Of a stretch of 64,000 nucleotides of DNA, positions 1-64,000 are shown one piece after another. Under the pieces are notes generated by a model. The model ran no database searches. It was not told the DNA's origin and saw nothing but the letters and a program-made list of their open reading frames with translations. A program made the position numbers and the translations under genes. Positions within the stretch are counted from its first letter, which is position 1. The number at the start of each line of letters is the position of its first letter. Source of the DNA: Mycolicibacterium porcinum (GTDB taxonomy: Bacteria; Actinomycetota; Actinomycetes; Mycobacteriales; Mycobacteriaceae); contig MVIG01000029.1 of NCBI GenBank assembly GCA_002086835.1, positions 1-64,000 on the forward strand, given 5' to 3'.

Positions 1-14
1 GAGTTCGCCCTACA

Positions 15-359
15 GTGGACCACGACCCACCAACCCCAAGCCGCATAGCGACTGGACCAGTAATCGGGTCCCCCTCACCAGCCCACGACGACACCCCTCC
101 TCCACAGCTCGACGGATTGCCCCGGATCTTGGGCCTGCGGGCGAACACACTCAGCGACGACCAGGGCACCGCGCTAGATGATCCCGACTCGGCCGAACCA
201 CTGGATCTACCAGATGCTGACCTGTCCGAGGAATCCTTATCGGTCACTGTGGTGCCAGTCCAACCCGACGAGTTCGTGTGCTCGCGATGCCTGCTTGTCC
301 AGCACCGTAATCGTCTCGTCTGGGTGGACAACCATCCGGTGTGCGCAGACTGTCTCTAG
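15..359 (+). CDS. DUF4193-like small protein (possibly 5'-truncated)
   Basis: A 114-residue acidic protein. Its C-terminal half matches the actinobacterial DUF4193 pattern: an acidic stretch ending in DLPDADLSEE, then CSRCLLVQHRNRL and a final CADC, which is a probable four-cysteine zinc site (two CxxC pairs). Family members are usually about 100 residues and their function is unknown to me. The N-terminal 50 residues are proline-rich and unlike the usual family start. The GTG at 15 is the first possible start in the window, so the gene could begin upstream. There is no operon partner; the next downstream DNA is pseudogene debris. Confidence 0.7.
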   Translation: MDHDPPTPSRIATGPVIGSPSPAHDDTPPPQLDGLPRILGLRANTLSDDQGTALDDPDSAEPLDLPDADLSEESLSVTVVPVQPDEFVCSRCLLVQHRNRLVWVDNHPVCADCL

Positions 360-481
360 CCCACTTTCCAACTTCCACCCTCCACTTTCCCATCAGCAGC
401 GCCCTGCGGCTGTGATTCCATCAACGAGGGGACAGGCGAACGGTGCCTGCGATCTACGCTTGCCCACGGACTCAGAAGCGA

Positions 482-785
482 ATGACCTCCGCCCTCAGCA
501 TTGCGGCGCGCCTCGTCGCGGTCGCGCTGATGGCGTGCTCGGCGCTCGCGTTTCCATCACCGACCGCAGCCTCAGACCCGTGCCCGCACACCGAACTGAT
601 ATTCGCGCGTGGAACATTCGAGGCCCCGGCACCGGGAGCGTGGGGCAGGCCTTTGCCGATGCGCTCAGATCAAGACTCGGGCCTGCAAACCTGGTGGTGC
701 ATTCCGTCGATTACCCAGTGTCACTGGACTTCGCCACGGCCGCCCAGCTCGATGTGCTTGTCCGGCAGCCCAATCCGGCGCTAGC
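482..785 (+). pseudogene. Frameshifted, truncated cutinase-family gene
   Basis: The reading frame from ATG 482 gives a signal peptide (hydrophobic run with ALMACSALAF, cut near TAASDP) and the cutinase start DPCPHTELIFARGTFEAP. Near 640 the homology jumps by one frame to VGQAFADALRSRLG and VDYPVSLDFATAAQ, which continues the cutinase pattern seen in mycobacterial cutinase-like (Culp) proteins. Homology stops around 750-785, before the GxSxG serine motif, where an IS110-type transposase tail begins in the same frame. It is therefore an inactive fragment carrying an indel and a 3' truncation. The enzyme would have been a secreted esterase. The exact end is uncertain. Confidence 0.75.
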
Positions 786-798
786 CCCAACCATTCCA

Positions 799-1063
799 TT
801 CCGCTCCGAACCCTCCTTCGCCGCCCTGTGCGGGGCCGCTCCGGTACCGGCGTCCTCGGGCAAGTTCACCCGCCACCACCTGTCCCGCGGCGACGACCGA
901 GCAGCTAACAGAGCCCTCTACCTAATGGCGCTGATCCGCATGTCGGCTCACCCGCAAACCCGCGCCTTCGTCGCACGCCAGCTGGCCGACGGCCGCACTA
1001 AGAACGAGATCCTGCGGCTGCTCAAGCGCTCCATCTCCCGCGAGATCTTCAAACTTCTGACCC
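799..1063 (+). mobile_element. IS110-family transposase remnant (C-terminal part)
   Basis: Translation in the frame of codon 799 gives FRSEPSFAALCGAAPVPASSGK, then HHLSRGDDRAANRALYLMAL, RMSAHPQTRAF and EILRLLKRSISREIF. This is the typical C-terminal region (Transposase_20-like) of IS110/IS116/IS902 transposases, with the SSGK, LSRG and KR..ARE-type landmarks. The N-terminal DEDD catalytic half is missing, so it cannot transpose. It directly follows the cutinase fragment in frame, so the junction near 785-799 probably records insertion followed by deletion. No terminal repeats can be assigned, as expected for IS110. Confidence 0.75.
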
Positions 1064-1066
1064 GCC

Positions 1067-1107
1067 CCCGTGCCCGTGCCCGTGCCCGTGCCCGTGCCCG
1101 TGCCCGT
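1067..1107 (+). repeat. (CCCGTG)n hexanucleotide tandem repeat
   Basis: Six exact copies of CCCGTG (1067-1102) are followed by a partial copy (CCCGT). The unit length is a multiple of three, so copy-number change keeps frame; it encodes Pro-Val, Arg-Ala or Ala-Arg dipeptides depending on frame. It sits between the IS110 transposase tail and the HTH remnant. It probably expanded after the element decayed. Confidence 0.9.
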
Positions 1108-1278
1108 CGACGACTACTACGGCGACCTGCGGCCCGCACGGCAGGCTAGGAACCTCACCCTGGCCACCGTGGCCGCCCACTTCGGTGTTCCGACCATCAC
1201 TATCTCCCGGCTCGAACGCGGACGCCAACGTAACCAAACCCTCGCCGACAATACCGACAGTGGCTCACCACCGCTTGA
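1107..1278 (+). pseudogene. Broken helix-turn-helix gene associated with the IS110 remnant
   Basis: Reading from the end of the repeat gives VDDYYGDLRPARQARNLTLA, VAAHFGVPTITISRLERG and QRNQTLADN, an XRE-like helix-turn-helix. A one-frame slip near 1250 is needed to continue as YRQWLTTA and stop (TGA 1276-1278). HTH segments of this kind sit 3' of some actinobacterial IS110 transposases; that association is from memory. No proper start remains. Confidence 0.55.
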
Positions 1279-1737
1279 CTCCTAACACCAATAGCGCTGC
1301 TTTGAGGAGAGGGTCTCTGCCGGCGACGCACAAAGCTAGTAGGACCGCAGATCCCTCGCGTGCACGGCTTGATCTCCTTGCGCCCTCAGCAAGACGACTT
1401 CAATTCGCCCTCGTTGCTGCCACGGAACCAACTGTCCCACCAACGCAGGACAAACCATCGGCCAAGCCGCTGGTGACCCCGAACGTTCGTAGGCCCGCTC
1501 AACTAAGTATGGATTCGTAGGTAGCCAACCTTAACGACGATCGCAGAGTGCGATATCTGAGATCTCAACTCGCGTAGCAACGATGTCCGGCGTTCGCGGT
1601 GCTTAGACGCAAGGATCTCGGGACGGCTGATTCGTCGGCGTGGTCCGTCTAGAAGCCCTCATCACCACAATGCATGATCGACGCCCGAGGGAAGTACCCT
1701 GACTCGAACACATTCCTTGCGCTCAACGAAGCCGGCT
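1279..1737. other. Intergenic stretch, no gene recognised
   Basis: These 459 bases lie between the IS110 debris and the TetR gene. Short frames exist on both strands, but none shows a recognisable domain, a good ribosome site or consistent codon bias. I see no RNA gene, terminator or strong palindrome. Confidence 0.5.
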
Positions 1738-2415
1738 TCAGCCCCGAGGGCGCAGGGTTTGTGGGCCGCCGGGCGGGCATAGCCCTAGGACGGAATTCAA
1801 TTGGGCATCGGTGAATGCCCTTGCGGGCATATGAGTCTGTGCAGGGCGGCGGCGCACACCGTCGAGCATCAATACGACATAACGGCGCCAAAGATCCGGA
1901 GCGACCGCACCGGCGTAGTCATTCACCGAACCGGCGAGCATGCCGAGTATCGGGATGTCGGTATGAGAGAGGTCCCGCCGAATACATCCTTGGTCCTTCG
2001 CACGCTCCACGACTGCAGCAATAACGCTGATAAGACGTTCACGAGCAGCCGCCGGACAAAACTCCGCGCCACTGACCTCGAATGCCATCTCGCGGAATCC
2101 ACGGTCCGACGCAGACATCTCACACAACGAGATCAATGCCGATTCCATTGCTGTCCAAGCATCTTCACTTCGATGGGCCGATTCAAGCTTCACTATGCAG
2201 TGATCGAGTGCTTCCGCGTATACCTGGTGGATAAGTTCTGACTTCGTCGGGAACCTTCGGTACACGGTCGCCACTCCCACACCGGCGTGGTGCGCAACAT
2301 CGTTGAGCCCCGGCGACAGCCCCTTTGTCACGAACAACGCCCGCGCAGCTTCGAGGATGCGGCGACGATTGTCCGTGGCATCCCTGCGGAGCGAAACCTG
2401 CTTGCCAGCAGACAT
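1738..2415 (-). CDS. TetR-family transcriptional regulator
   Basis: A 225-residue protein starting MSAGKQVSLRRDATDNRRRI. The N-terminal TetR DNA-binding domain is clear: RILEAARALFVTKG, then an HTH with VAHHAGVGVATVYRRFPTKS (about residues 15-60). The C-terminal half is a helical ligand-binding/dimer domain that is not diagnostic. ATG 2415 was chosen because the TetR homology begins just after it; in-frame codons further upstream run through the neighbouring fadD in another frame. It lies 35 bp downstream of the acyl-CoA ligase on the same strand, so the two are probably co-transcribed and it may control that gene. Confidence 0.85.
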   Translation of the reverse strand: MSAGKQVSLRRDATDNRRRILEAARALFVTKGLSPGLNDVAHHAGVGVATVYRRFPTKSELIHQVYAEALDHCIVKLESAHRSEDAWTAMESALISLCEMSASDRGFREMAFEVSGAEFCPAAARERLISVIAAVVERAKDQGCIRRDLSHTDIPILGMLAGSVNDYAGAVAPDLWRRYVVLMLDGVRRRPAQTHMPARAFTDAQLNSVLGLCPPGGPQTLRPRG

Positions 2416-2450
2416 ATTCAGCGTATCTTCCCTTATCCCACCCGTCTGGA

Positions 2451-4190
2451 TCACTGCCGTTCTTCGGTGGCGAATGTTGGCCGTTGGCTGAGTTGCTGCA
2501 CCAGCCGATATTTCTGCACCTTTCCGGTGGCTGTGGTCGGAAGTTCTTCGGCTTGACGAAAGACCACTGATTTCGGCACCTTGAATCGAGCCAACGCGCT
2601 CCGGCAGAAGGACAGCACCTCGTGCTCGGTGATTGTGGACTGCGGTCTCGGGACGACGACCGCACAGCCGATCTCGCCCCATCGGTCGTTGTGGAGCCCG
2701 ACCACGTACACCTGGCTGATGTCGGGATGTTCGGACAGCACATCCTCTATCTCCTTTGGCATCACCAACTCGCCTCCACTCTTGTAGAGCTCCTTGGTGC
2801 GCCCGGTCAGTTGCAGGTATCCGTCGGCACGAACCCGGCCGAGGTCTCCGGAGTGAATCCATCCATCCCGCAGCACTTCTGCGGTATCAGTGGGTCGGTT
2901 CCAGTACCGGAGCATCGCAGTCGGGCCCGACGAGACCAACTCTCCGTCGACCCCAGCAGGGAGCACCGCGTCGCACGCGGCGTCCACAGCTCGATAGATC
3001 GTGAGGCCGTCGGTACCGCTCGCACCTGCGACGCCGGCGAGTTTCGGTCGGCCCACCGTGTCGGTGAGTGCCTCCACCGGATCTTCGGGTAGTGTCAGCG
3101 TCATCGCCCCGCCGGATTCAGTCATGCCGTAGCCGGTGACGATCTCCTGGACGCCGAATTCCGCCTTGAACTGCCGCCACAACCACGCCGGAGCAGGCGC
3201 CGATCCGCATAGTACGGCGTTGAGCGAGCTCAAGTCATAGTCCCCGCGAACGGGGCTTTCCACCATGGACACCGCCATAGTAGGTACACAAAGGATGTCG
3301 GTTGCGCGGTGACGCTCGATTTCGCGGAAGTAGTTCTCTGGAGTGAACTTCGGCTGCAGGATGACCGCTCCGCCCACGCACATTGCGGACAGCAATCCCT
3401 CAATGTAGCCGAACATGTGATAGCAGGGCAGAGAGAAGAGGATTCGGCGACCTTGCTCATAGGCGCGGGTCAGTGCGGACGCATAGGCCGTTCGCAAGAC
3501 CGCATCATGCGACAACAGAACACCTTTGGGCGACCCCGTGGTACCGGAGGTATAGAGCAGGTCGCCGGCTGCAGCAGGATCCACGACGGGCCACTCACTC
3601 GCCGCATCATCTATCGCGTCGATTTCTGCCATTTGCTGCAACTGAAGTGCGCCCGTCCGCGGCACGCCGCCGGTATCCAAGAGCACAACGTGACGCAATT
3701 CCGGGACCTCATCAGATTCCGGCGCTCGGCCTGTGAAGCCGGCGCGGTCCCAACCGGGCGCGACACTGTCGAGAGTCTGTTGGTAATCCTGATCGCTGAA
3801 CCGGGTCATCGTAATCAGGACACAGCAGCCGGAATCCGCCAGGACATAGGCCAGTTCCCGCTCACGGTAAAGGTAGTTGAACGGCACGGCGATGGCCCCG
3901 AGACGCGCGATGGCGAACTTGACCGATACGAATTCTGGATAGTTGGCCATCATCATCCCGACGCGATCACCGGACCGAACCCCGAGGGCGTGCAGGCCCC
4001 TGGCGAGATCACGTGATCTCGCCGCGACGTTGCCGTAGCTCCAAGCTGTGTGGTCGGTCAGAACGAAAGGCCGAGACGCATATTCCGACGAGCACCGGTC
4101 CAGCCATTCCGCCAGAGACACGCTCTGCCAAGTGGGGAACCGATCCCGCAGCGACTGACGTCGGGAGTCGATCGATGCGGCAGCCGTCAT
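2451..4190 (-). CDS. fadD: Acyl-CoA ligase (FadD-type, class I adenylate-forming)
   Basis: A 579-residue AMP-binding enzyme that would activate a carboxylic acid with ATP and CoA. The P-loop YTSGTTGSPKG is at residues 213-223, the A5 motif GYGMTESGG at about 355, the A7/A8 region with SGDLGRV and LTGRTKELYKSGGE follows, and the C-terminal A10 lysine lies in TATGKVQKY. Length is normal. It starts at ATG 4190 and is followed by the TetR gene. An AT-rich 18-bp palindrome lies upstream at 4332-4349. The substrate is unknown; neighbours point to a hydrophobic acid. Confidence 0.9.
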   Translation of the reverse strand: MTAAASIDSRRQSLRDRFPTWQSVSLAEWLDRCSSEYASRPFVLTDHTAWSYGNVAARSRDLARGLHALGVRSGDRVGMMMANYPEFVSVKFAIARLGAIAVPFNYLYRERELAYVLADSGCCVLITMTRFSDQDYQQTLDSVAPGWDRAGFTGRAPESDEVPELRHVVLLDTGGVPRTGALQLQQMAEIDAIDDAASEWPVVDPAAAGDLLYTSGTTGSPKGVLLSHDAVLRTAYASALTRAYEQGRRILFSLPCYHMFGYIEGLLSAMCVGGAVILQPKFTPENYFREIERHRATDILCVPTMAVSMVESPVRGDYDLSSLNAVLCGSAPAPAWLWRQFKAEFGVQEIVTGYGMTESGGAMTLTLPEDPVEALTDTVGRPKLAGVAGASGTDGLTIYRAVDAACDAVLPAGVDGELVSSGPTAMLRYWNRPTDTAEVLRDGWIHSGDLGRVRADGYLQLTGRTKELYKSGGELVMPKEIEDVLSEHPDISQVYVVGLHNDRWGEIGCAVVVPRPQSTITEHEVLSFCRSALARFKVPKSVVFRQAEELPTTATGKVQKYRLVQQLSQRPTFATEERQ

Positions 4191-4331
4191 GACGGACCGA
4201 CGCTCGGCGCAGAGACCTCCATGCCGACTAGGGGTCGGAATGGCGATCGCCAGTAATCGATCATGGTGGCCTCCCGAGGTCGAGAGTCAGGACGAGGCCT
4301 GACGGGCGGACAACTGCACTACGTCATCATA

Positions 4332-4349
4332 ATTTAATCTATAATAAAG
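4332..4349. promoter_or_regulatory. Probable TetR operator (degenerate ATTTAATC-NN-GATTAAAT)
   Basis: The sequence ATTTAATCTATAATAAAG has a perfect left arm of the window-wide 18-bp motif and a right arm with two mismatches. It lies about 140 bp upstream of the fadD start at 4190 in a very AT-rich patch. No binding data; the call rests on recurrence of the motif before other operons. Confidence 0.55.
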
Positions 4350-4400
4350 TTTGATTGCGGAGAAGGCTTCTCTACTCACACTGGACCTTCCCGGCCCACG

Positions 4401-5010
4401 CTACAAAGTCGACTCCTGGAGTGCGCCGATCCTGGCCAAGTCAGCACGGAGTCCGTCGATGACGATGCTCACCCCGTACCGGAAAGCAGCATCGTCCGAT
4501 ACCTCCTGCCCCGCTTCACCCGCCTCCGAACTCAGCGGCTGCCACAGTGTGGCGCCGCCAACCGCCGAGGAGCCGAGGAGCCGAGGATCAAGTTCAGCAG
4601 CACGGCCAACGCTCGGTGCGCGACATCACAGGGAAAGCTGGCGTCGCACAGGGCGGAGACGAACCGTCCTCGCCGGATGAACTGTCCGGGTTTCACCGAC
4701 AAGCCGGTCAGCGTCAGCGTCACCAGATTGGGGTGCTGCCGACAGATCTCGTACAGTTCGGTTGCTGTGTCTCGGATCTGATCCTCCCAGGAATCGCCCC
4801 GGAGCGACAGAATCTGCTGTTGATCGAATGCCAATTCACAGGCGGCTCCGAATTATTCCTGCTTATTGCGGACGTACCCGTAGATCGTCATAGTTGCGAC
4901 GCCCAGTGGCTCTGCGAGTTTCCGCATGCTGCCACAAGCCGCAGTGCTCGCATGGGTCGCTTCCCACCTGCCCCGGCCGATCTGGTTCCGGTTATGCGGG
5001 TTGATGACGA
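4401..5010 (-). pseudogene. Degraded TetR-family regulator
   Basis: Pieces of one TetR protein are spread over frames. The HTH segment SMRKLAEPLGVATMTIYGYV is followed by RNKQE and an in-frame TAA at 4853-4855. The same frame then resumes with ELAFDQQQILSLRGDSWEDQ and the TetR_C_1-type body through RALAVLLNLILGS. Near 4560 the frame shifts and the C-terminus continues as DDAAFRYGVSIVIDGLRADL to a TAG at 4401. The region N-terminal to the HTH is also out of frame. At least three lesions make a functional protein unlikely. A perfect palindrome, its likely old operator, survives just upstream at 5085-5102. Confidence 0.7.
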
Positions 5011-5084
5011 AGTGACCGCGGCCGTACCCGCCGGGGTAGGTATACCAAGCGCACGCCGAGACCATCTGCCAAAGTAGGTTGCGT

Positions 5085-5102
5085 TCAATATTCGAATATT
5101 GA
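5085..5102. promoter_or_regulatory. Perfect 18-bp palindrome, probable operator
   Basis: TCAATATTCGAATATTGA is a perfect palindrome in the gap between the TetR pseudogene (minus) and the MaoC gene (plus). It is directly followed by GATTAAAT (5101-5108), a half-site of the recurring window motif. The position and symmetry fit a TetR operator for the divergent pair. Confidence 0.55.
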
Positions 5103-5210
5103 TTAAATATCGACAACGGGCCCGCCCTGGACTGCCGACAGATCGAATAGCTCCGTCACAGAGACTTTTTCAGGTGCCAGGCCACCCTGTACACGATACG
5201 GAGGTACGCC

Positions 5211-5255
5211 ATGATTACTTCTCCCAGAACCAATCCGCGCGATGTCCTCGTATGA
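5211..5255 (+). CDS. 14-codon upstream ORF coupled to the MaoC gene
   Basis: An ATG at 5211 sits six bases after a strong GGAGG site (in ACGGAGGTACGCC) and opens MITSPRTNPRDVLV, ending in TGA at 5253-5255. That stop overlaps the ATG at 5252 of the downstream gene in an ATGA arrangement. The downstream ATG lacks a clear ribosome site of its own. This suggests either translational coupling through a leader peptide, or that these residues are the true N-terminus and a one-base change separated them. Confidence 0.5.
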   Translation: MITSPRTNPRDVLV

Positions 5256-6247
5256 CAGCGCACGCGTCGGGTGGTCCCTACTTCGACGAACTCACCCGGA
5301 ACACCGTGTTCGATTGGGCGCCTGCACTGACGCTGACCTCTGGCGGCGCCGCCTTACATCAAGCCATACTGGGAGATCGTCTACGCCTACCCCTCGATCG
5401 TGAACTCAGTCGCGCAGTCACCGGACAGTTATCGGTAGTTGCGCATCCGGCTTATGTGTGCGACGTGGCGATCGGCCAATCGACGCTGGCAACGCAACGA
5501 GTGAAGGCCAACCTCTTCTATCGTGGCCTGCGATTTCACCGCTTCCCGGCGATCGGCGACTCGCTTTACACGCGGACCGAAGTCGTAGGGCTCAAGCAGA
5601 ACTCGACCAAACCCGGTAGGCCGTCGACTGGTCTGGCCGCTCTGCGCATCACGACGCTCGATCAGGCCGAGCGCCTGGTGCTGGACTTCCACCGCTGTGC
5701 GATGCTTCCGCTGAGCGACGACTCGATCCAAACGGGCTACAACGATGACCTGTCTGGGATCGGGACCGAGTCGCCGGCCGATCCGGGAAACCCCATCGCC
5801 GGCTGGCGCACCGAGGAGTTCCGCCGGAGAGCAACACGACCGGACTTCTCGCCGGAATTGACGGGTACCACCTTGCGCAGCACCGCAGATGTCGTCAGCA
5901 GCGCAACCGAACTGGCGCGGCTCACTCTCAACATCGCGGCTACCCATCATGACTCTCGAATCGCCGGTCAACGTCTCGTCTACGGCGGGCATACGATCGG
6001 CCTCGCCCTGGCCCAGGCGACCCGCTTGCTACCCAATCTGGTCACGGTGCTCGGTTGGCAGTCGTGCGATCATTCAGGCCCGGTGCACGAAGGTGACACG
6101 CTGTACAGCGACCTCGTTGTGGAAGACGCGATGGCCCTGGCCGGCGATCGTGGCACCGTCCTGAACCTCAGATCGGTCGTCTATGCCGCCGACGAGGGTG
6201 CGGACCGACAAGTCCTCGACTGGAAGTTTACTGCCCTGCACTTCTGA
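5252..6247 (+). CDS. MaoC-like hydratase, mesaconyl-CoA hydratase/HTD2-type
   Basis: A 331-residue hotdog-fold protein from ATG 5252. The N-terminal half begins YFDELTRNTVFDWAPALTLT and lacks the catalytic signature. The C-terminal half holds the second hotdog, with LVYGGHTIGLALAQATRLLP and DHSGPVHEGDTLYSDLVV, as in the FAS1-like dehydratase/mesaconyl-CoA hydratase group. It would hydrate an enoyl-CoA. It is followed by a second MaoC gene and faces a CitE-like lyase, a pairing known from citramalyl-CoA or itaconate/mesaconate-type CoA chemistry. The exact substrate is inference. Translation probably depends on the overlapping 14-codon ORF. Confidence 0.7.
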   Translation: MTAHASGGPYFDELTRNTVFDWAPALTLTSGGAALHQAILGDRLRLPLDRELSRAVTGQLSVVAHPAYVCDVAIGQSTLATQRVKANLFYRGLRFHRFPAIGDSLYTRTEVVGLKQNSTKPGRPSTGLAALRITTLDQAERLVLDFHRCAMLPLSDDSIQTGYNDDLSGIGTESPADPGNPIAGWRTEEFRRRATRPDFSPELTGTTLRSTADVVSSATELARLTLNIAATHHDSRIAGQRLVYGGHTIGLALAQATRLLPNLVTVLGWQSCDHSGPVHEGDTLYSDLVVEDAMALAGDRGTVLNLRSVVYAADEGADRQVLDWKFTALHF

Positions 6248-6344
6248 CCGTCCCGACTTCGACGCACGGGAATGCACGCGCGACCAACCACCACTCCATC
6301 TTCGGCTGCCGCAACGACACAGCCGCTCCACAGACGGGACAATC

Positions 6345-6800
6345 ATGCACATCTTCGAATCCTTGGGTGAACTGGCCGACACCAAGGGGGAACCACTCGG
6401 AACCAGTGAGTGGATGCTGTTGACACAGAACGAAATCGATCGGTTCGCCGAAGCGACCGGAGATTCCCAGTGGATTCACGTCGATCCCGTCCGCGCTGCG
6501 ACCGGACCATTCGGCACCACGATCGCGCACGGCTTTCTGACGTTGGCACTCCTGCCACAGATCTGGCATCAGATCTACGAAGTGCGGGGCGTCCGGTTCG
6601 CCGTCAATTACGGTCTCAACCGAGTGCGTTTCCCCGCGCCGGTGCCGGTCGATTCCCGTGTTCGCGGCACCAGCACCGTCACCGATGTCATCGAGGTGGC
6701 GCGGAATACTACCGCAGTGACGTTGTCGACGACCATAGAGGCGATGGGCTCGGCCAAACCGGTGTGCATAGCTGAGAGCATCGTCCGCTACACCGGGTGA
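6345..6800 (+). CDS. MaoC-like (R)-specific enoyl-CoA hydratase
   Basis: A 151-residue single-hotdog protein starting MHIFESLGELADTKGEPLGT. The hydratase-2 motif is visible as FAEATGDSQWIHVDP, with the catalytic Asp and His, followed by GPFGTTIAHGFLTLALLP (about residues 40-75). The size is standard for the Rv0130-like single-domain family. It lies 97 bp downstream of the larger MaoC gene on the same strand and converges on the CitE-like gene with 30 bp between stops. It would add water to trans-2-enoyl-CoA esters. Confidence 0.85.
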   Translation: MHIFESLGELADTKGEPLGTSEWMLLTQNEIDRFAEATGDSQWIHVDPVRAATGPFGTTIAHGFLTLALLPQIWHQIYEVRGVRFAVNYGLNRVRFPAPVPVDSRVRGTSTVTDVIEVARNTTAVTLSTTIEAMGSAKPVCIAESIVRYTG

Positions 6801-6830
6801 GCAAAGGCTCCGGTGACCACCCAGAGCTAG

Positions 6831-7643
6831 CTAGACTGTGATGCCTGCCGTCTTGAGTATGCGGCGGGCCCGGGCGATCACCGGGGCGTCGATCATCTTT
6901 CCGTCTACCACCGCGACACCTTGATCGTTCACCTCGGCGAGAATTCTGTACGCCCAACGCACTTCGGACTCGTCCGGGGCGAAGCCCGCGTTCACGGCAG
7001 CGACCTGTTTTGGGTGAATGCACAATTTTCCACCGAAGCCGAGGCCGCTGGCGTGTTCGATGTCAGCTCTCAGCGCATCGGGACTGCTGACATCGCCGGT
7101 GACGCCGTCCAATGGCGGTGCAATTTTCGCGGATGCGCAAGCCAGCACGAGCGCGCTGCGCGCGAACAGAAAAGCCTCCTGACGCTCCGGAGCGACCCCG
7201 ATCTCTGCGCCAAGATCGAAACTGCCGAAAGCAACCCGAGTTACCCCAATACCCGAACAAATTTCGCGCGCGGCCAAGACCGCAGCTGAGGACTCGATGA
7301 GTGGTATCAAGTCCGCGTCGTCGCGCAGATGTCGCCAAACGACCTCGACATCGGTTACGGATTCCACCTTCGGGATCATGACGGGGCACCCGTGTCTCCG
7401 AACCATGTCGAGGTCTTGTGCATGCCAGTCCGTGTCGCGGGCATTGACACGAACCACCCCGACGTTGCCATCACCCAGCCATCCGTCCACATGAGAACGA
7501 GCTTCCGACTTGTCGGCGGGCGCCACCGCATCCTCGAGATCCAGCACGATGCCGTCGGCGCCGGCTTCGGCGGCCTTCCTGAATCGTTCGGGCCGCGTCC
7601 CCGGAACGAACAGTAAGCTCCGCGCCGTCGTCAGATCGCGCAT
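6831..7643 (-). CDS. CitE-like acyl-CoA lyase (HpcH/HpaI aldolase family)
   Basis: A 270-residue protein beginning MRDLTTARSLLFVPGTRPER. The family signatures are SLLFVPGTRPERFRKA, GADGIVLDLEDAVAP, VVRVNARDTDW, MIPKVES and GGKLCIHPKQV, which include the metal-binding and acyl-CoA-binding residues of CitE/malyl-CoA lyase proteins. It would cleave a 3-hydroxyacyl-CoA to acetyl-CoA or propionyl-CoA plus a 2-oxoacid. I chose ATG 7643 because GGGAG stands five bases before it; ATG 7655 is an alternative adding four residues. It diverges from an acyl-CoA dehydrogenase across an operator-like palindrome at 7709-7726. Confidence 0.85.
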   Translation of the reverse strand: MRDLTTARSLLFVPGTRPERFRKAAEAGADGIVLDLEDAVAPADKSEARSHVDGWLGDGNVGVVRVNARDTDWHAQDLDMVRRHGCPVMIPKVESVTDVEVVWRHLRDDADLIPLIESSAAVLAAREICSGIGVTRVAFGSFDLGAEIGVAPERQEAFLFARSALVLACASAKIAPPLDGVTGDVSSPDALRADIEHASGLGFGGKLCIHPKQVAAVNAGFAPDESEVRWAYRILAEVNDQGVAVVDGKMIDAPVIARARRILKTAGITV

Positions 7644-7708
7644 CGAATCTCCCATCGAGGTCGAGGATCCTCTCGCCAGCAGTCACTTTGACTAACCGAT
7701 CGAGCATC

Positions 7709-7726
7709 ATTTAATCTCGATTAAAT
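7709..7726. promoter_or_regulatory. Probable TetR operator, best copy of the window motif
   Basis: ATTTAATC-TC-GATTAAAT has perfectly complementary 8-bp arms around a 2-bp centre. It lies in the divergent gap between the CitE-like gene and the acyl-CoA dehydrogenase, where one site could control both promoters. Confidence 0.75.
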
Positions 7727-7768
7727 ACTGCCACATCACCGGTTCACCCAGTCGAGGAAGTTGCCACG

Positions 7769-8923
7769 ATGCCCGCACCCCTGTCCAACGAAGAGGCTTT
7801 CCTGGTCGAGACGGTGCGGGCCTTCGTCGATCGGGATGTGAAGCCGACCGTGCAGGAGGTCGAGCACGCGAACGAATATCCCGAGCGCTGGATCGAGCAG
7901 ATGAAGCAGATCGGGATCTTCGGCTTGGCGGTGCCAGAGTCCTACGGCGGTAGCCCCGTGTCGATGCCCTGCTACGCGCGGGTGACCCAGGAACTCGCTC
8001 GAGGCTGGATGAGCCTGGCCGGCGCGATGGGCGGACACACCGTTGTGGCCAAACTGCTCACACAGTTCGGGACCGAGGAACAAAAGCAGACCTATCTGCC
8101 GAAGATGGCCACCGGAGAGATCCGCGCGACGATGGCGTTGACCGAACCCGGTGGCGGGTCGGATCTGCAGGCCATGACTACCGTCGCGAAGACCGATGGG
8201 ACCGACCTGGTGATCTCCGGCGCCAAGACGTGGATCTCGAATGCGCGGCGCTCGGATCTGATCGCGCTGTTGTGCAAGACCGACCCGAACGCCGTCCCGA
8301 AGCACAAGGGCATCTCCGTCGTGCTGGTCACCCACGGGCCCGGGCTGACGGTATCGAGGGATCTGCCCAAGCTGGGCTACAAGGGTGTCGAGTCGTGCGA
8401 ATTGGCGTTCGACGGGTACCGCATCGGCGCGTCGGCAATTTTGGGCGCGCAGCCAGGCAAGGGCTTCGGGCAGATGATGAAGGGACTGGAGACAGGTCGC
8501 ATCCAGGTGGCGTCGCGGGCGCTGGGCGTGGCTACGGCGGCGCTGGAAGATTCGCTGGCATATGCCCAGCAACGGGAGAGCTTCGGCAAGCCGATCTGGA
8601 AGCACCAGTCGATCGGCAACTACCTGGCCGATATGGCCACCAAGCTGACCGCGGCCCGCCAGCTCACCTGGTACGCCGCGGAAAGATACGACAGCGGGGA
8701 GCGTTGCGACATGGAAGCCGGGATGGCCAAACTGTTCGCCTCCGAGGTCGCCATGGAGATGGCGCTGAACGCGGTGCGCATCCACGGCGGCTACGGGTAC
8801 TCCACCGAGTACGACGTAGAACGCTACTTCCGCGACGCCCCGCTGATGATCGTCGGCGAAGGCACCAACGAGATCCAACGAAACGTCATCGCGTCACAAC
8901 TCGTATCCCGCGGCAGCATCTGA
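7769..8923 (+). CDS. fadE: Acyl-CoA dehydrogenase
   Basis: A 384-residue FAD enzyme starting MPAPLSNEEAFLVETVRAFV. The ACAD signature MALTEPGGGSDLQAM, the FAD-binding WISNA region and the C-terminal IHGGYGYSTEYDVERYFRD are all present. The general base is the Glu in GEGTNEIQ (about residue 364), so it should be active. It would introduce the 2,3 double bond in an acyl-CoA. A ribosome site (GAGGAAG) precedes ATG 7769. It stands alone between an operator palindrome upstream and a TetR gene 57 bp downstream. Confidence 0.9.
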   Translation: MPAPLSNEEAFLVETVRAFVDRDVKPTVQEVEHANEYPERWIEQMKQIGIFGLAVPESYGGSPVSMPCYARVTQELARGWMSLAGAMGGHTVVAKLLTQFGTEEQKQTYLPKMATGEIRATMALTEPGGGSDLQAMTTVAKTDGTDLVISGAKTWISNARRSDLIALLCKTDPNAVPKHKGISVVLVTHGPGLTVSRDLPKLGYKGVESCELAFDGYRIGASAILGAQPGKGFGQMMKGLETGRIQVASRALGVATAALEDSLAYAQQRESFGKPIWKHQSIGNYLADMATKLTAARQLTWYAAERYDSGERCDMEAGMAKLFASEVAMEMALNAVRIHGGYGYSTEYDVERYFRDAPLMIVGEGTNEIQRNVIASQLVSRGSI

Positions 8924-8980
8924 GCGGGTCTAGCGCGAGCCAGACCCGCAACCACGGACGGCTGTGAATATAATTGAAGA

Positions 8981-9625
8981 ATGACTAGAAAACCGGCGAA
9001 CGCCGCGAACGGTGCTGCGCCGGAGTCGGACACCAAGGCGGCTCGGACTCGCGCGCGAATCCTTGATGCCGCAGCACACGTCCTGAGTATCAAAGGCTAC
9101 GCCGGTACCCGCTTGACCGATGTCGCCGAGTTCGCCGAGATCCAGGCTCCGGCGATCTACTATTACTTTTCATCGAGAGAAGAGTTGATCGAAGAGGTCA
9201 TGTTCTCCGGAATCGGCGAGATGCGCCGGCACCTGAAAAGCACCCTGGACGATCTGCCCCCCGACATCTCGCCGATGGACAAGATACTGGCGGCGGTTGA
9301 AGCCCATCTTCGCCACGAACTCGAGCTATCCGATTACACCACCGCATCCATCCGAAACTCAGGACAGATTCCCGAGCACCTCCGTACCCGTCAACGTAAA
9401 GAAGAGGCTGCCTACGGGCGCGTCTGGCGGCGGTTGCTCGACGACGCGTTGGAAGCCAAACAACTCAACCCCGAGCTGGATACAAGGACCGCGCAACTGC
9501 TGGTGCTGGGCGCATTAAACTGGGCGGCGGAATGGTTCGACTCTCGTAAGTTCACGGTCGACTCCGTGGTGCGCAATGCCCAGATCCTGGTGCGCAACGG
9601 ACTGCAGATCGACGACACAGCCTGA
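8981..9625 (+). CDS. TetR regulator, KstR2-like
   Basis: A 214-residue protein with the TetR HTH in ARTRARILDAAAHVLSIKG through PAIYYYFSSREELIEEV (about residues 22-70). The C-terminal LLVLGALNWAAEWFDSRKF resembles the C-terminal domain of the KstR2 group that controls sterol-ring catabolism. It is clearly paralogous to the regulator at 11156-11791, with shared motifs throughout. It is a prime candidate for binding the repeated AT-rich palindromes. KstR2 itself uses a different operator, so the ligand and target here are inferred. Confidence 0.85.
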   Translation: MTRKPANAANGAAPESDTKAARTRARILDAAAHVLSIKGYAGTRLTDVAEFAEIQAPAIYYYFSSREELIEEVMFSGIGEMRRHLKSTLDDLPPDISPMDKILAAVEAHLRHELELSDYTTASIRNSGQIPEHLRTRQRKEEAAYGRVWRRLLDDALEAKQLNPELDTRTAQLLVLGALNWAAEWFDSRKFTVDSVVRNAQILVRNGLQIDDTA

Positions 9626-9632
9626 CCAGTAG

Positions 9633-10838
9633 CTAGTCGAACAATTCGGCCAGGATCTTTTCGCGCTGATCCCAATCGCAATCACGTAGATCGGCGTAGC
9701 CGCGCTCGGTCACAACGATGTCGACATCATGAGCCGGGGTCGACGCCGGGCGGCTCAACCTGTCCACGAACGGCGATCGGCCTCGAAACGTCGATTCGAC
9801 AGCGATGATCGACAGTCCGCCTGGACTCAACCGACCGGCGCAGCAGAAGTCGGGATGGCCACCGATGCCCCCGACGACCCGATCGTCAACGCCTTCGACG
9901 TTGATTTGCCCGTACCGGTCGATTTCGATCGCCGTGTTCACCGCGACGAACGGCTCGCCGCGAGACAGTCGGGTCAGGTCGTGGCTATGGTCGATACCGC
10001 GCAATATCGGACGCCCTTCGGCCCATTCGTAGAGCACGTCGGACCCGATCAAATAGGTCGCCGACGGCACGCCCAATAGCTTGCCCCGCCGATCCAACTC
10101 GACGACGGCATCGGTGAGCAAGCCGGTGTCGAGCCGAATGGGTACCGCGCACCTGCGCATCAGCGACGTGCCCAACTGTCCAGGCCCATACTGCACCCGT
10201 GCACCTTCGGGCACGAATCGCAATACCTGATCAGCCAGTTCGTCGTGAACGGCGTCCGGTTCACGCTGTGGCAGTATCGCCGGACCTTCGCCGGTCCGCC
10301 CCGCCACGGTCACCACCACAGGGTCCAACGGAGCCTCCGCGCTCGCCATCGGTCCGGCGTCGTCGAGAAGCGCCACCACCGGCACTCCGGCGTCCATCAG
10401 TCCCCGCTGCCACGACACCTCGGTGCCGAAGTACAACAATCCGGCTCGTTCCACCAAACGCGTAATCAGCACATCGGGCCGCAGCACCTCAGCCAGCAAC
10501 GCAGGCATCGCAGAGAGACTCGCAGGTAGAAACCGGGCTCGATCGTCACACAGGACGCTACGAGCACCCCAACCCGGCATCAGAACGACGACGTCTGCGA
10601 AATCGGCAGGATTCAGCTCCAGCGGCGTCTGCGGCACCCAACCCAGAATCAACCGGATATCCCCGACGTCGCGCGCCACGTCGCCGAGCATCCGACAGAT
10701 CGCGATGCCGTCGGCGTCTGTACGGAGCGCACCGACCCCGTCGCCCAGCGCGACGGTGATCCCGGGCTTGATGATTCGCCTGAGCATCTGTTCTACATTG
10801 CCAGCCGTGATCGTCGTATTCGTACTGTGAGCGCGCAC
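9633..10838 (-). CDS. Acetyl-CoA hydrolase/CoA-transferase family protein
   Basis: A 401-residue protein of the acetyl-CoA hydrolase/4-hydroxybutyrate CoA-transferase fold. Supporting segments are the N-terminal ITVALGDGVGALRTDADG, the C-terminal FVAVNTAIEIDRYGQINVEG carrying the expected glutamate, GIGGHPDFCCAG, and DIVVTERGYADLRDCDWDQR near the end. It would move CoA between acyl groups and so release or activate an acid without ATP. GTG 10838 is preceded by AGGA at good spacing. It converges on the KstR2-like gene with 7 bp between stops and diverges from the paralogous TetR gene. Confidence 0.8.
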   Translation of the reverse strand: MRAHSTNTTITAGNVEQMLRRIIKPGITVALGDGVGALRTDADGIAICRMLGDVARDVGDIRLILGWVPQTPLELNPADFADVVVLMPGWGARSVLCDDRARFLPASLSAMPALLAEVLRPDVLITRLVERAGLLYFGTEVSWQRGLMDAGVPVVALLDDAGPMASAEAPLDPVVVTVAGRTGEGPAILPQREPDAVHDELADQVLRFVPEGARVQYGPGQLGTSLMRRCAVPIRLDTGLLTDAVVELDRRGKLLGVPSATYLIGSDVLYEWAEGRPILRGIDHSHDLTRLSRGEPFVAVNTAIEIDRYGQINVEGVDDRVVGGIGGHPDFCCAGRLSPGGLSIIAVESTFRGRSPFVDRLSRPASTPAHDVDIVVTERGYADLRDCDWDQREKILAELFD

Positions 10839-11004
10839 CGATTCCTACCCCTTCGACGCTCTGAAACTGCACCTAACGAACACTTCCGCAATGACGTCGC
10901 ATACGGAACAGTCGTAGGGATAGCTGGCGAGACTTCCTGAAAACCAGTGCCGCGCAGGAATATCTGGCGGTACATAGAAGGCCCACTGAGTGTGGCCATC
11001 CGGT

Positions 11005-11027
11005 AAATTTTAATGTAATATAAATTT
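11005..11027. promoter_or_regulatory. AT-rich 23-bp inverted repeat, probable operator
   Basis: Arms AAATTTTAAT and ATATAAATTT (one mismatch) flank a GTA centre, within the 317-bp gap (10839-11155) between the CoA-transferase and the TetR gene. It contains TTTTAATG, close to the left arm of the window-wide motif. Nothing else is recognisable in the gap. Confidence 0.5.
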
Positions 11028-11155
11028 GACGGATCGTCCACCCCGCAAGTCGCAGCTCTACGCACAGGTCGGCCGAGTTGCGTCATGTACCGAGATCGGC
11101 CGTGCGAGGACTGGGCCCTACCCGTCCCGCCTTCCCGGAGGTGGTGTGCGAGGCC

Positions 11156-11791
11156 ATGCAGTCCCGCGTCGAAGCAGACTCGAAGTCCGCGCAGACCCGC
11201 GCGCGCATTGTGGACGCCGCGGCATACATCCTCAGCCGTAGCGGGTACGCGGCCTTTCGGCTCGCCGACGTTGCCCAGCAGGCAGAAGTGAGAACGCCGG
11301 CCATCTATTACTATTTCCAGTCTCGTGATGAGCTGATCGCAGAAGTGCTCCGGGTCGGAATCGCCCAAACACGTGGACACGTCTGCTCCACACTGGCCGA
11401 GTTACCGTCCGAGGCGCATCCGATGGACAGACTGATCGCCGCAGTGCATGCGCACCTGGTATATCTGCTCGACCTCTCCGATTACGCCACCGCCTTCATC
11501 CGCAATGCGCGACAGGTTCCCGCGGAAGTACGCAGGAACGCCATCCAAGAAGAGGAGCTCTACGGGCATTTATGGCAGGACCTCTTCGGTTGCCTCGCCG
11601 AGTCAATGGAGCCGGAGCTGAGAGACGAACTTCGGGTAACCCAGCTACTGATTCTCGGCGCCCTCAACTGGACGGCCGAATGGCGCAATGTCGGGACACT
11701 CGCCGTCGACGAGACCATAAGCGCAGCCATGATCTTCGTTCGTAAGGCACTGTCCGGGTATGACACCGACAGCTCGGCTGGACCGTCGTGA
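11156..11791 (+). CDS. TetR regulator, KstR2-like paralog
   Basis: A 211-residue protein from ATG 11156 (MQSRVEADSKSAQTRARIVD). The TetR HTH includes LADVAQQAEVRTPAIYYYFQ and the C-terminus has LLILGALNWTAEWRNVG, matching the regulator at 8981-9625. A GGAGG at 11137-11141 is too close to the GTG at 11144 and a little far from ATG 11156, so the start is not fully settled. It sits between an AT-rich palindrome upstream and a motif copy at 11837-11854 in front of the thiolase, so autoregulation and control of the thiolase operon are both plausible. Confidence 0.85.
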   Translation: MQSRVEADSKSAQTRARIVDAAAYILSRSGYAAFRLADVAQQAEVRTPAIYYYFQSRDELIAEVLRVGIAQTRGHVCSTLAELPSEAHPMDRLIAAVHAHLVYLLDLSDYATAFIRNARQVPAEVRRNAIQEEELYGHLWQDLFGCLAESMEPELRDELRVTQLLILGALNWTAEWRNVGTLAVDETISAAMIFVRKALSGYDTDSSAGPS

Positions 11792-11836
11792 GCAAGTGTG
11801 TCGAAAGTAACACCGCAGGAAACCCTGGCTCACATT

Positions 11837-11854
11837 TTTGATTCTATGTTAAAT
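11837..11854. promoter_or_regulatory. Operator-like site before the thiolase-dehydrogenase operon
   Basis: TTTGATTC-TA-TGTTAAAT fits the 18-bp motif with two mismatches per arm. It ends seven bases before the GTG at 11862, so a bound repressor would block the start region directly. Confidence 0.45.
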
Positions 11855-11861
11855 TCTACGA

Positions 11862-13013
11862 GTGACTGAGGCTTACATTGTTGACGCAATCCGCACCCCG
11901 GTGGGTAAGCGCGGAGGCGGTCTTTCAGAAGTTCACCCTGCCGATATGGCCGGCCATGTGATCCAGACTTTGGTGAGCCGCCACGATGTAGATCCTGCAG
12001 CGATCGATGACGTGATCCTCGGTTGCCTGGACAACATCGGATCGCAAGCTGGCGACATCGCCCGCACCGCCGCGCTTGCAGCGGGTCTGCCCGAGTCGGT
12101 GCCGGGGGTGACGATTGATCGGCAGTGCGGATCCGCCCAGCAGGCCGTGCATTTCGCGGCGCAGGGAGTGATGAGTGGTACTGCCGAGCTGATCGTCGCC
12201 GGCGGTGTGCAGAAAATGAGTCAATACCCGATACTTTGCGCGTTCACGGCGGGGGAACCGTACGGATCCTCCGACCCGTGGACAGGATCGCACGGGTGGT
12301 ATGAGCGCTACGGCGACGAGGAAATCTCCCAGTTCCGCGGTGCGGAGTTCATTGCTGCCAAATGGCAACTCTCGCGCGAGGACAATGAGCGTTTTGCCCT
12401 GACCAGCCACCAGCGCGCAGCTGCGGCGATCGCCGCAGGCCGATTCGACCGCGAGATCACCCCATTCGCGGGTGTGAGCACCGATGAAGGTCCGCGGCCC
12501 GATACCTCGCTGGAGAAGATGGCGAAGTTGCCGACACTCGTCGACGGTGGGGTCCTGACGGCAGCGGCGGCCAGCCAGATCTCGGATGGTGCAGCCGCCC
12601 TGTTGATTGCGTCGAAGTCCGCTATCGATCGGTTCGGCTTGACCCCCCGGGCGCGCATACATCACCTGTCTGTCCGCGGCGCGAATCCTGTGGAAGTGCT
12701 CACGGCTCCCATCCCCGCCACTCAACATGCCCTGAAACGCACCGGATTGTCGATCGATGACATCGACGTCGTCGAAATCAACGAGGCCTTCTCGTCGGTC
12801 GTGCTGGCGTGGTTGAAGGAGTTGGGCGCCGATCCAGCGAAGGTCAACCCCAACGGCGGCGCAATCGCGCTCGGCCATCCCATCGGCTGCACCGGCGCAC
12901 GCCTGATGACCTCGATGTTGCACGAACTCGAACGCACGGGTGGCCGGTACGGCCTCCAGACGATGTGCGAGGGCGGCGGGCAGGCGAACGTCACGATCAT
13001 TGAAAGGCTTTGA
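11862..13013 (+). CDS. Acetyl-CoA acetyltransferase (thiolase), FadA6-like
   Basis: A 383-residue thiolase starting at GTG 11862 (TEAYIVDAIRTPVGKRGGG). The nucleophilic cysteine is in TIDRQCGSAQQ (C89), with EINEAFSSV, ALGHPIGCTGARL and the C-terminal cysteine in CEGGGQANV. The opening resembles mycobacterial FadA6, a thiolase of steroid ring C/D breakdown, but orthology cannot be decided by eye. It would release acetyl-CoA from a 3-oxoacyl-CoA. The next gene starts one base after its stop, so the two are co-translated. Confidence 0.88.
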   Translation: MTEAYIVDAIRTPVGKRGGGLSEVHPADMAGHVIQTLVSRHDVDPAAIDDVILGCLDNIGSQAGDIARTAALAAGLPESVPGVTIDRQCGSAQQAVHFAAQGVMSGTAELIVAGGVQKMSQYPILCAFTAGEPYGSSDPWTGSHGWYERYGDEEISQFRGAEFIAAKWQLSREDNERFALTSHQRAAAAIAAGRFDREITPFAGVSTDEGPRPDTSLEKMAKLPTLVDGGVLTAAAASQISDGAAALLIASKSAIDRFGLTPRARIHHLSVRGANPVEVLTAPIPATQHALKRTGLSIDDIDVVEINEAFSSVVLAWLKELGADPAKVNPNGGAIALGHPIGCTGARLMTSMLHELERTGGRYGLQTMCEGGGQANVTIIERL

Positions 13014-13014
13014 G

Positions 13015-14169
13015 GTGAAGCGCGTTTTCTACACCGAAGATCACGAGGCATACCGGGAGACAGTCCGGGAGTTCCTTGCCCGCGAGGTCGTCCCATTCCA
13101 CGAAGAGTGGGACCGTGAGCGTTGGATCGAACGATCTGTGTTCGCGCGAGCCGCCAAAGCCGGTATCTATGCCCTCAACGTCGGCGAGGAATTCGGCGGA
13201 GCCGACGAGCAGGATTACCGGTACCGCATGATCGTCTGCGAGGAAGCCGCTAGGGCCAACGTTTCCTCGTTCGGTTTGACGGTCAGTCTGCAGGATGATC
13301 TCGTCTTACACTACCTCACCGACCTCACCAACGATGAGCAGAAGCACCGGTGGCTTCCTGGGTTCACCGCGGGCGAACTCATCGGCGCGCTGGCGATGAC
13401 AGAACCCGGCGCAGGCAGCGACCTTCGGGGCATCCGCACCACAGCACGGCGCGACGGGGATCGCTGGATTCTCAACGGGCAGAAGACGTTCATCTCGAGC
13501 GGCATCATGGCGGACCTCGTCATCGTGGCGGCCAAGACCGGGCAGCACAACGGATCTGATGTCTTCAGCCTGTTCATCGTCGAACAGGACACACCCGGAT
13601 TCGAACGCGGGCGCAAGTTGGAGAAGATCGGCCTGCCTGCCCAGGACACCGCCGAGCTCTTCTTCCGCGATGCCACAGTTCCGGCCGAGAACCTACTCGG
13701 CGAAGAGGGCCGTGGGCTGCACTACTTGATGAGTCATCTTCCGCGAGAGCGACTTGGTGTGTCAGCGATGGCCATGGCCACAACACGCGCGATTTTCGAC
13801 CAAACGCTGGACTACTGTCGTCAGCGCGAGGCGTTCGGCGCGCCTTTGACGGCCAAACAGCACGTTCGGTTCGAGCTTGCCGATATGTCCACCGAGATCG
13901 ACATCGTTCAGACATACGTGGACCAGTCAGTCCTCGCCTACAACGCGAATGAACTCACGCCGATCGATGCGGCCAAGGGCAAGTGGTACGTCAGTGAATT
14001 GCAGAAGCGAGTAATCGACCGTTGCCTTCAGCTGCACGGCGGATATGGATACATGACCGAGTATCCCGTGGCTCGGGCGTTCGTCGATACGCGCGTCCAG
14101 ACCATTTACGGGGGAACCACCGAGATCATGAAAGAGATCATCGGACGAGATCTCGCCGCACCGCACTGA
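13015..14169 (+). CDS. fadE: Acyl-CoA dehydrogenase
   Basis: A 384-residue protein from GTG 13015 (KRVFYTEDHEAYRETVREFL). The ACAD signatures are AMTEPGAGSDLRGI, LNGQKTFISSG and LHGGYGYMTEYPVARAF. The C-terminal motif reads YGGTTEIMKE, so the usual Glu of YEGT is Gly; as in the isovaleryl- and long-chain-type enzymes, the base must lie elsewhere. GTG 13015 follows the thiolase stop by one base and is preceded by AAAGG. It would oxidise the acyl-CoA handled by the same operon. The operon ends in a strong hairpin. Confidence 0.88.
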   Translation: MKRVFYTEDHEAYRETVREFLAREVVPFHEEWDRERWIERSVFARAAKAGIYALNVGEEFGGADEQDYRYRMIVCEEAARANVSSFGLTVSLQDDLVLHYLTDLTNDEQKHRWLPGFTAGELIGALAMTEPGAGSDLRGIRTTARRDGDRWILNGQKTFISSGIMADLVIVAAKTGQHNGSDVFSLFIVEQDTPGFERGRKLEKIGLPAQDTAELFFRDATVPAENLLGEEGRGLHYLMSHLPRERLGVSAMAMATTRAIFDQTLDYCRQREAFGAPLTAKQHVRFELADMSTEIDIVQTYVDQSVLAYNANELTPIDAAKGKWYVSELQKRVIDRCLQLHGGYGYMTEYPVARAFVDTRVQTIYGGTTEIMKEIIGRDLAAPH

Positions 14170-14189
14170 CATCAATTCATCACCGATCC

Positions 14190-14232
14190 AAAGAATTCCC
14201 CCAATACCTCCAGGGCATTGGGGGAATTCTTT
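14190..14232. terminator. Bidirectional hairpin terminator
   Basis: A perfect 16-bp stem (AAAGAATTCCCCCAAT pairing with ATTGGGGGAATTCTTT) around an 11-nt loop lies in the 87-bp gap between convergent genes. The ends give A/T runs on both strands, so it can stop transcription from both sides. Confidence 0.85.
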
Positions 14233-14256
14233 GTCTGTCAAGCGTCCCTTGAACAC

Positions 14257-15843
14257 TCAGCTCGTCGTCATGGCGCTGAGGAAATCACGCACCTGCACGA
14301 ACTTGACCCGAGGCCGCGCCAGCGACATGCCGTTCGCCTTCTCAGCACGGTCGATCGCCTGCCATCCCCTCCAGGTCACAACCTGGACCGCGCGGGCGGC
14401 GAGCAGCTCGTCGATACCAGATGTCGGCATGTTCGGCTGCTTCAGCAGACCCTCGTGGTGATCCGACATCAGCTGTGTCACCGTCTCCTCGGCGCAGGCA
14501 CGGTTGGTGCCGATGACGCCGCTGGGTCCGCGCTTGATCCAGCCCGTCGCATAGATGCCCACCGCAGGGGCGTCATCGTCGCCGACGACGCGACCATCGT
14601 TGTTGGGGACAATGCCGCGGGTCGCGTCGAAGGGTACGCCGGGGATCGCGTTTCCCCGATAGCCGATGGCGCGCACCACCATCGGAGCGGAAATGACCTC
14701 GCCATCGGTGACTTCCAGGCCCTCAACCCGTTGCTCGCCGACGATGCGCACTGATGCAGTGGAGAACCGCATGACGATTCGCTTGTTGCCGGGAGTCACA
14801 GACTCGCGCATCACTTCTTGTGCGACGTCATATTTCAGGGCCCCCTCGCTGTTGTCATCGGGCCGCCTGCCGAGATCGCCCTCGATCACCACATCGACGC
14901 CGACGAGCTGCCGAAGCGCCATGAATTCACCGATGGAGAAGGACGCATCGGCGATCCCCCGTCGGCCTAGTACGACGACCTCCTCGATGCCGGACTCGGC
15001 GAGTCGCTCCAGGGCCGGATCGGCGATATCGGTGTCCGCCAGAGCCCGCGCGCCGATGGTCAGCACTCGGGCGACGTCCAGAGCGACATTGCCGTTGCCG
15101 ATGACGACGGCACGTGGTCCAGTCAGATCGATTGCCTCGTCGATGTGGTCGGGGTGGCCGTTGTACCAGGCCACGACGTCGGCGGCGGCGTGGCAGCCGT
15201 CCATCTCCTCGCCGGGAATGCCCAGAGAACGACTCCCTGAAGCGCCCACTGCGTATATGACGGCATGGTGCCGTTGCACGAGTTCGTCATGGGTCAGATC
15301 ACGTCCGATTTCGACATTGAAGTAGCACTTCACATTCGGGCTAGACAACCCTGCCTTGAGGGTATCGACCACTCCCTTCGTCCGTTGATGGTCGGGGGCG
15401 ACCCCGTACCGGACAAGTCCGAACGGGGATGGGAGTCGTTCGAACACGTTGATCTCGGCGCCGCCGATCCGCGCGAGCGCGGACACCGCGTAACATGCCG
15501 CCGGGCCGGCGCCGACCACCGCGACGCGCAGCGAACCCGGTGTCACCGACTCCTTGGGCGGCCGGGAACCGAACTCACGCATCTTCAGCGGGTGGGTCTT
15601 GAAATAGTTCGCGTTGATGTCGAGGAAAGGCAGCTGGGTCGGCGGGAGTTCGTCCTCGTGGTAGATCGCATCAACCGGGCACACCTCTTGGCAGGCACCG
15701 CAATCCACGCACGACGCTGGATCGATGTACAGCGACTGTGCGGGAGATTCCGCCGACTGCGGCGCCGGGCGAATGCAATCCACCGGGCACACGGGAACGC
15801 ACGCCGCGTCGGCACAACAATTCTGGGTGATGACGAAGGTCAC
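14257..15843 (-). CDS. fprB: Ferredoxin-NADP reductase with N-terminal ferredoxin domain (FprB-like)
   Basis: A 528-residue fusion. Residues 1-60 are a bacterial ferredoxin domain with two cysteine clusters (CCADAACVPVCPVDC and CVDCGACQEVCPVD). From about residue 105 comes an adrenodoxin-reductase-like flavoprotein: RVAVVGAGPAACYAVSAL for FAD, SPFGLVRYGVAPDHQRTK, and VVIGNGNVALDVARVL for NADPH. It would carry electrons from NADPH to a ferredoxin. GTG 15843 has GAGGAG seven bases upstream. It is the last gene of the P450 operon, three bases after the small ferredoxin, so it probably feeds that ferredoxin and the P450. Confidence 0.92.
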   Translation of the reverse strand: MTFVITQNCCADAACVPVCPVDCIRPAPQSAESPAQSLYIDPASCVDCGACQEVCPVDAIYHEDELPPTQLPFLDINANYFKTHPLKMREFGSRPPKESVTPGSLRVAVVGAGPAACYAVSALARIGGAEINVFERLPSPFGLVRYGVAPDHQRTKGVVDTLKAGLSSPNVKCYFNVEIGRDLTHDELVQRHHAVIYAVGASGSRSLGIPGEEMDGCHAAADVVAWYNGHPDHIDEAIDLTGPRAVVIGNGNVALDVARVLTIGARALADTDIADPALERLAESGIEEVVVLGRRGIADASFSIGEFMALRQLVGVDVVIEGDLGRRPDDNSEGALKYDVAQEVMRESVTPGNKRIVMRFSTASVRIVGEQRVEGLEVTDGEVISAPMVVRAIGYRGNAIPGVPFDATRGIVPNNDGRVVGDDDAPAVGIYATGWIKRGPSGVIGTNRACAEETVTQLMSDHHEGLLKQPNMPTSGIDELLAARAVQVVTWRGWQAIDRAEKANGMSLARPRVKFVQVRDFLSAMTTS

Positions 15844-15846
15844 CGT

Positions 15847-16038
15847 TTAACTCCTCAAAGACAGTGCAGCAGCGGGACAACTGGAGACGGCTTCCTCGGC
15901 CAACGAGCGGTCGGACTCGCCGACTTCCTCGTTCTTGACGTGCGCCTGGCCGTCGTCACCGACCTCGAAGATGTCGGGTGCCGTCATCTCGCACATTCCG
16001 ATCCCGGCGCATTTCGCACGATCAACAACGGGACGCAT
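15847..16038 (-). CDS. 3Fe-4S ferredoxin (P450-type)
   Basis: A 63-residue ferredoxin with CAGIGMC (C10, C16) and SSCP (C54), the three-cysteine pattern of actinobacterial P450 redox partners. The acidic middle (PDIFEVGDDGQ) is typical. It would pass single electrons from the FprB-like reductase to the cytochrome P450 in the same operon. Its ATG overlaps the aldehyde dehydrogenase stop by one base (TGATG), so it is translationally coupled. It could also serve the Rieske oxygenase of the neighbouring operon, which lacks its own electron carrier. Confidence 0.93.
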   Translation of the reverse strand: MRPVVDRAKCAGIGMCEMTAPDIFEVGDDGQAHVKNEEVGESDRSLAEEAVSSCPAAALSLRS

Positions 16039-17417
16039 CAGAACAGCTTCCGCATGATCTTCAGCGCCGCCTTGCCGTACGGCGGGTAAATGATCGAGGG
16101 ATCGGGAAACGTCCGTTTGGCGAGCACTGCGCGACGGTGCGACAGCCGCTCAAATCCCCACCTGCCATGGTAGTCGCCCATACCGCTGGCTCCCACACCA
16201 CCGAACGGCAGTTGGGGCACGAGGCAGTGCATCATGATGTGGTTGACGACCGCCCCGCCTGACGGAACGCGATCGACGATCGCGGCTCCCGCTTTTTGGC
16301 TGCCCGCGAACACGTACAGCGCCAATGGTTTCGGCCGCTCGTTGACGAACTTCACCGCCGTCTCCTCAGAGTCGACGCTGAGGATGGGAAGGATGGGACC
16401 GAAGATCTCCCCGGTCATCACCTGGTCGTCGGGTGACGGATCGATGATCACGGTGGGGGCGATCCGCAGGGACGCCCGGTCGTAGGTCGCGCCGTGCAGC
16501 ACCTTGCCCGATGTCTCGCGAATCGACGCGACGAGCCGGTCGAATTGCCGGTCGTTGACGATACGCAATGTCGGCGCGTCCTGGAACGCGACGATGCTGG
16601 CGACGATCCGGTCAGCGAGTTCGTCGGCGATGGCAGCGTCAGCGAGGACGTAATCGGGTGCGATGCAGGTCTGGCCGGCATTGATCAGTTTGGTGTAGGC
16701 CAGCCTGCGCGCCGCCACCTCGATGTCTGCGCCTGCGGTCACGATCACGGGACTCTTGCCGCCAAGTTCGAGAGTCACCGGTGTGAGGGTGGGGGCGGCG
16801 GCCGCCATGATCTTGCGGCCGACCTCGGTACCGCCCGTGAAGAACGCGTGGTCGAACCCCTGTGCGAGCAGATTCTGGGTGGTGTCCGCGCCACCCTGGA
16901 CGACCCTGATCGCGCTGCTGTCAAGATATTTCGGCACCAGAGTGGCGATCAGTTCGGATGTCGCGGGTGCCAACTCCGATGGCTTGATCACCACGCAGTT
17001 GCCTGCTGCAACAGCCGCAACCACAGGTGCCATCGCCAGATAGAAGGGGTAGTTCCAGGGACCGATGACCAACACCGTCCCCAGCGGCTCGTATTGCACC
17101 CAGCCCCGGCCTGGCAACTGCGCCAGCGGCAGTGACACCCGCTGAGTCCGCATCCACTTCTTCAGATGTCTGCGGGCGAATGCTGCCTCTCCCGCAGTGG
17201 AGGCCACGTCCCCGAGCCAGGCTTCCACAGCCGACCTGCCGAGATCGGCTGCCAGTGCCGCAGCGATCTCATGTTCGCGTTCCCTGCACAACGCCTCGAT
17301 TCCGCGAAGTTGGGCGATCCGCCATTCCGCCGAGCGTGTTCTGCCGGAGGAAAATTCGCGGTGGATCTCGGAACGTAGCAGAGACTCGGTGGTCTGCTCC
17401 GGTACTTGAATCGACAC
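16038..17417 (-). CDS. Aldehyde dehydrogenase, class-3-like
   Basis: A 459-residue NAD(P)-dependent dehydrogenase. VLVIGPWNYPFYLAMAPVV, the nucleotide site FFTGGTEVGR, the general base in LELGGKSP (about E217) and the nucleophile in GQTCIAPDY (about C251) are intact. The short length and the C-terminal segment with YHGRWGFERLSHRRAVL fit the class-3 fatty-aldehyde group. It probably oxidises the aldehyde formed after P450 hydroxylation and SDR oxidation. GTG 17417 is preferred over TTG 17420 because AGGAG lies five bases before it. Confidence 0.9.
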   Translation of the reverse strand: MSIQVPEQTTESLLRSEIHREFSSGRTRSAEWRIAQLRGIEALCREREHEIAAALAADLGRSAVEAWLGDVASTAGEAAFARRHLKKWMRTQRVSLPLAQLPGRGWVQYEPLGTVLVIGPWNYPFYLAMAPVVAAVAAGNCVVIKPSELAPATSELIATLVPKYLDSSAIRVVQGGADTTQNLLAQGFDHAFFTGGTEVGRKIMAAAAPTLTPVTLELGGKSPVIVTAGADIEVAARRLAYTKLINAGQTCIAPDYVLADAAIADELADRIVASIVAFQDAPTLRIVNDRQFDRLVASIRETSGKVLHGATYDRASLRIAPTVIIDPSPDDQVMTGEIFGPILPILSVDSEETAVKFVNERPKPLALYVFAGSQKAGAAIVDRVPSGGAVVNHIMMHCLVPQLPFGGVGASGMGDYHGRWGFERLSHRRAVLAKRTFPDPSIIYPPYGKAALKIMRKLF

Positions 17418-17425
17418 CAAGTCTC

Positions 17426-18217
17426 CTAGATCTCGGGTGCAGGCACTACCCCGGCGGCAACGGCGCCGCTGATGCCACCGTCAATGGCCAGAGCCTGTCC
17501 GTTGACCCAGCGGGCTTCGTCGGACGCCAGGAACAAGATCACGTCGGCGATGTCGTCGGGCCGGGCATGCCGGCCGAGCAGATGCTTGAGACCATCGAGG
17601 GTGTCCTTACCCATCGTCTCCTCGAAGTCGACCAGGATCGGCGTCTCGACCGGGCCGGGCAGGACTGCGTTGATGCGAAATCCCATCTCCGCGAACGCCA
17701 GGCCCATCGACAGCGCGAAGACGGTGCTGACCTCTTTGGAGAAGTTGTAGGCGTTGCCCTGCTGCGGGTTCGCCTTGAACCAGGCGGCACCTTCCTCGAA
17801 GGTATCGGTGGCCAGCAGATCTCGGATGGCGTCGAGCCGCAGTGTCCAGCCGAAGCCCGCAGTCGACGACACGATGGTCACCGAGCCGCCCGGACGAAGG
17901 CGCTCCAGGAAGGCCTCCGAAAGATGCCTAACTGCAAGGCTGTTGACCGCGACCACCAGATCGGCCGGCGCAGTGCCCGGAATTCCGGCCACATTGAGCA
18001 ACCCATCGAATAAGCCATCAAGGGCTTCTATCGCGGCGTCGATGCTCTGCGGGTTCGACAGGTCCACTTCGGTGTGCGACGTCACCGCCAGCGACGGGGC
18101 GTTGCGGTCGAGGCAGTGCACCTCGGCGCCGGCGTCGAGCAGTCGCTGTGCAACGGCCTGGCCGATACCTGAAGCAGCGCCGGTGACGACGTAGCGCTTG
18201 CCAGAGAAATTGGTCAT
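17426..18217 (-). CDS. Short-chain dehydrogenase/reductase
   Basis: A 263-residue SDR with TGAASGIG at residues 12-19, the catalytic triad S118, Y157 and K161 (VSSTAG; YNFSK), and a C-terminal ALAIDGGISGAV. The pattern resembles the 3-alpha-hydroxysteroid/coniferyl-alcohol dehydrogenase group, with a shorter NAG region (LLNVAGIPG) and an insertion before the Tyr. In context it would oxidise the alcohol made by the P450 to an aldehyde or ketone. It lies 8 bp after the P450 and 8 bp before the aldehyde dehydrogenase. Confidence 0.85.
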   Translation of the reverse strand: MTNFSGKRYVVTGAASGIGQAVAQRLLDAGAEVHCLDRNAPSLAVTSHTEVDLSNPQSIDAAIEALDGLFDGLLNVAGIPGTAPADLVVAVNSLAVRHLSEAFLERLRPGGSVTIVSSTAGFGWTLRLDAIRDLLATDTFEEGAAWFKANPQQGNAYNFSKEVSTVFALSMGLAFAEMGFRINAVLPGPVETPILVDFEETMGKDTLDGLKHLLGRHARPDDIADVILFLASDEARWVNGQALAIDGGISGAVAAGVVPAPEI

Positions 18218-18225
18218 CAGTAGTC

Positions 18226-19491
18226 CTAATCGAGGGTGTAGGGCAGCGACTTGACGGCCCGGACGAAGTTGCTTGTCATGTAGGTTGGTTCGCCGACGCG
18301 CAGGGAGGGCGCACGGAAGGTGAGTTGCCGGTACAGTGCTTCCAGTTGCATCTTGGCCAGGAATGCGCCCATGCAGTAGTGGGGTCCGCCACCGCCCAGT
18401 GCGACGTGCGGGTTCGGTGCGCGGGTGATGTCGAAAACGTTGGGATCGTTGAAGACTCGCTCGTCACGGTTACCCGATCCGTACATCATCACCACCCAGT
18501 CACCTTGTTTGATCTCGACACCTTTGAGTTCGGTGTCCTGGGTCGCCGTCCGTCGGAATGTCGAGATCGGGCTGGCCCAGCGCATGAACTCCTCCATGGC
18601 GGGTTTGATGCGCCCGTCGAAATCCTGGGCCAGCAGTGCCTGCTGGTCCGGGAACTGCTGGAAGGCCATCGTGGTGAAGGACACCGTGTTACGCGTGGTG
18701 TCATTTCCCGCCACGGACAGCAGCACGAAGAACGCGGCGATCTCTTCATCGGTGAGGCGGCGCCCATCGATCTCGGCTTGCACCAGCAAGCTGGCCAAGT
18801 CCTCCCGCGGGTGCGCCCGGCGTTCCTCAGTCAGTTCCAAACTGAGCTCGAGCAATCCGACCAGGGTATCGATGAGCACCTCGCCCGGCTCTCGCCCGCC
18901 GGCCACATCGGCATCGTTCCAGCCCATGATGGCGTCGGCCAGATGCGCACCGTGCTCGCGCTTCTCGGGCGCCAGCCCGATCATCTCGTAGATAGTCCAC
19001 ATCGGTAGACGCTTGGAGACCTGTTGGACGAAGTCACCGTCCTTGGTCTTCAACAGATCGTCGACGATGGAGACGGCCTGGAACTCGATCTGGTCCTTGA
19101 TCTTGGCGACCTGGCGGGGAGTGAACACCGAGCTGATCAACCGGCGCGTGCTCGAGTGCTGGGGCCCGTCCATCGCCAGGAAGGACATCACGGCTTCCAG
19201 GACGTCTTCGGGCAATGCTTCGATCATCACGCCCTGACCTGAGCAGAACAGATCCGGGTTCTTACTGACGTATGCGATGTCCTCGTGGCGCGTCACTGCC
19301 CACACCCCGTCGACCTCGGGTGCGATCAACGCACCCTCGATCGGCGGGTGCCAGCTGACCGGACGTTCGTCACGCAGGATCTTGAACGACGGCTCACGCT
19401 CTTCGTTCGTCAGCTCCCAAAAGCTCAGTGGGGATATGCTCACCGGATCAAAGGGCCGGGTTGAAGTCTGCTGGCCCAAATCGACCGTCAT
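18226..19491 (-). CDS. Cytochrome P450
   Basis: A 421-residue soluble P450. The I-helix oxygen-binding motif is AGNDTT (in LLSVAGNDTTRN), the heme loop is ALGGGGPHYCMGAFLAK with Cys about 373, and the helix-K region is EEFMRWASPISTFRR. Bacterial P450s of this kind work with a ferredoxin and reductase, both encoded downstream. It would hydroxylate the substrate, probably a terminal or allylic carbon. The family number cannot be set by eye; steroid-linked families of mycobacteria are possible. Its ATG overlaps the preceding fadD stop by 4 bp. Confidence 0.93.
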   Translation of the reverse strand: MTVDLGQQTSTRPFDPVSISPLSFWELTNEEREPSFKILRDERPVSWHPPIEGALIAPEVDGVWAVTRHEDIAYVSKNPDLFCSGQGVMIEALPEDVLEAVMSFLAMDGPQHSSTRRLISSVFTPRQVAKIKDQIEFQAVSIVDDLLKTKDGDFVQQVSKRLPMWTIYEMIGLAPEKREHGAHLADAIMGWNDADVAGGREPGEVLIDTLVGLLELSLELTEERRAHPREDLASLLVQAEIDGRRLTDEEIAAFFVLLSVAGNDTTRNTVSFTTMAFQQFPDQQALLAQDFDGRIKPAMEEFMRWASPISTFRRTATQDTELKGVEIKQGDWVVMMYGSGNRDERVFNDPNVFDITRAPNPHVALGGGGPHYCMGAFLAKMQLEALYRQLTFRAPSLRVGEPTYMTSNFVRAVKSLPYTLD

Positions 19492-21029
19492 GCGCGTGCC
19501 TCCAGGTATTGGTCTCGTAGCGTGCGTTTGACGAGTTTCCCTGTGGCTGAACGGGGTAACTCATCGACAAAATCCACCGATCGCGGAGCCTTGAAGTGTG
19601 CCAGCCTCTCGCGAACGTAACTGATCAGTTCTTGCGCCAATTCGTCGGAACCTGTGACCCCGGGGCGGGTCTGTACGACAGCCTTGACCTGCTCGCCCAT
19701 CTCCGTATCCGGCAGGCCGATGACGGCCACATCGAAGACTTTGGGGTGCAAGGTCAGAACGTTCTCGATCTCCTGCGGATAGATGTTCACCCCGCCGGAG
19801 ATGATCATGAACGACTTGCGGTCCGTCAGGAACAGATACCCGTCGTCATCCAGATATCCCAGATCACCTACTGTCGACCAGTTCTCGTGCTGTGGGTGAC
19901 GAGATTCGGCGGTCTTGACCGGATCGTTGTGATAGGCGAACGGCGGCTCGTCGCGCTCGAAATAGACGATGCCGGTCTCGCCGCGGGGAAGTTCACGGCC
20001 ATCGTCATCACACACCCGGACAACGCCCAGCGCTGCTTTGCCGACGGAACCCGGCTTGTCCAGCCAGCCCTCGGTGTCGATCAGGGTGATGCCGAGTCCT
20101 TCTGTGGCACCGTAGTACTCGGACAAAATGGGGCCCCACCAGTCGAGCATCGCCCTTTTCACCTCGGGCGGGCACGGGGCTCCTGCATGAACGGCCAGTT
20201 TGAGCGACGAGTGATCGTATCGGGACCGGACCTCGTCAGGAAGCTGCAACATCCTGACGAACATGGTCGGCACCATCTGAGTGACGGTGACGCGGAGACG
20301 CTCGATCGCCGACAGCGCCGCCTCGGCGTCGAACTTCTCCATCAATACCACGGTGCCACCGATGGCGTGTACTGCGGCAGCCCAGCGAAGCGGAGCAGCG
20401 TGGTAGATCGGCGCCGGCGACAGGTACACGTCGGAGCTGGTGACCCCGAACGCATGCTGGAGCAACATCGCGATGACGTCTCCGCCTGGCTCATCCACGC
20501 TCAGGTCGGGCAGCGGCAGCTTGATGCCCTTGGGACGTCCGGTAGTCCCGGAAGAGTACAGCATCTCCGAACCACGAGGCTGTTCCGATAGCGGCTCGAA
20601 CGCATTGTCCTGCAGCACTTCATACGGCCGGAAGTCCTCGATGGAACCGCCGAAGGAATACCGCAGGGCAACCTCGGGCACCTGGCGAGCGGCCTCCGCG
20701 GCGAGGTCAGCCAGGCCGGCCGAGGCGAAGATCACGCTCGCATCGCTGTCGCGCAGGATGTACCCAGCTTCAGCAGCTGCAAGATGCCGGTTGATCGCGG
20801 TCACATAGAGCCCCGATCGCATACCAGCCCAGAAGATTTCGAAGGCCTCGGCGACATTGTCGGACAGCAGTGCGATGACGTCCCCTCGCTTCAGCCCCAG
20901 ATGACGGAGCCCGGCCGCTATCCGAGCCGACCGAGTGTCGAGATCTCCGTAGGTGAGCGTGCGCCCACTGCCGGCCATGATCACTGCGGGGCGAGTGGGG
21001 TCGACCGCCGCATGAGTACCTGGAAACAC
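19488..21029 (-). CDS. fadD: Acyl-CoA ligase (FadD-type)
   Basis: A 513-residue AMP-forming ligase. GTG 21029 was chosen because it follows the SCP2 gene stop by 10 bp, has AGAGG upstream and matches the domain start; an in-frame ATG at 21140 would overlap that gene. Motifs are YSSGTTGRPKGIK (about 158-170), YYGATEGLG, STVGDLGYLDDDGYLFLTDR and the C-terminal lysine in SATGKLVKR. FadD17/FadD19-like side-chain ligases are the closest types I recall. It would form the CoA ester of the acid generated by the downstream P450, SDR and aldehyde dehydrogenase steps. Confidence 0.9.
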   Translation of the reverse strand: MFPGTHAAVDPTRPAVIMAGSGRTLTYGDLDTRSARIAAGLRHLGLKRGDVIALLSDNVAEAFEIFWAGMRSGLYVTAINRHLAAAEAGYILRDSDASVIFASAGLADLAAEAARQVPEVALRYSFGGSIEDFRPYEVLQDNAFEPLSEQPRGSEMLYSSGTTGRPKGIKLPLPDLSVDEPGGDVIAMLLQHAFGVTSSDVYLSPAPIYHAAPLRWAAAVHAIGGTVVLMEKFDAEAALSAIERLRVTVTQMVPTMFVRMLQLPDEVRSRYDHSSLKLAVHAGAPCPPEVKRAMLDWWGPILSEYYGATEGLGITLIDTEGWLDKPGSVGKAALGVVRVCDDDGRELPRGETGIVYFERDEPPFAYHNDPVKTAESRHPQHENWSTVGDLGYLDDDGYLFLTDRKSFMIISGGVNIYPQEIENVLTLHPKVFDVAVIGLPDTEMGEQVKAVVQTRPGVTGSDELAQELISYVRERLAHFKAPRSVDFVDELPRSATGKLVKRTLRDQYLEARA

Positions 21030-21039
21030 GTTTCGACCT

Positions 21040-21444
21040 CTAGACCAGCAAGTCGTCGCGGCCGTCGCTCTTGAGCCGGTCGATGTAGCCGGGGTAGAGC
21101 TTCTTGCCCAGCGGTGCCAGCTTGAGCAGGCTGGCGACATTACCCTCGACCCGGATCTTCTTCTTCGCCATGGCCAGCGGCAGATTGACCTTGCCCTGCC
21201 AGTACGCGTTACCGGTGTCGGCCGTCATGGACATCGTCGCGGTCGCCGCGGGTCCGCCGTCGAACCCCTCACGCACCGACTTGTTAGCCATGTCGATGAC
21301 CACCACCGCGGCTGGTTCGGTGAAATCGAAGGCCACAACCAGACCCGTGTCCACAAGCTTCGGGCCGATCTCTGGATCGGCGAACGCCGTCTCGAAGATG
21401 CCGCCGATGTAGCGGGTGACCTCTGCTGAATCCTTGAACGCCAT
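21040..21444 (-). CDS. SCP2 sterol-binding-domain protein
   Basis: A 134-residue stand-alone SCP2-like protein (MAFKDSAEVTRYIGGIFETA). The fold is suggested by VVVIDMANKSVREG, TATMSMTADTGNAYWQGKVN and KIRVEGNVASLLKLAPLGKK. SCP2 domains hold lipids or acyl-CoA esters. It is the first gene of the P450 operon, with AAGGAG four bases before ATG 21444 and an operator-like palindrome at 21456-21473. A role in holding the hydrophobic substrate for the ligase or P450 is inferred. Confidence 0.88.
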   Translation of the reverse strand: MAFKDSAEVTRYIGGIFETAFADPEIGPKLVDTGLVVAFDFTEPAAVVVIDMANKSVREGFDGGPAATATMSMTADTGNAYWQGKVNLPLAMAKKKIRVEGNVASLLKLAPLGKKLYPGYIDRLKSDGRDDLLV

Positions 21445-21455
21445 CGTTCTCCTTA

Positions 21456-21473
21456 ATTTATTCTTGATTCAAT
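21456..21473. promoter_or_regulatory. Probable TetR operator of the P450 operon
   Basis: ATTTATTC-TT-GATTCAAT matches the window motif with one mismatch in each arm. It lies 12 bp upstream of the SCP2 start and overlaps its probable promoter, in the only sizeable gap between the two long minus-strand operons. Confidence 0.65.
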
Positions 21474-21531
21474 TCTGCCGTCAAACGGGTGAGTTGTCCA
21501 GGACACGTTCGACGGCGTCCGGTCCGACCGG

Positions 21532-23136
21532 TCACATCTGGGTGAATCCACCTGCCAGCACCGCGTCGCGCACCACGACACGGCGGACCTTGCCCGTTGC
21601 GGTCTTCGGTAGTTCGTCGGCAACGAACCACCGGCGCGGAATCTTATGAGGCGAGAGGCGTGCCCGCGCGTAAAATTCGAGGTCAGAAACTGCGAGTGGC
21701 AGATGTCCGACGCTACCGTCAAAAACGACAACCGCAGCGACCTGTTGTCCCAGCCGATAGTCGGGCAGTCCGATCACGACGCAGTCGGCAAGCCCGTCGC
21801 ATCCAGACATCGCAGTCTCGACCTCCACCGGTGAGACGTTCTCGCCGCCACGGTCGATGATCTCCTTGAGGCGCCCTACGATCGTGAGGAATCCCCGCTC
21901 ATCCATGCTGCCCAGGTCGCCAGTCCGGACGAATCCGTCCGCATCGAGGGCCGCCGCGGTGGCACCCGGGTCTTTCCAATACTCCACGAACTGTTGGTAG
22001 CCGCGCGCGCAGATCTCCCCCACCTCACCCATTCCTCGCAGCGCGCCACTGCCGGGGTCGACGACCTTACAGTCGACGTGTGGCAGAGGCCGGCCGACCG
22101 TGCCGAGTTGGTCGCCTCGCGCATCATCAGGTCGGGTGAGCGACAAGACGGGGGCCAACTCAGTCTGCCCGTACAAGTTGATGACACTGCCACCGAACGC
22201 CGTCATCGCGTCATCGATGAGCGACGCCGGTACCTGCGACGCTCCCCCCATCATCAGTTCCAGAGTGACGCCTTGGCGTGGACTTTCGATTTGGAGCCGG
22301 GTAAGCGCAGCGAGGAGGGCCGGCACATAGAAGAAGACGTCGACACCCTCGTCGACAATGGCCTCAAGAACCTCACCGGCATCGAATCGATCCATGAGCA
22401 CCAAAGTTCCACCAACCCAGAGCGGGCCCAGCATGGAAATCACGCAGCCCGCAGTGTGGAACATCGGCAGTGGACTCAGGCACACTGCACCTTCCTTGAC
22501 ACCTGCGGCCTCCACGGTCAGCTTGGCGACATTGATGATCGAGCGGTGTCTGAGTACGACGGCTTTGGGTGTGCCGGTGGTTCCGGAGGTGAACTGGAGC
22601 ATCGCCACCTCCGAGCACTCGCCGTTCCAGGGTTCGACCGACTCCTCGGCTACCGGTTCGGCGAAGAATTCAGTCAACGACAGCCGGTGCGTCGGCAGCG
22701 CGGCGCAGACCTCGCTCGCGGCGGCCGCCATGTCATAGCCGCGGTATGCATCAGCGTGCAGCAGCAGCCCTGTATCCGATTGCCGCAGAGCAAATTCCAG
22801 CTCCGTTGGACGCAGTGTCGGATCGATCGCCACCAGCACCATACCGGCCAGCGCCACTCCGTAGGCGATGATCGGCCACTCCACCACATTGGGGGCCCAC
22901 ACCGCGATGTGCGCACCCACCGGCAGCCGCGTCCGCAGTGCCGCGGCCACCGCACGTGCTTCTCGATCCAATTCCTGGTACGTCAGACGGCGGGGCCGGC
23001 CGTCACCGTGTCGAACCCCTACCAGCGCCACCTGGTCGGGCTTGGCTGCGGCGCGCAGGGCCAGCAGCTCACCGACCGTGTGATCGATCAGCTCCGCCGA
23101 GGTGTCCGCAGGTCGGTAGGCCGACTGGCTCGACAT
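21532..23136 (-). CDS. fadD: Acyl-CoA ligase (FadD-type)
   Basis: A 534-residue AMP-forming ligase with FTSGTTGTPKAVVL (182-195), NLYGQTELAP, RTGDLGSMDERGFLTIVGR and the terminal lysine in TATGKVRR. It differs clearly from the other two ligases of the window. It is the last gene of the ten-gene Rieske-thiolase operon, starting 3 bp after the SDR. It probably activates a later acidic intermediate, or the substrate for the Rieske branch. Confidence 0.9.
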   Translation of the reverse strand: MSSQSAYRPADTSAELIDHTVGELLALRAAAKPDQVALVGVRHGDGRPRRLTYQELDREARAVAAALRTRLPVGAHIAVWAPNVVEWPIIAYGVALAGMVLVAIDPTLRPTELEFALRQSDTGLLLHADAYRGYDMAAAASEVCAALPTHRLSLTEFFAEPVAEESVEPWNGECSEVAMLQFTSGTTGTPKAVVLRHRSIINVAKLTVEAAGVKEGAVCLSPLPMFHTAGCVISMLGPLWVGGTLVLMDRFDAGEVLEAIVDEGVDVFFYVPALLAALTRLQIESPRQGVTLELMMGGASQVPASLIDDAMTAFGGSVINLYGQTELAPVLSLTRPDDARGDQLGTVGRPLPHVDCKVVDPGSGALRGMGEVGEICARGYQQFVEYWKDPGATAAALDADGFVRTGDLGSMDERGFLTIVGRLKEIIDRGGENVSPVEVETAMSGCDGLADCVVIGLPDYRLGQQVAAVVVFDGSVGHLPLAVSDLEFYARARLSPHKIPRRWFVADELPKTATGKVRRVVVRDAVLAGGFTQM

Positions 23137-23139
23137 GGG

Positions 23140-24000
23140 TCAGACGGGGTTGGTACCGAGCGTGGCGCCGGTCATATCGCTGATCTCAGTCCACCGCGCG
23201 GCGATCTCCGCAAGTCCCGGCGGCGACACGAAGGTGACTCCCGCGTTCTGGAACTGCGCGACGCGCTGCACAAGACCCCCGCCGACAACAAACACAGCTC
23301 CGGTGTCGGAGTTCTCCTCGGACACGAGATAGCCGACGGCCGGAGCCACAAGCTCGGGATCCAGACGGTCCAGCACTTCCTTGGGCGCGACGTCTTCCGT
23401 CATCCGGGTCGCGGCCAGCGGAGCGATGGCATTGGCGGTGATGCCATATTTCGCACCCTCGATCGCCAAGGTGTTGATCAGACCCACCAGACCGGCCTTG
23501 GCAGCACCGTAATTCGACTGTCCGAAGTTGCCGTAGATGCCGCTGGTAGACGTGGCGACCACCACTCGGCCGAACCTCTGCTCGCGCATGTGCGGCCACG
23601 CAGCGTTAATCACGTTATAGCCGCCGTACAGGTGCACTTTGATGACGGAGTCCCAGTTCTCCTCGGTGAGCTTGTGGAAGGCGCCGTCGCGCAGGATTCC
23701 TGCGTTGCTAACGACACCGTGCACAGCACCGAACTCGGACAGGGCGGTAGCCACCATCTGCCGCGCACCCTCCGGCGTGGCGACCGAGGAATAGTCGGCA
23801 ACGGCGCGGCCGCCTGCCTCACGGATCTCCGCCACGACCGCGTCTGCCATGGTGGTACCGCTACCCGTACCGTCGCGCGCCCCGCCGAGATCGTTGACCA
23901 CGACGAGGGCACCGTTGGCGGCCAGGAACCGAGCGTAAGTGCGGCCGAGGCCACCTCCCGCGCCAGTCACAATGACGACTTTGTCCTGCAAACCCGGCAC
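23140..24000 (-). CDS. SDR, (3R)-hydroxyacyl-CoA dehydrogenase/17-beta-HSD4-like
   Basis: A 286-residue SDR with TGAGGGLG at 12-19, S151-S153 (ATSTSG), Y164 and K168 (NYGAAKAG). The extra NDLGGARDGTGSGTTMADAV segment after the first strand and the long C-terminus are typical of the hydroxyacyl-CoA dehydrogenase domain of peroxisomal multifunctional enzyme 2 and its mycobacterial relatives. It would oxidise a 3-hydroxyacyl-CoA to the 3-oxo form for the thiolases in the operon. GTG 24000 has AAGGAG six bases upstream. Confidence 0.87.
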   Translation of the reverse strand: MPGLQDKVVIVTGAGGGLGRTYARFLAANGALVVVNDLGGARDGTGSGTTMADAVVAEIREAGGRAVADYSSVATPEGARQMVATALSEFGAVHGVVSNAGILRDGAFHKLTEENWDSVIKVHLYGGYNVINAAWPHMREQRFGRVVVATSTSGIYGNFGQSNYGAAKAGLVGLINTLAIEGAKYGITANAIAPLAATRMTEDVAPKEVLDRLDPELVAPAVGYLVSEENSDTGAVFVVGGGLVQRVAQFQNAGVTFVSPPGLAEIAARWTEISDMTGATLGTNPV

Positions 24001-24013
24001 TACTTACTCCTTT

Positions 24014-25210
24014 TTAGTGAGAGATCCTGTCTCGGCTGACCACCGAGACAAACGAGACGCAACCTCCTGGACGGCCGCCCAGATTGTGTGTGAGTGCGGT
24101 ATGCGGATCGCGTAGTTGGCGCGGACCTGCTTCGCCCCGAAATTGCAGCCAGGCTTCGTAGAGCATCCGCAGCCCCGATGCGCCGACCGGATGCCCGAAA
24201 CTCTTCAGACCGCCATCGATATTGACCGGAAGTCGGCCGTCCGCATCGAATTCGCCGCCGAGCATGTCTTTCCAGCCCTGCCCCCGGTCAGCGAAACCCA
24301 GATCCTCCATGAGGACAATCTCGGTCGGCGTGAAGCAGTCATGTACCTCGGCCATCGACAGTTGAGCGGCCGGGTCATCGATTCCCGCCTGAGAGTATGC
24401 ATCTCGCGCGGATTTGACGACCTCCGGGAAGGAGGTGAAATCGAAATCCGGGTCCATCGAACCGCGGGTGGACCCGGCGACCAACGACAGCGCACTGACG
24501 TACATCGGTGAGTCGGTGTATTCATATGCCCGGTCTGCGGGAACGATGAGCGCGCATGCCGCACCGTCGGAGACCCCCGAACAGTCGAAGACTCCCAACC
24601 GGCCGGCGACCTTCACCGCACCGTCGATGGTTTCCCTGCTGACGGCTGATTTGAACTGCGCCTTCGGGTTTCGAGATCCGTTGTCATGGTTCTTCCACGC
24701 GACGTGGGTCATCGCCGCTCGCATCTCGTCGGGGTGAACGCCGTAGCGGGCGCAATATGCCGGATCGAGTAGCGAGAATGCTGCAGGCGCAGTCATCGAT
24801 AGTTCGGGTGCTGTGCCGTCCCCCGGCGGGTCCTGCCGCAGAAGTCCGGAAAATCCGGAGTCCTTCAGCTTTTCGACACCGACAGCCATCGCCACGTCAT
24901 AGGCGCCCGCAGCCACCGCATAGCAGGCATTGCGGAAGGCTTCCGACCCGGTGGCGCAGAAGTTCTCGACGCGAGTGACAGGTTTATCGTCGGTGGCGAT
25001 GGCTCGGCTCAACAGGAGTCCGCTCTGGCCCGAACCGAGAGTGCCTAACCAGAACGCGTCTACCGTATCGACGCCGGCTCCGCCTGCCGGCAGGCATTCG
25101 CCAACTGCTTCCAGAATGAGGTCCTCGACCGAGGCTCCCCAGCGCTCACCGAATGAACTGCAACCCATTCCGACGACGGCGACCTTGCCGGCGATACCGT
25201 TACTGGCCAT
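24014..25210 (-). CDS. SCP2-type thiolase (lipid-transfer protein/acetoacetyl-CoA thiolase-like)
   Basis: A 398-residue thiolase-superfamily protein. A Cys at the nucleophile position lies in VENFCATGSEAFRNAC, with AEVHDCFTPTE, FGHPVGASGLRM and GGRPGGCVSFVSV following, so the catalytic set is present. Mycobacterial relatives (Ltp proteins) work with DUF35 partners, for example in removing the last part of the sterol side chain by retro-aldol cleavage. Here the DUF35 domain is on the preceding gene, which overlaps by 11 bp. Joint action of the two is strongly suggested. Thiolysis or aldol cleavage cannot be separated by sequence alone. Confidence 0.85.
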   Translation of the reverse strand: MASNGIAGKVAVVGMGCSSFGERWGASVEDLILEAVGECLPAGGAGVDTVDAFWLGTLGSGQSGLLLSRAIATDDKPVTRVENFCATGSEAFRNACYAVAAGAYDVAMAVGVEKLKDSGFSGLLRQDPPGDGTAPELSMTAPAAFSLLDPAYCARYGVHPDEMRAAMTHVAWKNHDNGSRNPKAQFKSAVSRETIDGAVKVAGRLGVFDCSGVSDGAACALIVPADRAYEYTDSPMYVSALSLVAGSTRGSMDPDFDFTSFPEVVKSARDAYSQAGIDDPAAQLSMAEVHDCFTPTEIVLMEDLGFADRGQGWKDMLGGEFDADGRLPVNIDGGLKSFGHPVGASGLRMLYEAWLQFRGEAGPRQLRDPHTALTHNLGGRPGGCVSFVSVVSRDRISH

Positions 25211-26540
25211 CGATCAGGACCGCCTTCCAGAAGTAGTCGTGCACATTGCCGGCGGTGAAAAGTCGCCGGAACACGAAGCGCACCCGCGCGCCCACGCTCA
25301 GGCGCTCGGGATCCGCATCAGCGATCTCGACCATGAATCGGCCTCCCCCGTCGACGTCCACGGCAGCCTGCACCATCGGGGGTGATGGCGAGAACGCTAG
25401 ATGATCCACCGTGTAGGAGGACACCGTGCCGTGTCGATCATTGATTCGCACCCGTTCGGTGACGTTTCGCCCGCCGCATGATCGGCACACTTCGATCGCC
25501 GGCAGGTGGACGAATCCGCAGTCGAGACAACGCGCCCCAGTGAGTGCGAACTTCCACGCGACCGAGCGACCGGCCGGCGGCGCTGCCGGCCGGTCGGGTT
25601 CGGGGCGTCGCGGCGGTTCTAGTTCGACCAGACCGCGCCACGACAAGTAGGTGAGATGCGGTACCGAGGTGCCCGCGGTGCGCTGCTCGGCGACCGGTGT
25701 CGCCTGTCGCGCATTCGGTAGCGCCGTCGTGGTTCTCAGAAGCAGTGCGTCGCAACCGTCGGTGGCCGACAGTACCAGGATGTGTTCGCCGGGTTCGGCG
25801 TTGTCGAGGACCGCCGCGAGCGCCACCATCATGTCCACCGAGCCCGAAAATCCGGCCGGTGAGCTGATCACGGACTTCTGGCCTTTGACCAGGGTGGCGG
25901 CCCGTTTGAGGACCGCGCTGTTGGGGCACGCCAAGGCTACATGTTCGACGTCTGCCACGCCGGCTTCATCCAGCGCCTCCTCGGCGACCTCCCGGATAAG
26001 AGCACTGTAATGAGTTGCACCATAACGCTCCTCCCATTGTTCGCCCGTCACCGCGGTGGGCAACCGCCACCGATCAAGGAACTCGTCGGTCCGGGATGCC
26101 GTAGCCAGTATTTCGGCGATCGGCTCCCGATCGTCACCGAAGAGCAGTGCGGCGCCGGCATCGCCACCCAGCTTCTCGTCGCTGGACCCCGGGCGGCCGA
26201 CGCGTACGTCGGCGCCAACCACGAGGCCCTCTGTAGAGGCTGCCGCGATGATGGCGGCGAAGGAACTCCGGCCGTTACCCACCAAATCTGCTGCAATGAC
26301 GTTGCGGGGCAATCCGAGAGCGGCGTGGATCGCGGTCGCGTTGGTTTTGTCGGCGTAGGCCGGCGTGCTGGTCGCGAAGTACAGTGCCGCGGGTCTCCAG
26401 TCTTCGCAGCGCTGACGCAACTCCACGGCCGCGGTTAATGCCATCGTGGTCGAGTCCTCGTCATAGGATGCGACAACCCGGTTCTTGCCAATCCGTCGGC
26501 CGGGCAGATATGCGGAGTATCCGAGCAGACCGGCGGTCAT
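25200..26540 (-). CDS. HMG-CoA-synthase-like domain fused to DUF35 zinc ribbon/OB-fold
   Basis: A 446-residue fusion from ATG 26540 (MTAGLLGYSAYLPGRRIGKN). Residues 1-270 follow the archaeal HMG-CoA synthase fold (AADLVGNGRSSFAAI; FSGSVDMMVALAAVL). The position of the catalytic Cys reads Gly90 and the usual HQPN reads ACPN (Ala204), so the active site appears lost. Residues 330-446 are a DUF35 module: zinc ribbon cysteines C338, C341, C352 and C355 (RCLDCG; VCRSCG), then an OB-fold. It overlaps the thiolase genes on both sides. It is probably a structural or acyl-CoA-binding partner of the SCP2-type thiolase. Confidence 0.8.
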   Translation of the reverse strand: MTAGLLGYSAYLPGRRIGKNRVVASYDEDSTTMALTAAVELRQRCEDWRPAALYFATSTPAYADKTNATAIHAALGLPRNVIAADLVGNGRSSFAAIIAAASTEGLVVGADVRVGRPGSSDEKLGGDAGAALLFGDDREPIAEILATASRTDEFLDRWRLPTAVTGEQWEERYGATHYSALIREVAEEALDEAGVADVEHVALACPNSAVLKRAATLVKGQKSVISSPAGFSGSVDMMVALAAVLDNAEPGEHILVLSATDGCDALLLRTTTALPNARQATPVAEQRTAGTSVPHLTYLSWRGLVELEPPRRPEPDRPAAPPAGRSVAWKFALTGARCLDCGFVHLPAIEVCRSCGGRNVTERVRINDRHGTVSSYTVDHLAFSPSPPMVQAAVDVDGGGRFMVEIADADPERLSVGARVRFVFRRLFTAGNVHDYFWKAVLIDGQ

Positions 26541-27745
26541 GTCGCACCCCGGAAGACGGCAGCGAGACCTTGGCCGCCACCGATACACATCGTCTCTAAC
26601 GCCAGACCGCCCCCACGTCGGCGAAGCTCGTGCAGCATCGTGGTGAGGATCCGAACGCCCGTGGCACCGATCGGATGGCCGAGTGAGATGCCGGATCCGT
26701 TCACGTTCAGTCGGTCATCGACATCGGCGAGCTTGACCCCCCACCCGCTCAGTACCGCAAGAACCTGGACGGCGAAAGCCTCGTTGATCTCGATGAGGTC
26801 GAGGTCGTCGAACGTAAAACCCGTCTTGCCAAAAAGTTTGTGCACGGCTCCGACCGGGCCGATCCCCATCCTGGCAGGTTCGCAACCCACCGCGGACCAC
26901 CCCTCGAGGTACCCGATGGGCTCCAAACCCAGTGCTGCGAGACGATCCTCAGCAACGACCAGGCAGGCGGCGGCCGCGTCGTTCTGTTGCGCGGCATTAC
27001 CCGCGGTGACCGTGCCCCCGGGAACGACGGTGCGCAGCCGGGCCAGCGACTCAGGTGTCGAATCCGGCCGGACTCCTTCGTCCCGATCAAACCGGATCGG
27101 ATCGCCCTTGCGCTGAGGTACTTCGACAGGCACGACCTCGTCGTCGAACAGACCCGAATTCCAGGCAGCAGAGGCACGTTGGTGGCTGCGTGCGGCGAAT
27201 GCGTCCGCAGCGTCCCGGTCGATGCCGTAATCGGCGGCAAGATTCTCCGCCGTCTCGATCATCCCGCTGATCGGACCGAATCGCCATTCCGGCTGGGACC
27301 TCTCACGTCCGCGATCGAGGCGGTCGTAGAGCGTCTGGTTTCCGGACCGCGAACCCCACCGCGCGGTGGTCGTGTAGTGCTCGATATTGCTCATCGATTC
27401 GACACCGCCGGCCAGCACCACATCGGCGGCGCCGGTCTGCACCATCATGGCCGCGGCGACGACGGCCTGCAGACCACCGCCGCACCGCCGGTCGATCTGC
27501 AGACCCGGCACCTCGATCGGCAGACCTGCGTGCAACGCGGCCCAGCGACCGATACAAGGCGCCTCGGAGTTGGCATAGGACTGGGCGAACACCACGTCCT
27601 CGATTACCTCGGCGTCGATGCCGCTGCGTGCCACAACTTCTCGTATGACAATAGCGGCCAGATCTTCGGCGCGAAGCGGCCGCAGAGCTCCCCCGAACGC
27701 GCCTACCGCAGTACGCCGCGGCGTCACGATCGCAGCGCGCCTCAC
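26537..27745 (-). CDS. fadA: Thiolase (acetyl-CoA acyltransferase)
   Basis: A 402-residue classical thiolase. The nucleophile is in IDRRCGGGLQAV (about C88), with EINEAFAVQ, SLGHPIGATGVRIL and ETMCIGGGQGLAAV. GTG 27745 was chosen because GGGGAG lies four bases before it and it overlaps the preceding stop as GTGA; TTG 27760 is an alternative. It overlaps the HMGS-like gene by 4 bp. It would cleave a 3-oxoacyl-CoA to acetyl- or propionyl-CoA. The separate SCP2-type thiolase next door suggests two distinct cleavage steps. Confidence 0.9.
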   Translation of the reverse strand: MRRAAIVTPRRTAVGAFGGALRPLRAEDLAAIVIREVVARSGIDAEVIEDVVFAQSYANSEAPCIGRWAALHAGLPIEVPGLQIDRRCGGGLQAVVAAAMMVQTGAADVVLAGGVESMSNIEHYTTTARWGSRSGNQTLYDRLDRGRERSQPEWRFGPISGMIETAENLAADYGIDRDAADAFAARSHQRASAAWNSGLFDDEVVPVEVPQRKGDPIRFDRDEGVRPDSTPESLARLRTVVPGGTVTAGNAAQQNDAAAACLVVAEDRLAALGLEPIGYLEGWSAVGCEPARMGIGPVGAVHKLFGKTGFTFDDLDLIEINEAFAVQVLAVLSGWGVKLADVDDRLNVNGSGISLGHPIGATGVRILTTMLHELRRRGGGLALETMCIGGGQGLAAVFRGAT

Positions 27746-27978
27746 GATTCTCCCCGCCAACGATCTGCAGACGGGTCCATCAGAGCCGTCAGCCTGTCTT
27801 CACGCAGCCAGATAACTGCCTCAAGTTCCATCGCGTCCAGGAACCTCACCCGGCCGGTCCGCATGTCCTCGAGTCTCAGTCGGGGCGAATGCGCACTGTT
27901 GTCGATCGACACCCAGACCTCGGCAAACTCGCTGCTGACCAGCGGTACCGGGCCGTCTCCCTCGAAGTGGATACCCAT
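27742..27978 (-). CDS. Small protein of the Rieske operon, unknown function
   Basis: A 78-residue protein (MGIHFEGDGPVPLVSSEFAE). I do not recognise a family. It is soluble, mixed-charge, with SPRLRLEDMRTGRVRFLDAM in the middle and WLREDRLTALMDPSADRW near the end. It is likely real because its ATG overlaps the Rieske beta-subunit stop by one base (TGATG) and its own stop overlaps the thiolase GTG by four bases (GTGA). Translation therefore runs through it. It could assist the oxygenase or simply couple translation. Confidence 0.65.
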   Translation of the reverse strand: MGIHFEGDGPVPLVSSEFAEVWVSIDNSAHSPRLRLEDMRTGRVRFLDAMELEAVIWLREDRLTALMDPSADRWRGES

Positions 27979-28511
27979 CAGATCAGGAACCCCAAGGTGG
28001 GCAGCGGCTTGTCGTTGTCGACAAGGTTGACCTTCTTGTAAGCCAACTTGAGACCGGCCTCGCTGCGCCGCAACCGATAGACGACGCGTCCGCCCCATAG
28101 CTCGTTGGTGCGTGATTTCGATTCCAGGACAAGAAAATTGGCTCCCACTTCGATGTCCTGCCCGCCGTCGGGATTGGGTCGGCCGCCGAGGAACTCGATG
28201 TTGGAGATCAGCCTCCGCAGGTTGGATACCGGCGCGGCGGCATACCGCCGACCTGTTCGGGCCTGCTTGAGCCGGGTCGAAATGCGGTTGCGATTGTCGT
28301 AAATGACCGACATCTCCTGCGCGGGGTCATTGTCGGTCCCGTTGGCCGGTACCCAGTACAGCGCATCTTCGGTCCAAAGAGCTTCCCACGAGTCATAGTC
28401 CGACTCGTCGGCGAACCGAGCCTCGCGAAAGAGGAACTGTTCCACCTCGAACCGATCGTAGCCCTCGGGAATTGGGCCGAGAACATGTGTATTCGCCACC
28501 GTCGCGGTCAT
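27978..28511 (-). CDS. Ring-hydroxylating dioxygenase, beta subunit
   Basis: A 177-residue SnoaL/NTF2-fold protein: VEQFLFREARFADESDYDSW, EDALYWVPANGTDNDP, MSVIYDNRNRISTRL, then RRLISNIEF and VGANFLVLESK. This is the standard beta-subunit pattern of aromatic-ring dioxygenases, which stabilises the alpha hexamer and has no metal. The length is typical. It overlaps the alpha gene by 4 bp. The operon has no dedicated ferredoxin or reductase; the P450 operon next door encodes both. Confidence 0.9.
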   Translation of the reverse strand: MTATVANTHVLGPIPEGYDRFEVEQFLFREARFADESDYDSWEALWTEDALYWVPANGTDNDPAQEMSVIYDNRNRISTRLKQARTGRRYAAAPVSNLRRLISNIEFLGGRPNPDGGQDIEVGANFLVLESKSRTNELWGGRVVYRLRRSEAGLKLAYKKVNLVDNDKPLPTLGFLI

Positions 28512-29758
28512 TCCGTCTCCATCAACGTGCGGTATTGGGACCAGAATCCGCGCATACCCGTTTCATCTGTGGGCCCACCAATGGTGAACCCGTTGTCGTC
28601 AACGCGTTCACGATTGAGACCCCGGCGTACATCCAGCCACTCCGGGGTCAGCGCCTCGACGCCGCGCTGGTTTCGCTCATACATCTCCGTGTCGTCGGCC
28701 AACAGCATGCCGGCCGGCCCTACCGAACCGATGCACTGCGAGACCATCCGCCGATTCAGTTCGGGCGCGCCGGCGAGTTGGACGGCGGTGGCGTATTGGG
28801 TGCATTCATTGACGGCAACTGGCTGGATGTTGAACACCTGGATCTCGGCGATGAAGAGGTTGGGGAAGATCATCACGTGCGGGGCACCCTCAACCAGGAT
28901 CCGTTCGGCGTCGGTGCCGTACTTGGCGCGCATCGCGGCGACATAGTTGGGCACCCTCGACTCCGTCGTCCCGAACCACCGCATGGGTTCGGCGAACTTG
29001 CGAAACTCCGGCCGTAGATCGTTCTCGCTGTGCCCGTTGCCCAGGTTCCGGGTCACAGCGGTCGAGGAATCGGCATATAGCGGACCGATGGTGCTGCCAG
29101 TGACTCCGAAGATGGACCCGTGGACGAACTGCGGATGATAGCCGTCGGTTTCGTTCTCGGCCAACAGCTTCCAATTTGCTCGGGTGCGATGTTGCAGCCA
29201 CCCGGCAGTGAGCTCCACGCGACCTTCTGGTGAGAGCGCAGTCAGTCGGTCGATCTCCCCCGCCGCCGCGCCCAAATGCTCGATCAGGCTGGGGCCATCA
29301 GCAGCGAAGCTTCCGAAAACGAATCCGCCGTACCGCTCGACGCGCGGCACCCTACCCATCGGCATGTCGAGTTTGCGCTGCCCATAACCCTTGAAGAAGG
29401 GGAATCCGATCAAATCGCCGTTGTTGCGGAACGTCCAACCGTGATACGGGCATCGAAATGTCCCCGAGTTGCCCCGCGCGTCGTCGCACACCTGGTTGCC
29501 GCGATGCGGGCATCGGTTGAGCAACAGATGGATTTGTCCCTCGCGATCTCGGGTCATGATGACGTCCTGCAGACCCAGCTTCTTGCGAACATAGTCGTTG
29601 GGTTGCGGCACCTCGCTCTCGTGACCCACGAAAACCCAAGTGCGATACCAGATCTTTTGGAGTTCTTCGGTGAAGATACCGGGATTCGTATAGAGCGACC
29701 CATGCACTCTGTCGTGCTGGATCAAACCGCTCAACGGCCCGCCGATCGTGGACGTCAT
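28508..29758 (-). CDS. Rieske ring-hydroxylating dioxygenase, alpha subunit
   Basis: A 416-residue oxygenase. The Rieske [2Fe-2S] ligands are C83/H85 (CPHRG) and C103/H106 (CPYHGW). The mononuclear iron site is in NWKLLAENETDGYHPQFVH, with D205 as bridge and H208 and H213 as ligands, and an Asp in LLADDTEMYERNQ as the likely third. Such enzymes insert one or two oxygen atoms into rings. The presence of a beta subunit favours a dioxygenase acting on an aromatic or bulky ring. The substrate cannot be assigned. It sits between the crotonases and the thiolases in one overlapping operon. Confidence 0.93.
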   Translation of the reverse strand: MTSTIGGPLSGLIQHDRVHGSLYTNPGIFTEELQKIWYRTWVFVGHESEVPQPNDYVRKKLGLQDVIMTRDREGQIHLLLNRCPHRGNQVCDDARGNSGTFRCPYHGWTFRNNGDLIGFPFFKGYGQRKLDMPMGRVPRVERYGGFVFGSFAADGPSLIEHLGAAAGEIDRLTALSPEGRVELTAGWLQHRTRANWKLLAENETDGYHPQFVHGSIFGVTGSTIGPLYADSSTAVTRNLGNGHSENDLRPEFRKFAEPMRWFGTTESRVPNYVAAMRAKYGTDAERILVEGAPHVMIFPNLFIAEIQVFNIQPVAVNECTQYATAVQLAGAPELNRRMVSQCIGSVGPAGMLLADDTEMYERNQRGVEALTPEWLDVRRGLNRERVDDNGFTIGGPTDETGMRGFWSQYRTLMETE

Positions 29759-30555
29759 CGCGCTACCTTTCTTGGATGTGATCCGACACCGCCGAAGACG
29801 GCCGGACGCTTCTCATGGAAGGCCGCGATGCCCTCGGCGAAGTCATCGCTGTCGAACAGCGCTGCTTGCTGCTCGACTTCAAGGTCGAGCACTTCCAGGC
29901 GGTGCCTGGTCGGCGCAGTCGCGAGCATTTCTTTCATCGTCGCCAGTGCACCTGCGGGGAGGCCGGCCAGTCGATGTGCATCGCTCACCGCTTCGGCCAG
30001 CGATTCGCCCGTACCGACGACCGCATCGATCAGACCGAGCGGCAATGCGTCCTCGGCAGTGAGTGGCTCCGCCATCATCAGCATCTGACGTGCCCGCGCC
30101 ATACCCATGCGTCCGGGCAGGGATGCATAAGCACCCATGTCGCCGGCCAGCCCGACGTTCAAGAATGTGGTGGCGAACTTGGCGGCACGTCCGGCGACCA
30201 CCCTGTCACAGGCTGCGGCCAGTGCCGCGCCTGCGCCGTAGGCTGCTCCTTCGACAGCGGCGAGAACCGGCTTGGGCGTGTTCCAGATAGCGCGGATGAT
30301 GCGTTGGGCCATCTGTGCACGCTCTGTCGCTGCATCGTGAGGCATTCTGCGCATTGTCGATATGTCACCACCCGAACAGAACGTGCCGCCCGCGCCGGTT
30401 AGGACGAGCGCGCGCACGGAGTTGTCTGCGTCGGCGGTCTCCAGCGCCTCAGCGAGTTCGATGCGCAGCGGAATATCGATGGCATTCCGCACTTCGGGAC
30501 GGTTCAGCATCACGACGCGGACCGGTCCGTCATCCGTGACGAGCACGTTGGTCAT
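29755..30555 (-). CDS. Enoyl-CoA hydratase/isomerase (crotonase family)
   Basis: A 266-residue crotonase from ATG 30555 (MTNVLVTDDGPVRVVMLNRP). The oxyanion-hole segments are FCSGGDISTM and AAVEGAAYGAGAALAAACD; AKFATTFLNVGLAGDMGAYA holds the region of the second acidic residue, where Asp replaces the usual Glu. It overlaps the Rieske alpha gene and the preceding crotonase by 4 bp each. It would hydrate or isomerise an enoyl-CoA; hydrolase or retro-Claisen activity within this superfamily is also possible. Confidence 0.88.
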   Translation of the reverse strand: MTNVLVTDDGPVRVVMLNRPEVRNAIDIPLRIELAEALETADADNSVRALVLTGAGGTFCSGGDISTMRRMPHDAATERAQMAQRIIRAIWNTPKPVLAAVEGAAYGAGAALAAACDRVVAGRAAKFATTFLNVGLAGDMGAYASLPGRMGMARARQMLMMAEPLTAEDALPLGLIDAVVGTGESLAEAVSDAHRLAGLPAGALATMKEMLATAPTRHRLEVLDLEVEQQAALFDSDDFAEGIAAFHEKRPAVFGGVGSHPRKVAR

Positions 30556-31358
30556 CGGCTGAACCTCGGTACCCGGCGCTCGATCACGGCGCGCAATCCT
30601 TCCAGCGCATCCGGTGTGCCCGACAATTCCGAGACGGTCCGAGCCTCCTCGGCCAAGCGCTGCTCCACGGATTGCCCGACACCACTCCACACCAGACGTT
30701 TGGTGGCGGACAGCGCGTCGGCTGGCAGCGCCGCAAGGTCGGCGGCCAGAGACTCGGCGTGTTCGGTCAACTCATCGTCATCGACGACTTCAGTGACCAG
30801 ACCGATCTGCAGAGCTTCCTCGGCGGTCAACGTCGGATTGGTGAGAAGTATCCGCAACGCTTGTCGCAAGCCAACCAACTGGGTCAGCGTCACCGAGGAT
30901 CCGCCGTCGGGTGCCATGCCGACCCGCACCGCGCCGGAGAAGAATTTGGCCGACCGGCCAGCAACGACGAGATCCGACGAGCAGACCAAACCGAGGCCGC
31001 CACCACCGGCAGCAAATCCCTGTACTGCGGTGACCACTGGGGCCTTAAGTTGGATGAGGGCCGCGGTGGCCAGCTGGAGCCACGCGGTGGCCTCGCGCAG
31101 ATAGTCAGGGAGCTTCTCCCCTTTTGCCTCGAATGTCTTGACGTCGCCTCCTGCACAGAAGTTGCGACCCTCACCAGTAAGAAGGACAACTCGAGCCGCC
31201 GGATCGGCGTGTATTGCCAACACGGCCTCATGCAGGGTCTTGAGCAGTTCGACGTTCATCCCGTTGGAGGCCTCGGGACGATTTAGCCGCAGCCGAGCGA
31301 CTCCGTCAGAAATCTCGAGTGCAACTGGCACCGCGGACACCGTCGGTGATTTGAGCAT
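30552..31358 (-). CDS. Enoyl-CoA hydratase/isomerase (crotonase family)
   Basis: A 268-residue crotonase and first gene of the ten-gene operon. The oxyanion segments are FCAGGDVKTF and AVQGFAAGGGGLGLVCSSD; SAKFFSGAVRVGMAPDGGSS follows, again without the double-Glu hydratase signature, which leans towards isomerase or another crotonase reaction. ATG 31358 lies downstream of the operator-like palindrome at 31407-31424. It shares only the general fold motifs with the next crotonase, so the two probably have different substrates. Confidence 0.87.
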   Translation of the reverse strand: MLKSPTVSAVPVALEISDGVARLRLNRPEASNGMNVELLKTLHEAVLAIHADPAARVVLLTGEGRNFCAGGDVKTFEAKGEKLPDYLREATAWLQLATAALIQLKAPVVTAVQGFAAGGGGLGLVCSSDLVVAGRSAKFFSGAVRVGMAPDGGSSVTLTQLVGLRQALRILLTNPTLTAEEALQIGLVTEVVDDDELTEHAESLAADLAALPADALSATKRLVWSGVGQSVEQRLAEEARTVSELSGTPDALEGLRAVIERRVPRFSR

Positions 31359-31406
31359 TGGTTGGCCACCTTCATCGTCCGGCGTTGGACGAACACGTTG
31401 GAGCGA

Positions 31407-31424
31407 TTTTAATCTAGGTTAAAC
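31407..31424. promoter_or_regulatory. Probable TetR operator of the Rieske operon
   Basis: TTTTAATC-TA-GGTTAAAC matches the window motif with one or two changes. It lies about 50 bp upstream of the first crotonase start (31358), where it would cover the operon promoter. Confidence 0.65.
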
Positions 31425-31544
31425 CAATACTACCGAGGGCTCAACCGTGTAACAGATGCCGAATCCAGCCAGCGACAACGTCGCGCGTGAAACATCGGGC
31501 CAGTCCGAGCCGAAGGTTGACAGCAGGCACGCACAGTCCGCAAA

Positions 31545-31562
31545 ATTGATTCCAAATTAAAA
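31545..31562. promoter_or_regulatory. Second operator-like site, facing the 31632 gene
   Basis: ATTGATTC-CA-AATTAAAA matches the motif with three mismatches in 16 arm positions. It lies 70 bp upstream of the plus-strand hypothetical gene. The 273-bp gap 31359-31631 thus holds two copies, one per direction. Confidence 0.5.
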
Positions 31563-31631
31563 TTCCGTTTCACAGTGCGCTCACCCCATCCCGATGGTGA
31601 AACCGCTGTTCTGTCAGGGAGGGCTCCCACC

Positions 31632-32147
31632 GTGATTGACAGTCCCCTGCCAAGCGCATCCACCAGCAAGACCGTCGCAGCTTCCTCATCGTTCCGCGTG
31701 ACAGGGCCGCCCCGGGCCCGGTGCAGGAGATCACCACCAATAGGCTTGCAGCCCGTTGCTCCTTCCTCGCAACCTGGCACCGACGAGCTCGCCCAGTATC
31801 CGGTGCCCGCCGGCGATTCACCTGCCGAAGAAGCAGGACTTGGCCGCGCCACCCGTCCGATGGGGCGCGCCGACCAGGCTGAGCTGGCCTGGGGCCTTGC
31901 CACCGAGGCCGCCGGCCTGCTCACCAGGAGTGAGCGCGCCTGGATCTGCGTCAAGCTGGGTGTCGGCGATTACCCCCAGGTGATCGAAGAACTACTTAGC
32001 ACAATCGCTGTCAAGGAAATGCCGCTACCGGGCGAACTTGCGGATTCCGCCCGCGACTGGGTCTTTGGCTTCAGCGGCACTCCGGCCGAGCCGCGGCTGC
32101 GTTCGCTCGTCGGCATGGTCAGCCCGCCGCAATATCCAGCCGTCTAG
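31632..32147 (+). CDS. Conserved-looking hypothetical protein
   Basis: A 171-residue protein if GTG 31632 is used; the N-terminal 75 residues are Ser/Pro-rich and low in information. The C-terminal 95 residues look like a real folded helical domain: ADQAELAWGLATEAAGLLTR, SERAWICVKLGVGDYPQVIE and DWVFGFSGTPAEPRLRSLVG. I recall similar short C-terminal domains in mycobacterial hypothetical proteins but no function. ATG 31860 would give the domain alone. It is a lone plus-strand gene between two minus-strand operons and may belong to the operator-controlled set. Confidence 0.5.
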   Translation: MIDSPLPSASTSKTVAASSSFRVTGPPRARCRRSPPIGLQPVAPSSQPGTDELAQYPVPAGDSPAEEAGLGRATRPMGRADQAELAWGLATEAAGLLTRSERAWICVKLGVGDYPQVIEELLSTIAVKEMPLPGELADSARDWVFGFSGTPAEPRLRSLVGMVSPPQYPAV

Positions 32148-32339
32148 ATTGGCCGATCCGCCGCTGCTCATGCACCGCAGACATTGTGTTCGTCACGGAT
32201 CTCCTTGAGGCGCAGAAGGTATGGATCCTGAATCCGTCCTCCAGTGCGGCGCTCCTGCGCTATACCTGACCGAATTCCCTTGTTCCTCAAGCAGTAAGAG
32301 CGCCAGGCGCCAGCGGCGAAACCATCTGGGGCGAACGCG

Positions 32340-33422
32340 TTATCGGGTCGAGTCGCTCTGAGCTGCCTCGACGAACACATCAGTCGGCGCATCTGCTGTT
32401 ACACCACCGGCAACGACGGCGCCATCGTGCACCCGGTACCTGTGGGTGCCCTCGAGGTCATCGAGGATCGCGGCCTGCGCAGCCGGCGGCAGGGTGTGCA
32501 GGATCTCGCGCACCCGGGCCTGGCGCCGGCCCACGGCCTTGCGCTCGGGCATACCCGGAGTGGCCATCAGCTGCGGCGGCACACCCTCGATCTCCTCCAC
32601 ACCACCGTCATGCTGACCGGCCTCGATCATGGCCTGCTCAGCAGCCGCAGTCGCCTCGTCCTTCTCCTCCGACATACCGATCGGCCCGATACGCCGACCA
32701 TTGAGGAACTGCTTGACCACAGGCTCCTCACTGGTCAGCAACACCTCACGGGGACCGAACATGACCAACTGCTTACGGAACAGCATCCCGATGTTGTCAG
32801 GCACCGTGCGGGCGATGTTGATGTTGTGCGTCACGATCAGCACCGTCGCGTCGATCTGGGCGTTGATGTCGATCAGCAACTGCGACAGGTAAGCGGTACG
32901 CACGGGATCCAGACCGGAGTCCGGCTCGTCGCACAGGATGATCTTGGGGTCGAGCACCAGGGCGCGGGCCAGGCCGGCGCGCTTGCGCATACCACCGGAG
33001 ATCTCACCGGGGAACTTGTGACCGTCATTGGGCATACCGACCAGGTCGAGCTTCTCCATGACGATGTTGCGGATTTCGCTCTCGCTCTTCTTCGTGTGCT
33101 CACGCAACGGGAAGGCGGTGTTGTCATAGATGTTCATCGAGCCGAACAGCGCACCGTCCTGGAACAACACACCGAACAGGGTGCGGATCTCGTAGAGCTC
33201 CTTGGCCGAGCACTCCAAGATGTTGGTGCCATCGATCACGATCGAGCCACGCTCCGGGCGCAACAGGCCGATCAGGGACTTCAGGAACACCGATTTACCG
33301 GTACCCGACGGGCCCAGCAACACGCTGACCTCGCCCTCGGGAACCGTCAATGTGACGTCTTCCCAAATCTTTGACGATCCGAAAGATTTGCTCAGTCCCG
33401 TCACATCGATCTGGACACCCAT
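32340..33422 (-). CDS. mceG: Mce transporter ATPase (MceG/Mkl)
   Basis: A 360-residue ABC ATPase. Walker A GPSGTGKS is at 37-44, the signature is ISGGMRKRAGLARA, Walker B is IILCDEPDSGLDP and the switch His is in VLIVTHNINIA. The extension after about residue 250 (EEIEGVPPQLMATPGMPERK) is the mark of mycobacterial MceG rather than of ordinary ABC proteins. It would energise the YrbE permease pair. GAGGGAG precedes ATG 33422. It lies at the end of the mce region, 57 bp after the last accessory gene. In Mycobacterium tuberculosis the single mceG is unlinked to any mce operon. Confidence 0.93.
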   Translation of the reverse strand: MGVQIDVTGLSKSFGSSKIWEDVTLTVPEGEVSVLLGPSGTGKSVFLKSLIGLLRPERGSIVIDGTNILECSAKELYEIRTLFGVLFQDGALFGSMNIYDNTAFPLREHTKKSESEIRNIVMEKLDLVGMPNDGHKFPGEISGGMRKRAGLARALVLDPKIILCDEPDSGLDPVRTAYLSQLLIDINAQIDATVLIVTHNINIARTVPDNIGMLFRKQLVMFGPREVLLTSEEPVVKQFLNGRRIGPIGMSEEKDEATAAAEQAMIEAGQHDGGVEEIEGVPPQLMATPGMPERKAVGRRQARVREILHTLPPAAQAAILDDLEGTHRYRVHDGAVVAGGVTADAPTDVFVEAAQSDSTR

Positions 33423-33479
33423 AAGTCAATCTCCCTCAAATTTCTGACTCCCGTTGCTCTGCAAGGGAAGTAACCGACA

Positions 33480-34091
33480 CTAGCTGTAGCACGGGCCACC
33501 GCCCGGAGGGCTGCACGATGCGGGCCCCAGCTCGATCCAGCTCAGGTCCATCCACGGCGGTGACAACCATGTCTTGGTCGGCTCGATGGCGAATCGCAGC
33601 GGGCCTCGCTCACAATAGGTCCTACCGTCTGGGGTCGCCGCGCACGTGGTTCCCTCGTGCGTGATGGAACTTCTAGGCGGCAGCATCAGCTGAGCCTGGG
33701 TACTCGGAAACCGTGCCGCCATGGACCAGTCGTAATGCACCGCTCGGTCGCCGTTGATCCAGCCGATGTGGCTCGTGCCAGGGGGCGCACCCGGGATATC
33801 GCCGACACAGCCGAAGTTCCCGAGTCCCCAGATGCCGCAGTTCTGCCCGGTCGGCCCGGTGAACCACACCCCGCCGGGTTGCGCATAAGCTCCCGCATCG
33901 ACGCGGTCGTAGTACCGAATGTCCGGCCAAGGATTCGGCCCCACATCCGAGGCAGGATCAGCCAACGCCGTTGCCGCACTACTGATCATGCAAGCGATCA
34001 CACTGGCCAACGCTCCCAACCAGCGAACTGTACCGCCCACGCCGCTCCCAGGTGCAAGCATCAGCTGTTCGTGTCGAATACGAGGACTCAT
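33480..34091 (-). CDS. Secreted protein of the mce region, unknown function
   Basis: A 203-residue exported protein from ATG 34091, which has GGCGGAGAG just upstream. A signal peptide is evident (WLGALASVIACMISSAATALADP). The mature part has six cysteines (NCGIWGLGNFGCVGD, TTCAATPDGRTYC, ASCSPPGGGPCYS), suggesting disulfides outside the cytoplasm, and a Trp/Gly-rich surface. I do not recognise the family. It lies between the MmpS-like gene and mceG on the same strand, so it is presumably part of the transporter operon. Confidence 0.7.
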   Translation of the reverse strand: MSPRIRHEQLMLAPGSGVGGTVRWLGALASVIACMISSAATALADPASDVGPNPWPDIRYYDRVDAGAYAQPGGVWFTGPTGQNCGIWGLGNFGCVGDIPGAPPGTSHIGWINGDRAVHYDWSMAARFPSTQAQLMLPPRSSITHEGTTCAATPDGRTYCERGPLRFAIEPTKTWLSPPWMDLSWIELGPASCSPPGGGPCYS

Positions 34092-34146
34092 CTCTCCGCC
34101 TTCTTCACTGGGACTGTGTTTGAGACGATCACAACGCACGAGAAAG

Positions 34147-34566
34147 TCACGTGACACGTCGTGTGCTTCCGTAACACGCAGCATCACCGATATCCAACGT
34201 GTTCTGGCAAATTACCTTGCCCTTGTAGGTGATTCGTACGCTGACCCACCGGCCCGGTGCCGCGCCGGGGCGCCAATCGGCGCGCACCTGGCTACCGCTC
34301 GGCGGCTGGGCCAATGGGTCACTCAGACGTACGTCCATTCGCCACGGAAGCGTCACACCCTGCATCGCCTGCCGTCCGGCCGCGTCCTGCCACTCGACAG
34401 TGGCCACGCCGATGCTGTCAGACACCACTTCGTAGGTGATCGGATCGTCGGCCCGCGCCGCCGCTGGACGACCCACCGCCGGGCACACCAGCAACACGGC
34501 GCAGACGACTACCCGGATTCTGCCGCCCAATACCTTTCGTGATCGTGAAGTACCGGTGATTGTCAT
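34147..34566 (-). CDS. MmpS-like exported protein
   Basis: A 139-residue protein starting MTITGTSRSRKVLGGRIRVV. One hydrophobic N-terminal segment (VVVCAVLLVCPAVG) precedes a small beta-rich domain with ITYEVVSDSIGVATVEWQDA, GVTLPWRMDVRL and VSVRITYKGKVICQNT. The YEV...LPW pattern is that of the MmpS C-terminal domain, which partners MmpL lipid exporters in mycobacteria. No mmpL gene is nearby, so a role alongside the Mce proteins is inferred. It overlaps the CAP-like gene by 4 bp. Confidence 0.6.
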   Translation of the reverse strand: MTITGTSRSRKVLGGRIRVVVCAVLLVCPAVGRPAAARADDPITYEVVSDSIGVATVEWQDAAGRQAMQGVTLPWRMDVRLSDPLAQPPSGSQVRADWRPGAAPGRWVSVRITYKGKVICQNTLDIGDAACYGSTRRVT

Positions 34567-35051
34567 GGACCCACCAACACGACGACCACGAGGGTGTAAC
34601 CGCTGTCTGGTTCCCGGAGCGCACTGGTACCGATCTCGGTGTAGGAGCAATCTGGGATCGCGCTGAATCCTTCGAGCAACACTCCGTGGATCGCGTCGCT
34701 CTCAGCCAGCCCGGCACCCTGCAGGGACGTGACTTTGCTGCCCGTGATACCGAGGTCCTTCGCGATCGCTGTCGGATGCGGGTCGTCGGCGGGCACATTC
34801 TCAGCCGTGTGATTCACGTAGGTGAAAGTCGACTGATTGACGATGTCGGCGAGTTTATCTGCCTTCGGATCAGGCTTCAGTTCGCCGCACGAACCACCCC
34901 GGGCGGCGTTGACGGCCTGTGCCAGAGCAGGATACGGATCGGCCATGGCGGCCGGTGCGCCGGCGGCGGCCAGGATACATGCCGATATCAGCACCGCGGC
35001 CGGCAGCCTGATATCGAGGGGCCACCTTCGACGCGTTCTACCCACAGACAT
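34563..35051 (-). CDS. Secreted CAP/SCP-like domain protein
   Basis: A 162-residue exported protein from ATG 35051. The signal peptide is LPAAVLISACILAAAGAPAAMADP. The mature part, with YPALAQAVNAARGGSCGELK, KADKLADIVNQSTFTYV and CSYTEIGTSALREPDSGYTL, has the outline of a degenerate CAP domain (N-terminal helix with N..R, central and final strands), without the usual catalytic-like histidines. Its function is unknown. It overlaps neighbours on both sides (14 bp upstream, 4 bp downstream) and so belongs to the mce operon. Confidence 0.6.
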   Translation of the reverse strand: MSVGRTRRRWPLDIRLPAAVLISACILAAAGAPAAMADPYPALAQAVNAARGGSCGELKPDPKADKLADIVNQSTFTYVNHTAENVPADDPHPTAIAKDLGITGSKVTSLQGAGLAESDAIHGVLLEGFSAIPDCSYTEIGTSALREPDSGYTLVVVVLVGP

Positions 35052-35679
35052 GAGACCGGTTGATCTTGCTCCCCCAGTGCTGGGCACGCAGGAAGGACGG
35101 ACCGCTGAACCAGGTGGGCTGACGGGCCTTCAGACCGTTGTTCACATTCGAGAGTTGTTGCCACAGGCCGTAGAAGCTATCGCCCTGATATATGGGGAAG
35201 TACATGTCTCCTGCTCCGTCGTAGCTTTGCGTGAGGGCTTGAGCGCGAGGCGTCAGAAAGTCGAGTGCCTGATCGAGATTCGCCGTGACGATGTCCAGCC
35301 GCTGCGGCACATCGTCGCCGTCGAAATTCCCGTTGGTCCGGACAATCGCGTTGTTCAGGTGCTCGACCTGGTGCTTGAGCTCCGAGTACTGCGCGTTGTA
35401 CCACTGGCACATCTCCCGCTCCGCGGTCACATCCGCGGGTGTGACGTACTGGCGCGTCTGGTCGAAGGGGAAGGGAAACTGCGGCTGCCAGTCGGACGGT
35501 CCTGGCACCACCACCGAAAGTGGCCGAGGCATCTCCGGTGGCCCGTTCACCGGATCGGCCTCTGCAGCAGCGCAACCCAACGCCATCGCGGCGCCTACAA
35601 CCGCCGCCACCAACGCCGCGCGACCACAGCGAATGGTCACTCTGCTGCCGCTGTTCGAGAAGGACGTCAGCATACGCAT
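35038..35679 (-). CDS. Secreted protein of the mce region, unknown function
   Basis: A 213-residue exported protein. ATG 35679 was chosen because AGGAG lies ten bases upstream; in-frame starts further 5' lack one. The signal sequence is ALVAAVVGAAMALGCAAAEADP; the cysteine before AAAEAD gives a possible lipobox-like site but a normal signal-peptidase cut is as likely. The body is helical, with REMCQWYNAQYSELKHQVEH, TANLDQALDFLTPRAQAL and QQLSNVNNGLKARQPTWFSG. I cannot name a family. It follows the Mce-associated membrane protein. Confidence 0.65.
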   Translation of the reverse strand: MRMLTSFSNSGSRVTIRCGRAALVAAVVGAAMALGCAAAEADPVNGPPEMPRPLSVVVPGPSDWQPQFPFPFDQTRQYVTPADVTAEREMCQWYNAQYSELKHQVEHLNNAIVRTNGNFDGDDVPQRLDIVTANLDQALDFLTPRAQALTQSYDGAGDMYFPIYQGDSFYGLWQQLSNVNNGLKARQPTWFSGPSFLRAQHWGSKINRSHVCG

Positions 35680-35728
35680 CCGAATCGCACTCCTATCGTT
35701 GACTCGCATGCCGGCCGAAGCACCGCGA

Positions 35729-36379
35729 TCACTTTCCGAGGGCCGCGTCGATCCCACCGACATCGGTGATCTGCCAGTTGTTCTTGCTGTCCAAGGTGAC
35801 GCTGTAGGTAGCCGTGGACTGCAGACCGTCAGGCGCCTGCATCGTTTTGGTCAGGACGCTGACGAACGTGTCGACGACGTAGATTCCGCCGTTGTCTGAC
35901 CGAACCTTCGCCGCCAGCGGGCGAGCGGAGGACTTCCACTGCAGCGGCGCCAAGATCTGCTGCATGGAATCCGCAGCCTTGGTCAGCTTGTCCTTCAGCT
36001 CTGGTGAAGTGCCGTTGACCAGCTTGAGTTTCCAGCCGTTGAAGTCCTGGTAGTCCATCTCGGCTGCGTGCACCGCGTAGTTGCTGGCGATCTCTTCAGC
36101 ATGAGTTCCATTGTTGGTGGCTAGATCTCGCGCATTCAACTGACTCGTGGCATCGGCATACAGCCAGCCGAAGACCGCCGCCGCCGCGGCGAGCACCACG
36201 ATGATCAATCCGACGATGAAGCCACGGAGCGAAACCGACAGTTGCCGTGGCGCCTTCGTGTTATCGCCGGCCTCGGGCCTCGTGACGAGGTCTTGGGCGT
36301 GGTCTGCATCGGCGTGTTGTTCGGCTTCGGCTTCTGACGTCGACGCATCCGCGTCAATTGGGGTCTTCGTGTCGATCAT
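35729..36379 (-). CDS. Mce-associated membrane protein (Mas/Mam-type)
   Basis: A 216-residue single-pass protein. An acidic cytoplasmic N-terminus of about 50 residues is followed by one transmembrane segment (FIVGLIIVVLAAAAAVFGWL) and an NTF2-like periplasmic domain ending TYSVTLDSKNNWQITDVGGI. This layout is standard for the Mce-associated proteins encoded just after mceF, which are thought to stabilise the Mce complex. It starts 39 bp after mceF with AGAGGA upstream. Confidence 0.85.
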   Translation of the reverse strand: MIDTKTPIDADASTSEAEAEQHADADHAQDLVTRPEAGDNTKAPRQLSVSLRGFIVGLIIVVLAAAAAVFGWLYADATSQLNARDLATNNGTHAEEIASNYAVHAAEMDYQDFNGWKLKLVNGTSPELKDKLTKAADSMQQILAPLQWKSSARPLAAKVRSDNGGIYVVDTFVSVLTKTMQAPDGLQSTATYSVTLDSKNNWQITDVGGIDAALGK

Positions 36380-36418
36380 GGAGTTTGTCCTCTCAAGGCT
36401 TTGGGGCGTTCACCCGAT

Positions 36419-37375
36419 CTACCGGTCGGGGATGGTGACATGAAGTGTGATCGCCCCCTCTTCCGGTATGCCCGACAGGGCGTTGGACAAAATCTGCCCG
36501 GTGTCGAAGTTCATCAGAGCGCCGCCGATCCCCTGAAACTGCGGAGTCAAGGTCTGGGTGAGCACTTTGATGTCCGGACCTCTGGTGTCCAGCAAATTTT
36601 GAATTCGACCGAGGAATTTGCCGAACAAATCCATGTTGTGGGGGTTGTTCCAAGCGACTGTTCGCATCATGCCCTGGTAGGTGCCGGCCACACCGTCCCC
36701 TGCCGCTCGCAACTGAGGCGCCGTATCTGCGAGGGTCGGACCGACCCAGTGAGCGTTCTGGAGCAGCGTCTGGGAGTTGGCCAGCACCGTCTCACCACTG
36801 CCGTTAAGACCGAGCGCCATGTTGTTCAGCAGCTGGGCAGCCCGGGCAAGGTTGGGCAATACGGTGTCTGGGTTCGGCAGCGCAGCGTCGGCTTCGTTCA
36901 CGATGCGCTCCAGCTCGCCGGGATCCATCTGATTGAGCACTCGAACCACGCTGGTGGCCAACTCTGAGATGGACGGCGGCACAACGATCGACTCGGTGGC
37001 GATGTGCTGCCCATCGGTCAACACAGGGCCCTCGTCAGTGCGGGGCATCAGGCCGACGTAAGCCTCACCGAGGGCGGACAGATTGTCGAGCCGCACATCG
37101 CTGTCTACCGGGATACGTTGGTCACCATTGACATAGAAGTCGATTTTCGCCGCGTTGACCGAGGATTCGACCTTGGTGACCTTCCCCACCGCCACACCGC
37201 GTAGCAATACGTTCGAACCAACGACAAGGCCCTTGATGTCGGGCACATCCATGGACAGAGTGGTGCGGTTTTCGGGGTCGCCGACATGCACCCCGAAGGA
37301 TGCGATGTACGCCACGGAGGCTACGACGATCACGCCGAAGGCGACGAATGAAGCAATATTCTTCGCTGCTCTCAT
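36419..37375 (-). CDS. mceF: Mce-family protein MceF
   Basis: A 318-residue protein with an N-terminal membrane anchor (FVAFGVIVVASVAYIASF) and an MlaD/MCE domain: LSMDVPDIKGLVVGSNVLLR, GVAVGKVTKVE and EAYVGLMPR. A long helical region follows, rich in Asn/Gln. It would form part of the lipid-conducting Mce channel across the periplasm. The position, sixth of the series, gives the letter. It is short for MceF, which often carries a Pro-rich tail. Its ATG overlaps the mceE stop by 4 bp. Confidence 0.9.
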   Translation of the reverse strand: MRAAKNIASFVAFGVIVVASVAYIASFGVHVGDPENRTTLSMDVPDIKGLVVGSNVLLRGVAVGKVTKVESSVNAAKIDFYVNGDQRIPVDSDVRLDNLSALGEAYVGLMPRTDEGPVLTDGQHIATESIVVPPSISELATSVVRVLNQMDPGELERIVNEADAALPNPDTVLPNLARAAQLLNNMALGLNGSGETVLANSQTLLQNAHWVGPTLADTAPQLRAAGDGVAGTYQGMMRTVAWNNPHNMDLFGKFLGRIQNLLDTRGPDIKVLTQTLTPQFQGIGGALMNFDTGQILSNALSGIPEEGAITLHVTIPDR

Positions 37376-38373
37376 GGCATTGCTCCCAACATTCGAAGCA
37401 CGTCCTGGGTGTTGTTGATCAACTCCCGGCCGTCCGGAGTCTGGATCGAGGTGATGTTGATCGCCGGGTTCTTGTCGGCCGGCAGGAAGTTCTCGTAGAA
37501 CAGTTTCCGCCAGGCAGGGCCCTCATGTTCGAAGTCCCACTTGCTGCCTTGGAGGGCGCCCGCCGCGTCAGCGAGCGAATTCAAAGTCGGGACCAACCAG
37601 TAGCCACCGCTGTAGATGCTCCCGATCGACGGGAGCACGGTACCGATGTAGCCAGCCGTCTGGGTGCCGCGGTCAAACCCTTTCATGCCGTCCGGTGACA
37701 GCCAGTACTGATAGGTGGACATGTTCCTGTTCACCACGTCCGCAGTGCCGGACACTCCGTTCAGCCACGTGTCGACCACATCCATGTTGTTTGACAGGTC
37801 TGAGAGGTCGGTGGCCACTCGGCCGGCGACTGCCCGCAGTTCCTTATCACGCTGTGGCGTCACGTTATTGACGCCGATGATGGAGGTCTGAATGCGCTGG
37901 ATCGAGCCGCTGCCGACGAAGTTCGCCATATTCGCGATGGTGTCTTCCAACTGGGGCGGCGACGTGGTCTGAACTACCGGTACTCGCTGCCCAGCCTTCA
38001 GCGATTGTGTTGCGGATTCCCCAGCCGGTTGTCGTTCCAGCGCAACATACGTGTCGCCGAGCACCGTCGATTGTTGGAGGGTGGCATGAATATCACTTGG
38101 CACCAGTACATCTCGGTCAATCCTGGCCGTGACGTCGACGTGGTCGCTCTTCAGATCGATGCGGGTGACCACACCAACCGCGGTGCCGTCCTGGACCACC
38201 TTGGCCTGATCAGGCAAGTTGAGCACATTGGCGAATTCGATGACGACGTCGTAACCATCGGAGTGGCTGCCGCCCGGTTGCGGCAGCGAATTCACGCTGA
38301 TCGACGTACATGATGTCAGTAGCGCGGCTCCGGTCAGGCCCATCGTCACCGCCCGCCATACCCGTGCCCTCAT
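37372..38373 (-). CDS. mceE: Mce-family lipoprotein MceE
   Basis: A 333-residue lipoprotein. ATG 38373 opens MRARVWRAVTMGLTGAALLT followed by the lipobox LLTSC. The MCE domain reads YDVVIEFANVLNLPDQAKVV, GTAVGVVTRIDL and TYVALERQPAG. This is the usual lipid-anchored member of mycobacterial Mce sets (LprK-like). It would assemble with MceA-D and F into the substrate tunnel. It overlaps mceD and mceF by 4 bp each. Confidence 0.92.
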   Translation of the reverse strand: MRARVWRAVTMGLTGAALLTSCTSISVNSLPQPGGSHSDGYDVVIEFANVLNLPDQAKVVQDGTAVGVVTRIDLKSDHVDVTARIDRDVLVPSDIHATLQQSTVLGDTYVALERQPAGESATQSLKAGQRVPVVQTTSPPQLEDTIANMANFVGSGSIQRIQTSIIGVNNVTPQRDKELRAVAGRVATDLSDLSNNMDVVDTWLNGVSGTADVVNRNMSTYQYWLSPDGMKGFDRGTQTAGYIGTVLPSIGSIYSGGYWLVPTLNSLADAAGALQGSKWDFEHEGPAWRKLFYENFLPADKNPAINITSIQTPDGRELINNTQDVLRMLGAMP

Positions 38374-39485
38374 GAGTGGTTCGCCTGCATCAGGACGTAC
38401 TGCAGCAGCGCGACGTCGACCGCATAGGGAACTCCGTTGACGTCGGCGCAGCTCCCGGGCATCGACGCGTTCATGAAGCCACACGCTGCGAGCCCTTCGT
38501 GGGTACGCACTCGAAACATGGGCGGGCGGTATGCAATGTTGAAGAAGCTGAACTGATGCGCGTTGTAGTGGTTTGCGACGGTATTGATCCACCACGGCAC
38601 GGGGTCGAACAGTCCTGCCAGCGCGTTGGCATGAGGCGTCATCTTTCTGATGGAGGCACTGACGGTGTCGAGCGTCAGCTGCGTTTCGTCGCCCAGGCGG
38701 GTCTCGGTCACGGCGACTGCCTCGATCAGCGGCCCGAGGTTGCCGATCTCTGTCTGTCCTGCCAGCCGGGCGGTGCCGTCCAAGGCTGTGGCCACTTGCC
38801 CGGTCGTGGTGCGGGCGTCTTGCAGGATCTCCTTGAGCGGGCTGCGGAGTTGAACCAGGGTGTCGGTCAGATCACCGAGGTTCTCGATGATCGACCCGAT
38901 GTTGCCGATCGCCTGATCCGGGCTGTCCAGCAGCGTCGACGTCCGCGTCACGAGTTCACCCGCAGCGGCGCCGTTTTCATGCGCCAGTTGATCCAAACCA
39001 CGCACCGTGCCTGCGACGTTCGTCGAACCGTCCGGATTGATTCGGTTGATGAACGTGTCGGCCGACCCGATAACCTCGGACAAAGTCTTAGGTGACATTG
39101 AGCGGCTTCGTGGGACGCAGCTTCCCGCAGTCATTCGGGGACCGCCCTCATAGTTGCCCACCAGTTCCAATGAGCGATCGGCGAGTATCGATGGTGAGCG
39201 GATAACTGCCTTCACATCATCGGGTAGCCACCGTTGTTGGTCGATGGAGAAGTCGACGCGGACGTTGTTCGGGCCGGGGGTCAACGAAGTGACCTTGCCG
39301 ATGGGAAACCCCATCTGCGTCACCGGATTACCGGCATAGAGACCTACCGTGTCAGGCATCAGCGCGCAGTAATCGGTTGCCGCAGGTTGGGTCGGCGAGC
39401 ACGATGCGGCCGTCCCGACGACCGACACAGCGAGCAGTGTGGTCGCGGTGACACGCCATGCGTGAATCGCTGTGGACTTCCTCAT
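38370..39485 (-). CDS. mceD: Mce-family protein MceD, with lipobox-like signal
   Basis: A 371-residue protein from ATG 39485. The MCE domain includes YCALMPDTVGLYAGNPVTQM, GFPIGKVTSL and RSLELVGNYEGG. Its signal sequence TTLLAVSVVGTAASCSP ends in a lipobox-like AASC, so it may be a second lipoprotein beside MceE. The C-terminal part is helical, ending with cysteines (LAACGFMNASMPGSCADVNG). The start overlaps the mceC stop by one base (TGATG). Confidence 0.88.
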   Translation of the reverse strand: MRKSTAIHAWRVTATTLLAVSVVGTAASCSPTQPAATDYCALMPDTVGLYAGNPVTQMGFPIGKVTSLTPGPNNVRVDFSIDQQRWLPDDVKAVIRSPSILADRSLELVGNYEGGPRMTAGSCVPRSRSMSPKTLSEVIGSADTFINRINPDGSTNVAGTVRGLDQLAHENGAAAGELVTRTSTLLDSPDQAIGNIGSIIENLGDLTDTLVQLRSPLKEILQDARTTTGQVATALDGTARLAGQTEIGNLGPLIEAVAVTETRLGDETQLTLDTVSASIRKMTPHANALAGLFDPVPWWINTVANHYNAHQFSFFNIAYRPPMFRVRTHEGLAACGFMNASMPGSCADVNGVPYAVDVALLQYVLMQANHS

Positions 39486-40447
39486 CAGCACGGGCTTCCG
39501 GGCATCGGGATGCACAGGTCGGTCGCCAGTAACTCTGGCTTCGCGTTCTGCGCGTCCAGAACACGTTCCATCTTGTCCCTGACACGTCGCAGGCGGGGAA
39601 TGATTCTGCTGTTGTTGTCTACCCATCGTCTGAATCTGTCCTGCCACTCATGAATTTTCTGGATGAAGTCCTCGCGATGATTCACCCAGAACTCACCGAA
39701 GGGCTGGAGAAAGGCATCGCCGATGTCGCCCATACCGCTGAGTGCGCCGGCAAAGCCTTTGCCGTAGACGACCAGCGTCTGTTCCAGGATCGAAAACTTG
39801 GAGACCAGTTCCTGCAGCTTGCCCTTGAACTGGCTGAGTTGAAGGATGTACTCGTCGGACATGTCCAGGATCTGGCTGATCTGGCCGCGCTGCCGATCGA
39901 TCGAGCTTGTAATGGCATTGCCGGCATTGATAATCGAGGTCATGGTTTCGACGTTTGTTCCCGTCAATCCCGCCGCGACCTGGTCGAGGGAATCCTTGAT
40001 GGGCTGCGGATCTACCCGGTCGGTGACCTTCGTTGCATCCGCCAGCGCCTGCATCAGGTTGTAGGGCATCGACACACGTTCGACGGGAATAGCCTTGTCG
40101 CCCAATGGACTGTTGCCCAGGGATGTCAGGTTCACGTAGTAGCCGCCGACCACGGTGAGCATCCGGACATCGATTTGGGACTGGTCACCCACGAACGCAT
40201 CTTTCGCCACCGAAGCCCGAACTTTGACCTGATTCGGCTCGATCGACAAGTCCTGCACCTTGCCTACCGTGATACCTGCGATGCGTACCCCGTCGCCCGG
40301 ACGAAGCGATGCCGCGTCGCGGGTGTAGAAGACCACGGTTCTGTCGCCGGGCGGGCTGATATAGAGAATCGCTGCGGTGATCGCCACCACGACCACCAGA
40401 CCTAAAGCGATGACACCCCAAAACATTTGATTCCCGAACAGTTTCAC
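39485..40447 (-). CDS. mceC: Mce-family protein MceC
   Basis: A 320-residue protein. GTG 40447 was chosen because it overlaps the mceB stop as GTGA and puts the membrane anchor (FWGVIALGLVVVVAITAAIL) at the N-terminus. The MCE domain shows VVFYTRDAASLRPGDGVRIA, GITVGKVQDL and GGYYVNLTSLG. Helical repeats follow. It lacks the long Pro-rich C-terminus of some MceC proteins. Confidence 0.9.
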   Translation of the reverse strand: MKLFGNQMFWGVIALGLVVVVAITAAILYISPPGDRTVVFYTRDAASLRPGDGVRIAGITVGKVQDLSIEPNQVKVRASVAKDAFVGDQSQIDVRMLTVVGGYYVNLTSLGNSPLGDKAIPVERVSMPYNLMQALADATKVTDRVDPQPIKDSLDQVAAGLTGTNVETMTSIINAGNAITSSIDRQRGQISQILDMSDEYILQLSQFKGKLQELVSKFSILEQTLVVYGKGFAGALSGMGDIGDAFLQPFGEFWVNHREDFIQKIHEWQDRFRRWVDNNSRIIPRLRRVRDKMERVLDAQNAKPELLATDLCIPMPGSPC

Positions 40448-41448
40448 TGATTGCACAGGATCACCCGCTGACCATTGAGGAGAATATCCAGTGATTCCGG
40501 CAGTTGAGCGCGTCCGCGCGAGCAGGGCAGAGGCGACCCAGGTTCGGCCGGTGGTTGCACGTTGTCCCATACGACGGGCACCCGCTTGAAGGCGTCACTG
40601 TAGTCGTCGAAGACGGTAATCGCACGATCCAATCCCTTGTCGATATCGGCCTGTCCTGGTTTGAAACCAAGGTTTTGCAGTAGCCGGAATGCCGAAGACG
40701 TGAAGGCCGGACCATAGAGCTCTGACTTGCGGAACTCATCCAGCACCTTCAAAGCCGCATCCAGCGGGCGGTTCAGCCATTCCAAAATCTGAATGAAATC
40801 TGCCGAATGGCCGCCGAACGTGCTTGCCATGTTGGACAGGTTCTGCATGAGTGTCGCGACCACTTCTTGTCGGTTCGCCACGAACTCGGTCAGCTTTCGG
40901 ATGCTGTCGAGCATCGGTCCCAAGCCGTTTCCATCCCCCGACATGAATGTCGCGACGTTTTCAGTGAAGATATCGATGTCGTTGGGGCTCAACGTAGCCA
41001 GTGCCGGCTGTAGCCCATTGAACAGCGTAGTGATGTCAAAAGAGGGTCGGGTCATGGAGACTGGGATGTCTTTCACCACATCCGGTGGCGAGGACTCTTC
41101 GGCCGGATCCACGACATCGAGGTACCGCAAGCCGGTGAGTGCTTGATACTTCACAGCCAGCCGCGTCTTGGGCACCACTGCGTACCGCTTGTCGAGGCTC
41201 ATTCCAACCACGGCCACGCTCTGACCGCCCGCGCGTTTGAGCTCTAGAGACTCCACTTTGCCTACGCGGACACCGCGCACGCGTACGTCGGCATCCTCGT
41301 GCAGTCCGGATACGTCAATGAATTCCGCTGTGTAGTGGGATGTTTCAGTCGACACCGGCTGCCGAAGGACATTTACGATCAGGACGAAGACCAGCGACGC
41401 AAGAACGGCACTCACGATGAACCTCCAGAGCGCACCCATCGGCTTCAT
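40444..41448 (-). CDS. mceB: Mce-family protein MceB
   Basis: A 334-residue protein with anchor FIVSAVLASLVFVLIVNVL and MCE domain motifs YTAEFIDVSGLHEDADVRVR, GVRVGKVESLEL and LTGLRYLDVVDP. The C-terminus carries cysteines (SPLPCSRGRAQL; VILCNQ). It overlaps mceA by 4 bp (ATGA) and mceC by 4 bp (GTGA), so the set is translated as one coupled unit. Confidence 0.92.
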   Translation of the reverse strand: MKPMGALWRFIVSAVLASLVFVLIVNVLRQPVSTETSHYTAEFIDVSGLHEDADVRVRGVRVGKVESLELKRAGGQSVAVVGMSLDKRYAVVPKTRLAVKYQALTGLRYLDVVDPAEESSPPDVVKDIPVSMTRPSFDITTLFNGLQPALATLSPNDIDIFTENVATFMSGDGNGLGPMLDSIRKLTEFVANRQEVVATLMQNLSNMASTFGGHSADFIQILEWLNRPLDAALKVLDEFRKSELYGPAFTSSAFRLLQNLGFKPGQADIDKGLDRAITVFDDYSDAFKRVPVVWDNVQPPAEPGSPLPCSRGRAQLPESLDILLNGQRVILCNQ

Positions 41449-42545
41449 GACGGGCCTCCCATCGCGTCGATCGGAGCCTGTATGCCAGGCAGGTTGTCCA
41501 GCACGATATGGACTTGAAGCGCGCGTTGCTCAGGCGATCCGGCATACAGCTTCTCGAATCGCGTACGCAATTCTTTGAGCGTGTCTGCGATACCCGGAGG
41601 AGATACCAATCCTGGAACTGTGTCGGTGAGCGTCTTTATAAGACCCACCGCCGGCAACAGATCCGAGGGATGAGAGGACAAGAGCTTGCCCAGCGCGCCG
41701 AAGAACGAGTTCGCAAGCAGGTCGAGGGTCGCACGAGAGCGCTTCTGCCAATATTCTTCTGACTGCGGGTTGCCTGGCATCGCAATCTCGTCGACGTCGT
41801 CCTGGCCAGGAAGCGCGGCCTCGCCGGACACGTTGAAAGTGACGAAGCCGCCGCGCTGATTGAAGCCGTAGCCTGCAGCGGTCGCTCCGTCGATGAACGA
41901 CGGGAACGCGACGCTGATGCCGGTGGCGTTCCGTAGCAGTTGTTCGGTGCTGACGGTCTGCACATTCTTCACGGCGTCGGCGGCCGTGAGAATAGTTTCG
42001 ATCATCGGGTTCAGACCATCGGTATAACGCGTGGCCCGGTCGACGACGCTGACCAGTTGCGGAGTCACCACCCCTCCGGTGATTTCCCCAAGGCGGGCCA
42101 GCAACGCCTGCAGCGTGAAGTTTCCCTTGGGCACCGTGGCGAGCTGAAGGCCGTCACGAAGTGGTGAACCACCTTGCCCGGGAATCAGATTGATACCGGT
42201 GACACCGAAGTAGTTGGCCGGCCTGAAGTCGACGCCCACCGAGTCCGTCAGCCCCGAGGTGGGCAGCGACTGAAGATAGGCGTCCAGCCGGACTGTCCCA
42301 TTGGGCATGCTCTTCACGTCGGTGACCTCACCCACCCTTACCCCGTGCAGCATCATCGGGGTGCCGTCGGCGACGCCCTGCCCGACGTAAGGCATGTCTA
42401 ATCGGACCGAGATCCGGTCGGTCGCGGGCTTGGCGAACGGGTTGAACGCCGCCATCAGAAAGACCGCAGCCACACACAACGTGAGGGCGATCCCAATCGT
42501 GGTCAGCCGCCGCGTTTCCGCCTCGGCCGACATCCGGAACAGCAA
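41445..42545 (-). CDS. mceA: Mce-family protein MceA
   Basis: A 366-residue protein with an anchor (IGIALTLCVAAVFLMAAF) and an MCE domain: ISVRLDMPYVGQGVADGTPM, HGVRVGEVTDVK and NYFGVTGINLIPG. TTG 42545 has AGGGG seven bases upstream; ATG 42533, four codons in, is the alternative. It is the first substrate-binding-type subunit after the two permease genes. Confidence 0.9.
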   Translation of the reverse strand: MLFRMSAEAETRRLTTIGIALTLCVAAVFLMAAFNPFAKPATDRISVRLDMPYVGQGVADGTPMMLHGVRVGEVTDVKSMPNGTVRLDAYLQSLPTSGLTDSVGVDFRPANYFGVTGINLIPGQGGSPLRDGLQLATVPKGNFTLQALLARLGEITGGVVTPQLVSVVDRATRYTDGLNPMIETILTAADAVKNVQTVSTEQLLRNATGISVAFPSFIDGATAAGYGFNQRGGFVTFNVSGEAALPGQDDVDEIAMPGNPQSEEYWQKRSRATLDLLANSFFGALGKLLSSHPSDLLPAVGLIKTLTDTVPGLVSPPGIADTLKELRTRFEKLYAGSPEQRALQVHIVLDNLPGIQAPIDAMGGPS

Positions 42546-42555
42546 AGCTCGACCC

Positions 42556-43428
42556 CTATCCCTTGAACACGAATTCCGGGCGAAGGCCCCAGAGGATGAT
42601 GGTGGTGGCCAGGTCCAACACCATGATCGTCACGAGACTCGTGCGAATGGCCCGTCCTGAAGCTTCCCCGACACCGACCGGTCCACCAGAAGCGAAAAAC
42701 CCGTAGTAGCAGTGGATGATCGTGACCGCCGTGCAGTAGACGACCGCCTTCAACAGCGAGTACAGGATGTCTGTCGGCGTGAGAAACTGCACGAAGTAGT
42801 GGTTGTATGTTCCACCCGGCTGGTTATAGAAGATCCGGATCACGGTGTCCGAAGTGATAAAGCTGACCACCAGGGTAAGCAGGTAGCCGGGGATGACACA
42901 GAACAGTCCGCCGATGACCCGGGTACCGACGACGAACGGGATGGACCGCAACGCCATCGCCTCCGCAGCATCGATCTCTTCTGCAATGCGCATGGAACCG
43001 ATCTCGGCGGTCATCCGACAGCCGGCCTGAGAAGCAAACGCCACACCGGCCACCAGGGGTGCCATCTCTCGAACGTTCCCCCAACCACCGATGACGCCGG
43101 CCAGCGCACCGAGACCGATCAGGTTGAGCGTCGCGAACGCCTCGATCGCGACGATCGCGCCGACCGTGATACCCAGGATCGCCAAAACACTGATCACGCC
43201 GCCGTCGACGATGATCGACCCTCGGCCCCACGCAAGGTTGTTGATCACCCCCATGGTCTCTCGGCGATAGCGTCGGACGGTGATCGGCAGCATCCAGAAA
43301 GTCTGCGCAACGAACGTCGCCCATTGTCCAGCCGACCGAAAGGTATTACGTACCGAGTTCAGCGGCGCACGAAGCACCCTCCGGTGAAGCGCGGGTGCTG
43401 CCGCCGACGTTCTTGTCGCCGTTGCCAT
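42556..43428 (-). CDS. yrbEB: Mce ABC permease YrbEB
   Basis: A 290-residue MlaE/YrbE permease. ATG 43428 overlaps the yrbEA stop (TGATG); the GTG codon just before it is also possible. Membrane segments are visible in VISVLAILGITVGAIVAIEA, IGGLFCVIPGYLLTLVVSFI and the C-terminal VTIMVLDLATTIILWGLRP. The conserved coupling region EIGSMRIAEEIDAAEAMALR is the usual EAA-like loop that contacts the MceG ATPase. Confidence 0.92.
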   Translation of the reverse strand: MATATRTSAAAPALHRRVLRAPLNSVRNTFRSAGQWATFVAQTFWMLPITVRRYRRETMGVINNLAWGRGSIIVDGGVISVLAILGITVGAIVAIEAFATLNLIGLGALAGVIGGWGNVREMAPLVAGVAFASQAGCRMTAEIGSMRIAEEIDAAEAMALRSIPFVVGTRVIGGLFCVIPGYLLTLVVSFITSDTVIRIFYNQPGGTYNHYFVQFLTPTDILYSLLKAVVYCTAVTIIHCYYGFFASGGPVGVGEASGRAIRTSLVTIMVLDLATTIILWGLRPEFVFKG

Positions 43429-44366
43429 CACGCCACTGCCATCGGAAAGAACATCGTCTGCAGCTGGGTGATCGCCAGATTGACGATGACGATGACGAGC
43501 ACATTGAGCACGACCGAAGCGTTCACAGCGTCGGCGACACCACGTGGGCCGCCCGTGGCTTCCATCCCACGTTGACAGGAGATGACAGCGACAATGAAGG
43601 CGAACATGAAGCCTTTGCCCATCGTGAACCAGACGTCGACCATCTTGGCGAAGGCACCGAACGACAGCCAGAAACTGCCGGGCGTGACGTCATTGACCAC
43701 AGTCGCGATGACGAAAGCCGCACCCACACCCATCGCGATCACGATGACCACCAGGATCGGCGTGATGAGCAGAAGCGCCAGGAATCGCGGAACTACAAGC
43801 CGCCGCACCGGGTCGATCCCCAGTGTGCGCAGCGCGTCGAGTTCTTCCCGGATTGCTCGGGCGCCGAAGTCGGAGGCGATAGCTGCCGCAGCCGCACCAC
43901 CCATCAAGAGCCCGGCGGTGACGGGCGCACCCTGCCGAAGCACCGCGACGCCGGTGGCCGAACCCACAAGCGAGTTCGCGCCGACCTCGTTCACCAGACC
44001 GGACAACTGGACAGCCACCATCGCGCCGAAGGGGATGGCCATCAGAACTGCAGGCAGTGCAGTAACTTTCAACAACGCCCACGCCTGGAGAATGAGCTCG
44101 CCGAACGGCAACTTCAGCGTCACAAGGTCGGTGACGGAGTACCGCAGCATCGCTCCAGCCAACAAGACGCCGCGGCCCGTCGTCGCCGCGCTCTTAGCGG
44201 GAATCGAGGCGAGCTTTGAGCCCCTCTTGGTAATGCCCGATCGAAGCGTGGTCGCGGCAGCGCCTACCCGCCCAGGCTGAGCGCGATGACCGTTACCGGC
44301 TCGCAGAGGCTCCGCCGTCCGGTCCAGCACCGAGACCGATCCGGCGAACTGCGCAGTCGCAGACAT
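43428..44366 (-). CDS. yrbEA: Mce ABC permease YrbEA
   Basis: A 312-residue MlaE/YrbE permease and first gene of the mce operon. ATG 44366 was chosen because AGGAG lies seven bases upstream. The coupling loop is ARAIREELDALRTLGIDPVR; membrane segments include LLLITPILVVIVIAMGVGAA and VVLNVLVIVIVNLAITQL. The N-terminal 60 residues before the first amphipathic helix are longer than usual and Arg/Ala-rich. It pairs with YrbEB to form the inner-membrane permease. Confidence 0.92.
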   Translation of the reverse strand: MSATAQFAGSVSVLDRTAEPLRAGNGHRAQPGRVGAAATTLRSGITKRGSKLASIPAKSAATTGRGVLLAGAMLRYSVTDLVTLKLPFGELILQAWALLKVTALPAVLMAIPFGAMVAVQLSGLVNEVGANSLVGSATGVAVLRQGAPVTAGLLMGGAAAAAIASDFGARAIREELDALRTLGIDPVRRLVVPRFLALLLITPILVVIVIAMGVGAAFVIATVVNDVTPGSFWLSFGAFAKMVDVWFTMGKGFMFAFIVAVISCQRGMEATGGPRGVADAVNASVVLNVLVIVIVNLAITQLQTMFFPMAVA

Positions 44367-45061
44367 CGCCGACTCCTGATCCACACGGGAATCAGGACTG
44401 TCCGCCCCTCGATCCAAAGGACTCGTCAACGTTGGGCCTCCATACCGTGGACTGATGCGACGGCGACTACGGATAGTGCGCCTGGACTCTGCGTGCCCCG
44501 CTGTGCGACACCACCAATGCGGTACACCGACAGGCACTTGGTGGCTCCGACGATCCGCGAGCTCACGCCTCGCCAGCTCGTCGCAGCTCCGGGCGGATAC
44601 TGATTACTTCTAATTAAAATTAAAATTTGCGCCCAAAAAAATTTGACCTCGACGACCTTGGAAACCGCTGGAAAGGCCACGCTGCACACATAATCAACCA
44701 TGCCCCGTCCCCTTCCTCGGAAGTCGCACTGTTGCTCACTTTGCCGCTGCCCCGAACGGCGGTCGCGGCCAGGCCATCTCGATTCGGGCTCTGATGGTAT
44801 GGCGTAGCTCATAGTGAGTCAACCCGTGTGAGCTCCACTACCGGAACTCGTGGCCTTTGCGTGTTCCCGCGCAAGCAAAGCAGTCGTGCCATCTGCGACC
44901 AGCCCGATTCCCACGAAAGCTCCTGGGAGGAATCGCATTTCGATTCTCACTACGCTCACCTGCCCATCAACCTCCAAAACAGCTACACCGAGCACACGTT
45001 GCCACCGCAGCGCGTTGAGACGACGGACCCCGGCCGACCCGCACGCTCACTCCCACCCCGC
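44367..45061. other. Long intergenic region upstream of the mce operon
   Basis: These 695 bases separate yrbEA (minus) from the TetR stop at 45062 (minus). No frame in it shows a known domain or a good ribosome site. It holds the operator-like palindrome at 44608-44625 followed by an A-rich tract (GCCCAAAAAAATTTG), probably the mce promoter zone about 240 bp before the first gene. A long 5' leader is implied if transcription starts there. Confidence 0.5.
44608..44625. promoter_or_regulatory. Probable TetR operator of the mce operon
   Basis: TTCTAATT-AA-AATTAAAA has nearly complementary arms (one mismatch) and fits the window motif with only transitions from GC to AT near the centre. It ties the import operon to the catabolic operons. 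Confidence 0.6.
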
Positions 45062-45667
45062 TCAGGATGTCGGCTTCCCCAGGTACCCCGCCACGAGCCG
45101 CTCCAGCGCTCCTCGAAACATCGCGTCCTGAACACCCGCCATGGCGAGGCGATCCCGCACTCGGTGCACTGCGGGCGCTTCCTCACCCACCTTCGACAGT
45201 TGAGTGCGTGCAGCACGGGACGACCGATAGAGCGCACAGCCGAGGGTGAGGCTGAACGCAGCCACCAGCAGATCCGACGCCGACCCATCGTCCATCCCGT
45301 TGCGCTGCAACAACTCCAGCACCCGGTCAGCGATCTGCGCCGCGACCGGCCCCTCCATCGGGTTGTCACCGACCGCGCGCGCGAGACCCGGATGATCACG
45401 TAGAAGTTCGTACAGACCGTTCAGACAATGGGACAGTTCGTCCATCAGCGGTCCCGATGGGTCCGCCAGGGGTACGACGCGAAGCGACTCGTCGATCACC
45501 ACATCGACCAGGCCCGACTTGTCCGGCAGGTATCGGTAGATCGCCATGGGAGTGACTCCTAGTCGTTGCGACAGTCGACGCATGCTGAGCGCGTCGATGC
45601 CGTCAGCATCGGCGATCTGCACGGCCGCACGAACCACTACTTCACGACTGAGCCCTGCCCTCCTCAT
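45062..45667 (-). CDS. TetR regulator with TetR_C_1-like C-terminal domain
   Basis: A 201-residue protein: MRRAGLSREVVVRAAVQIAD, HTH LSQRLGVTPMAIYRYLPDKS (residues 28-50), then a C-terminal domain with LYELLRDHPGLARAVGDNP. It diverges from the first acceptor gene of the split dikinase cluster across a GC-rich palindrome at 45697-45712, so it probably represses that cluster and itself. It resembles the dead TetR at 4401-5010 in type, not the KstR2-like pair. Confidence 0.85.
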   Translation of the reverse strand: MRRAGLSREVVVRAAVQIADADGIDALSMRRLSQRLGVTPMAIYRYLPDKSGLVDVVIDESLRVVPLADPSGPLMDELSHCLNGLYELLRDHPGLARAVGDNPMEGPVAAQIADRVLELLQRNGMDDGSASDLLVAAFSLTLGCALYRSSRAARTQLSKVGEEAPAVHRVRDRLAMAGVQDAMFRGALERLVAGYLGKPTS

Positions 45668-45696
45668 CCACCGCCCCTCCTTGGCCGGTCCGAAAT

Positions 45697-45712
45697 ACGC
45701 GCCCTTGCGCGT
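45697..45712. promoter_or_regulatory. GC-rich palindrome, probable operator of the dikinase cluster
   Basis: ACGCGC-CCTT-GCGCGT has perfect 6-bp arms. It is in the 106-bp divergent gap between the TetR gene and the first acceptor gene, and unlike the AT-rich motif used elsewhere, which suggests separate control of the two systems. Confidence 0.5.
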
Positions 45713-45773
45713 TCGGAAGTATACACCGTAGAGTCATTTTTTATTCCCTCTTCGAAACGTGATCGGAGTCTCG

Positions 45774-47402
45774 ATGCGGCCTGACGCCGTACCAGCGCAC
45801 ACCGGACCAAACGCCCTGAACGGCGTTTCTCCGGCAAATGCCACGTGGAGTTCCATCAACCTGGCTGAGGCCGTACCGGGGGTGATGACGCCGCTGTGCG
45901 CCAGCGTGTGGGTTCCGGCCAGTGAACTAGGCCTGCGGGAGCCATTCGTGGCAATGGGAGCACTGCCGGTCCGACGTGGGCACATCCCAGCTGACCCGAT
46001 GGGGCGTATCACCAACGCATTCTTCGGCAGGATGGCCGTCCGGGTGGACTTTCTCTGCGAGATGGGCGACCTCATCCCCGGCCAGTCTGGTGAGGCATTG
46101 GCGCGGGACTTCTTTGGATTCGTGCCTCCGGACTTCCACAGTTCTCCCTCGAATCGGCGGCTACCGTTCATCGCCGCGCGGTACCCCCGAACCCTTCTCA
46201 CTATCGGTAGACGTATCGAGAAATTGCGTACCGAAACCGACCGATGGTGGCGACGCGAAGTCGCGACCATGAATGGTCTCAACCTCGCCCTTTCCCAGAG
46301 GGCCATTGGGGAAGCGCGGAACCGGTTCTTCGATGCGCTCGCTGCCCAAGCGGTGATCAGTGCCACGCTGATCCAGCCCCTCCAGGAGCAGTTGGCGACG
46401 ATGAGTTCGGCTGCAGGCGTCGATCCCGCCGCCCTACTGCGAGGCGCCTCGCACGAGGAGGGCGCAGTTCTGCACGATCTCTGGGCGGCGTCACGTGGGC
46501 ATCTGACCGTCGAGGAGTTCGTCCTCCGCCACGGCTATCACGGACCCGGGGAAGGTGAAGTGGAGACGCGGGTGTGGCGTGAAGATCTGGACACCGTGCG
46601 CACCCTCGTAGAGCGCTACCGCGCTAAGCCCGATTCCGAATCCCCGAACGCAGACGCGGCCGATCGGGTCGTGATGCGTGAGAGCGCCGAACGGGCATTG
46701 CTTTCCTCATCAAGCCGAGCCGGAGTCGCGCGCGCCCGCATCGTGTTGAAGCTGGCCCGTCGATACATCCCGCTGCGCGGCACCGGCAAGGTGTCCTACC
46801 TCCAGTGCATCGACGTGCTGCGTGCCGGAGCCCGCCACATCGGCGCCCTCCTGGCGGAGGCGGAACGGATCGATGATCCGGAAGACGCCTTCTATCTGAC
46901 CGCCGATGAACTGTCCGGGCCCACGCTGACCGATCCCCGCGCCGATCTGCGCCAGATTGTCGGCGCGCGCCGCGAACTGCGCCTGGAGTATCAGGCGTTG
47001 ACTGTCCCCAGCGCGTGGACCGGAACCCCCGAACCACAAGCACTGGAGACGCAGGCCGCCGGTTCGGTGACATCGTTGTCGGGTATCGGCACCTGCTCCG
47101 GGATCGTGGAGGGCCGCGCCGTCGTGGTGATCGACCCCGCTGATGCTGATGTGGACGACGGAGACATTCTGGTCGCCCATACCACCGATCCGTCCTGGGT
47201 GTCGCTTATGTTCCTCAGCGCGGCGCTCGTGGTGGACATCGGCGGCATGATGAGCCATGCCGCCGTCGTCGCTCGCGAACTCGGAATCCCTTGCGTGATG
47301 AACACCGGCAACGGCACCTCCATCCTGCGCACCGGCGACCTCATCCGGGTCGACGGTGCGGCCGGAACAATCGAAGTGCTGACGCCAGCTGCCGCGTCCT
47401 GA
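45774..47402 (+). CDS. Dikinase acceptor protein 1 (PEP-utiliser family, no ATP-grasp)
   Basis: A 542-residue protein from ATG 45774 (GGAG five bases upstream). The N-terminal and central part resembles the substrate-binding domain of rifampin phosphotransferase and PEP synthase: DLIPGQSGEALARDFFG, HGYHGPGEGEVETRVWRED, then ARRYIPLRGTGKVSYLQC and DDPEDAFYLTADEL. The C-terminal swivelling domain has the phospho-histidine at about H495 in GGMMSHAAVVARELGIPCV. There is no ATP-grasp domain, so it needs a phosphoryl donor, presumably the PPDK-type protein at 49030. It is paralogous to the proteins at 50541 and 53448. Confidence 0.82.
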   Translation: MRPDAVPAHTGPNALNGVSPANATWSSINLAEAVPGVMTPLCASVWVPASELGLREPFVAMGALPVRRGHIPADPMGRITNAFFGRMAVRVDFLCEMGDLIPGQSGEALARDFFGFVPPDFHSSPSNRRLPFIAARYPRTLLTIGRRIEKLRTETDRWWRREVATMNGLNLALSQRAIGEARNRFFDALAAQAVISATLIQPLQEQLATMSSAAGVDPAALLRGASHEEGAVLHDLWAASRGHLTVEEFVLRHGYHGPGEGEVETRVWREDLDTVRTLVERYRAKPDSESPNADAADRVVMRESAERALLSSSSRAGVARARIVLKLARRYIPLRGTGKVSYLQCIDVLRAGARHIGALLAEAERIDDPEDAFYLTADELSGPTLTDPRADLRQIVGARRELRLEYQALTVPSAWTGTPEPQALETQAAGSVTSLSGIGTCSGIVEGRAVVVIDPADADVDDGDILVAHTTDPSWVSLMFLSAALVVDIGGMMSHAAVVARELGIPCVMNTGNGTSILRTGDLIRVDGAAGTIEVLTPAAAS

Positions 47403-47453
47403 AGTTTTTCGGTCACCGATCACACCAATTGCATTACGACGAAAGGTTATTTG

Positions 47454-48371
47454 ATGAGCACCGCGACAAGCACCGACATCTCGCCCAACGCCGGGGGCGC
47501 CGCTGCCTGGGGGCCGCTGTCTACGGCGATCCACGCCGACGCGGCCGGTCCATCCGACCCGACCTGGAAGGACAACGCCTACCTGTCCTTCTGGGATGTG
47601 GCCGGCAACATCTACGGCAGCATCCACGTCTCGACGTCGCCCAACGACTCCAAGGCGCGTCGAGCGCGGTTCTCCCTGCAGGTGGACAACCAGATCATCG
47701 AGATCATTGAGCCGCTTCCGCTGGGATCCTTCGCCAGTGAATCCATCTCGTTCGGCCTGGACGGCACCATCACCGTCGACCACCCCGATTTGAAGGTTTT
47801 ACTCGGCAACGCTCCGCTCTGGGTTCCCGCTGATTTCGCGCTCAACGAGCTCATTCCTCCGCTGGTTCCCGGCAAGCCGCTGCAGCATTACCAACAGGCT
47901 TGCACCCTCCGCGGCACCATCGAGCACGGCGGGCGTACCTGGACGCTCGATGCGACCGGAATGCGCGACCGCACATGGGGTTTCCGCGATGAGGCGGCGC
48001 AGTGGATCGAATACGCCGGCCTGGTGTGCGTCATCGGCGACAGCTTCGTCTCCGCGATGAAATTCCTCGGCACCGATGGAAGCCTGCGCGCAGACGGCTA
48101 CTGGGTCGACGACAACGGCGCGGTACTCATCACCGATATGGGTTTTCGCCGCAACGCCGCCGCACAGTTCCTCTCCAGCACCATGACTTTGGCGGACGGC
48201 CGCGAGAAGACCGTCACGATGTCGAACCGTCTGGCCGGATTCTTCGTGCCCATGGGCCGCGACACCGACGGTCCCGCCTTCGGCACCTACGACGATTTCA
48301 TGACCCTGGCCGATGGTGAGGCCGAAGGCGCCGGCTTCGTCGAACAGGGCATCGTCCACCGCGTGTTCTGA
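47454..48371 (+). CDS. AttH/CrtC-like (DUF7064-type) protein
   Basis: A 305-residue beta-rich soluble protein from ATG 47454 (AAAGG upstream). It opens with a domain containing WKDNAYLSFWDVAGNIYGSI and SKARRARFSLQVDNQ, and a second containing GGRTWTLDATGMRDRTWGFR and SMTLADGREKTVTMS. The G.RDRTWG.R motif is shared with AttH/hydroxyneurosporene-synthase-like double-lipocalin proteins. These bind or modify isoprenoid-like substrates; I cannot assign a reaction. A relative with ARDHSSGPR lies at 55772. It is 51 bp after acceptor gene 1. Confidence 0.6.
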   Translation: MSTATSTDISPNAGGAAAWGPLSTAIHADAAGPSDPTWKDNAYLSFWDVAGNIYGSIHVSTSPNDSKARRARFSLQVDNQIIEIIEPLPLGSFASESISFGLDGTITVDHPDLKVLLGNAPLWVPADFALNELIPPLVPGKPLQHYQQACTLRGTIEHGGRTWTLDATGMRDRTWGFRDEAAQWIEYAGLVCVIGDSFVSAMKFLGTDGSLRADGYWVDDNGAVLITDMGFRRNAAAQFLSSTMTLADGREKTVTMSNRLAGFFVPMGRDTDGPAFGTYDDFMTLADGEAEGAGFVEQGIVHRVF

Positions 48372-48415
48372 CGGCTAGCACACACCGGCCGACGATACCG
48401 ACAAAGGAGTTCAGC

Positions 48416-49033
48416 ATGGACATCGAGCGACTTCGGCTTCTCCGGGCGCTTCGACTCAAGGGGCGAGTTCTCGCAGCAGATCTTCCGGCTGCGGCCGGCG
48501 TCACGGCAGTCCAGAGCGACGATTACATCAAGGAATTCACTTCTGACAATCTTGTCGAGGAAGTCCGGGGGCGCCTAAAGCTCACGCCACAGGGCCGAGA
48601 CCAACTGGACGAGACGCTGGTGGCCGAGCGGAGCACGGTCGACCACGAAGCGCTGGCGGCGTTGTACACCGAGTTCGATGAGCACAACAGCGCGCTGAAA
48701 TCGCTGATGACGCGATGGCAACTCAAGGGCCCAGACACGCCCAACGACCACACCGACCCGGAGTACGACCAGGCGATCGTGGATGACCTGGTCGCGCTCG
48801 ACGCCGAGTTCACACCGCTGGTGGACCGCATGGTCGAGGTCGCGCCGCGGCTGGGACACTACCCGGCCCGGTTGGCCAACGCGCTCGATCGCGTGACGGC
48901 CGGCGATCATTCATGGTTCGCAAAGCCGCTGGCCGACAGCTATCACACGGTCTGGTTCGAGTTGCATGAGGACCTCATCGGTCTGGCCGGCCTGTCCCGG
49001 ATCGAAGAAGCAGCGGCAGGGAGAGCCGAATGA
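48416..49033 (+). CDS. Winged-helix-like protein, third component of the dikinase unit
   Basis: A 205-residue protein (MDIERLRLLRALRLKGRVLA). Residues 1-60 look like a winged helix with a wing ending EEVRGRLKLTPQGRDQL; the rest is helical with many acidic residues. Its ATGA overlap with the PPDK-type gene means tight co-translation, so it is more likely a subunit or dedicated regulator than a free transcription factor. By analogy, phenylphosphate synthase has a third small (CBS-domain) subunit, but this protein shows no CBS motif. The family is not recognised. Confidence 0.6.
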   Translation: MDIERLRLLRALRLKGRVLAADLPAAAGVTAVQSDDYIKEFTSDNLVEEVRGRLKLTPQGRDQLDETLVAERSTVDHEALAALYTEFDEHNSALKSLMTRWQLKGPDTPNDHTDPEYDQAIVDDLVALDAEFTPLVDRMVEVAPRLGHYPARLANALDRVTAGDHSWFAKPLADSYHTVWFELHEDLIGLAGLSRIEEAAAGRAE

Positions 49034-50544
49034 GTGTTTCCACCGACCACCTCGCCGATCGGGTACAGCCCTTGCGCGGCGACGGCACGCTCACTCGCGA
49101 GATCGCGGGCGGTAAGGCGTGGAGCATTCAGAACATGTTGGCCTTGGGTATTCCGGTGCCCCCGGCGTTCGTCGTGACAACTAACGTCTGCCGGGACTAC
49201 CACGCCGGCGGAAGGGAATTTCCGTCGGACCTGATCGATGAGGTCCGACGGGCACTGCAGCGCGTGGAGGAGCAGACGGGACGCAACTTCGGCGTGCCCG
49301 AGCGACCGCTGCTGGTGTCGGTGCGCTCTGGCGCAGCGATCTCGATGCCGGGGATGATGGACACGGTCCTGAACCTGGGCATGACAGCGGACATCGAGAG
49401 GGCGCTGGCCGTCGAGACCGGCGACCCGGATTACGCGGCGGACACCCGGCATCGCTTCGTCGAACAGTTCGAGAAGGTAGTGGGCACAACTCCGCCGGAT
49501 GAGCCGTGGGCCCAGCTCGAACTCGCGATCCGTGCCGTGCTCGATTCGTGGCATTCCAAGCGCGCCGCCGCGTACCGGCGTTCGCGCAACATCCCCGAGG
49601 ATGGTGGGACCGCTGTCACGGTGCAGGCCATGGTATTCGGCAACTTGGACGACCAGTCAGGCACCGGTGTGCTCTTCTCCCGGGATCCGCTGACCGGCAA
49701 CGCCGACCCCTACGGCGAATGGCTGCCGCGCGGTCAGGGTGAGGACGTGGTGTCTGGCCGCAAAGATGCGTTGAACCTTCAGGAACTCGGCACGTCCATG
49801 CCGGCGGTGCATCGTGAACTGTTGGCTGCCACCGAGATACTCGAGCGCAACGGTCGCGACGTTCAGGACATCGAATTCACGGTGCAGTCAGGACGGTTGT
49901 GGCTGCTGCAATCCCGCTCGGCCAAACGGACCCCGCGGGCCGCCCTGCGAAGCGTCGTGCACCTACAGCGCGACGGGATCATCAGCGTCTCCGAGGCGCT
50001 CGATCGCGTACAGACCGAACATGTGCACGCAATGCTCCGGCCCCGTTTGGACCCCAAGGCTGTCTCAGCATCACCCCCGGTAGCCGCGGGCAAATCAGCA
50101 TGCCCAGGAGTCGCAAGCGGGCTTGTGGTCACCGACGCCGACATGGCCGAGCAACTCTCCGATGAGGGGCTAGCCGTCATCCTCGCGCGCCCCACCACTG
50201 ACCCAGATGACGTCGCTGCGATGTCGGCGGCGGTGGCGGTGCTGACCGAACTCGGCGGATCGACATCGCATGCCGCGGTCGTGTGTCGCGAGATGGCGAT
50301 TCCCTGCGTGGTGGGGTGTGGGGTCGGCTCCATGACCGACCTCGCGGGCAAGATCGTCACCGTCGATGCCGAGGCCGGGACTGTCCACCTCGGTGAGTTG
50401 CCAGTGCAGCCGCCCGTGGCGTCCGACGACGACGACCTCCAGCTCATCGAAGGCTGGTTTCGGGACGTCCTCGGCGAAGACGACCCCGCCGTCACCCTGC
50501 TTAGTCTGGTCGATGGTTACCACCGTCGCATCGGAGCGCAATGA
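49030..50544 (+). CDS. ppdK: PPDK-type ATP-grasp and phosphohistidine protein without PEP domain
   Basis: A 504-residue protein equal to the N-terminal two domains of pyruvate phosphate dikinase. The ATP-grasp part has GGKAWSIQNMLALGIPVPP (27-45), SVRSGAAISMPGMMDTVLN (97-115) and QAMVFGNLDD...GTGVLFSRDPLTG (199-223), and the metal site QDIEFTVQSGRLWLLQSRS. The swivelling domain has phospho-His about H414 in GGSTSHAAVVCREMAIPC. The C-terminal TIM barrel that binds PEP/pyruvate is absent; about 370 residues are missing compared with full PPDK. M. tuberculosis Rv1127c is a similar short form. It would phosphorylate His from ATP, releasing AMP and phosphate. It overlaps both neighbours by 4 bp. 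Confidence 0.88.
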   Translation: MSVSTDHLADRVQPLRGDGTLTREIAGGKAWSIQNMLALGIPVPPAFVVTTNVCRDYHAGGREFPSDLIDEVRRALQRVEEQTGRNFGVPERPLLVSVRSGAAISMPGMMDTVLNLGMTADIERALAVETGDPDYAADTRHRFVEQFEKVVGTTPPDEPWAQLELAIRAVLDSWHSKRAAAYRRSRNIPEDGGTAVTVQAMVFGNLDDQSGTGVLFSRDPLTGNADPYGEWLPRGQGEDVVSGRKDALNLQELGTSMPAVHRELLAATEILERNGRDVQDIEFTVQSGRLWLLQSRSAKRTPRAALRSVVHLQRDGIISVSEALDRVQTEHVHAMLRPRLDPKAVSASPPVAAGKSACPGVASGLVVTDADMAEQLSDEGLAVILARPTTDPDDVAAMSAAVAVLTELGGSTSHAAVVCREMAIPCVVGCGVGSMTDLAGKIVTVDAEAGTVHLGELPVQPPVASDDDDLQLIEGWFRDVLGEDDPAVTLLSLVDGYHRRIGAQ

Positions 50545-52181
50545 CGACCGTCGATTCCATGCTGCACACGCTGGACTCAAGCAGTCCCCGTGCTCAGCAA
50601 ACGTGGACGACCGGAAACGTGGCCGAGGCTTTCCCCGGCGTCTTCAGCACGCTGGGGCTCGGCTTCGTCTTCAGACCCATGGAGCTCGCCTTCCGGCGCA
50701 TGTTCTACGACCTCGGGGTGTATTCCGCGAACGAGGTCGAGGTTCCTGCCAGGATCCAGGATTGTTTCTGGTCGGTGTTCGACGGGTGGGGCGCCGGAAA
50801 CATCGACAAGTTCCGCGACATCGCCAACCGGATGCCCGGAACCTCCGCCAGCGCAGTGGAGCAGCAGCTCTTTGGCTATGCACGCCCGGAAACGGTCGAT
50901 GCCAACACAATCCGACGTTATCCCTTCATCATCGCCAAGGCGCCGCGCTGGCTCATCCGAACTCCGAGACGTCACGACGCCATGTTCGCAGGTCTGCGAA
51001 CATGGCGGCGCGGCGTGATCGACCGCATCCCCGAGATGAACGAACGCGACTGTGCCGCGACCCTCGCCGACGCCCAAGCACGGTTCGAAGATGTGATGAG
51101 CATTCACATGGGCGTCGCCATGGTGAGTTCGTCATTGGCGGAGAAGGTCGCGGACATGGCGAGGAAGGCCGGCCACACCGGCCTGGAGACCGCGCTGCTG
51201 TCCGGCGTGGGTTCCGACGAGAACGAGGTAGCGCACGACCTGTGGGCACTGGCTCACGACGAGATCAGTCTCGGCGAATTCAATGGCCGGCATGGTTATC
51301 ACGGCCCGAATGAGGGCCAACTGTCCGGCGTCACCTGGCGCGAGGATCCCACGCCAGTACTGGCACGGCTCGCCGACTATCGCCTCATCTCCGCGGACAG
51401 CCCCCGCGCGCCGCGGCGCCGCGGCGCCAATCAGCAGGACACACGTGAGGACGCGCTACGCCGATTGCTCAGCGCCAGCCCGCGGGCCAAGCGACCGGCT
51501 GCGCAGGTCCTCGTCAGGACAGCGGCACGTTACCTCGCACTGCGCGAACAGGGTAAGGCCGGCTATCTGATCACCATGGATGTCGCCCGCGCGGCGGCCC
51601 GGCGCATGGGTGAGATCCTCGCCGTTCGCGGAGTCATCGACGAACCGGAGCACATCTTTCATCTCGGATACGACATGGTGCTGGCGGGAGTCAACACCGA
51701 TCAACGAGAAATGGTTGCCAAGAGAATCGCCAAATACACAGCTCGGCAGGCGATTCGGCTGCCGAAATCGTGGTCGGGCCAGCCAGTGCCCATCGTGGTC
51801 GATGACCAGGAGCGACAGCAACTGCTTGCCGGCCACACTCTCAGTGGCGTGGCGGCCAGCGGCGGTGTGGCCGAGGGGCGAGCCCGCGTGGTGCGCGACC
51901 CGGACGGCGTGGAACTCGAAGACGGGGACATCCTGATCTGCGAGACCACCGACCCGGCTTGGGTTCCGCTGTTCCTGGTCGCCGGTGGCGTTGTGACCGA
52001 TCACGGCGGCCTGCTCAGCCATGGCCCGATCGTGGCGCGTGAACTCGGAATCCCTTGCGTCTGCGGAACCGAAGACGGTAGTCGACGGATCGCCGACGGC
52101 CAATTGGTTCGAGTCGACGGGGACCGCGGTGTGGTGACCGCACTCTCACCAGCCGTGAAATCGGCCGCTTCCGTCGATTAG
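50541..52181 (+). CDS. Dikinase acceptor protein 2 (PEP-utiliser family, no ATP-grasp)
   Basis: A 546-residue paralog of the 45774 protein. Shared landmarks are VEQQLFGYARP, RRYPFIIAKAPRWLIRTPRR, NGRHGYHGPNEGQLSGVTWR and ARYLALREQGKAGYLITM, and the phospho-His is at about H494 (GGLLSHGPIVARELGIPCV). Its ATG overlaps the ATP-grasp gene stop by 4 bp, so this acceptor is probably made in equal amounts with the kinase and is its primary partner. It would carry the phosphoryl group to an unknown alcohol or phenol. Confidence 0.83.
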   Translation: MTTVDSMLHTLDSSSPRAQQTWTTGNVAEAFPGVFSTLGLGFVFRPMELAFRRMFYDLGVYSANEVEVPARIQDCFWSVFDGWGAGNIDKFRDIANRMPGTSASAVEQQLFGYARPETVDANTIRRYPFIIAKAPRWLIRTPRRHDAMFAGLRTWRRGVIDRIPEMNERDCAATLADAQARFEDVMSIHMGVAMVSSSLAEKVADMARKAGHTGLETALLSGVGSDENEVAHDLWALAHDEISLGEFNGRHGYHGPNEGQLSGVTWREDPTPVLARLADYRLISADSPRAPRRRGANQQDTREDALRRLLSASPRAKRPAAQVLVRTAARYLALREQGKAGYLITMDVARAAARRMGEILAVRGVIDEPEHIFHLGYDMVLAGVNTDQREMVAKRIAKYTARQAIRLPKSWSGQPVPIVVDDQERQQLLAGHTLSGVAASGGVAEGRARVVRDPDGVELEDGDILICETTDPAWVPLFLVAGGVVTDHGGLLSHGPIVARELGIPCVCGTEDGSRRIADGQLVRVDGDRGVVTALSPAVKSAASVD

Positions 52182-52284
52182 GTCATCAGGTCGCGGCAAT
52201 GTCGGTCTCAACTAATTGCTCACCGCGTTGCCCCATGCCTGAAAGGCAAGCGCCGCAGAATATTTCGCGGCACATTCTCCGTCG

Positions 52285-52304
52285 ATGGCATTGACCAATG
52301 CCAT
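52285..52304. promoter_or_regulatory. Perfect 20-bp palindrome, probable operator
   Basis: ATGGCATTG-AC-CAATGCCAT has perfect 9-bp arms. It lies in the 145-bp gap before the F420-type oxidoreductase gene (52327), marking a second promoter inside the cluster. The TetR at 55115, last gene of this second unit, is a likely binder. Confidence 0.55.
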
Positions 52305-52326
52305 GTACACGCTGTAGACATACACA

Positions 52327-53451
52327 ATGACCAACGAACACCGCGCTGTCATAGACGATCTCAGCGCCTATCTCATTGCGGGGCGGGTGGTTTCGGCCCT
52401 ACCTGAGAACCACATCGATCAGACTGCGGCCAGAACTGTGGTCCAGGGCATCCAGGACGGGGCCGAAGCCGAACAGTTGGGCTTCGCCAATGTCTATCTG
52501 TCGGAGAGATGGAATCTCAAAGAAGCTGGTGTCGTCCTCGGCGCAGTGGGTGCGCGCACCACTCGCGTGGGCCTAGGCACCGGACTGGTCTCGCCGGCAC
52601 GTCGGCATGTCCTACACATGGCCGCGTTCGGCGCCACGATGCACGCCGCTTTCGGCCCCCGGTTCCTCCTGGGACTCGGTCGAGGCGACCATGCCTACTT
52701 GCGGCACGAAGGCCTGCAGACGGCCGGTTTTGCCGGCGTGGTCGACTACGTCAAAATTCTGCGGCGGCTGTGGGACGGGGAGGTCGTGTCCTACGACGGA
52801 CCGGCGGGAACGTACCGCGACATCAAGCTGGGAGACATCTACGTCGGCCCCGCACCCAAAATGCTCTACGGCACCTTCGGGATGCCCAAAGCCTCGGCAG
52901 CCGTTGCCAGGGCCTTCGACGGCGTCATCCTGCCCCCGATGATGTCTCCCGATGCCACATCCCGATCAGTGACACGGCTGCGACAGGCCTGCGAAACCAT
53001 CGGCAGGGATCCACACTCCCTGCGCATCGTCCAGTGCGTGGTCACCGCGCCCGACCTCGACATCGACGAGGCCCGTGCGCTGGCCCATGCTCGAGCCGTG
53101 ACTTATCTGCAAGCACCTGAATACGGCGCTGCACTGGCAAAAGTCAACGAATGGGACCTTGGGCCGGTCGAAAAGATCCGCTCCGAAGTCGACCGCATGC
53201 AGAATGGAGCGGGAGATGAATTGGCGGACACCGCGTTCCATCGTATCCAATTGATGGACGTGGCCCGTCTCGTGCCCGACGAGTGGATGGACGCGTCCTG
53301 TGCGTTCGGCACCGCAACCCAGTGCGCCGACAAATTGCGGGAGTTCAAACAGGCTGGCGCGGACGAGATCTCCACCTACGGAAGCACACCCGGCCAGAAC
53401 GCCGATGTACTCGCCGCTTGGCGCCGGACGACGACTGCGGTGAATCGATGA
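52327..53451 (+). CDS. Luciferase-like (F420-type) oxidoreductase
   Basis: A 374-residue TIM-barrel protein of the bacterial luciferase family: EQLGFANVYLSERWNLKEAG, RTTRVGLGTGLVSPARRHVL, FGPRFLLGLGRGDHAYL, and VVDYVKILRRLWDGEVVSYD. The family uses F420 or FMN; mycobacterial members with the RFLLGLGRG segment are often annotated as F420-dependent. It would oxidise or reduce a substrate of the dikinase cluster, perhaps an alcohol. Its stop overlaps acceptor gene 3 by 4 bp, so the two are coupled. Confidence 0.82.
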   Translation: MTNEHRAVIDDLSAYLIAGRVVSALPENHIDQTAARTVVQGIQDGAEAEQLGFANVYLSERWNLKEAGVVLGAVGARTTRVGLGTGLVSPARRHVLHMAAFGATMHAAFGPRFLLGLGRGDHAYLRHEGLQTAGFAGVVDYVKILRRLWDGEVVSYDGPAGTYRDIKLGDIYVGPAPKMLYGTFGMPKASAAVARAFDGVILPPMMSPDATSRSVTRLRQACETIGRDPHSLRIVQCVVTAPDLDIDEARALAHARAVTYLQAPEYGAALAKVNEWDLGPVEKIRSEVDRMQNGAGDELADTAFHRIQLMDVARLVPDEWMDASCAFGTATQCADKLREFKQAGADEISTYGSTPGQNADVLAAWRRTTTAVNR

Positions 53452-55049
53452 CTCTCGACCTACACGCACCGAACCCGATGCACCGAGTATCAGGTCCCCA
53501 TGACGCGTGGTCGACCATCAACACTCGGGAGAACTATCAAGGTGTGATGAGTCCGCTCGGCGCCACGCTGTGGCTGCCAGTCAGCGACTTGGCCGTCAAC
53601 GGCACGTTCCACGACCTAGGAGTGCTACGCCCAGACGAGGTCACCGTGGCCAGGACTCCGGCCGAATCCTCATCCACCGTCTTCTACGGTCGATTCACCG
53701 CCAGTATCAACTACTTCCGACGCGTCAGTGACCTCATTCCCGGCCAGTCGGGTGCATCGTTCGAGGAACAGATCTTCGGGTCCTCACGCGCCGACGCGCC
53801 GGACACCAAGTCCAAACGCCGGTATCCGATCGTGGCGGCGAAGGCCCCTGTCACGATATTCAGGCTGCCCAAGCGCATCCGCCGGATGTCCGGCGAGGTG
53901 CATGCTTGGTGGAGACTGGCGACCACGCCCGCGGGGATGGCCCGCTCGGTCGATGTCCAGTTCGCTCAGGCGCTGAAGATGCTCGAATACTCGATGCGCG
54001 AGCACGTCACGCTCACTTTTGTAGCGCAAGGCCTCTTCGACGCGCTGGACAAGCTCGCGGTCTCCATCGAACGACCGGGACTGCACTTGGAGCTGTCCAC
54101 CGGTTACGGGCAGATGGTTGAAACGCAGTTCGTCGCGGCGTTAAACGATGTGGCCCTGGGTAAGTCGACACTCGCCGCGTTTCTCGCCGACTACGGCTAC
54201 CGGTGCGCCGGGGAGATCGAGGTGTCCAATCCGTCCTGGCGAGAAAAGCCCGAACTGGTACAGCGGATGGTCGAAAAATACCGGTCCGCGCCCACTCGGC
54301 AGGACCTCGCCGCACAGGCCGCAGAACGCACGCAGACGCGACTGGCAGCAGAGCAGGTTCTGCTCTCATCGCTGCCGAGGGCCAAGCGACCCGCGGGTCG
54401 TCTGCTATTGAAGCTGGCCGCAACTTACATTCCGCTGCGTGAAGAAGGAAAAGCCGCGCTGGCAATGGCTTTCGATGGGGCCCGCGCGGCGTGCGGAGTC
54501 CGCGGACGCGAGTTGGTCAGCGAAGGCGTCATCGACTGTGTGGACGATGTGTTCTACCTGACGATGGACGAGATCAGGGGTACGCCTCCACTCGACGCTC
54601 GCAGCCTGATCGCAACACGCCGCGCGCTCCGGCAAGCCTACGAGCAGATGGACGTACCGGACGCGTGGGTCGGCCAACCAGTACCGGTCGAATTGCCGGC
54701 CGTTCAGGTTGGTCGGGTGGATAGCGTGACCGGAGTCGCTGCCGCCCATGGCGTCGCCGAAGGCCTGGCCCGCGTTCTCAACAGCGCCGACGATCTCGAT
54801 GATCTCGAGCCCGACGAGGTCCTGGTGTGCCGAACCACCGACCCGTCCTGGGCGTCGGCGTTCCACCTGGCTGCGGGTGCCGTCATCGACATCGGATCGA
54901 CCGGATCCCACGGTGCCATCGTGGCCCGCGAGATGGGCATGCCCTGCGTGATCGGAACGGGAAACGGCACGCACTTGCTGCGCACCGGTGATCTGTTACG
55001 CGTAGACGGTGGTACTGGGGTGGTCACGGTTCTCCAAGCCGCGACGTAA
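53448..55049 (+). CDS. Dikinase acceptor protein 3 (PEP-utiliser family, no ATP-grasp)
   Basis: A 533-residue third paralog. It shares DLIPGQSGASFEEQIFG, RRYPIVAAKAPVTIFRLPKR, YGYRCAGEIEVSNPSWREK, YIPLREEGKAALAMAFDG and VDDVFYLTMDEI. The phospho-His is at about H488 (GSTGSHGAIVAREMGMPCV). The GYRCAGEIEV...WRE segment is the closest of the three to the rifampin-phosphotransferase GHRGPGEIEL motif. It lies in a second transcription unit with the luciferase-like enzyme and is 65 bp before a TetR gene. It again lacks an ATP-grasp domain. Confidence 0.82.
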   Translation: MTLDLHAPNPMHRVSGPHDAWSTINTRENYQGVMSPLGATLWLPVSDLAVNGTFHDLGVLRPDEVTVARTPAESSSTVFYGRFTASINYFRRVSDLIPGQSGASFEEQIFGSSRADAPDTKSKRRYPIVAAKAPVTIFRLPKRIRRMSGEVHAWWRLATTPAGMARSVDVQFAQALKMLEYSMREHVTLTFVAQGLFDALDKLAVSIERPGLHLELSTGYGQMVETQFVAALNDVALGKSTLAAFLADYGYRCAGEIEVSNPSWREKPELVQRMVEKYRSAPTRQDLAAQAAERTQTRLAAEQVLLSSLPRAKRPAGRLLLKLAATYIPLREEGKAALAMAFDGARAACGVRGRELVSEGVIDCVDDVFYLTMDEIRGTPPLDARSLIATRRALRQAYEQMDVPDAWVGQPVPVELPAVQVGRVDSVTGVAAAHGVAEGLARVLNSADDLDDLEPDEVLVCRTTDPSWASAFHLAAGAVIDIGSTGSHGAIVAREMGMPCVIGTGNGTHLLRTGDLLRVDGGTGVVTVLQAAT

Positions 55050-55114
55050 TCCGGCGGGGTAGCCTCGCGCGATGCCATTTTCACCGACCCCGACCCCGAC
55101 GGTAGGGAATTTCG

Positions 55115-55744
55115 TTGAGCGAGATTGACGAACGCGGTTACCGCAACTTCCTGCGTCTCGAAGCCATCGTCGGCGAGGCGAGGGCGATAGCCGACATCGA
55201 GGGCCTTCAGGCGGTGTCGATGCGGGCACTGGCAGAGCGCCTGGGGTGTACACCGCGCGCGCTCTACCGACACGTGGCAGACAAGGACTCAGTCCTGGAA
55301 TTGATGGCAGATCAGGCGTTGGCCGACATACCGACGCCGTCTTCGGCGGCGCCGTGGCAGACGGCGCTGTCGGAATTCTTCACGGACATGTACGACCTGT
55401 TGGCCGCTTCCCCTGCGGTCGCCACAGTCATCTCCCAGCAGGCGGTCACCGGAGAGCACTTTCGCGCGCATGCCGATCTGCTGGTGGGCAGGTTGCTCGA
55501 GGCTGGACTGCCGGCAGCGTTGGCCGCTGAGGCCGTCGTGACGCTGGCCCAATTCACTTTGGGGGCATCACTTCCCGGAACCAGCCAGCGACTGCACGAC
55601 CTCTATCGGGGCCGCGGTCAACGGTCCGACGAGCAGGCATTTCCAGCTCTGGCACACGTCGCGGTGCATTTCACCGACGACGATGCCGCCAATCGCTTCA
55701 GGACTGCACTTCGGCGACTGATCGGCGCCTACGAGCAGCATTGA
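55115..55744 (+). CDS. TetR regulator
   Basis: A 209-residue protein from TTG 55115 (AGGG upstream). The N-terminal HTH is ALAERLGCTPRALYRHVADK (residues 36-55), preceded by LEAIVGEARAIADIEGLQAV. The C-terminal domain is TetR_C_1-like, with FFTDMYDLLAASPAVATVIS. It is the last gene of the 52327-55744 unit and converges on the AttH/CrtC-like gene with 27 bp between stops. It probably autoregulates through the palindrome at 52285-52304. Confidence 0.82.
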   Translation: MSEIDERGYRNFLRLEAIVGEARAIADIEGLQAVSMRALAERLGCTPRALYRHVADKDSVLELMADQALADIPTPSSAAPWQTALSEFFTDMYDLLAASPAVATVISQQAVTGEHFRAHADLLVGRLLEAGLPAALAAEAVVTLAQFTLGASLPGTSQRLHDLYRGRGQRSDEQAFPALAHVAVHFTDDDAANRFRTALRRLIGAYEQH

Positions 55745-55771
55745 GATCACTTGCATACGCAGCGTCCCAGG

Positions 55772-56827
55772 TCAGCGCATCTCCGGAGCGGGCAGCATCG
55801 AGCTGCGGTAGTCGCGTTCGATGACACCCCAGCCAACCTCGCCATCGTCGGCAACCACCCGGAAGGCACCCTGGGTGACCAAGAGCGGGTCGAACTCCTC
55901 GGCATGGGCGACACCATTGACGTTCACATTCGGCGCGAGCAGCGACAATGTGTACCCGTGCATCCACTCGCCCCGGTACGTCCGGGGTCGTTCGCCCCCC
56001 AGGTTCATCACCACCTCGCGCGGTTGGTGGGTTCCCAACTCCGCCAGTCCGGTCATCTCGACCTCGTAGCCGATCTCGCAACGTTGATTCTGCTGCACAG
56101 TGAACACCCGGTGTCCTACTTCTCCGTCACGGCCCCAACTGATCACTGCGTTCGCCACCCGTCCGCTGTCGGGAAAGACCACGACAAAGAAGTGCAGACC
56201 GCCGAAGTTCTCGAGCCTTCGGGGGCCGCTGGAGTGGTCGCGGGCCGCCACGCCGTCGATGTCGATATCACTGTAGCCCTCCACCTTCAGTGCGCCCCGA
56301 GCGTAGAGGCCCTGCGTGTGATGGTGCGCGGCCCAACTCAGATTCTCGATGCCCAATGCGCCGTGCATATCCCACACCGGTGCAGCTGCCCGCAGCTCCA
56401 CGTCGAAGGAGAAGGCCGCGGCGCGCGAGGCACCGACAGGCCCCTCCGCCATCTTCGCAAGGCTGGCGGGTTCGCCGGCGCCGTCGAAGCGCACCCGCCA
56501 CGTCGTCAGCGGCTCGACACACTCCACCCTGAGATTCCCCGTCGCCGGGCCGCGATGATCGACGGCGCGCCCCCACGACCGGTCCACCAGCAGGGTGCCG
56601 TCCGGAAGCATCGCGATCACTTGGGCCCACCAGAGATCGACGTCACCCGGCCACCGGCCGACATGGATGAATGCCCCCGCGTTGGACTGAGGGCTCCAGA
56701 CCTGGAAGAACTGGGTCTCACTCCAATGTTCGACATCGCGGCGCACGTCATGCAGCAGATCGTGCTCGGGTCGAACATCGAAGGGGTTGTCGCCTAGCAA
56801 TATTCGCGGCTGAGAAACCTGTGACAT
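55772..56827 (-). CDS. AttH/CrtC-like (DUF7064-type) protein
   Basis: A 351-residue soluble beta-rich protein. AGGAGG lies six bases before ATG 56827. WSETQFFQVWSPQSNAGAFI opens the first lipocalin-like half and GYSDIDIDGVAARDHSSGPR the second, matching the G.RD.(S/T).G.R motif of the protein at 47454. The two are distant paralogs. A role in binding or transforming an isoprenoid-like compound is inferred only from AttH/CrtC relatives. It is the last gene of the minus-strand group with the two membrane proteins, but has its own operator-like site upstream. Confidence 0.6.
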   Translation of the reverse strand: MSQVSQPRILLGDNPFDVRPEHDLLHDVRRDVEHWSETQFFQVWSPQSNAGAFIHVGRWPGDVDLWWAQVIAMLPDGTLLVDRSWGRAVDHRGPATGNLRVECVEPLTTWRVRFDGAGEPASLAKMAEGPVGASRAAAFSFDVELRAAAPVWDMHGALGIENLSWAAHHHTQGLYARGALKVEGYSDIDIDGVAARDHSSGPRRLENFGGLHFFVVVFPDSGRVANAVISWGRDGEVGHRVFTVQQNQRCEIGYEVEMTGLAELGTHQPREVVMNLGGERPRTYRGEWMHGYTLSLLAPNVNVNGVAHAEEFDPLLVTQGAFRVVADDGEVGWGVIERDYRSSMLPAPEMR

Positions 56828-56911
56828 AGTTGCCCTCCTGGCTTCGGCGACGTGTCCGGGCAGGTGAAACCAGGTCTGGAGGCGACCTGGCGCGTCGCGA
56901 CATGGGCCAAT

Positions 56912-56929
56912 TTTTATTTCAGAATAAAA
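56912..56929. promoter_or_regulatory. Operator-like palindrome before the 55772 gene
   Basis: TTTTATTT-CA-GAATAAAA has arms with one mismatch and resembles the window motif (three changes). It lies 85 bp upstream of ATG 56827 and just after the stop of the membrane-protein gene. Confidence 0.5.
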
Positions 56930-56947
56930 TTGTACGCTACGTCGAGC

Positions 56948-57715
56948 TCAGCGTGACGGGACGGTCTGCGCTCGAGCTATTGGCTCTACCAACAGCTTGC
57001 CGAGCAGTCGCACGGTACAGGCGATGCCACCAACGACAGTCAGCGCTGCGAGGTGCATCCACACCATCGACAGATGCCCCCCTGAGTGACGCACCGACAG
57101 GTAGACGATGCCCGAACCGAACAAGCCCGCAGCGAAGGTCATCGGGACCATGGGGACGAGGTACAAGTGGCCGAAGCCGCTGAGCTTCGGGGCCAGGCGG
57201 AACACGATGATTCCGCTGACCAATGCCGACATCGCGTTGGTGAAGCCGAGGAAAATCGGATAGCCGAAGAGGACGAACGGTTGATCGACCTGATAGTCGT
57301 AGACGTGCAGGACGCTGACGTACGTCATCTCGGCTGCAATGGCCATCGCCACGATGAACCCGTACAACTGCCAGACGGTCCGCATCGTCGGACGGCGCGC
57401 CAATGTCCTTGCGACGATGACGGTCGCGCCGCCGTAGAAAGCGAGGTAGGCCAGCGGCACCCAGATCGGTTGATGGCTACCGAAAGTCGTGTACAGGTGC
57501 CACTGTCCTTCGACGCGAAACCACAGCCCGTACAGATGGTCGAACAGTGGCTCCATCAGGCACGCCAGCGCGCCGCTCGCAGCGACGAAGAACGGCCACG
57601 CGGCCCGTTCCCGTCGCCAGAGCACTACCAACCACACCATAGTCGCGAGCGCCAGACCGGCAGTGAGCACCGTGGCGATCCATTGGCCGGCCTGACTGAC
57701 AGGTGTGTCGATCAC
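56948..57715 (-). CDS. Polytopic membrane protein, unknown function
   Basis: A 255-residue protein with about seven hydrophobic segments, for example WIATVLTAGLALATMVWLVV, VWQLYGFIVAMAIAAEMTYV and TVVGGIACTVRLLGKLLVEP. The conserved-looking polar motifs ACLMEPLFDHLYGLWFRVEG, GSHQPIWVPLAYLAFYGGAT and HVYDYQV fall between membrane segments. No transporter signature is visible. It follows the AveC-like gene by 25 bp, so the two membrane proteins are probably co-expressed and may act together. It starts at GTG 57715. Confidence 0.65.
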   Translation of the reverse strand: MIDTPVSQAGQWIATVLTAGLALATMVWLVVLWRRERAAWPFFVAASGALACLMEPLFDHLYGLWFRVEGQWHLYTTFGSHQPIWVPLAYLAFYGGATVIVARTLARRPTMRTVWQLYGFIVAMAIAAEMTYVSVLHVYDYQVDQPFVLFGYPIFLGFTNAMSALVSGIIVFRLAPKLSGFGHLYLVPMVPMTFAAGLFGSGIVYLSVRHSGGHLSMVWMHLAALTVVGGIACTVRLLGKLLVEPIARAQTVPSR

Positions 57716-57740
57716 GTTCCAGTCCTTCGATCGGTCCGGG

Positions 57741-58742
57741 TCAGCCCGGCAAGAGGTAACTGGGCAGGTGGGCGTACGAGGTGCCGATCAGCCCGAGCCA
57801 GTTGAACGGCAAGTGGTACACGAACACGAGGGTGACCATGCAGAAGCCCAGGACCGCGAAGTTGCGCACGTGCGGACGCAGCGCCGGGCGCCAGCGCTCG
57901 GCCCCCACCTCGATGGGCGACTGACCTTCCGGCCGCTCGCCGGCCTCCATCCTGGCCCAGGTGAAGACGCAACCCACGAACGCAACCAGAATCGATTCAT
58001 AGATCGGGAACTGGTGCACCTGACCAGCCCACAGCGTCAGCGGTTCATAGGTCTTGGCGAATGCGTAGGCGTGCGTGGTGCGGATGACGACGTTCTCGAC
58101 GATGAAGTCGAAGAGGAACTCGAACACGAATATGCATACGAACAGGGTGAATTTGCTGATGCTCGGCCACCGCCTGCGCACTCGATTGGCTTCGTGGCAG
58201 GCAACGATCGCCACTCCCGCGCAGAAGTAGATGTACATCGGCGGCCCCCAGATCAGCGATTCGGCGTACCGGCTGGGCGCATCGGGATTATGAAAAGGCA
58301 AGAACCGAACCCACACGCCACGGTTGACGTTGGCACTGTTCCACGCAAACAGGTACTGCTGGACGTTCAGGAAGGCGTCGGCGACGAAGCAGATGATGCC
58401 GCCGATGACGAACTTGCCGTCAAGCCCCAGCCTGCCGGTATTGCGTAGCGGTTTGACCACACAACACCAGATGAAGGCCACCATTACGGCCAGGCTGATC
58501 ACCTCGAAGATCCGCAGCGCAATAAGTCGCCAATCTTCCATGACGTCCGGTCCTACGCGGGGCGCTGGAGTGAACTCCTCGCCCGAGGTCATCCACCGGG
58601 CCACCACTTCGACGCAGACGACGAACCACAGCACGCCAAGCATCGCGAGAAACGTGGCCGGACCCTGCCTACCTAGTGCAGGAAGATCGATCGACGGCAC
58701 CCCGTGGGCGTTGGTGTCGTCGACTACAGCCTTCAGCGACAT
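57741..58742 (-). CDS. AveC-like integral membrane protein
   Basis: A 333-residue polytopic protein. ATG 58742 was chosen because GGGAG lies seven bases before it; TTG 58760 lacks this. Membrane segments include FLAMLGVLWFVVCVEVVARW, LAVMVAFIWCCVVKPLRNTG and FTLFVCIFVFEFLFDFIVEN; polar motifs are DAFLNVQQYLFAWNSANVNR and VHQFPIYESILVAFVGCVFT. The last pattern is what I associate with proteins annotated as spirocyclase AveC family, named after avermectin AveC. The enzymatic role of mycobacterial members is unknown. Confidence 0.55.
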   Translation of the reverse strand: MSLKAVVDDTNAHGVPSIDLPALGRQGPATFLAMLGVLWFVVCVEVVARWMTSGEEFTPAPRVGPDVMEDWRLIALRIFEVISLAVMVAFIWCCVVKPLRNTGRLGLDGKFVIGGIICFVADAFLNVQQYLFAWNSANVNRGVWVRFLPFHNPDAPSRYAESLIWGPPMYIYFCAGVAIVACHEANRVRRRWPSISKFTLFVCIFVFEFLFDFIVENVVIRTTHAYAFAKTYEPLTLWAGQVHQFPIYESILVAFVGCVFTWARMEAGERPEGQSPIEVGAERWRPALRPHVRNFAVLGFCMVTLVFVYHLPFNWLGLIGTSYAHLPSYLLPG

Positions 58743-58768
58743 GACTAACTCCCGTGACAAACTGGATG

Positions 58769-58816
58769 TTTTGTACTCATTGAGTCGATTTTGTACGCGG
58801 GATTAGAATTTTGTCA
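58769..58816. promoter_or_regulatory. Three TTTTGT direct repeats at exact 20-bp spacing
   Basis: TTTTGTAC at 58769 and 58789, and TTTTGTCA at 58809, lie exactly 20 bp apart in the divergent gap between the AveC-like gene and the TetR gene. The spacing is close to two helical turns, so the copies face the same side of the DNA. This would suit cooperative binding by the adjacent TetR-type regulator. Confidence 0.55.
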
Positions 58817-58848
58817 ACGATGATTGCGATAGCGGATAATCTGCTCAG

Positions 58849-59442
58849 GTGACGCAATCAGCACGCGCCGCCATGCGCCAGTCCGTACTCCAGAATGCCC
58901 GGGAACTGTTCTATGCCAACGGTATTCGTCAAGTGACAATCTCCGACGTTGCGCGCGCCTCTGGTTGCACCAGGCAGATGGTCTACAAGGTATTCTTCGA
59001 TCGCCGCGAGCTGATCCTCACCGCAGTCGTCGAACGGATCATCGAGATCGCCGACGCGGCGACCGTCGGCGCACCCGTGCCAGCCGATTCCTTCCACGCG
59101 GCCTTCGTCGAGCTTTCGGTTCAGGTCATCGAGTCGTTGCGCAACGACCCGGAGCTATCGGAACTGACCGGCGACGACAGTCCCCTCTCACTCCACGAAG
59201 CACTGTGGAGCTCCGAACTCGTCGACCGGGCGCTCCGCTTCTGGGAACCATGGCTGAGTTTCGGCCGCGCACACAGGCTCCTGCGCGACGATCTGACCAA
59301 CACCGACCTGGCCGACTGGTTGCATACCGTGTATGCCTCCATCATTCTGCGCCGCAACATACCTCGCGAACAGGAACGCATCATGATCGAACACTTCGTG
59401 ATGACGTCGTTGACCATGGCGGGGGTCACACCCGGGGCTTGA
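58849..59442 (+). CDS. TetR regulator
   Basis: A 197-residue protein from GTG 58849. The HTH is TISDVARASGCTRQMVYKVF (residues 27-50), after RQSVLQNARELFYANGIRQV. The C-terminal domain is a variable ligand pocket with ELSELTGDDSPLSLHEALWS. It diverges from the AveC-like membrane gene and lies 71 bp upstream of the flavoprotein, so it may control both. The upstream repeats at 58769-58816 are its likely binding site. Confidence 0.85.
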   Translation: MTQSARAAMRQSVLQNARELFYANGIRQVTISDVARASGCTRQMVYKVFFDRRELILTAVVERIIEIADAATVGAPVPADSFHAAFVELSVQVIESLRNDPELSELTGDDSPLSLHEALWSSELVDRALRFWEPWLSFGRAHRLLRDDLTNTDLADWLHTVYASIILRRNIPREQERIMIEHFVMTSLTMAGVTPGA

Positions 59443-59513
59443 CATGACCGGTCAGCCGACCCAGGATGGACTTTAACGCAAAGTAAAAAATATCCACGAT
59501 CGAAGGGCACCTG

Positions 59514-61244
59514 ATGTCGGAAGTCCGTCCCAGCAACACCGAAGCCACGCCAAGGGAAGCAGACGTTGTCGTCGTCGGCTCCGGCCACAACGGACTCGTC
59601 GCCGCGGCTTACCTCGCCAAAGCCGGCCTCGACGTGCTGGTCGTGGAAGCTTCCCCCACCGCCGGCGGCATGACGTCGACCAACTCCTTCGCGCCGGAAG
59701 CACCGGAATACACCATCAACGAGGCGTCCATCCAGGCTTCGCTGTTCCGCACCACCACCATCAATCAGGACCTTGAGCTCGCGACCCGCTACGGACTACG
59801 CCAGACCGTCATCGATCCGGCCCACTTCCAGTTGGCCGCTGACGGTAGCTCGCTGGGACTATGGCGCGATCCGAACAAGACCGCCGCCGAACTCGCGCAC
59901 TTCTCGAAGAAGGATGCGCGCGCGCTGATCGAACTCTACGAGGTGATCGACGCGGCCGTCGAGATCGGTCTGCCGATGATGCAGACCAATGTCGTCCAAC
60001 CCGAAATCAAGTCGATCCTCAAGGCAGCCAAGGGCGTTGCGAAGAACCGCAAGCAACTGATCTCTATCGGTCGGTGGATGGCCAGTTCGCAGACCGAAGC
60101 TGTCGAGGAGAGCTTCGAGCACGATATGATCCGCGCCCCTTTGCTGACCTCATTGCCCTTCATGCCCTTCGATGCCGACCTGTCCGGTTGGTCGCTGATC
60201 TACCTCGGCGTACTGTCGCGGTACGGCGTCGCCATGTTCCACGGAGGAACCGGTTCTCTGCCAAAGGCACTCATCTCTGTCATCCGAGACAACGGCGGTG
60301 ACATCATCACCAATTCGCCGGTCGAGGAGCTCATCATCGAGCACAACCGATGCACCGGGGTTCGGGTGCGTGGAGGAGCCGAGATCCGTGCGCGCCGTGG
60401 CGTTCTGACCGCCTGCAGCCCGAAGACCACGCTCACGCGCCTCCTTCCTCGCGGTGTCCTGGAGCCCAAGAAGCAGAATGCTGCCGACCACATCCCTACC
60501 CGCAAACGTGGTATCGCCGACGCCAAGGTCAACGTTGCGCTCTCCGGTCGCATCGACATGTCCAAGCATGAGAAGTGGCGTGGCGATGGTATCGACCTTC
60601 GCATCGCCTGCAACTGCTATCACACCTACGAGCAGGCCAAGGAAGCTGCGCGCTCGTGTGTCCGCGGTCAGGTGCCGGATGCCATTCCCGGCCTGGCCCA
60701 GGTCACCAACGCGTTCGATCCCTCAATGTCGCCAGCGGGCAAAGATCTTTGGTGGTTCTGGACCGGCTTGACCCCGTCCTTCCCCGAAGAAGGCTGGGAT
60801 GTCGCACGCAAGAAGATCACCGACAGCATCATCAAAGATGCCGACGAGTACTACAAAGGCGTCGAAGATCTGCAGGTCGCCGTCCGTCCTCTGGTCCTTC
60901 CGGACGTAGAAGAGCGCTTCTGGGCGATCGACGGCTCGGTGTATCACGTTGATCCGACCATCAGCCGGTTCGGCCCCAACAAACCAGTCGCTGGCTTCGC
61001 CGGGTATCGCACACCCGTCGAAGGATTGTTCCTGACGGGCTCGGGAACCCACCCTGTGGCCGGCATCAGCGGCATGCCCGGACAGAACGCGGCGCGCACC
61101 ATGCTCAAGCAGTTCAAGTTGGAAGACAAGGGCGGCCGACTGGGGATCCTCGCGGACCGGCTGCACCGTGACCGGGGGCGCGCGGCATTGCTGGCCGACC
61201 CGTACACCGGCGGACAGAACGATCCGTTCCCCGGGCGGGAATGA
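59514..61244 (+). CDS. Phytoene-dehydrogenase-like FAD oxidoreductase (PYROXD2-like)
   Basis: A 576-residue flavoprotein. The dinucleotide-binding motif is VVVVGSGHNGLVAAAYLAKA with the acidic end VVEASPTAGG (residues 18-50). FHGGTGSLPKALISVIRDNG and GLFLTGSGTHPVAGISGMPG are the C-terminal FAD-contact motifs of the CrtI/PYROXD2 group. Family members desaturate or isomerise isoprenoid-like or lipid substrates. With the AttH/CrtC-like proteins nearby, an isoprenoid-type substrate is a reasonable guess, not a proof. AAGGG precedes ATG 59514, and a partial motif copy (CTTTAACG...AAGTAAAA) lies at 59471-59488. A hairpin follows the gene. Confidence 0.85.
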   Translation: MSEVRPSNTEATPREADVVVVGSGHNGLVAAAYLAKAGLDVLVVEASPTAGGMTSTNSFAPEAPEYTINEASIQASLFRTTTINQDLELATRYGLRQTVIDPAHFQLAADGSSLGLWRDPNKTAAELAHFSKKDARALIELYEVIDAAVEIGLPMMQTNVVQPEIKSILKAAKGVAKNRKQLISIGRWMASSQTEAVEESFEHDMIRAPLLTSLPFMPFDADLSGWSLIYLGVLSRYGVAMFHGGTGSLPKALISVIRDNGGDIITNSPVEELIIEHNRCTGVRVRGGAEIRARRGVLTACSPKTTLTRLLPRGVLEPKKQNAADHIPTRKRGIADAKVNVALSGRIDMSKHEKWRGDGIDLRIACNCYHTYEQAKEAARSCVRGQVPDAIPGLAQVTNAFDPSMSPAGKDLWWFWTGLTPSFPEEGWDVARKKITDSIIKDADEYYKGVEDLQVAVRPLVLPDVEERFWAIDGSVYHVDPTISRFGPNKPVAGFAGYRTPVEGLFLTGSGTHPVAGISGMPGQNAARTMLKQFKLEDKGGRLGILADRLHRDRGRAALLADPYTGGQNDPFPGRE

Positions 61245-61260
61245 GCTGTCGGGTTCAAAC

Positions 61261-61302
61261 AGCGGCGCGTACATCGGTCTCCCTACCGAGGTACGCGCCG
61301 CT
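61261..61302. terminator. Hairpin terminator between convergent genes
   Basis: AGCGGCGCGTAC (61261-61272) pairs perfectly with GTACGCGCCGCT (61291-61302), and an inner CGGT/ACCG extends the stem after a small internal loop. CTTCATT follows. The stop of the flavoprotein is 16 bp upstream and the crotonase stop 46 bp downstream on the other strand. Confidence 0.8.
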
Positions 61303-61348
61303 CTTCATTATCGTGGTTAGCCTGCAGCGCTGCGCTGGCCCTACAGAG

Positions 61349-62113
61349 TCAGGATTTTCTCGCCTGAAAAGTCGCCACGCTGTCTTCGCCGGCACTTCCG
61401 CAGATGTGATCGACAACAGCGTCGATCTCCGCGGACACGGCATCCGCCTCAGACGCCTGCAGCCCTGCTCTTACTAGTCGTTTAATAGTCTTCGTCGCCC
61501 GCCGGTCCCGAGAAGCAAGGCGACCAATGAAAGCCTCAATGGCATCATCGAAACCCTCGCCAGGAAAAGACTTGTAGGCCAAACCAAGGTCGAGCGCGTC
61601 GGAGCCACTGAGGCGATCACCCGACAGCAGTAGCCCAAGCGCGGACTGCCGTCCGACAATCCGCGGTAGCCTGACAGTGCTTCCCCCACCAGGGACCATG
61701 CCGAAATTGATGTGACTGTCAGAGATTCGGGCATCATCGGCCACCAGCACGATGTCTGCCGCCTGCATCAACTCGAATCCACCGGCTGCGGCAACACCTT
61801 TCACAGCTGCGATCACTGGAACGGGAGCCTTCTCGATGGTTTCGCATGCCCTGGAGAACTCGGCGAACAGCTCGCGCAGATGCCGAGCCCCGAGACTGCG
61901 CAGACGTTGGACTTCGTCGAAGTCACCTCCGGCGCAGAAGTTTCCGCCCGCACCCCCGATGAGCACGACGCGGACGCCGCCGTCGTCGGCCAGTTCGCCC
62001 ACCGCGTCGGCCAGGCCTCGCGCCAGCTCCAGGTCAATCGCGTTCATCCGATCTGGACGGTTCAGGGTGATCCGGCCGACAGCTCCGTCCACCTCACTCA
62101 AGATGTGGCTCAC
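61349..62113 (-). CDS. Enoyl-CoA hydratase/isomerase (crotonase family)
   Basis: A 254-residue crotonase (MSHILSEVDGAVGRITLNRP). The oxyanion segments are NFCAGGDFDEVQRL and AAVKGVAAAGGFELMQAADI; ARISDSHINFGMVPGGGSTV follows. It lacks the double-Glu hydratase pattern, so isomerase or another crotonase activity is possible. It overlaps the upstream SDR by 4 bp (ATGA), forming a two-gene unit whose promoter region holds an operator-like site at 62902-62919. Confidence 0.86.
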   Translation of the reverse strand: MSHILSEVDGAVGRITLNRPDRMNAIDLELARGLADAVGELADDGGVRVVLIGGAGGNFCAGGDFDEVQRLRSLGARHLRELFAEFSRACETIEKAPVPVIAAVKGVAAAGGFELMQAADIVLVADDARISDSHINFGMVPGGGSTVRLPRIVGRQSALGLLLSGDRLSGSDALDLGLAYKSFPGEGFDDAIEAFIGRLASRDRRATKTIKRLVRAGLQASEADAVSAEIDAVVDHICGSAGEDSVATFQARKS

Positions 62114-62856
62114 ATGTATCTCCCGCCGCCGACCTCGATGACCGTCCCCGTGATGTAGCTGGACATCTCTGAGGCCAGAAAGATCACCGCACCTGCGACC
62201 TCGGCGGGCTCGCCGGCCCGCTTCATCGGCACATCCGCCTCGCGCTGGGCGAAGATCTCTGGTGGCATGGCCTCGGTCATAGGCGTCCGGATGAGTCCGG
62301 GCTGCACGGCATTGATCCGGACATTGTGGTGTGCGACCTCTTTGGCCGCAGCCTTCGTCAGCCCGACGATGCCCGCCTTAGCCGCACTGTAGTTTGTCTG
62401 TCCCGGATTTCCGGACTTGCCAGACAGTGACGAGATGTTGATGATGCTGCCCGACTTCTGTTCCCGCATCACCGCCGAAGCCTCGCGGACCCCCAACCAG
62501 GTACCCCGCAAGTGCACGGTGACGACGGCATCGAAGTCGGCGACCTGCATCTTCTTAAGCGATGCATCGCGCGTGATTCCTGCGTTGTTGACGAAGATAT
62601 CGAGTTGTCCGTGATCGCGCGTGGTGGCGCGCACCAGGGAGCGGACGTCGTCCTCGGAAGTGACGTCACACGCCATGCCAGTGCAACGGGAGTCCCCTGC
62701 GGCGAGGCCTTCGGCGGCTCTTCGCGCGGCGTCCTCGTTGAGGTCGGCCAGCACGACGTTGGCGCCTTGGCAATGAAGACCTCTCGCGATTTCGTAGCCG
62801 ATGCCTTGTGCCGCACCGGTCACTATCGCGATCTTGCCCTCCAAGAGTCGCTCCAC
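62110..62856 (-). CDS. SDR, FabG-like 3-oxoacyl/3-hydroxyacyl reductase
   Basis: A 248-residue SDR. GTG 62856 was chosen because GGGAG lies seven bases upstream; GTG 62874 is the alternative. Motifs are TGAAQGIG (13-20), NNAG, S142 (NISSLSG), Y156 and K160 (NYSAAKAG), with the C-terminal YITGTVIEVGGGRYM. It would interconvert a 3-hydroxy- and a 3-oxoacyl-CoA, or an alcohol and ketone on the substrate. It diverges from another SDR. Confidence 0.87.
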   Translation of the reverse strand: MERLLEGKIAIVTGAAQGIGYEIARGLHCQGANVVLADLNEDAARRAAEGLAAGDSRCTGMACDVTSEDDVRSLVRATTRDHGQLDIFVNNAGITRDASLKKMQVADFDAVVTVHLRGTWLGVREASAVMREQKSGSIINISSLSGKSGNPGQTNYSAAKAGIVGLTKAAAKEVAHHNVRINAVQPGLIRTPMTEAMPPEIFAQREADVPMKRAGEPAEVAGAVIFLASEMSSYITGTVIEVGGGRYM

Positions 62857-62901
62857 GGACCATCTCCCATCCACATCGTCATGGACAAACTGTTCGAATT
62901 T

Positions 62902-62919
62902 TTCTAATCTAGATTAAAG
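62902..62919. promoter_or_regulatory. Probable TetR operator between two divergent SDR genes
   Basis: TTCTAATC-TA-GATTAAAG closely matches the window motif, with a fully palindromic core (CTAATC-TA-GATTAAA, one mismatch). It lies in the 103-bp divergent gap between SDR genes starting at 62856 and 62960. Confidence 0.7.
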
Positions 62920-62959
62920 CAATGGTTGACGACTAACCAGCCCGCAGAGAGGGATCACC

Positions 62960-63757
62960 GTGGATCTGGGACTTACCGGCGCACGCGTCGTTGTGACGGG
63001 AGGCGCGTCGAATATCGGGCGTGGAATCGTCCATCAGTTCGCAGCCGAAGGCGCACGTATCTTGCTGAACGACATAGATGAACCTCAAGCCGCAAAAGTG
63101 CGTACGGAAGCGCTTGCGCTGGGAGCCCAATCGGTAGACCTCGCGATCGCGGACCTTACGGATCCGACCAGCGCTGACTTCGTGATCGGACAAGCGATCG
63201 CACGTTGGGGAGGTCTCGACGCCCTGGTGAACAATGCCGGATGGAGTGTGCCCGGGTTCGTCGCCACCGACACAGACCGCGGCAAGTGGCAGCGCACCAT
63301 CGAGATCAACTTGTTCAGTGCGATTGCCGCTACCCAGGCCGCAATTCCCACCATGAAGGATGGTGGCGGAGGGTCGATCGTCTTCATCGCCAGTGACGCC
63401 GCGTTCGGCCAAATCCGGCAGGGTGTCTACGGCGCATCCAAAGCCGCAATGATCGCTTTAGCCCGGACAACGGCACGAGAGCACGGGCGCCATGCGATTC
63501 GCTCCAACGTGGTGTGCCCAGGTCTGGTTATACCGGATGGTCCCGATGCAGTAGGCGCGGACAGCCTTTGGTCCGCGGGGCAGGACAATGTCTTCAATCA
63601 GAATCAAATCGACTACATGCTCAAGGACACGCCGATGCGACAACTGACCACCGCGGATGACATCGGCCGTGCCGTCGTCTGGTTCTCCTCTCCCCTTGCA
63701 GCCAGACAGGTTACCGGACAGCTCATTTCAGTCAGTGGTGGCTACACCATGCCCTAG
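62960..63757 (+). CDS. Short-chain dehydrogenase/reductase
   Basis: A 265-residue SDR from GTG 62960. TGGASNIG (13-20) replaces the common TGxxxGIG, with Asn at the sixth position; NNAG, S145 (FIASDAA), Y157 and K161 (VYGASKAA) are intact. It ends QLISVSGGYTMP. It is in the same divergent pair as the FabG-like gene and is probably co-regulated through the palindrome at 62902-62919. The substrate is unknown. Confidence 0.86.
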   Translation: MDLGLTGARVVVTGGASNIGRGIVHQFAAEGARILLNDIDEPQAAKVRTEALALGAQSVDLAIADLTDPTSADFVIGQAIARWGGLDALVNNAGWSVPGFVATDTDRGKWQRTIEINLFSAIAATQAAIPTMKDGGGGSIVFIASDAAFGQIRQGVYGASKAAMIALARTTAREHGRHAIRSNVVCPGLVIPDGPDAVGADSLWSAGQDNVFNQNQIDYMLKDTPMRQLTTADDIGRAVVWFSSPLAARQVTGQLISVSGGYTMP

Positions 63758-64000
63758 GAGCCCACGAGCAGCTAGAGCATGATCAACGCGGCGAGCAATG
63801 CGAAGACCACCACCAGGTCGAACTCGAAAACCGCACGCAATGGCAGAGGCGCTGAGCGCAAGTCCAGAAAGTGCAGACTAATGAGCCGCAGTTTGACCAG
63901 CGCGGCCGCACCTGCCGGCTTGCCCCGAAGATTGCGAAGGCAAGGGCCAGACACTGGATCGTGGCGGCCGCCAGTTCATCACGAACGGCAGCCAGCCGAG
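63758..64000. other. Window end, no gene assigned
   Basis: A minus-strand frame (63772-63954, GTG start) ends in a hydrophobic tail with AVFEFDLVVVFALLAALIML, which could be the C-terminus of a small membrane protein. It is blocked by a stop at 63976-63978 and lacks a ribosome site. A second minus-strand frame, entering from beyond the window, reads through the same DNA. Neither can be decided without the next bases. Confidence 0.3.

What the first reader, a model, noticed from the sequence alone, without database searches (positions are those of the whole stretch)
45774..55049. A split dikinase system: one ATP-grasp protein, three paralogous acceptor proteins
Seen: a 504-residue protein with PPDK-type ATP-grasp and phospho-His domains but no PEP/pyruvate barrel (49030-50544), and three 530-546-residue paralogs (45774, 50541, 53448) with a rifampin-phosphotransferase/PEP-synthase-like central domain and their own phospho-His domain but no ATP-grasp. 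All four histidines are intact. The ATP-grasp gene overlaps by ATGA with a winged-helix-like gene on one side and acceptor 2 on the other. Known: rifampin phosphotransferase joins ATP, substrate and His domains in one chain, and phenylphosphate synthase splits them. Inference: one kinase charges several interchangeable acceptors that phosphorylate different hydroxylated substrates (ATP to AMP and phosphate). A kinase serving three acceptors, with redundant His domains, is to my knowledge undescribed.
Basis: partly seen in the sequence, partly recalled or inferred. Interest (0 to 1): 0.88.

Follow-up and report, generated by a model that had tools for sequence, protein, structure and literature searches.

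The report
Shared charger feeding many lipid kinases
A bacterial enzyme that loads phosphate from ATP onto itself appears to hand it on to several separate partner enzymes that put it on different, probably fatty, molecules, and the same arrangement predicts a partner for a tuberculosis virulence kinase that is at present explained in another way.

Summary
Observation confirmed: one PPDK-type ATP-grasp + phospho-His protein (49030-50544) and three RPH-like acceptors (45774, 50541, 53448), each with an intact His, in one tightly packed cluster. The ATP-grasp protein belongs to the family of M. tuberculosis Rv1127c/VadK, which autophosphorylates its His and is published as a methylcitrate-cycle regulator. 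'One kinase, several acceptors' is supported: the island's eight non-regulatory genes keep their order in three other genomes; of 148 genomes of the genus 74 have VadK and an acceptor-type gene (evidently broken in two), 3 an acceptor only, 0 VadK only; this genome's only two PPDK_N proteins are VadKs, facing five acceptor-type proteins; three genomes with ATP-grasp-acceptor fusions lack VadK. In six genomes vadK, a Pks12-sized synthase and an Rv2047c-type acceptor lie together, and published Tn-seq gives rv1127c, rv2047c and pks12 similar profiles. Best reading: VadK is a shared ATP-driven phospho-His charger of small-molecule phosphotransferases. Split dikinases (PpsAB, CreHI, HpeHI) are known; new are the charger's own His, its sharing, and the Rv1127c-Rv2047c-Pks12 link. 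Against: a 3.3-Mb genome keeps VadK with no intact acceptor. No activity or complex was tested.

The parts
45774..47402 (+). Acceptor 1 (ACC1): RPH-like substrate domain + swivel His domain, no ATP-grasp
   Evidence: His motif GGMMSH; RPH-Lm R666..K670 equivalents R335..K339
47451..48371 (+). DUF7065 protein (D7065a)
   Evidence: PF23213, 39.8 bits, cut-off 27; kept just before the Rv1126c-like gene in L026, L028-L030, L072-L074
48416..49033 (+). Rv1126c-like protein, constant neighbour of VadK and of two PPDK genes
   Evidence: ATGA overlap with the next gene
49030..50544 (+). VadK-type charger: PPDK-type ATP-grasp + swivel His domain, no PEP/pyruvate barrel
   Evidence: (NF004531, 702.2 bits, cut-off 456)
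50541..52181 (+). Acceptor 2 (ACC2), next to VadK in L026, L028-L030, L072-L074 too
   Evidence: motif LREQGK = RPH-Lm R666-E667..K670
52327..53451 (+). F420-dependent LLM-class oxidoreductase (TIGR03857)
   Evidence: 475.5 bits, cut-off 218.4
53448..55049 (+). Acceptor 3 (ACC3)
   Evidence: motif LREEGK; ATGA overlap
55115..55744 (+). TetR-family regulator at the 3' end of the island
   Evidence: present in L073, not in L072 or L074
45062..45667 (-). Divergent TetR-family regulator at the 5' end of the island
   Evidence: present in L026, L072 and L074, not found in L073
55772..56827 (-). Second DUF7065-like protein (D7065b)
   Evidence: 22.2 bits, under the cut-off of 27; conserved in L072-L074
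36419..44537 (-). Mce-type lipid-uptake operon next to the island; similar genes flank the island in L072-L074
   Evidence: MlaE permease 179.2 bits (42556-43431) and MlaD 25.6 bits (41445-42545), MlaE 175.7 bits in L072; the other genes by ORF order and recalled family knowledge

Best explanation
The island encodes a split, shared dikinase. VadK (49030-50544) uses ATP to phosphorylate its own swivel His. Shown for the M. tuberculosis family member (His422); inferred here. The phosphate then goes on to the swivel His of an acceptor, as in the PTS but driven by ATP instead of PEP (inferred). The acceptor's RPH-like domain moves it to the hydroxyl of a bound small molecule (inferred from RPH and HpeHI). 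The three acceptors differ in the substrate they hold (inferred). With an mce operon, an F420 oxidoreductase and two DUF7065-type proteins alongside, the substrates are probably hydrophobic alcohols taken up from outside (inferred). The Rv1126c-like protein is a constant VadK neighbour of unknown role. The same logic is predicted elsewhere: in slow-growing mycobacteria VadK would charge Rv2047c (epimerase/reductase-like domain + acceptor), encoded next to pks12, which makes Rv2047c/Rv1127c candidates for the reduction and phosphorylation steps of mycoketide.
For: Family: NF004531 702 bits for VadK; a 36-row acceptor profile aligns with RPH-Lm over positions 238-534; Arg666 and Lys670 of RPH-Lm are kept in acceptors 1-3, Glu667 in 2 and 3. 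Closed system: PF01326 finds only the two VadK genes in this 6.96-Mb genome, against four stand-alone acceptors plus the Rv2047c-like P0016. A second cluster of the same gene kinds (acceptor, DUF7065, Rv1126c-like, VadK, luciferase-like) is on C15. Conservation: eight island genes in order in G231, G253, G279. Co-occurrence: family sample, 16 of 16 genomes with an ACC-type gene (>500 bits) or an Rv2047c-type gene (E<=1e-40) are VadK-positive, background 28 of 201; genus sample, 74 both, 3 acceptor only, 0 VadK only, 71 neither, after the exclusions told below. Fusion: G254, G307, G326 carry an ACC-type domain in an 806-aa chain with PPDK_N and have no VadK. Linkage: vadK / 4151-4421-aa PKS ORF / Rv2047c-type in G252, G227, G314, G328, G290, G243. 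Literature: autophosphorylation at His422 and failure of both H422A and H422D; Tn-seq calls rv1127c NE/ES/GD/NE/NE/ES, rv2047c NE/ES/ES/NE/NE/GD, pks12 NE/GD/GD/NE/NE/GD; in HpeHI the swivel domain is thought to transit between components that form no stable complex.
Against: G293 (3.3 Mb, leprosy-bacillus-like by size, my inference) keeps an intact VadK while its Rv2047c-type gene is broken, and VadK's is the only PF00391 domain found: VadK may do something without an acceptor. G239 (320-contig draft), G272 and G297 have Rv2047c-type genes without VadK. The VadK co-IP table of the paper (five rows) lists PrpC, PrpD, Mfd, Rv1179c and PpsE, not Rv2047c; vadK is near the prp genes, which fits the published regulatory role (gene numbers, by eye, in L043). 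In HpeHI the ATP-grasp chain has no His domain, so a His-to-His step has no precedent there. Acceptors of about 575-600 aa also occur in genomes without VadK-type genes (for example G010, near a PPDK-like ORF). G236 has a fused chain and VadK together. Rv2047c-linked VadKs do not form one clade. Related genomes are not independent samples.
Confidence: 0.62

Rival explanations
1. Direct loading: the acceptor's swivel domain docks on VadK's ATP-grasp domain and takes the phosphate straight from ATP, as in HpeHI/PpsAB; VadK's own His domain is a store, a gate or a relic.
For: HpeHI model and mutants (PMC12167813); acceptors have complete RPH-like swivel domains; ATP-grasp and acceptor are fused in L063-L065.
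Against: An SH motif is present in every VadK row printed, and in M. tuberculosis H422A and H422D both fail in vivo; the HpeI chain lacks a His domain.
Confidence: 0.25
2. VadK is a protein-histidine kinase that regulates central metabolism (published model for M. tuberculosis), and the acceptors are neighbours with an independent phosphate source.
For: PMC13400623: MCC flux phenotype, co-IP with PrpC/PrpD; G293 keeps VadK without any other PF00391 domain.
Against: Near-strict co-occurrence and ATGA-overlapping linkage with acceptors, and no other PPDK_N protein in the window's genome; the MCS-VadK model in that paper has ipTM 0.36.
Confidence: 0.13
3. The acceptors are not phosphotransferases with stable phosphorylated products but ATP-dependent ligases, dehydratases or other enzymes in which phosphorylation only activates the substrate (compare RedH/PigC prodigiosin ligases).
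For: RedH and PigC profiles match the acceptors about as well as RPH (for ACC3 RedH 141.4, RPH 138.3 bits).
Against: RPH catalytic residues R-E-x-x-K are present in ACC2 and ACC3, but whether RedH/PigC have them was not checked; no product is known. This rival changes the product, not the charger/acceptor logic.
Confidence: 0.2
4. Some acceptors are decaying or non-catalytic paralogues kept by recent duplication.
For: ACC1 lacks the Glu of R-E-x-x-K; ACC4-type proteins lack the Arg.
Against: All three are full length with intact His, and each has its own counterpart in G231, G253 and G279.
Confidence: 0.04

Closest known systems
VadK (M. tuberculosis Rv1127c) with operonic Rv1126c (PMC13400623)
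   Same: Truncated PPDK with ATP-grasp and His domains, adjacent Rv1126c-like gene
   Different: Published as a regulatory histidine kinase; that paper's main text has no occurrence of Rv2047c, rifampin, PEP synthase or mycoketide; here the gene sits in a cluster with three acceptors
Two-component small-molecule dikinases HpeHI, CreHI, PpsAB (PMC12167813)
   Same: ATP-grasp and substrate+swivel on separate chains; acceptor homologous to the RIF-binding and swivel domains of RPH
   Different: Their ATP-grasp motif resembles PEP synthase, HpeI has no His domain, and each is described with one acceptor; here the ATP-grasp is PPDK-like, has its own His and is clustered with three acceptors
Rifampin phosphotransferase RPH (PMC4844700)
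   Same: Acceptor's C-terminal 300 residues, catalytic Arg/Glu/Lys and swivel His
   Different: RPH is one chain with its own ATP-grasp
Rv2047c (epimerase + PEP-utilizing domain, next to pks12; PMC7058343)
   Same: Acceptor-type C-terminal half with swivel His; the family co-occurs with and is sometimes clustered with VadK
   Different: Carries an N-terminal epimerase-type domain; in M. tuberculosis not next to vadK (gene numbers)
Sugar phosphotransferase system enzyme I / HPr / EIIA
   Same: Logic of one phospho-His charger feeding several acceptors (recalled)
   Different: PEP-driven; in the acceptor profile search only the swivel domain of enzyme I matches

Membership tests
VadK/NF004531 (truncated PPDK) | Score over the curated family cut-off | tested here: met
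   702.2 bits, cut-off 456; that Rv1127c is in this family is inferred from its description, not searched
VadK/NF004531 (truncated PPDK) | ATP-grasp and His domain present, PEP/pyruvate barrel absent | tested here: met
   PF01326 and PF00391 only, 504 aa
VadK/NF004531 (truncated PPDK) | Operonic Rv1126c-type gene | tested here: met
   48416-49033, ATGA overlap; homologue in most fetched VadK loci, adjacent or within a few kb
VadK/NF004531 (truncated PPDK) | ATP-dependent autophosphorylation of the His | not testable with these tools
   shown only for M. tuberculosis VadK (PMC13400623)
Two-component dikinase (PpsAB/CreHI/HpeHI) | ATP-grasp on its own chain, substrate + swivel domain on another | tested here: met
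   no PPDK_N in the acceptors
Two-component dikinase (PpsAB/CreHI/HpeHI) | ATP-grasp chain without a phospho-His domain | tested here: not met
   PF00391 76.3 bits, GGSTSH in VadK
Two-component dikinase (PpsAB/CreHI/HpeHI) | ATP-grasp motif closer to PEP synthase than PPDK | tested here: not met
   whole-profile scores, not the motif itself: TIGR01828 459.8 against TIGR01418 101.5 bits
Rifampin phosphotransferase | RIF-binding-domain homology with catalytic Arg666, Glu667, Lys670 and His825 | tested here: inconclusive
   His, Arg and Lys kept in all three; Glu in ACC2 and ACC3 only; N-terminal 237 profile positions not matched to RPH
Rifampin phosphotransferase | ATP-grasp in the same chain | tested here: not met
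Pyruvate, phosphate dikinase | C-terminal PEP/pyruvate-binding barrel | tested here: not met
   TIGR01828 below its cut-off (459.8 of 843.45)

The most novel reading that the evidence does not exclude
VadK-type proteins are ATP-driven counterparts of PTS enzyme I: a phosphohistidine charger that relays phosphate His-to-His to a set of interchangeable acceptor kinases (ACC-type, Rv2047c-type, 600-aa type, and in another clade unlike swivel proteins beside biotin-dependent carboxylase parts). In M. tuberculosis it charges Rv2047c, whose epimerase/reductase-like half reduces and whose acceptor half phosphorylates the Pks12 product, making phosphomycoketide; the propionate phenotype of vadK mutants would then be at least partly a consequence of this pathway.
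Probability: 0.35. Interest if true: 0.92.

Novelty: new variant of a known kind. Interest (0 to 1): 0.8.

Why it matters
It would turn a family now read as regulatory into the hub of a modular set of small-molecule kinases, and supply a partner and a pathway for a virulence-associated kinase. A 2012 review states that none of the enzymes for hydrolysis, reduction, phosphorylation and mannosylation of mycoketide had been identified (PMC3318773, passages seen); I did not establish whether this has changed since. Rv2047c plus VadK are concrete candidates for two of these steps. In the held library only one paper contains both Rv1127c and Rv2047c (the Tn-seq paper PMC7058343); the passages of it that I saw do not connect the two as partners.

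Tried and rejected
Considered and rejected or left open. (a) 'Acceptors are ordinary PEP synthases or single-chain RPH': rejected, no PPDK_N in them. (b) 'VadK is a PPDK': rejected, no barrel. (c) 'The gene set is a one-off': rejected. (d) The class of long VadK (578-597 aa; G018, G023, G025, G027, G137, G147, G172, G190) at first seemed to lack acceptors. Their stretches hold other swivel-domain proteins; an SH-L motif was read in the printed sequences of L044 and L046, which my motif pattern had missed. The other loci of this class were judged from profile hits only. (f) Rfam, phage, plasmid and defence searches were not run, as nothing pointed there. (g) Promoter and terminator scans gave nothing above the shuffles, and inverted repeats at the three gaps tried gave one 10-base palindrome only. 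(h) Mirror-tree statistics were not attempted; the VadK tree is only partly consistent with co-diversification.

One search shows eight genes in order in all three plus one of the two TetR genes each (the 5' one in G231 and G253, the 3' one in G279).

Rows dropped before the counts. VadK hits G224 and G225 (full-length PPDK-sized frames, 921-942 aa, about 478 bits). Rv2047c-family hits G220, G279, G280, G317 (about 142-157 bits; matching positions 522-838 only in G220, G280 and G317, 86-838 in G279). ACC-type hits G254, G307, G326 (fused chains). Kept although evidently broken: the Rv2047c-type genes of G293 and G259 and the VadK of G259. Kept although partial: VadK of G210 and G213. Without any exclusion: 74 both, 8 acceptor only, 2 VadK only, 64 neither. 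The 26 'VadK-type' genomes of the family set are the 28 over the cut-off less G015 and G168 (831-836-aa PPDK proteins).
Full report
OBSERVATION. The ATP-grasp protein (49030-50544, 504 aa) has a PPDK-type ATP-grasp and a swivel His domain; the three acceptors (45774, 50541, 53448) have only the swivel domain in Pfam terms, plus an upstream part that RPH/PEP-synthase-type NCBIfam profiles match. With a profile of 36 acceptors, positions 238-534 align with rifampin phosphotransferase structures (best 5hv2, E 2.7e-64). The N-terminal 237 positions are not matched to RPH that way. However, the ACC-type profile matches 806-aa chains of three genomes over its positions 18-534 at most (chain length), and these chains have a PPDK_N domain at their N-terminus. 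The acceptors are therefore RPH-like proteins without the ATP-grasp. Of the RPH-Lm residues Arg666, Glu667 and Lys670 (named in PMC4844700, passages seen), the Arg and Lys are kept in all three window acceptors and the Glu in acceptors 2 and 3. There is a third ATGA overlap, between the oxidoreductase gene and acceptor 3.

WHAT THE ATP-GRASP PROTEIN IS. It scores 702 bits against NCBIfam NF004531 (cut-off 456), 460 against full-length PPDK and 101 against PEP synthase, and it aligns with plant PPDK over both domains. Its neighbour (48416-49033) has homologues in most fetched VadK loci and even beside two full-length PPDK genes (L059, L060). I take this as the Rv1126c-Rv1127c pair of M. tuberculosis. 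Rv1127c was named VadK in 2026 (PMC13400623; abstract, sections 8, 9, 11, 14, 16-18 and 29 and term passages seen). VadK phosphorylates its own His422 with ATP and Mg, and neither His422Ala nor the phosphomimetic His422Asp restores growth on propionate. Its authors propose a regulatory kinase acting on methylcitrate-cycle enzymes. I did not search an M. tuberculosis genome by name. The identification of NF004531 with Rv1127c and of NF004520 with Rv2047c rests on architecture, neighbours and these papers' descriptions.

THE WINDOW'S GENOME IS A CLOSED SYSTEM. In 6.96 Mb (102 contigs), PF01326 finds two proteins only, both VadK-type: the window's and one on contig C15. PF00391 finds nine places: the two VadKs, the three window acceptors, a fourth acceptor on C15 (P0011), a 734-aa protein (P0016) that matches the Rv2047c-type family over positions 484-845 but has no Pfam-recognised epimerase domain, and two PEP-dependent proteins of PTS enzyme-I type (P0017, P0018). 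On C15 the same kinds of gene lie together: acceptor, DUF7065 protein, Rv1126c-like, VadK, luciferase-like oxidoreductase. Five acceptor-type proteins thus face two possible ATP-grasp donors of this family.

CONSERVATION. Of the ten island genes (TetR / ACC1-DUF7065-Rv1126c-VadK-ACC2-LLM-ACC3-TetR / DUF7065) the eight that are not TetR genes keep their order in L072 (G231), L073 (G279) and L074 (G253). The 5' TetR gene is also in L072 and L074, the 3' one in L073. Mce-type genes lie beside the island in all three by their sequence (MlaE confirmed by Pfam in the window and L072). A shorter unit DUF7065-Rv1126c-VadK-ACC2 is in L026, L028, L029 and L030. In L026 and L028 a second acceptor, ACC1, is close by.

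CO-OCCURRENCE. In 201 genomes of the family (own genome included), 28 exceed the VadK cut-off. Seven genomes have ACC-type acceptors over 500 bits (12 places) and ten have Rv2047c-type genes at E<=1e-40. These 16 different genomes are all VadK-positive; the hypergeometric value is 2.9e-17 against 26 VadK-type genomes, without correction for relatedness. In 148 genomes of the genus (own genome included), after the exclusions listed under Tried and rejected, 74 have both, 3 have acceptors only (G239, a 320-contig draft; G272; G297), none has VadK only, and 71 have neither. Without exclusions: 74, 8, 2, 64. Two of the 74 (G293, G259) have an evidently broken Rv2047c-type gene, and G259 a broken VadK too. 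A loose search (E<=1e-5) listed no VadK-like row for the three exceptions. The three genomes with 806-aa ATP-grasp-acceptor chains (G254, G307, G326) have no VadK either. G236, however, has VadK and one ACC-type domain in a frame with an ATP-grasp.

ONE CHARGER, MANY ACCEPTORS. G231, G253 and G279 have one VadK and three ACC-type acceptors each. Their other PPDK_N hits are one protein each with a PEP-synthase-like domain order and, in G279, also a PPDK-sized one. G207 has one VadK as its only PPDK_N protein and one ACC-type acceptor. G236 has nine ACC-type places and one VadK, but also several other PPDK_N proteins, so it is a weaker example than its number suggests.

OTHER PARTNER CLASSES. 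Of the 26 VadK-type genomes in the family set, 21 have a swivel-domain partner within about 12 kb: ACC-type in G000, G014, G021, G079, G100, G190; about 575-617-aa acceptors in G042, G119, G125, G197; Rv2047c-type in G062, G113, G129, G139; and other swivel proteins beside a long VadK in seven genomes. The remaining five (G066, G082, G120, G132, G183) have partners that are not linked in the assembly. In the long-VadK stretch L046 three different swivel proteins (stand-alone, N-terminal, C-terminal) lie with an acyl-CoA ligase, a biotin carrier and a pyruvate-carboxylase-B-like protein. VadK-type genes with an Rv1126c-like gene and a small swivel protein also occur in an alphaproteobacterial, a Tepidamorphus and a Thermoleophilia MAG. 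A tree of 44 VadK/PPDK rows gives starred support to the window type (8 rows), the 600-aa-acceptor type (5 rows), the long type (8 rows, the three MAG rows outside) and the mycobacterial type (13 rows). Rv2047c-linked VadKs are spread over three places, and ACC4-type and Rv2047c-type partners are mixed within the mycobacterial type.

THE LINK TO Rv2047c AND Pks12. In G252, G227, G314, G328, G290 and G243 an Rv2047c-type gene lies next to one very long PKS ORF (4151-4421 aa from the first possible start, two KS motifs; Pks12 is 4151 aa according to PMC3318773), and vadK lies on the other side of it. In G272 the PKS and the Rv2047c-type gene are there but vadK is not. In M. tuberculosis rv2047c is in an operon with pks12, and the six Tn-seq columns read NE/ES/GD/NE/NE/ES for rv1127c, NE/ES/ES/NE/NE/GD for rv2047c and NE/GD/GD/NE/NE/GD for pks12 (PMC7058343, passages and table rows seen). 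That paper suggests that Rv2047c might act in mycoketide biosynthesis. A 2012 review says the reducing and phosphorylating enzymes were not identified (PMC3318773, passages). VadK is reported absent from M. smegmatis, and the antigen mannosyl-phosphomycoketide was not detected in M. smegmatis. I infer that VadK charges Rv2047c and that Rv2047c makes phosphomycoketide. A related family without the swivel domain (NF008972; scanned for L058) appears to be the second, shorter hit in many of these genomes; it would need an outside His donor.

MECHANISM. Shown elsewhere: ATP-dependent autophosphorylation of VadK; phosphotransfer by HpeH alone from a phosphorylated product to a second substrate, and need for its His (PMC12167813; abstract, discussion and structure section seen). 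Inferred here: transfer between VadK and acceptor. The retained VadK His, and the failure of both His422 substitutions in vivo, favour a relay over direct loading, but direct loading is the only route with precedent. The stoichiometry is open: PPDK likeness suggests ATP + Pi to AMP + PPi, while VadK gained about 80 Da in a Tris/NaCl/glycerol buffer with no phosphate added, which fits AMP + Pi.

AGAINST. G293 keeps an intact VadK with no other PF00391 domain and a broken Rv2047c-type gene; in G259, of similar size, both are broken. The published co-IP table does not list Rv2047c, and the cell-wall lipids tested in the vadK mutant were largely unchanged (section 14; the word mycoketide does not occur in that paper). 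Acceptors of about 600 aa occur without VadK-type genes, for example in G010, where an Rv1126c-like gene and a PPDK-like ORF are near. Relatedness inflates all counts.

LITERATURE SEARCHES for prior statement of this arrangement. Of the two papers found, PMC12167813 is the one on dikinases. Only PMC7058343 holds both Rv1127c and Rv2047c. Most papers in subscription journals are outside this library.

VERDICT. A real, conserved, interesting system: a new variant of the two-component dikinase kind, built on a VadK-type charger, with a testable prediction for a virulence-associated protein.

Noticed in passing
L044 and L046 (G018, G025), with L033, L045, L047-L050: Long-VadK clusters hold unlike swivel proteins; in L044 and L046 three kinds were read (stand-alone about 120-140 aa, N-terminal in a 540-587-aa protein, C-terminal in a 237-301-aa protein). 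In L046 they lie with an Rv3169-family protein, acyl-CoA ligase, biotin carrier, pyruvate-carboxylase-B-like protein and, by eye, a biotin carboxylase: possibly a phosphorylation-dependent carboxylase of unknown substrate.
   Followed up: partly
L059:7212-7706 and L060:13670-14125: Full-length PPDK genes near an Rv1126c-like gene and a small swivel protein (SH-L motif read for L059), so a PPDK itself might charge an outside acceptor.
   Followed up: no
L058:8572-10671 (G082), the same gene as L185:1572-3671: NF008972 protein (699 aa): related to Rv2047c-type proteins but without the swivel His domain; a hit of this shape accompanies Rv2047c-type genes in many genomes.
   Followed up: partly
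L026:14230-15201: DUF7065-like ORF directly downstream of acceptor 2 that scores for a swivel domain at its C-terminus (STTNHAAVV); it looks like a remnant or a hybrid of a DUF7065 protein and an acceptor.
   Followed up: no
window:57741-58760 and 59514-61244: AveC-like spirocyclase and an FAD-dependent oxidoreductase beside the island; by eye similar ORFs lie beside the island in L074, and an AveC-like one in L072.
   Followed up: partly
window:2451-33422: Catabolic gene block: AMP-binding ligases, acyl-CoA dehydrogenase, thiolases, P450, SCP2, aldehyde dehydrogenase, Rieske dioxygenase alpha and beta subunits; suggests degradation of hydrophobic compounds.
   Followed up: partly
L017:7544-9901 and L018:1750-4626 (own genome C19, C70): A PTS enzyme I and an EIIA-HPr-enzyme-I fusion are the only other swivel-domain proteins that PF00391 finds in this genome.
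   Followed up: partly
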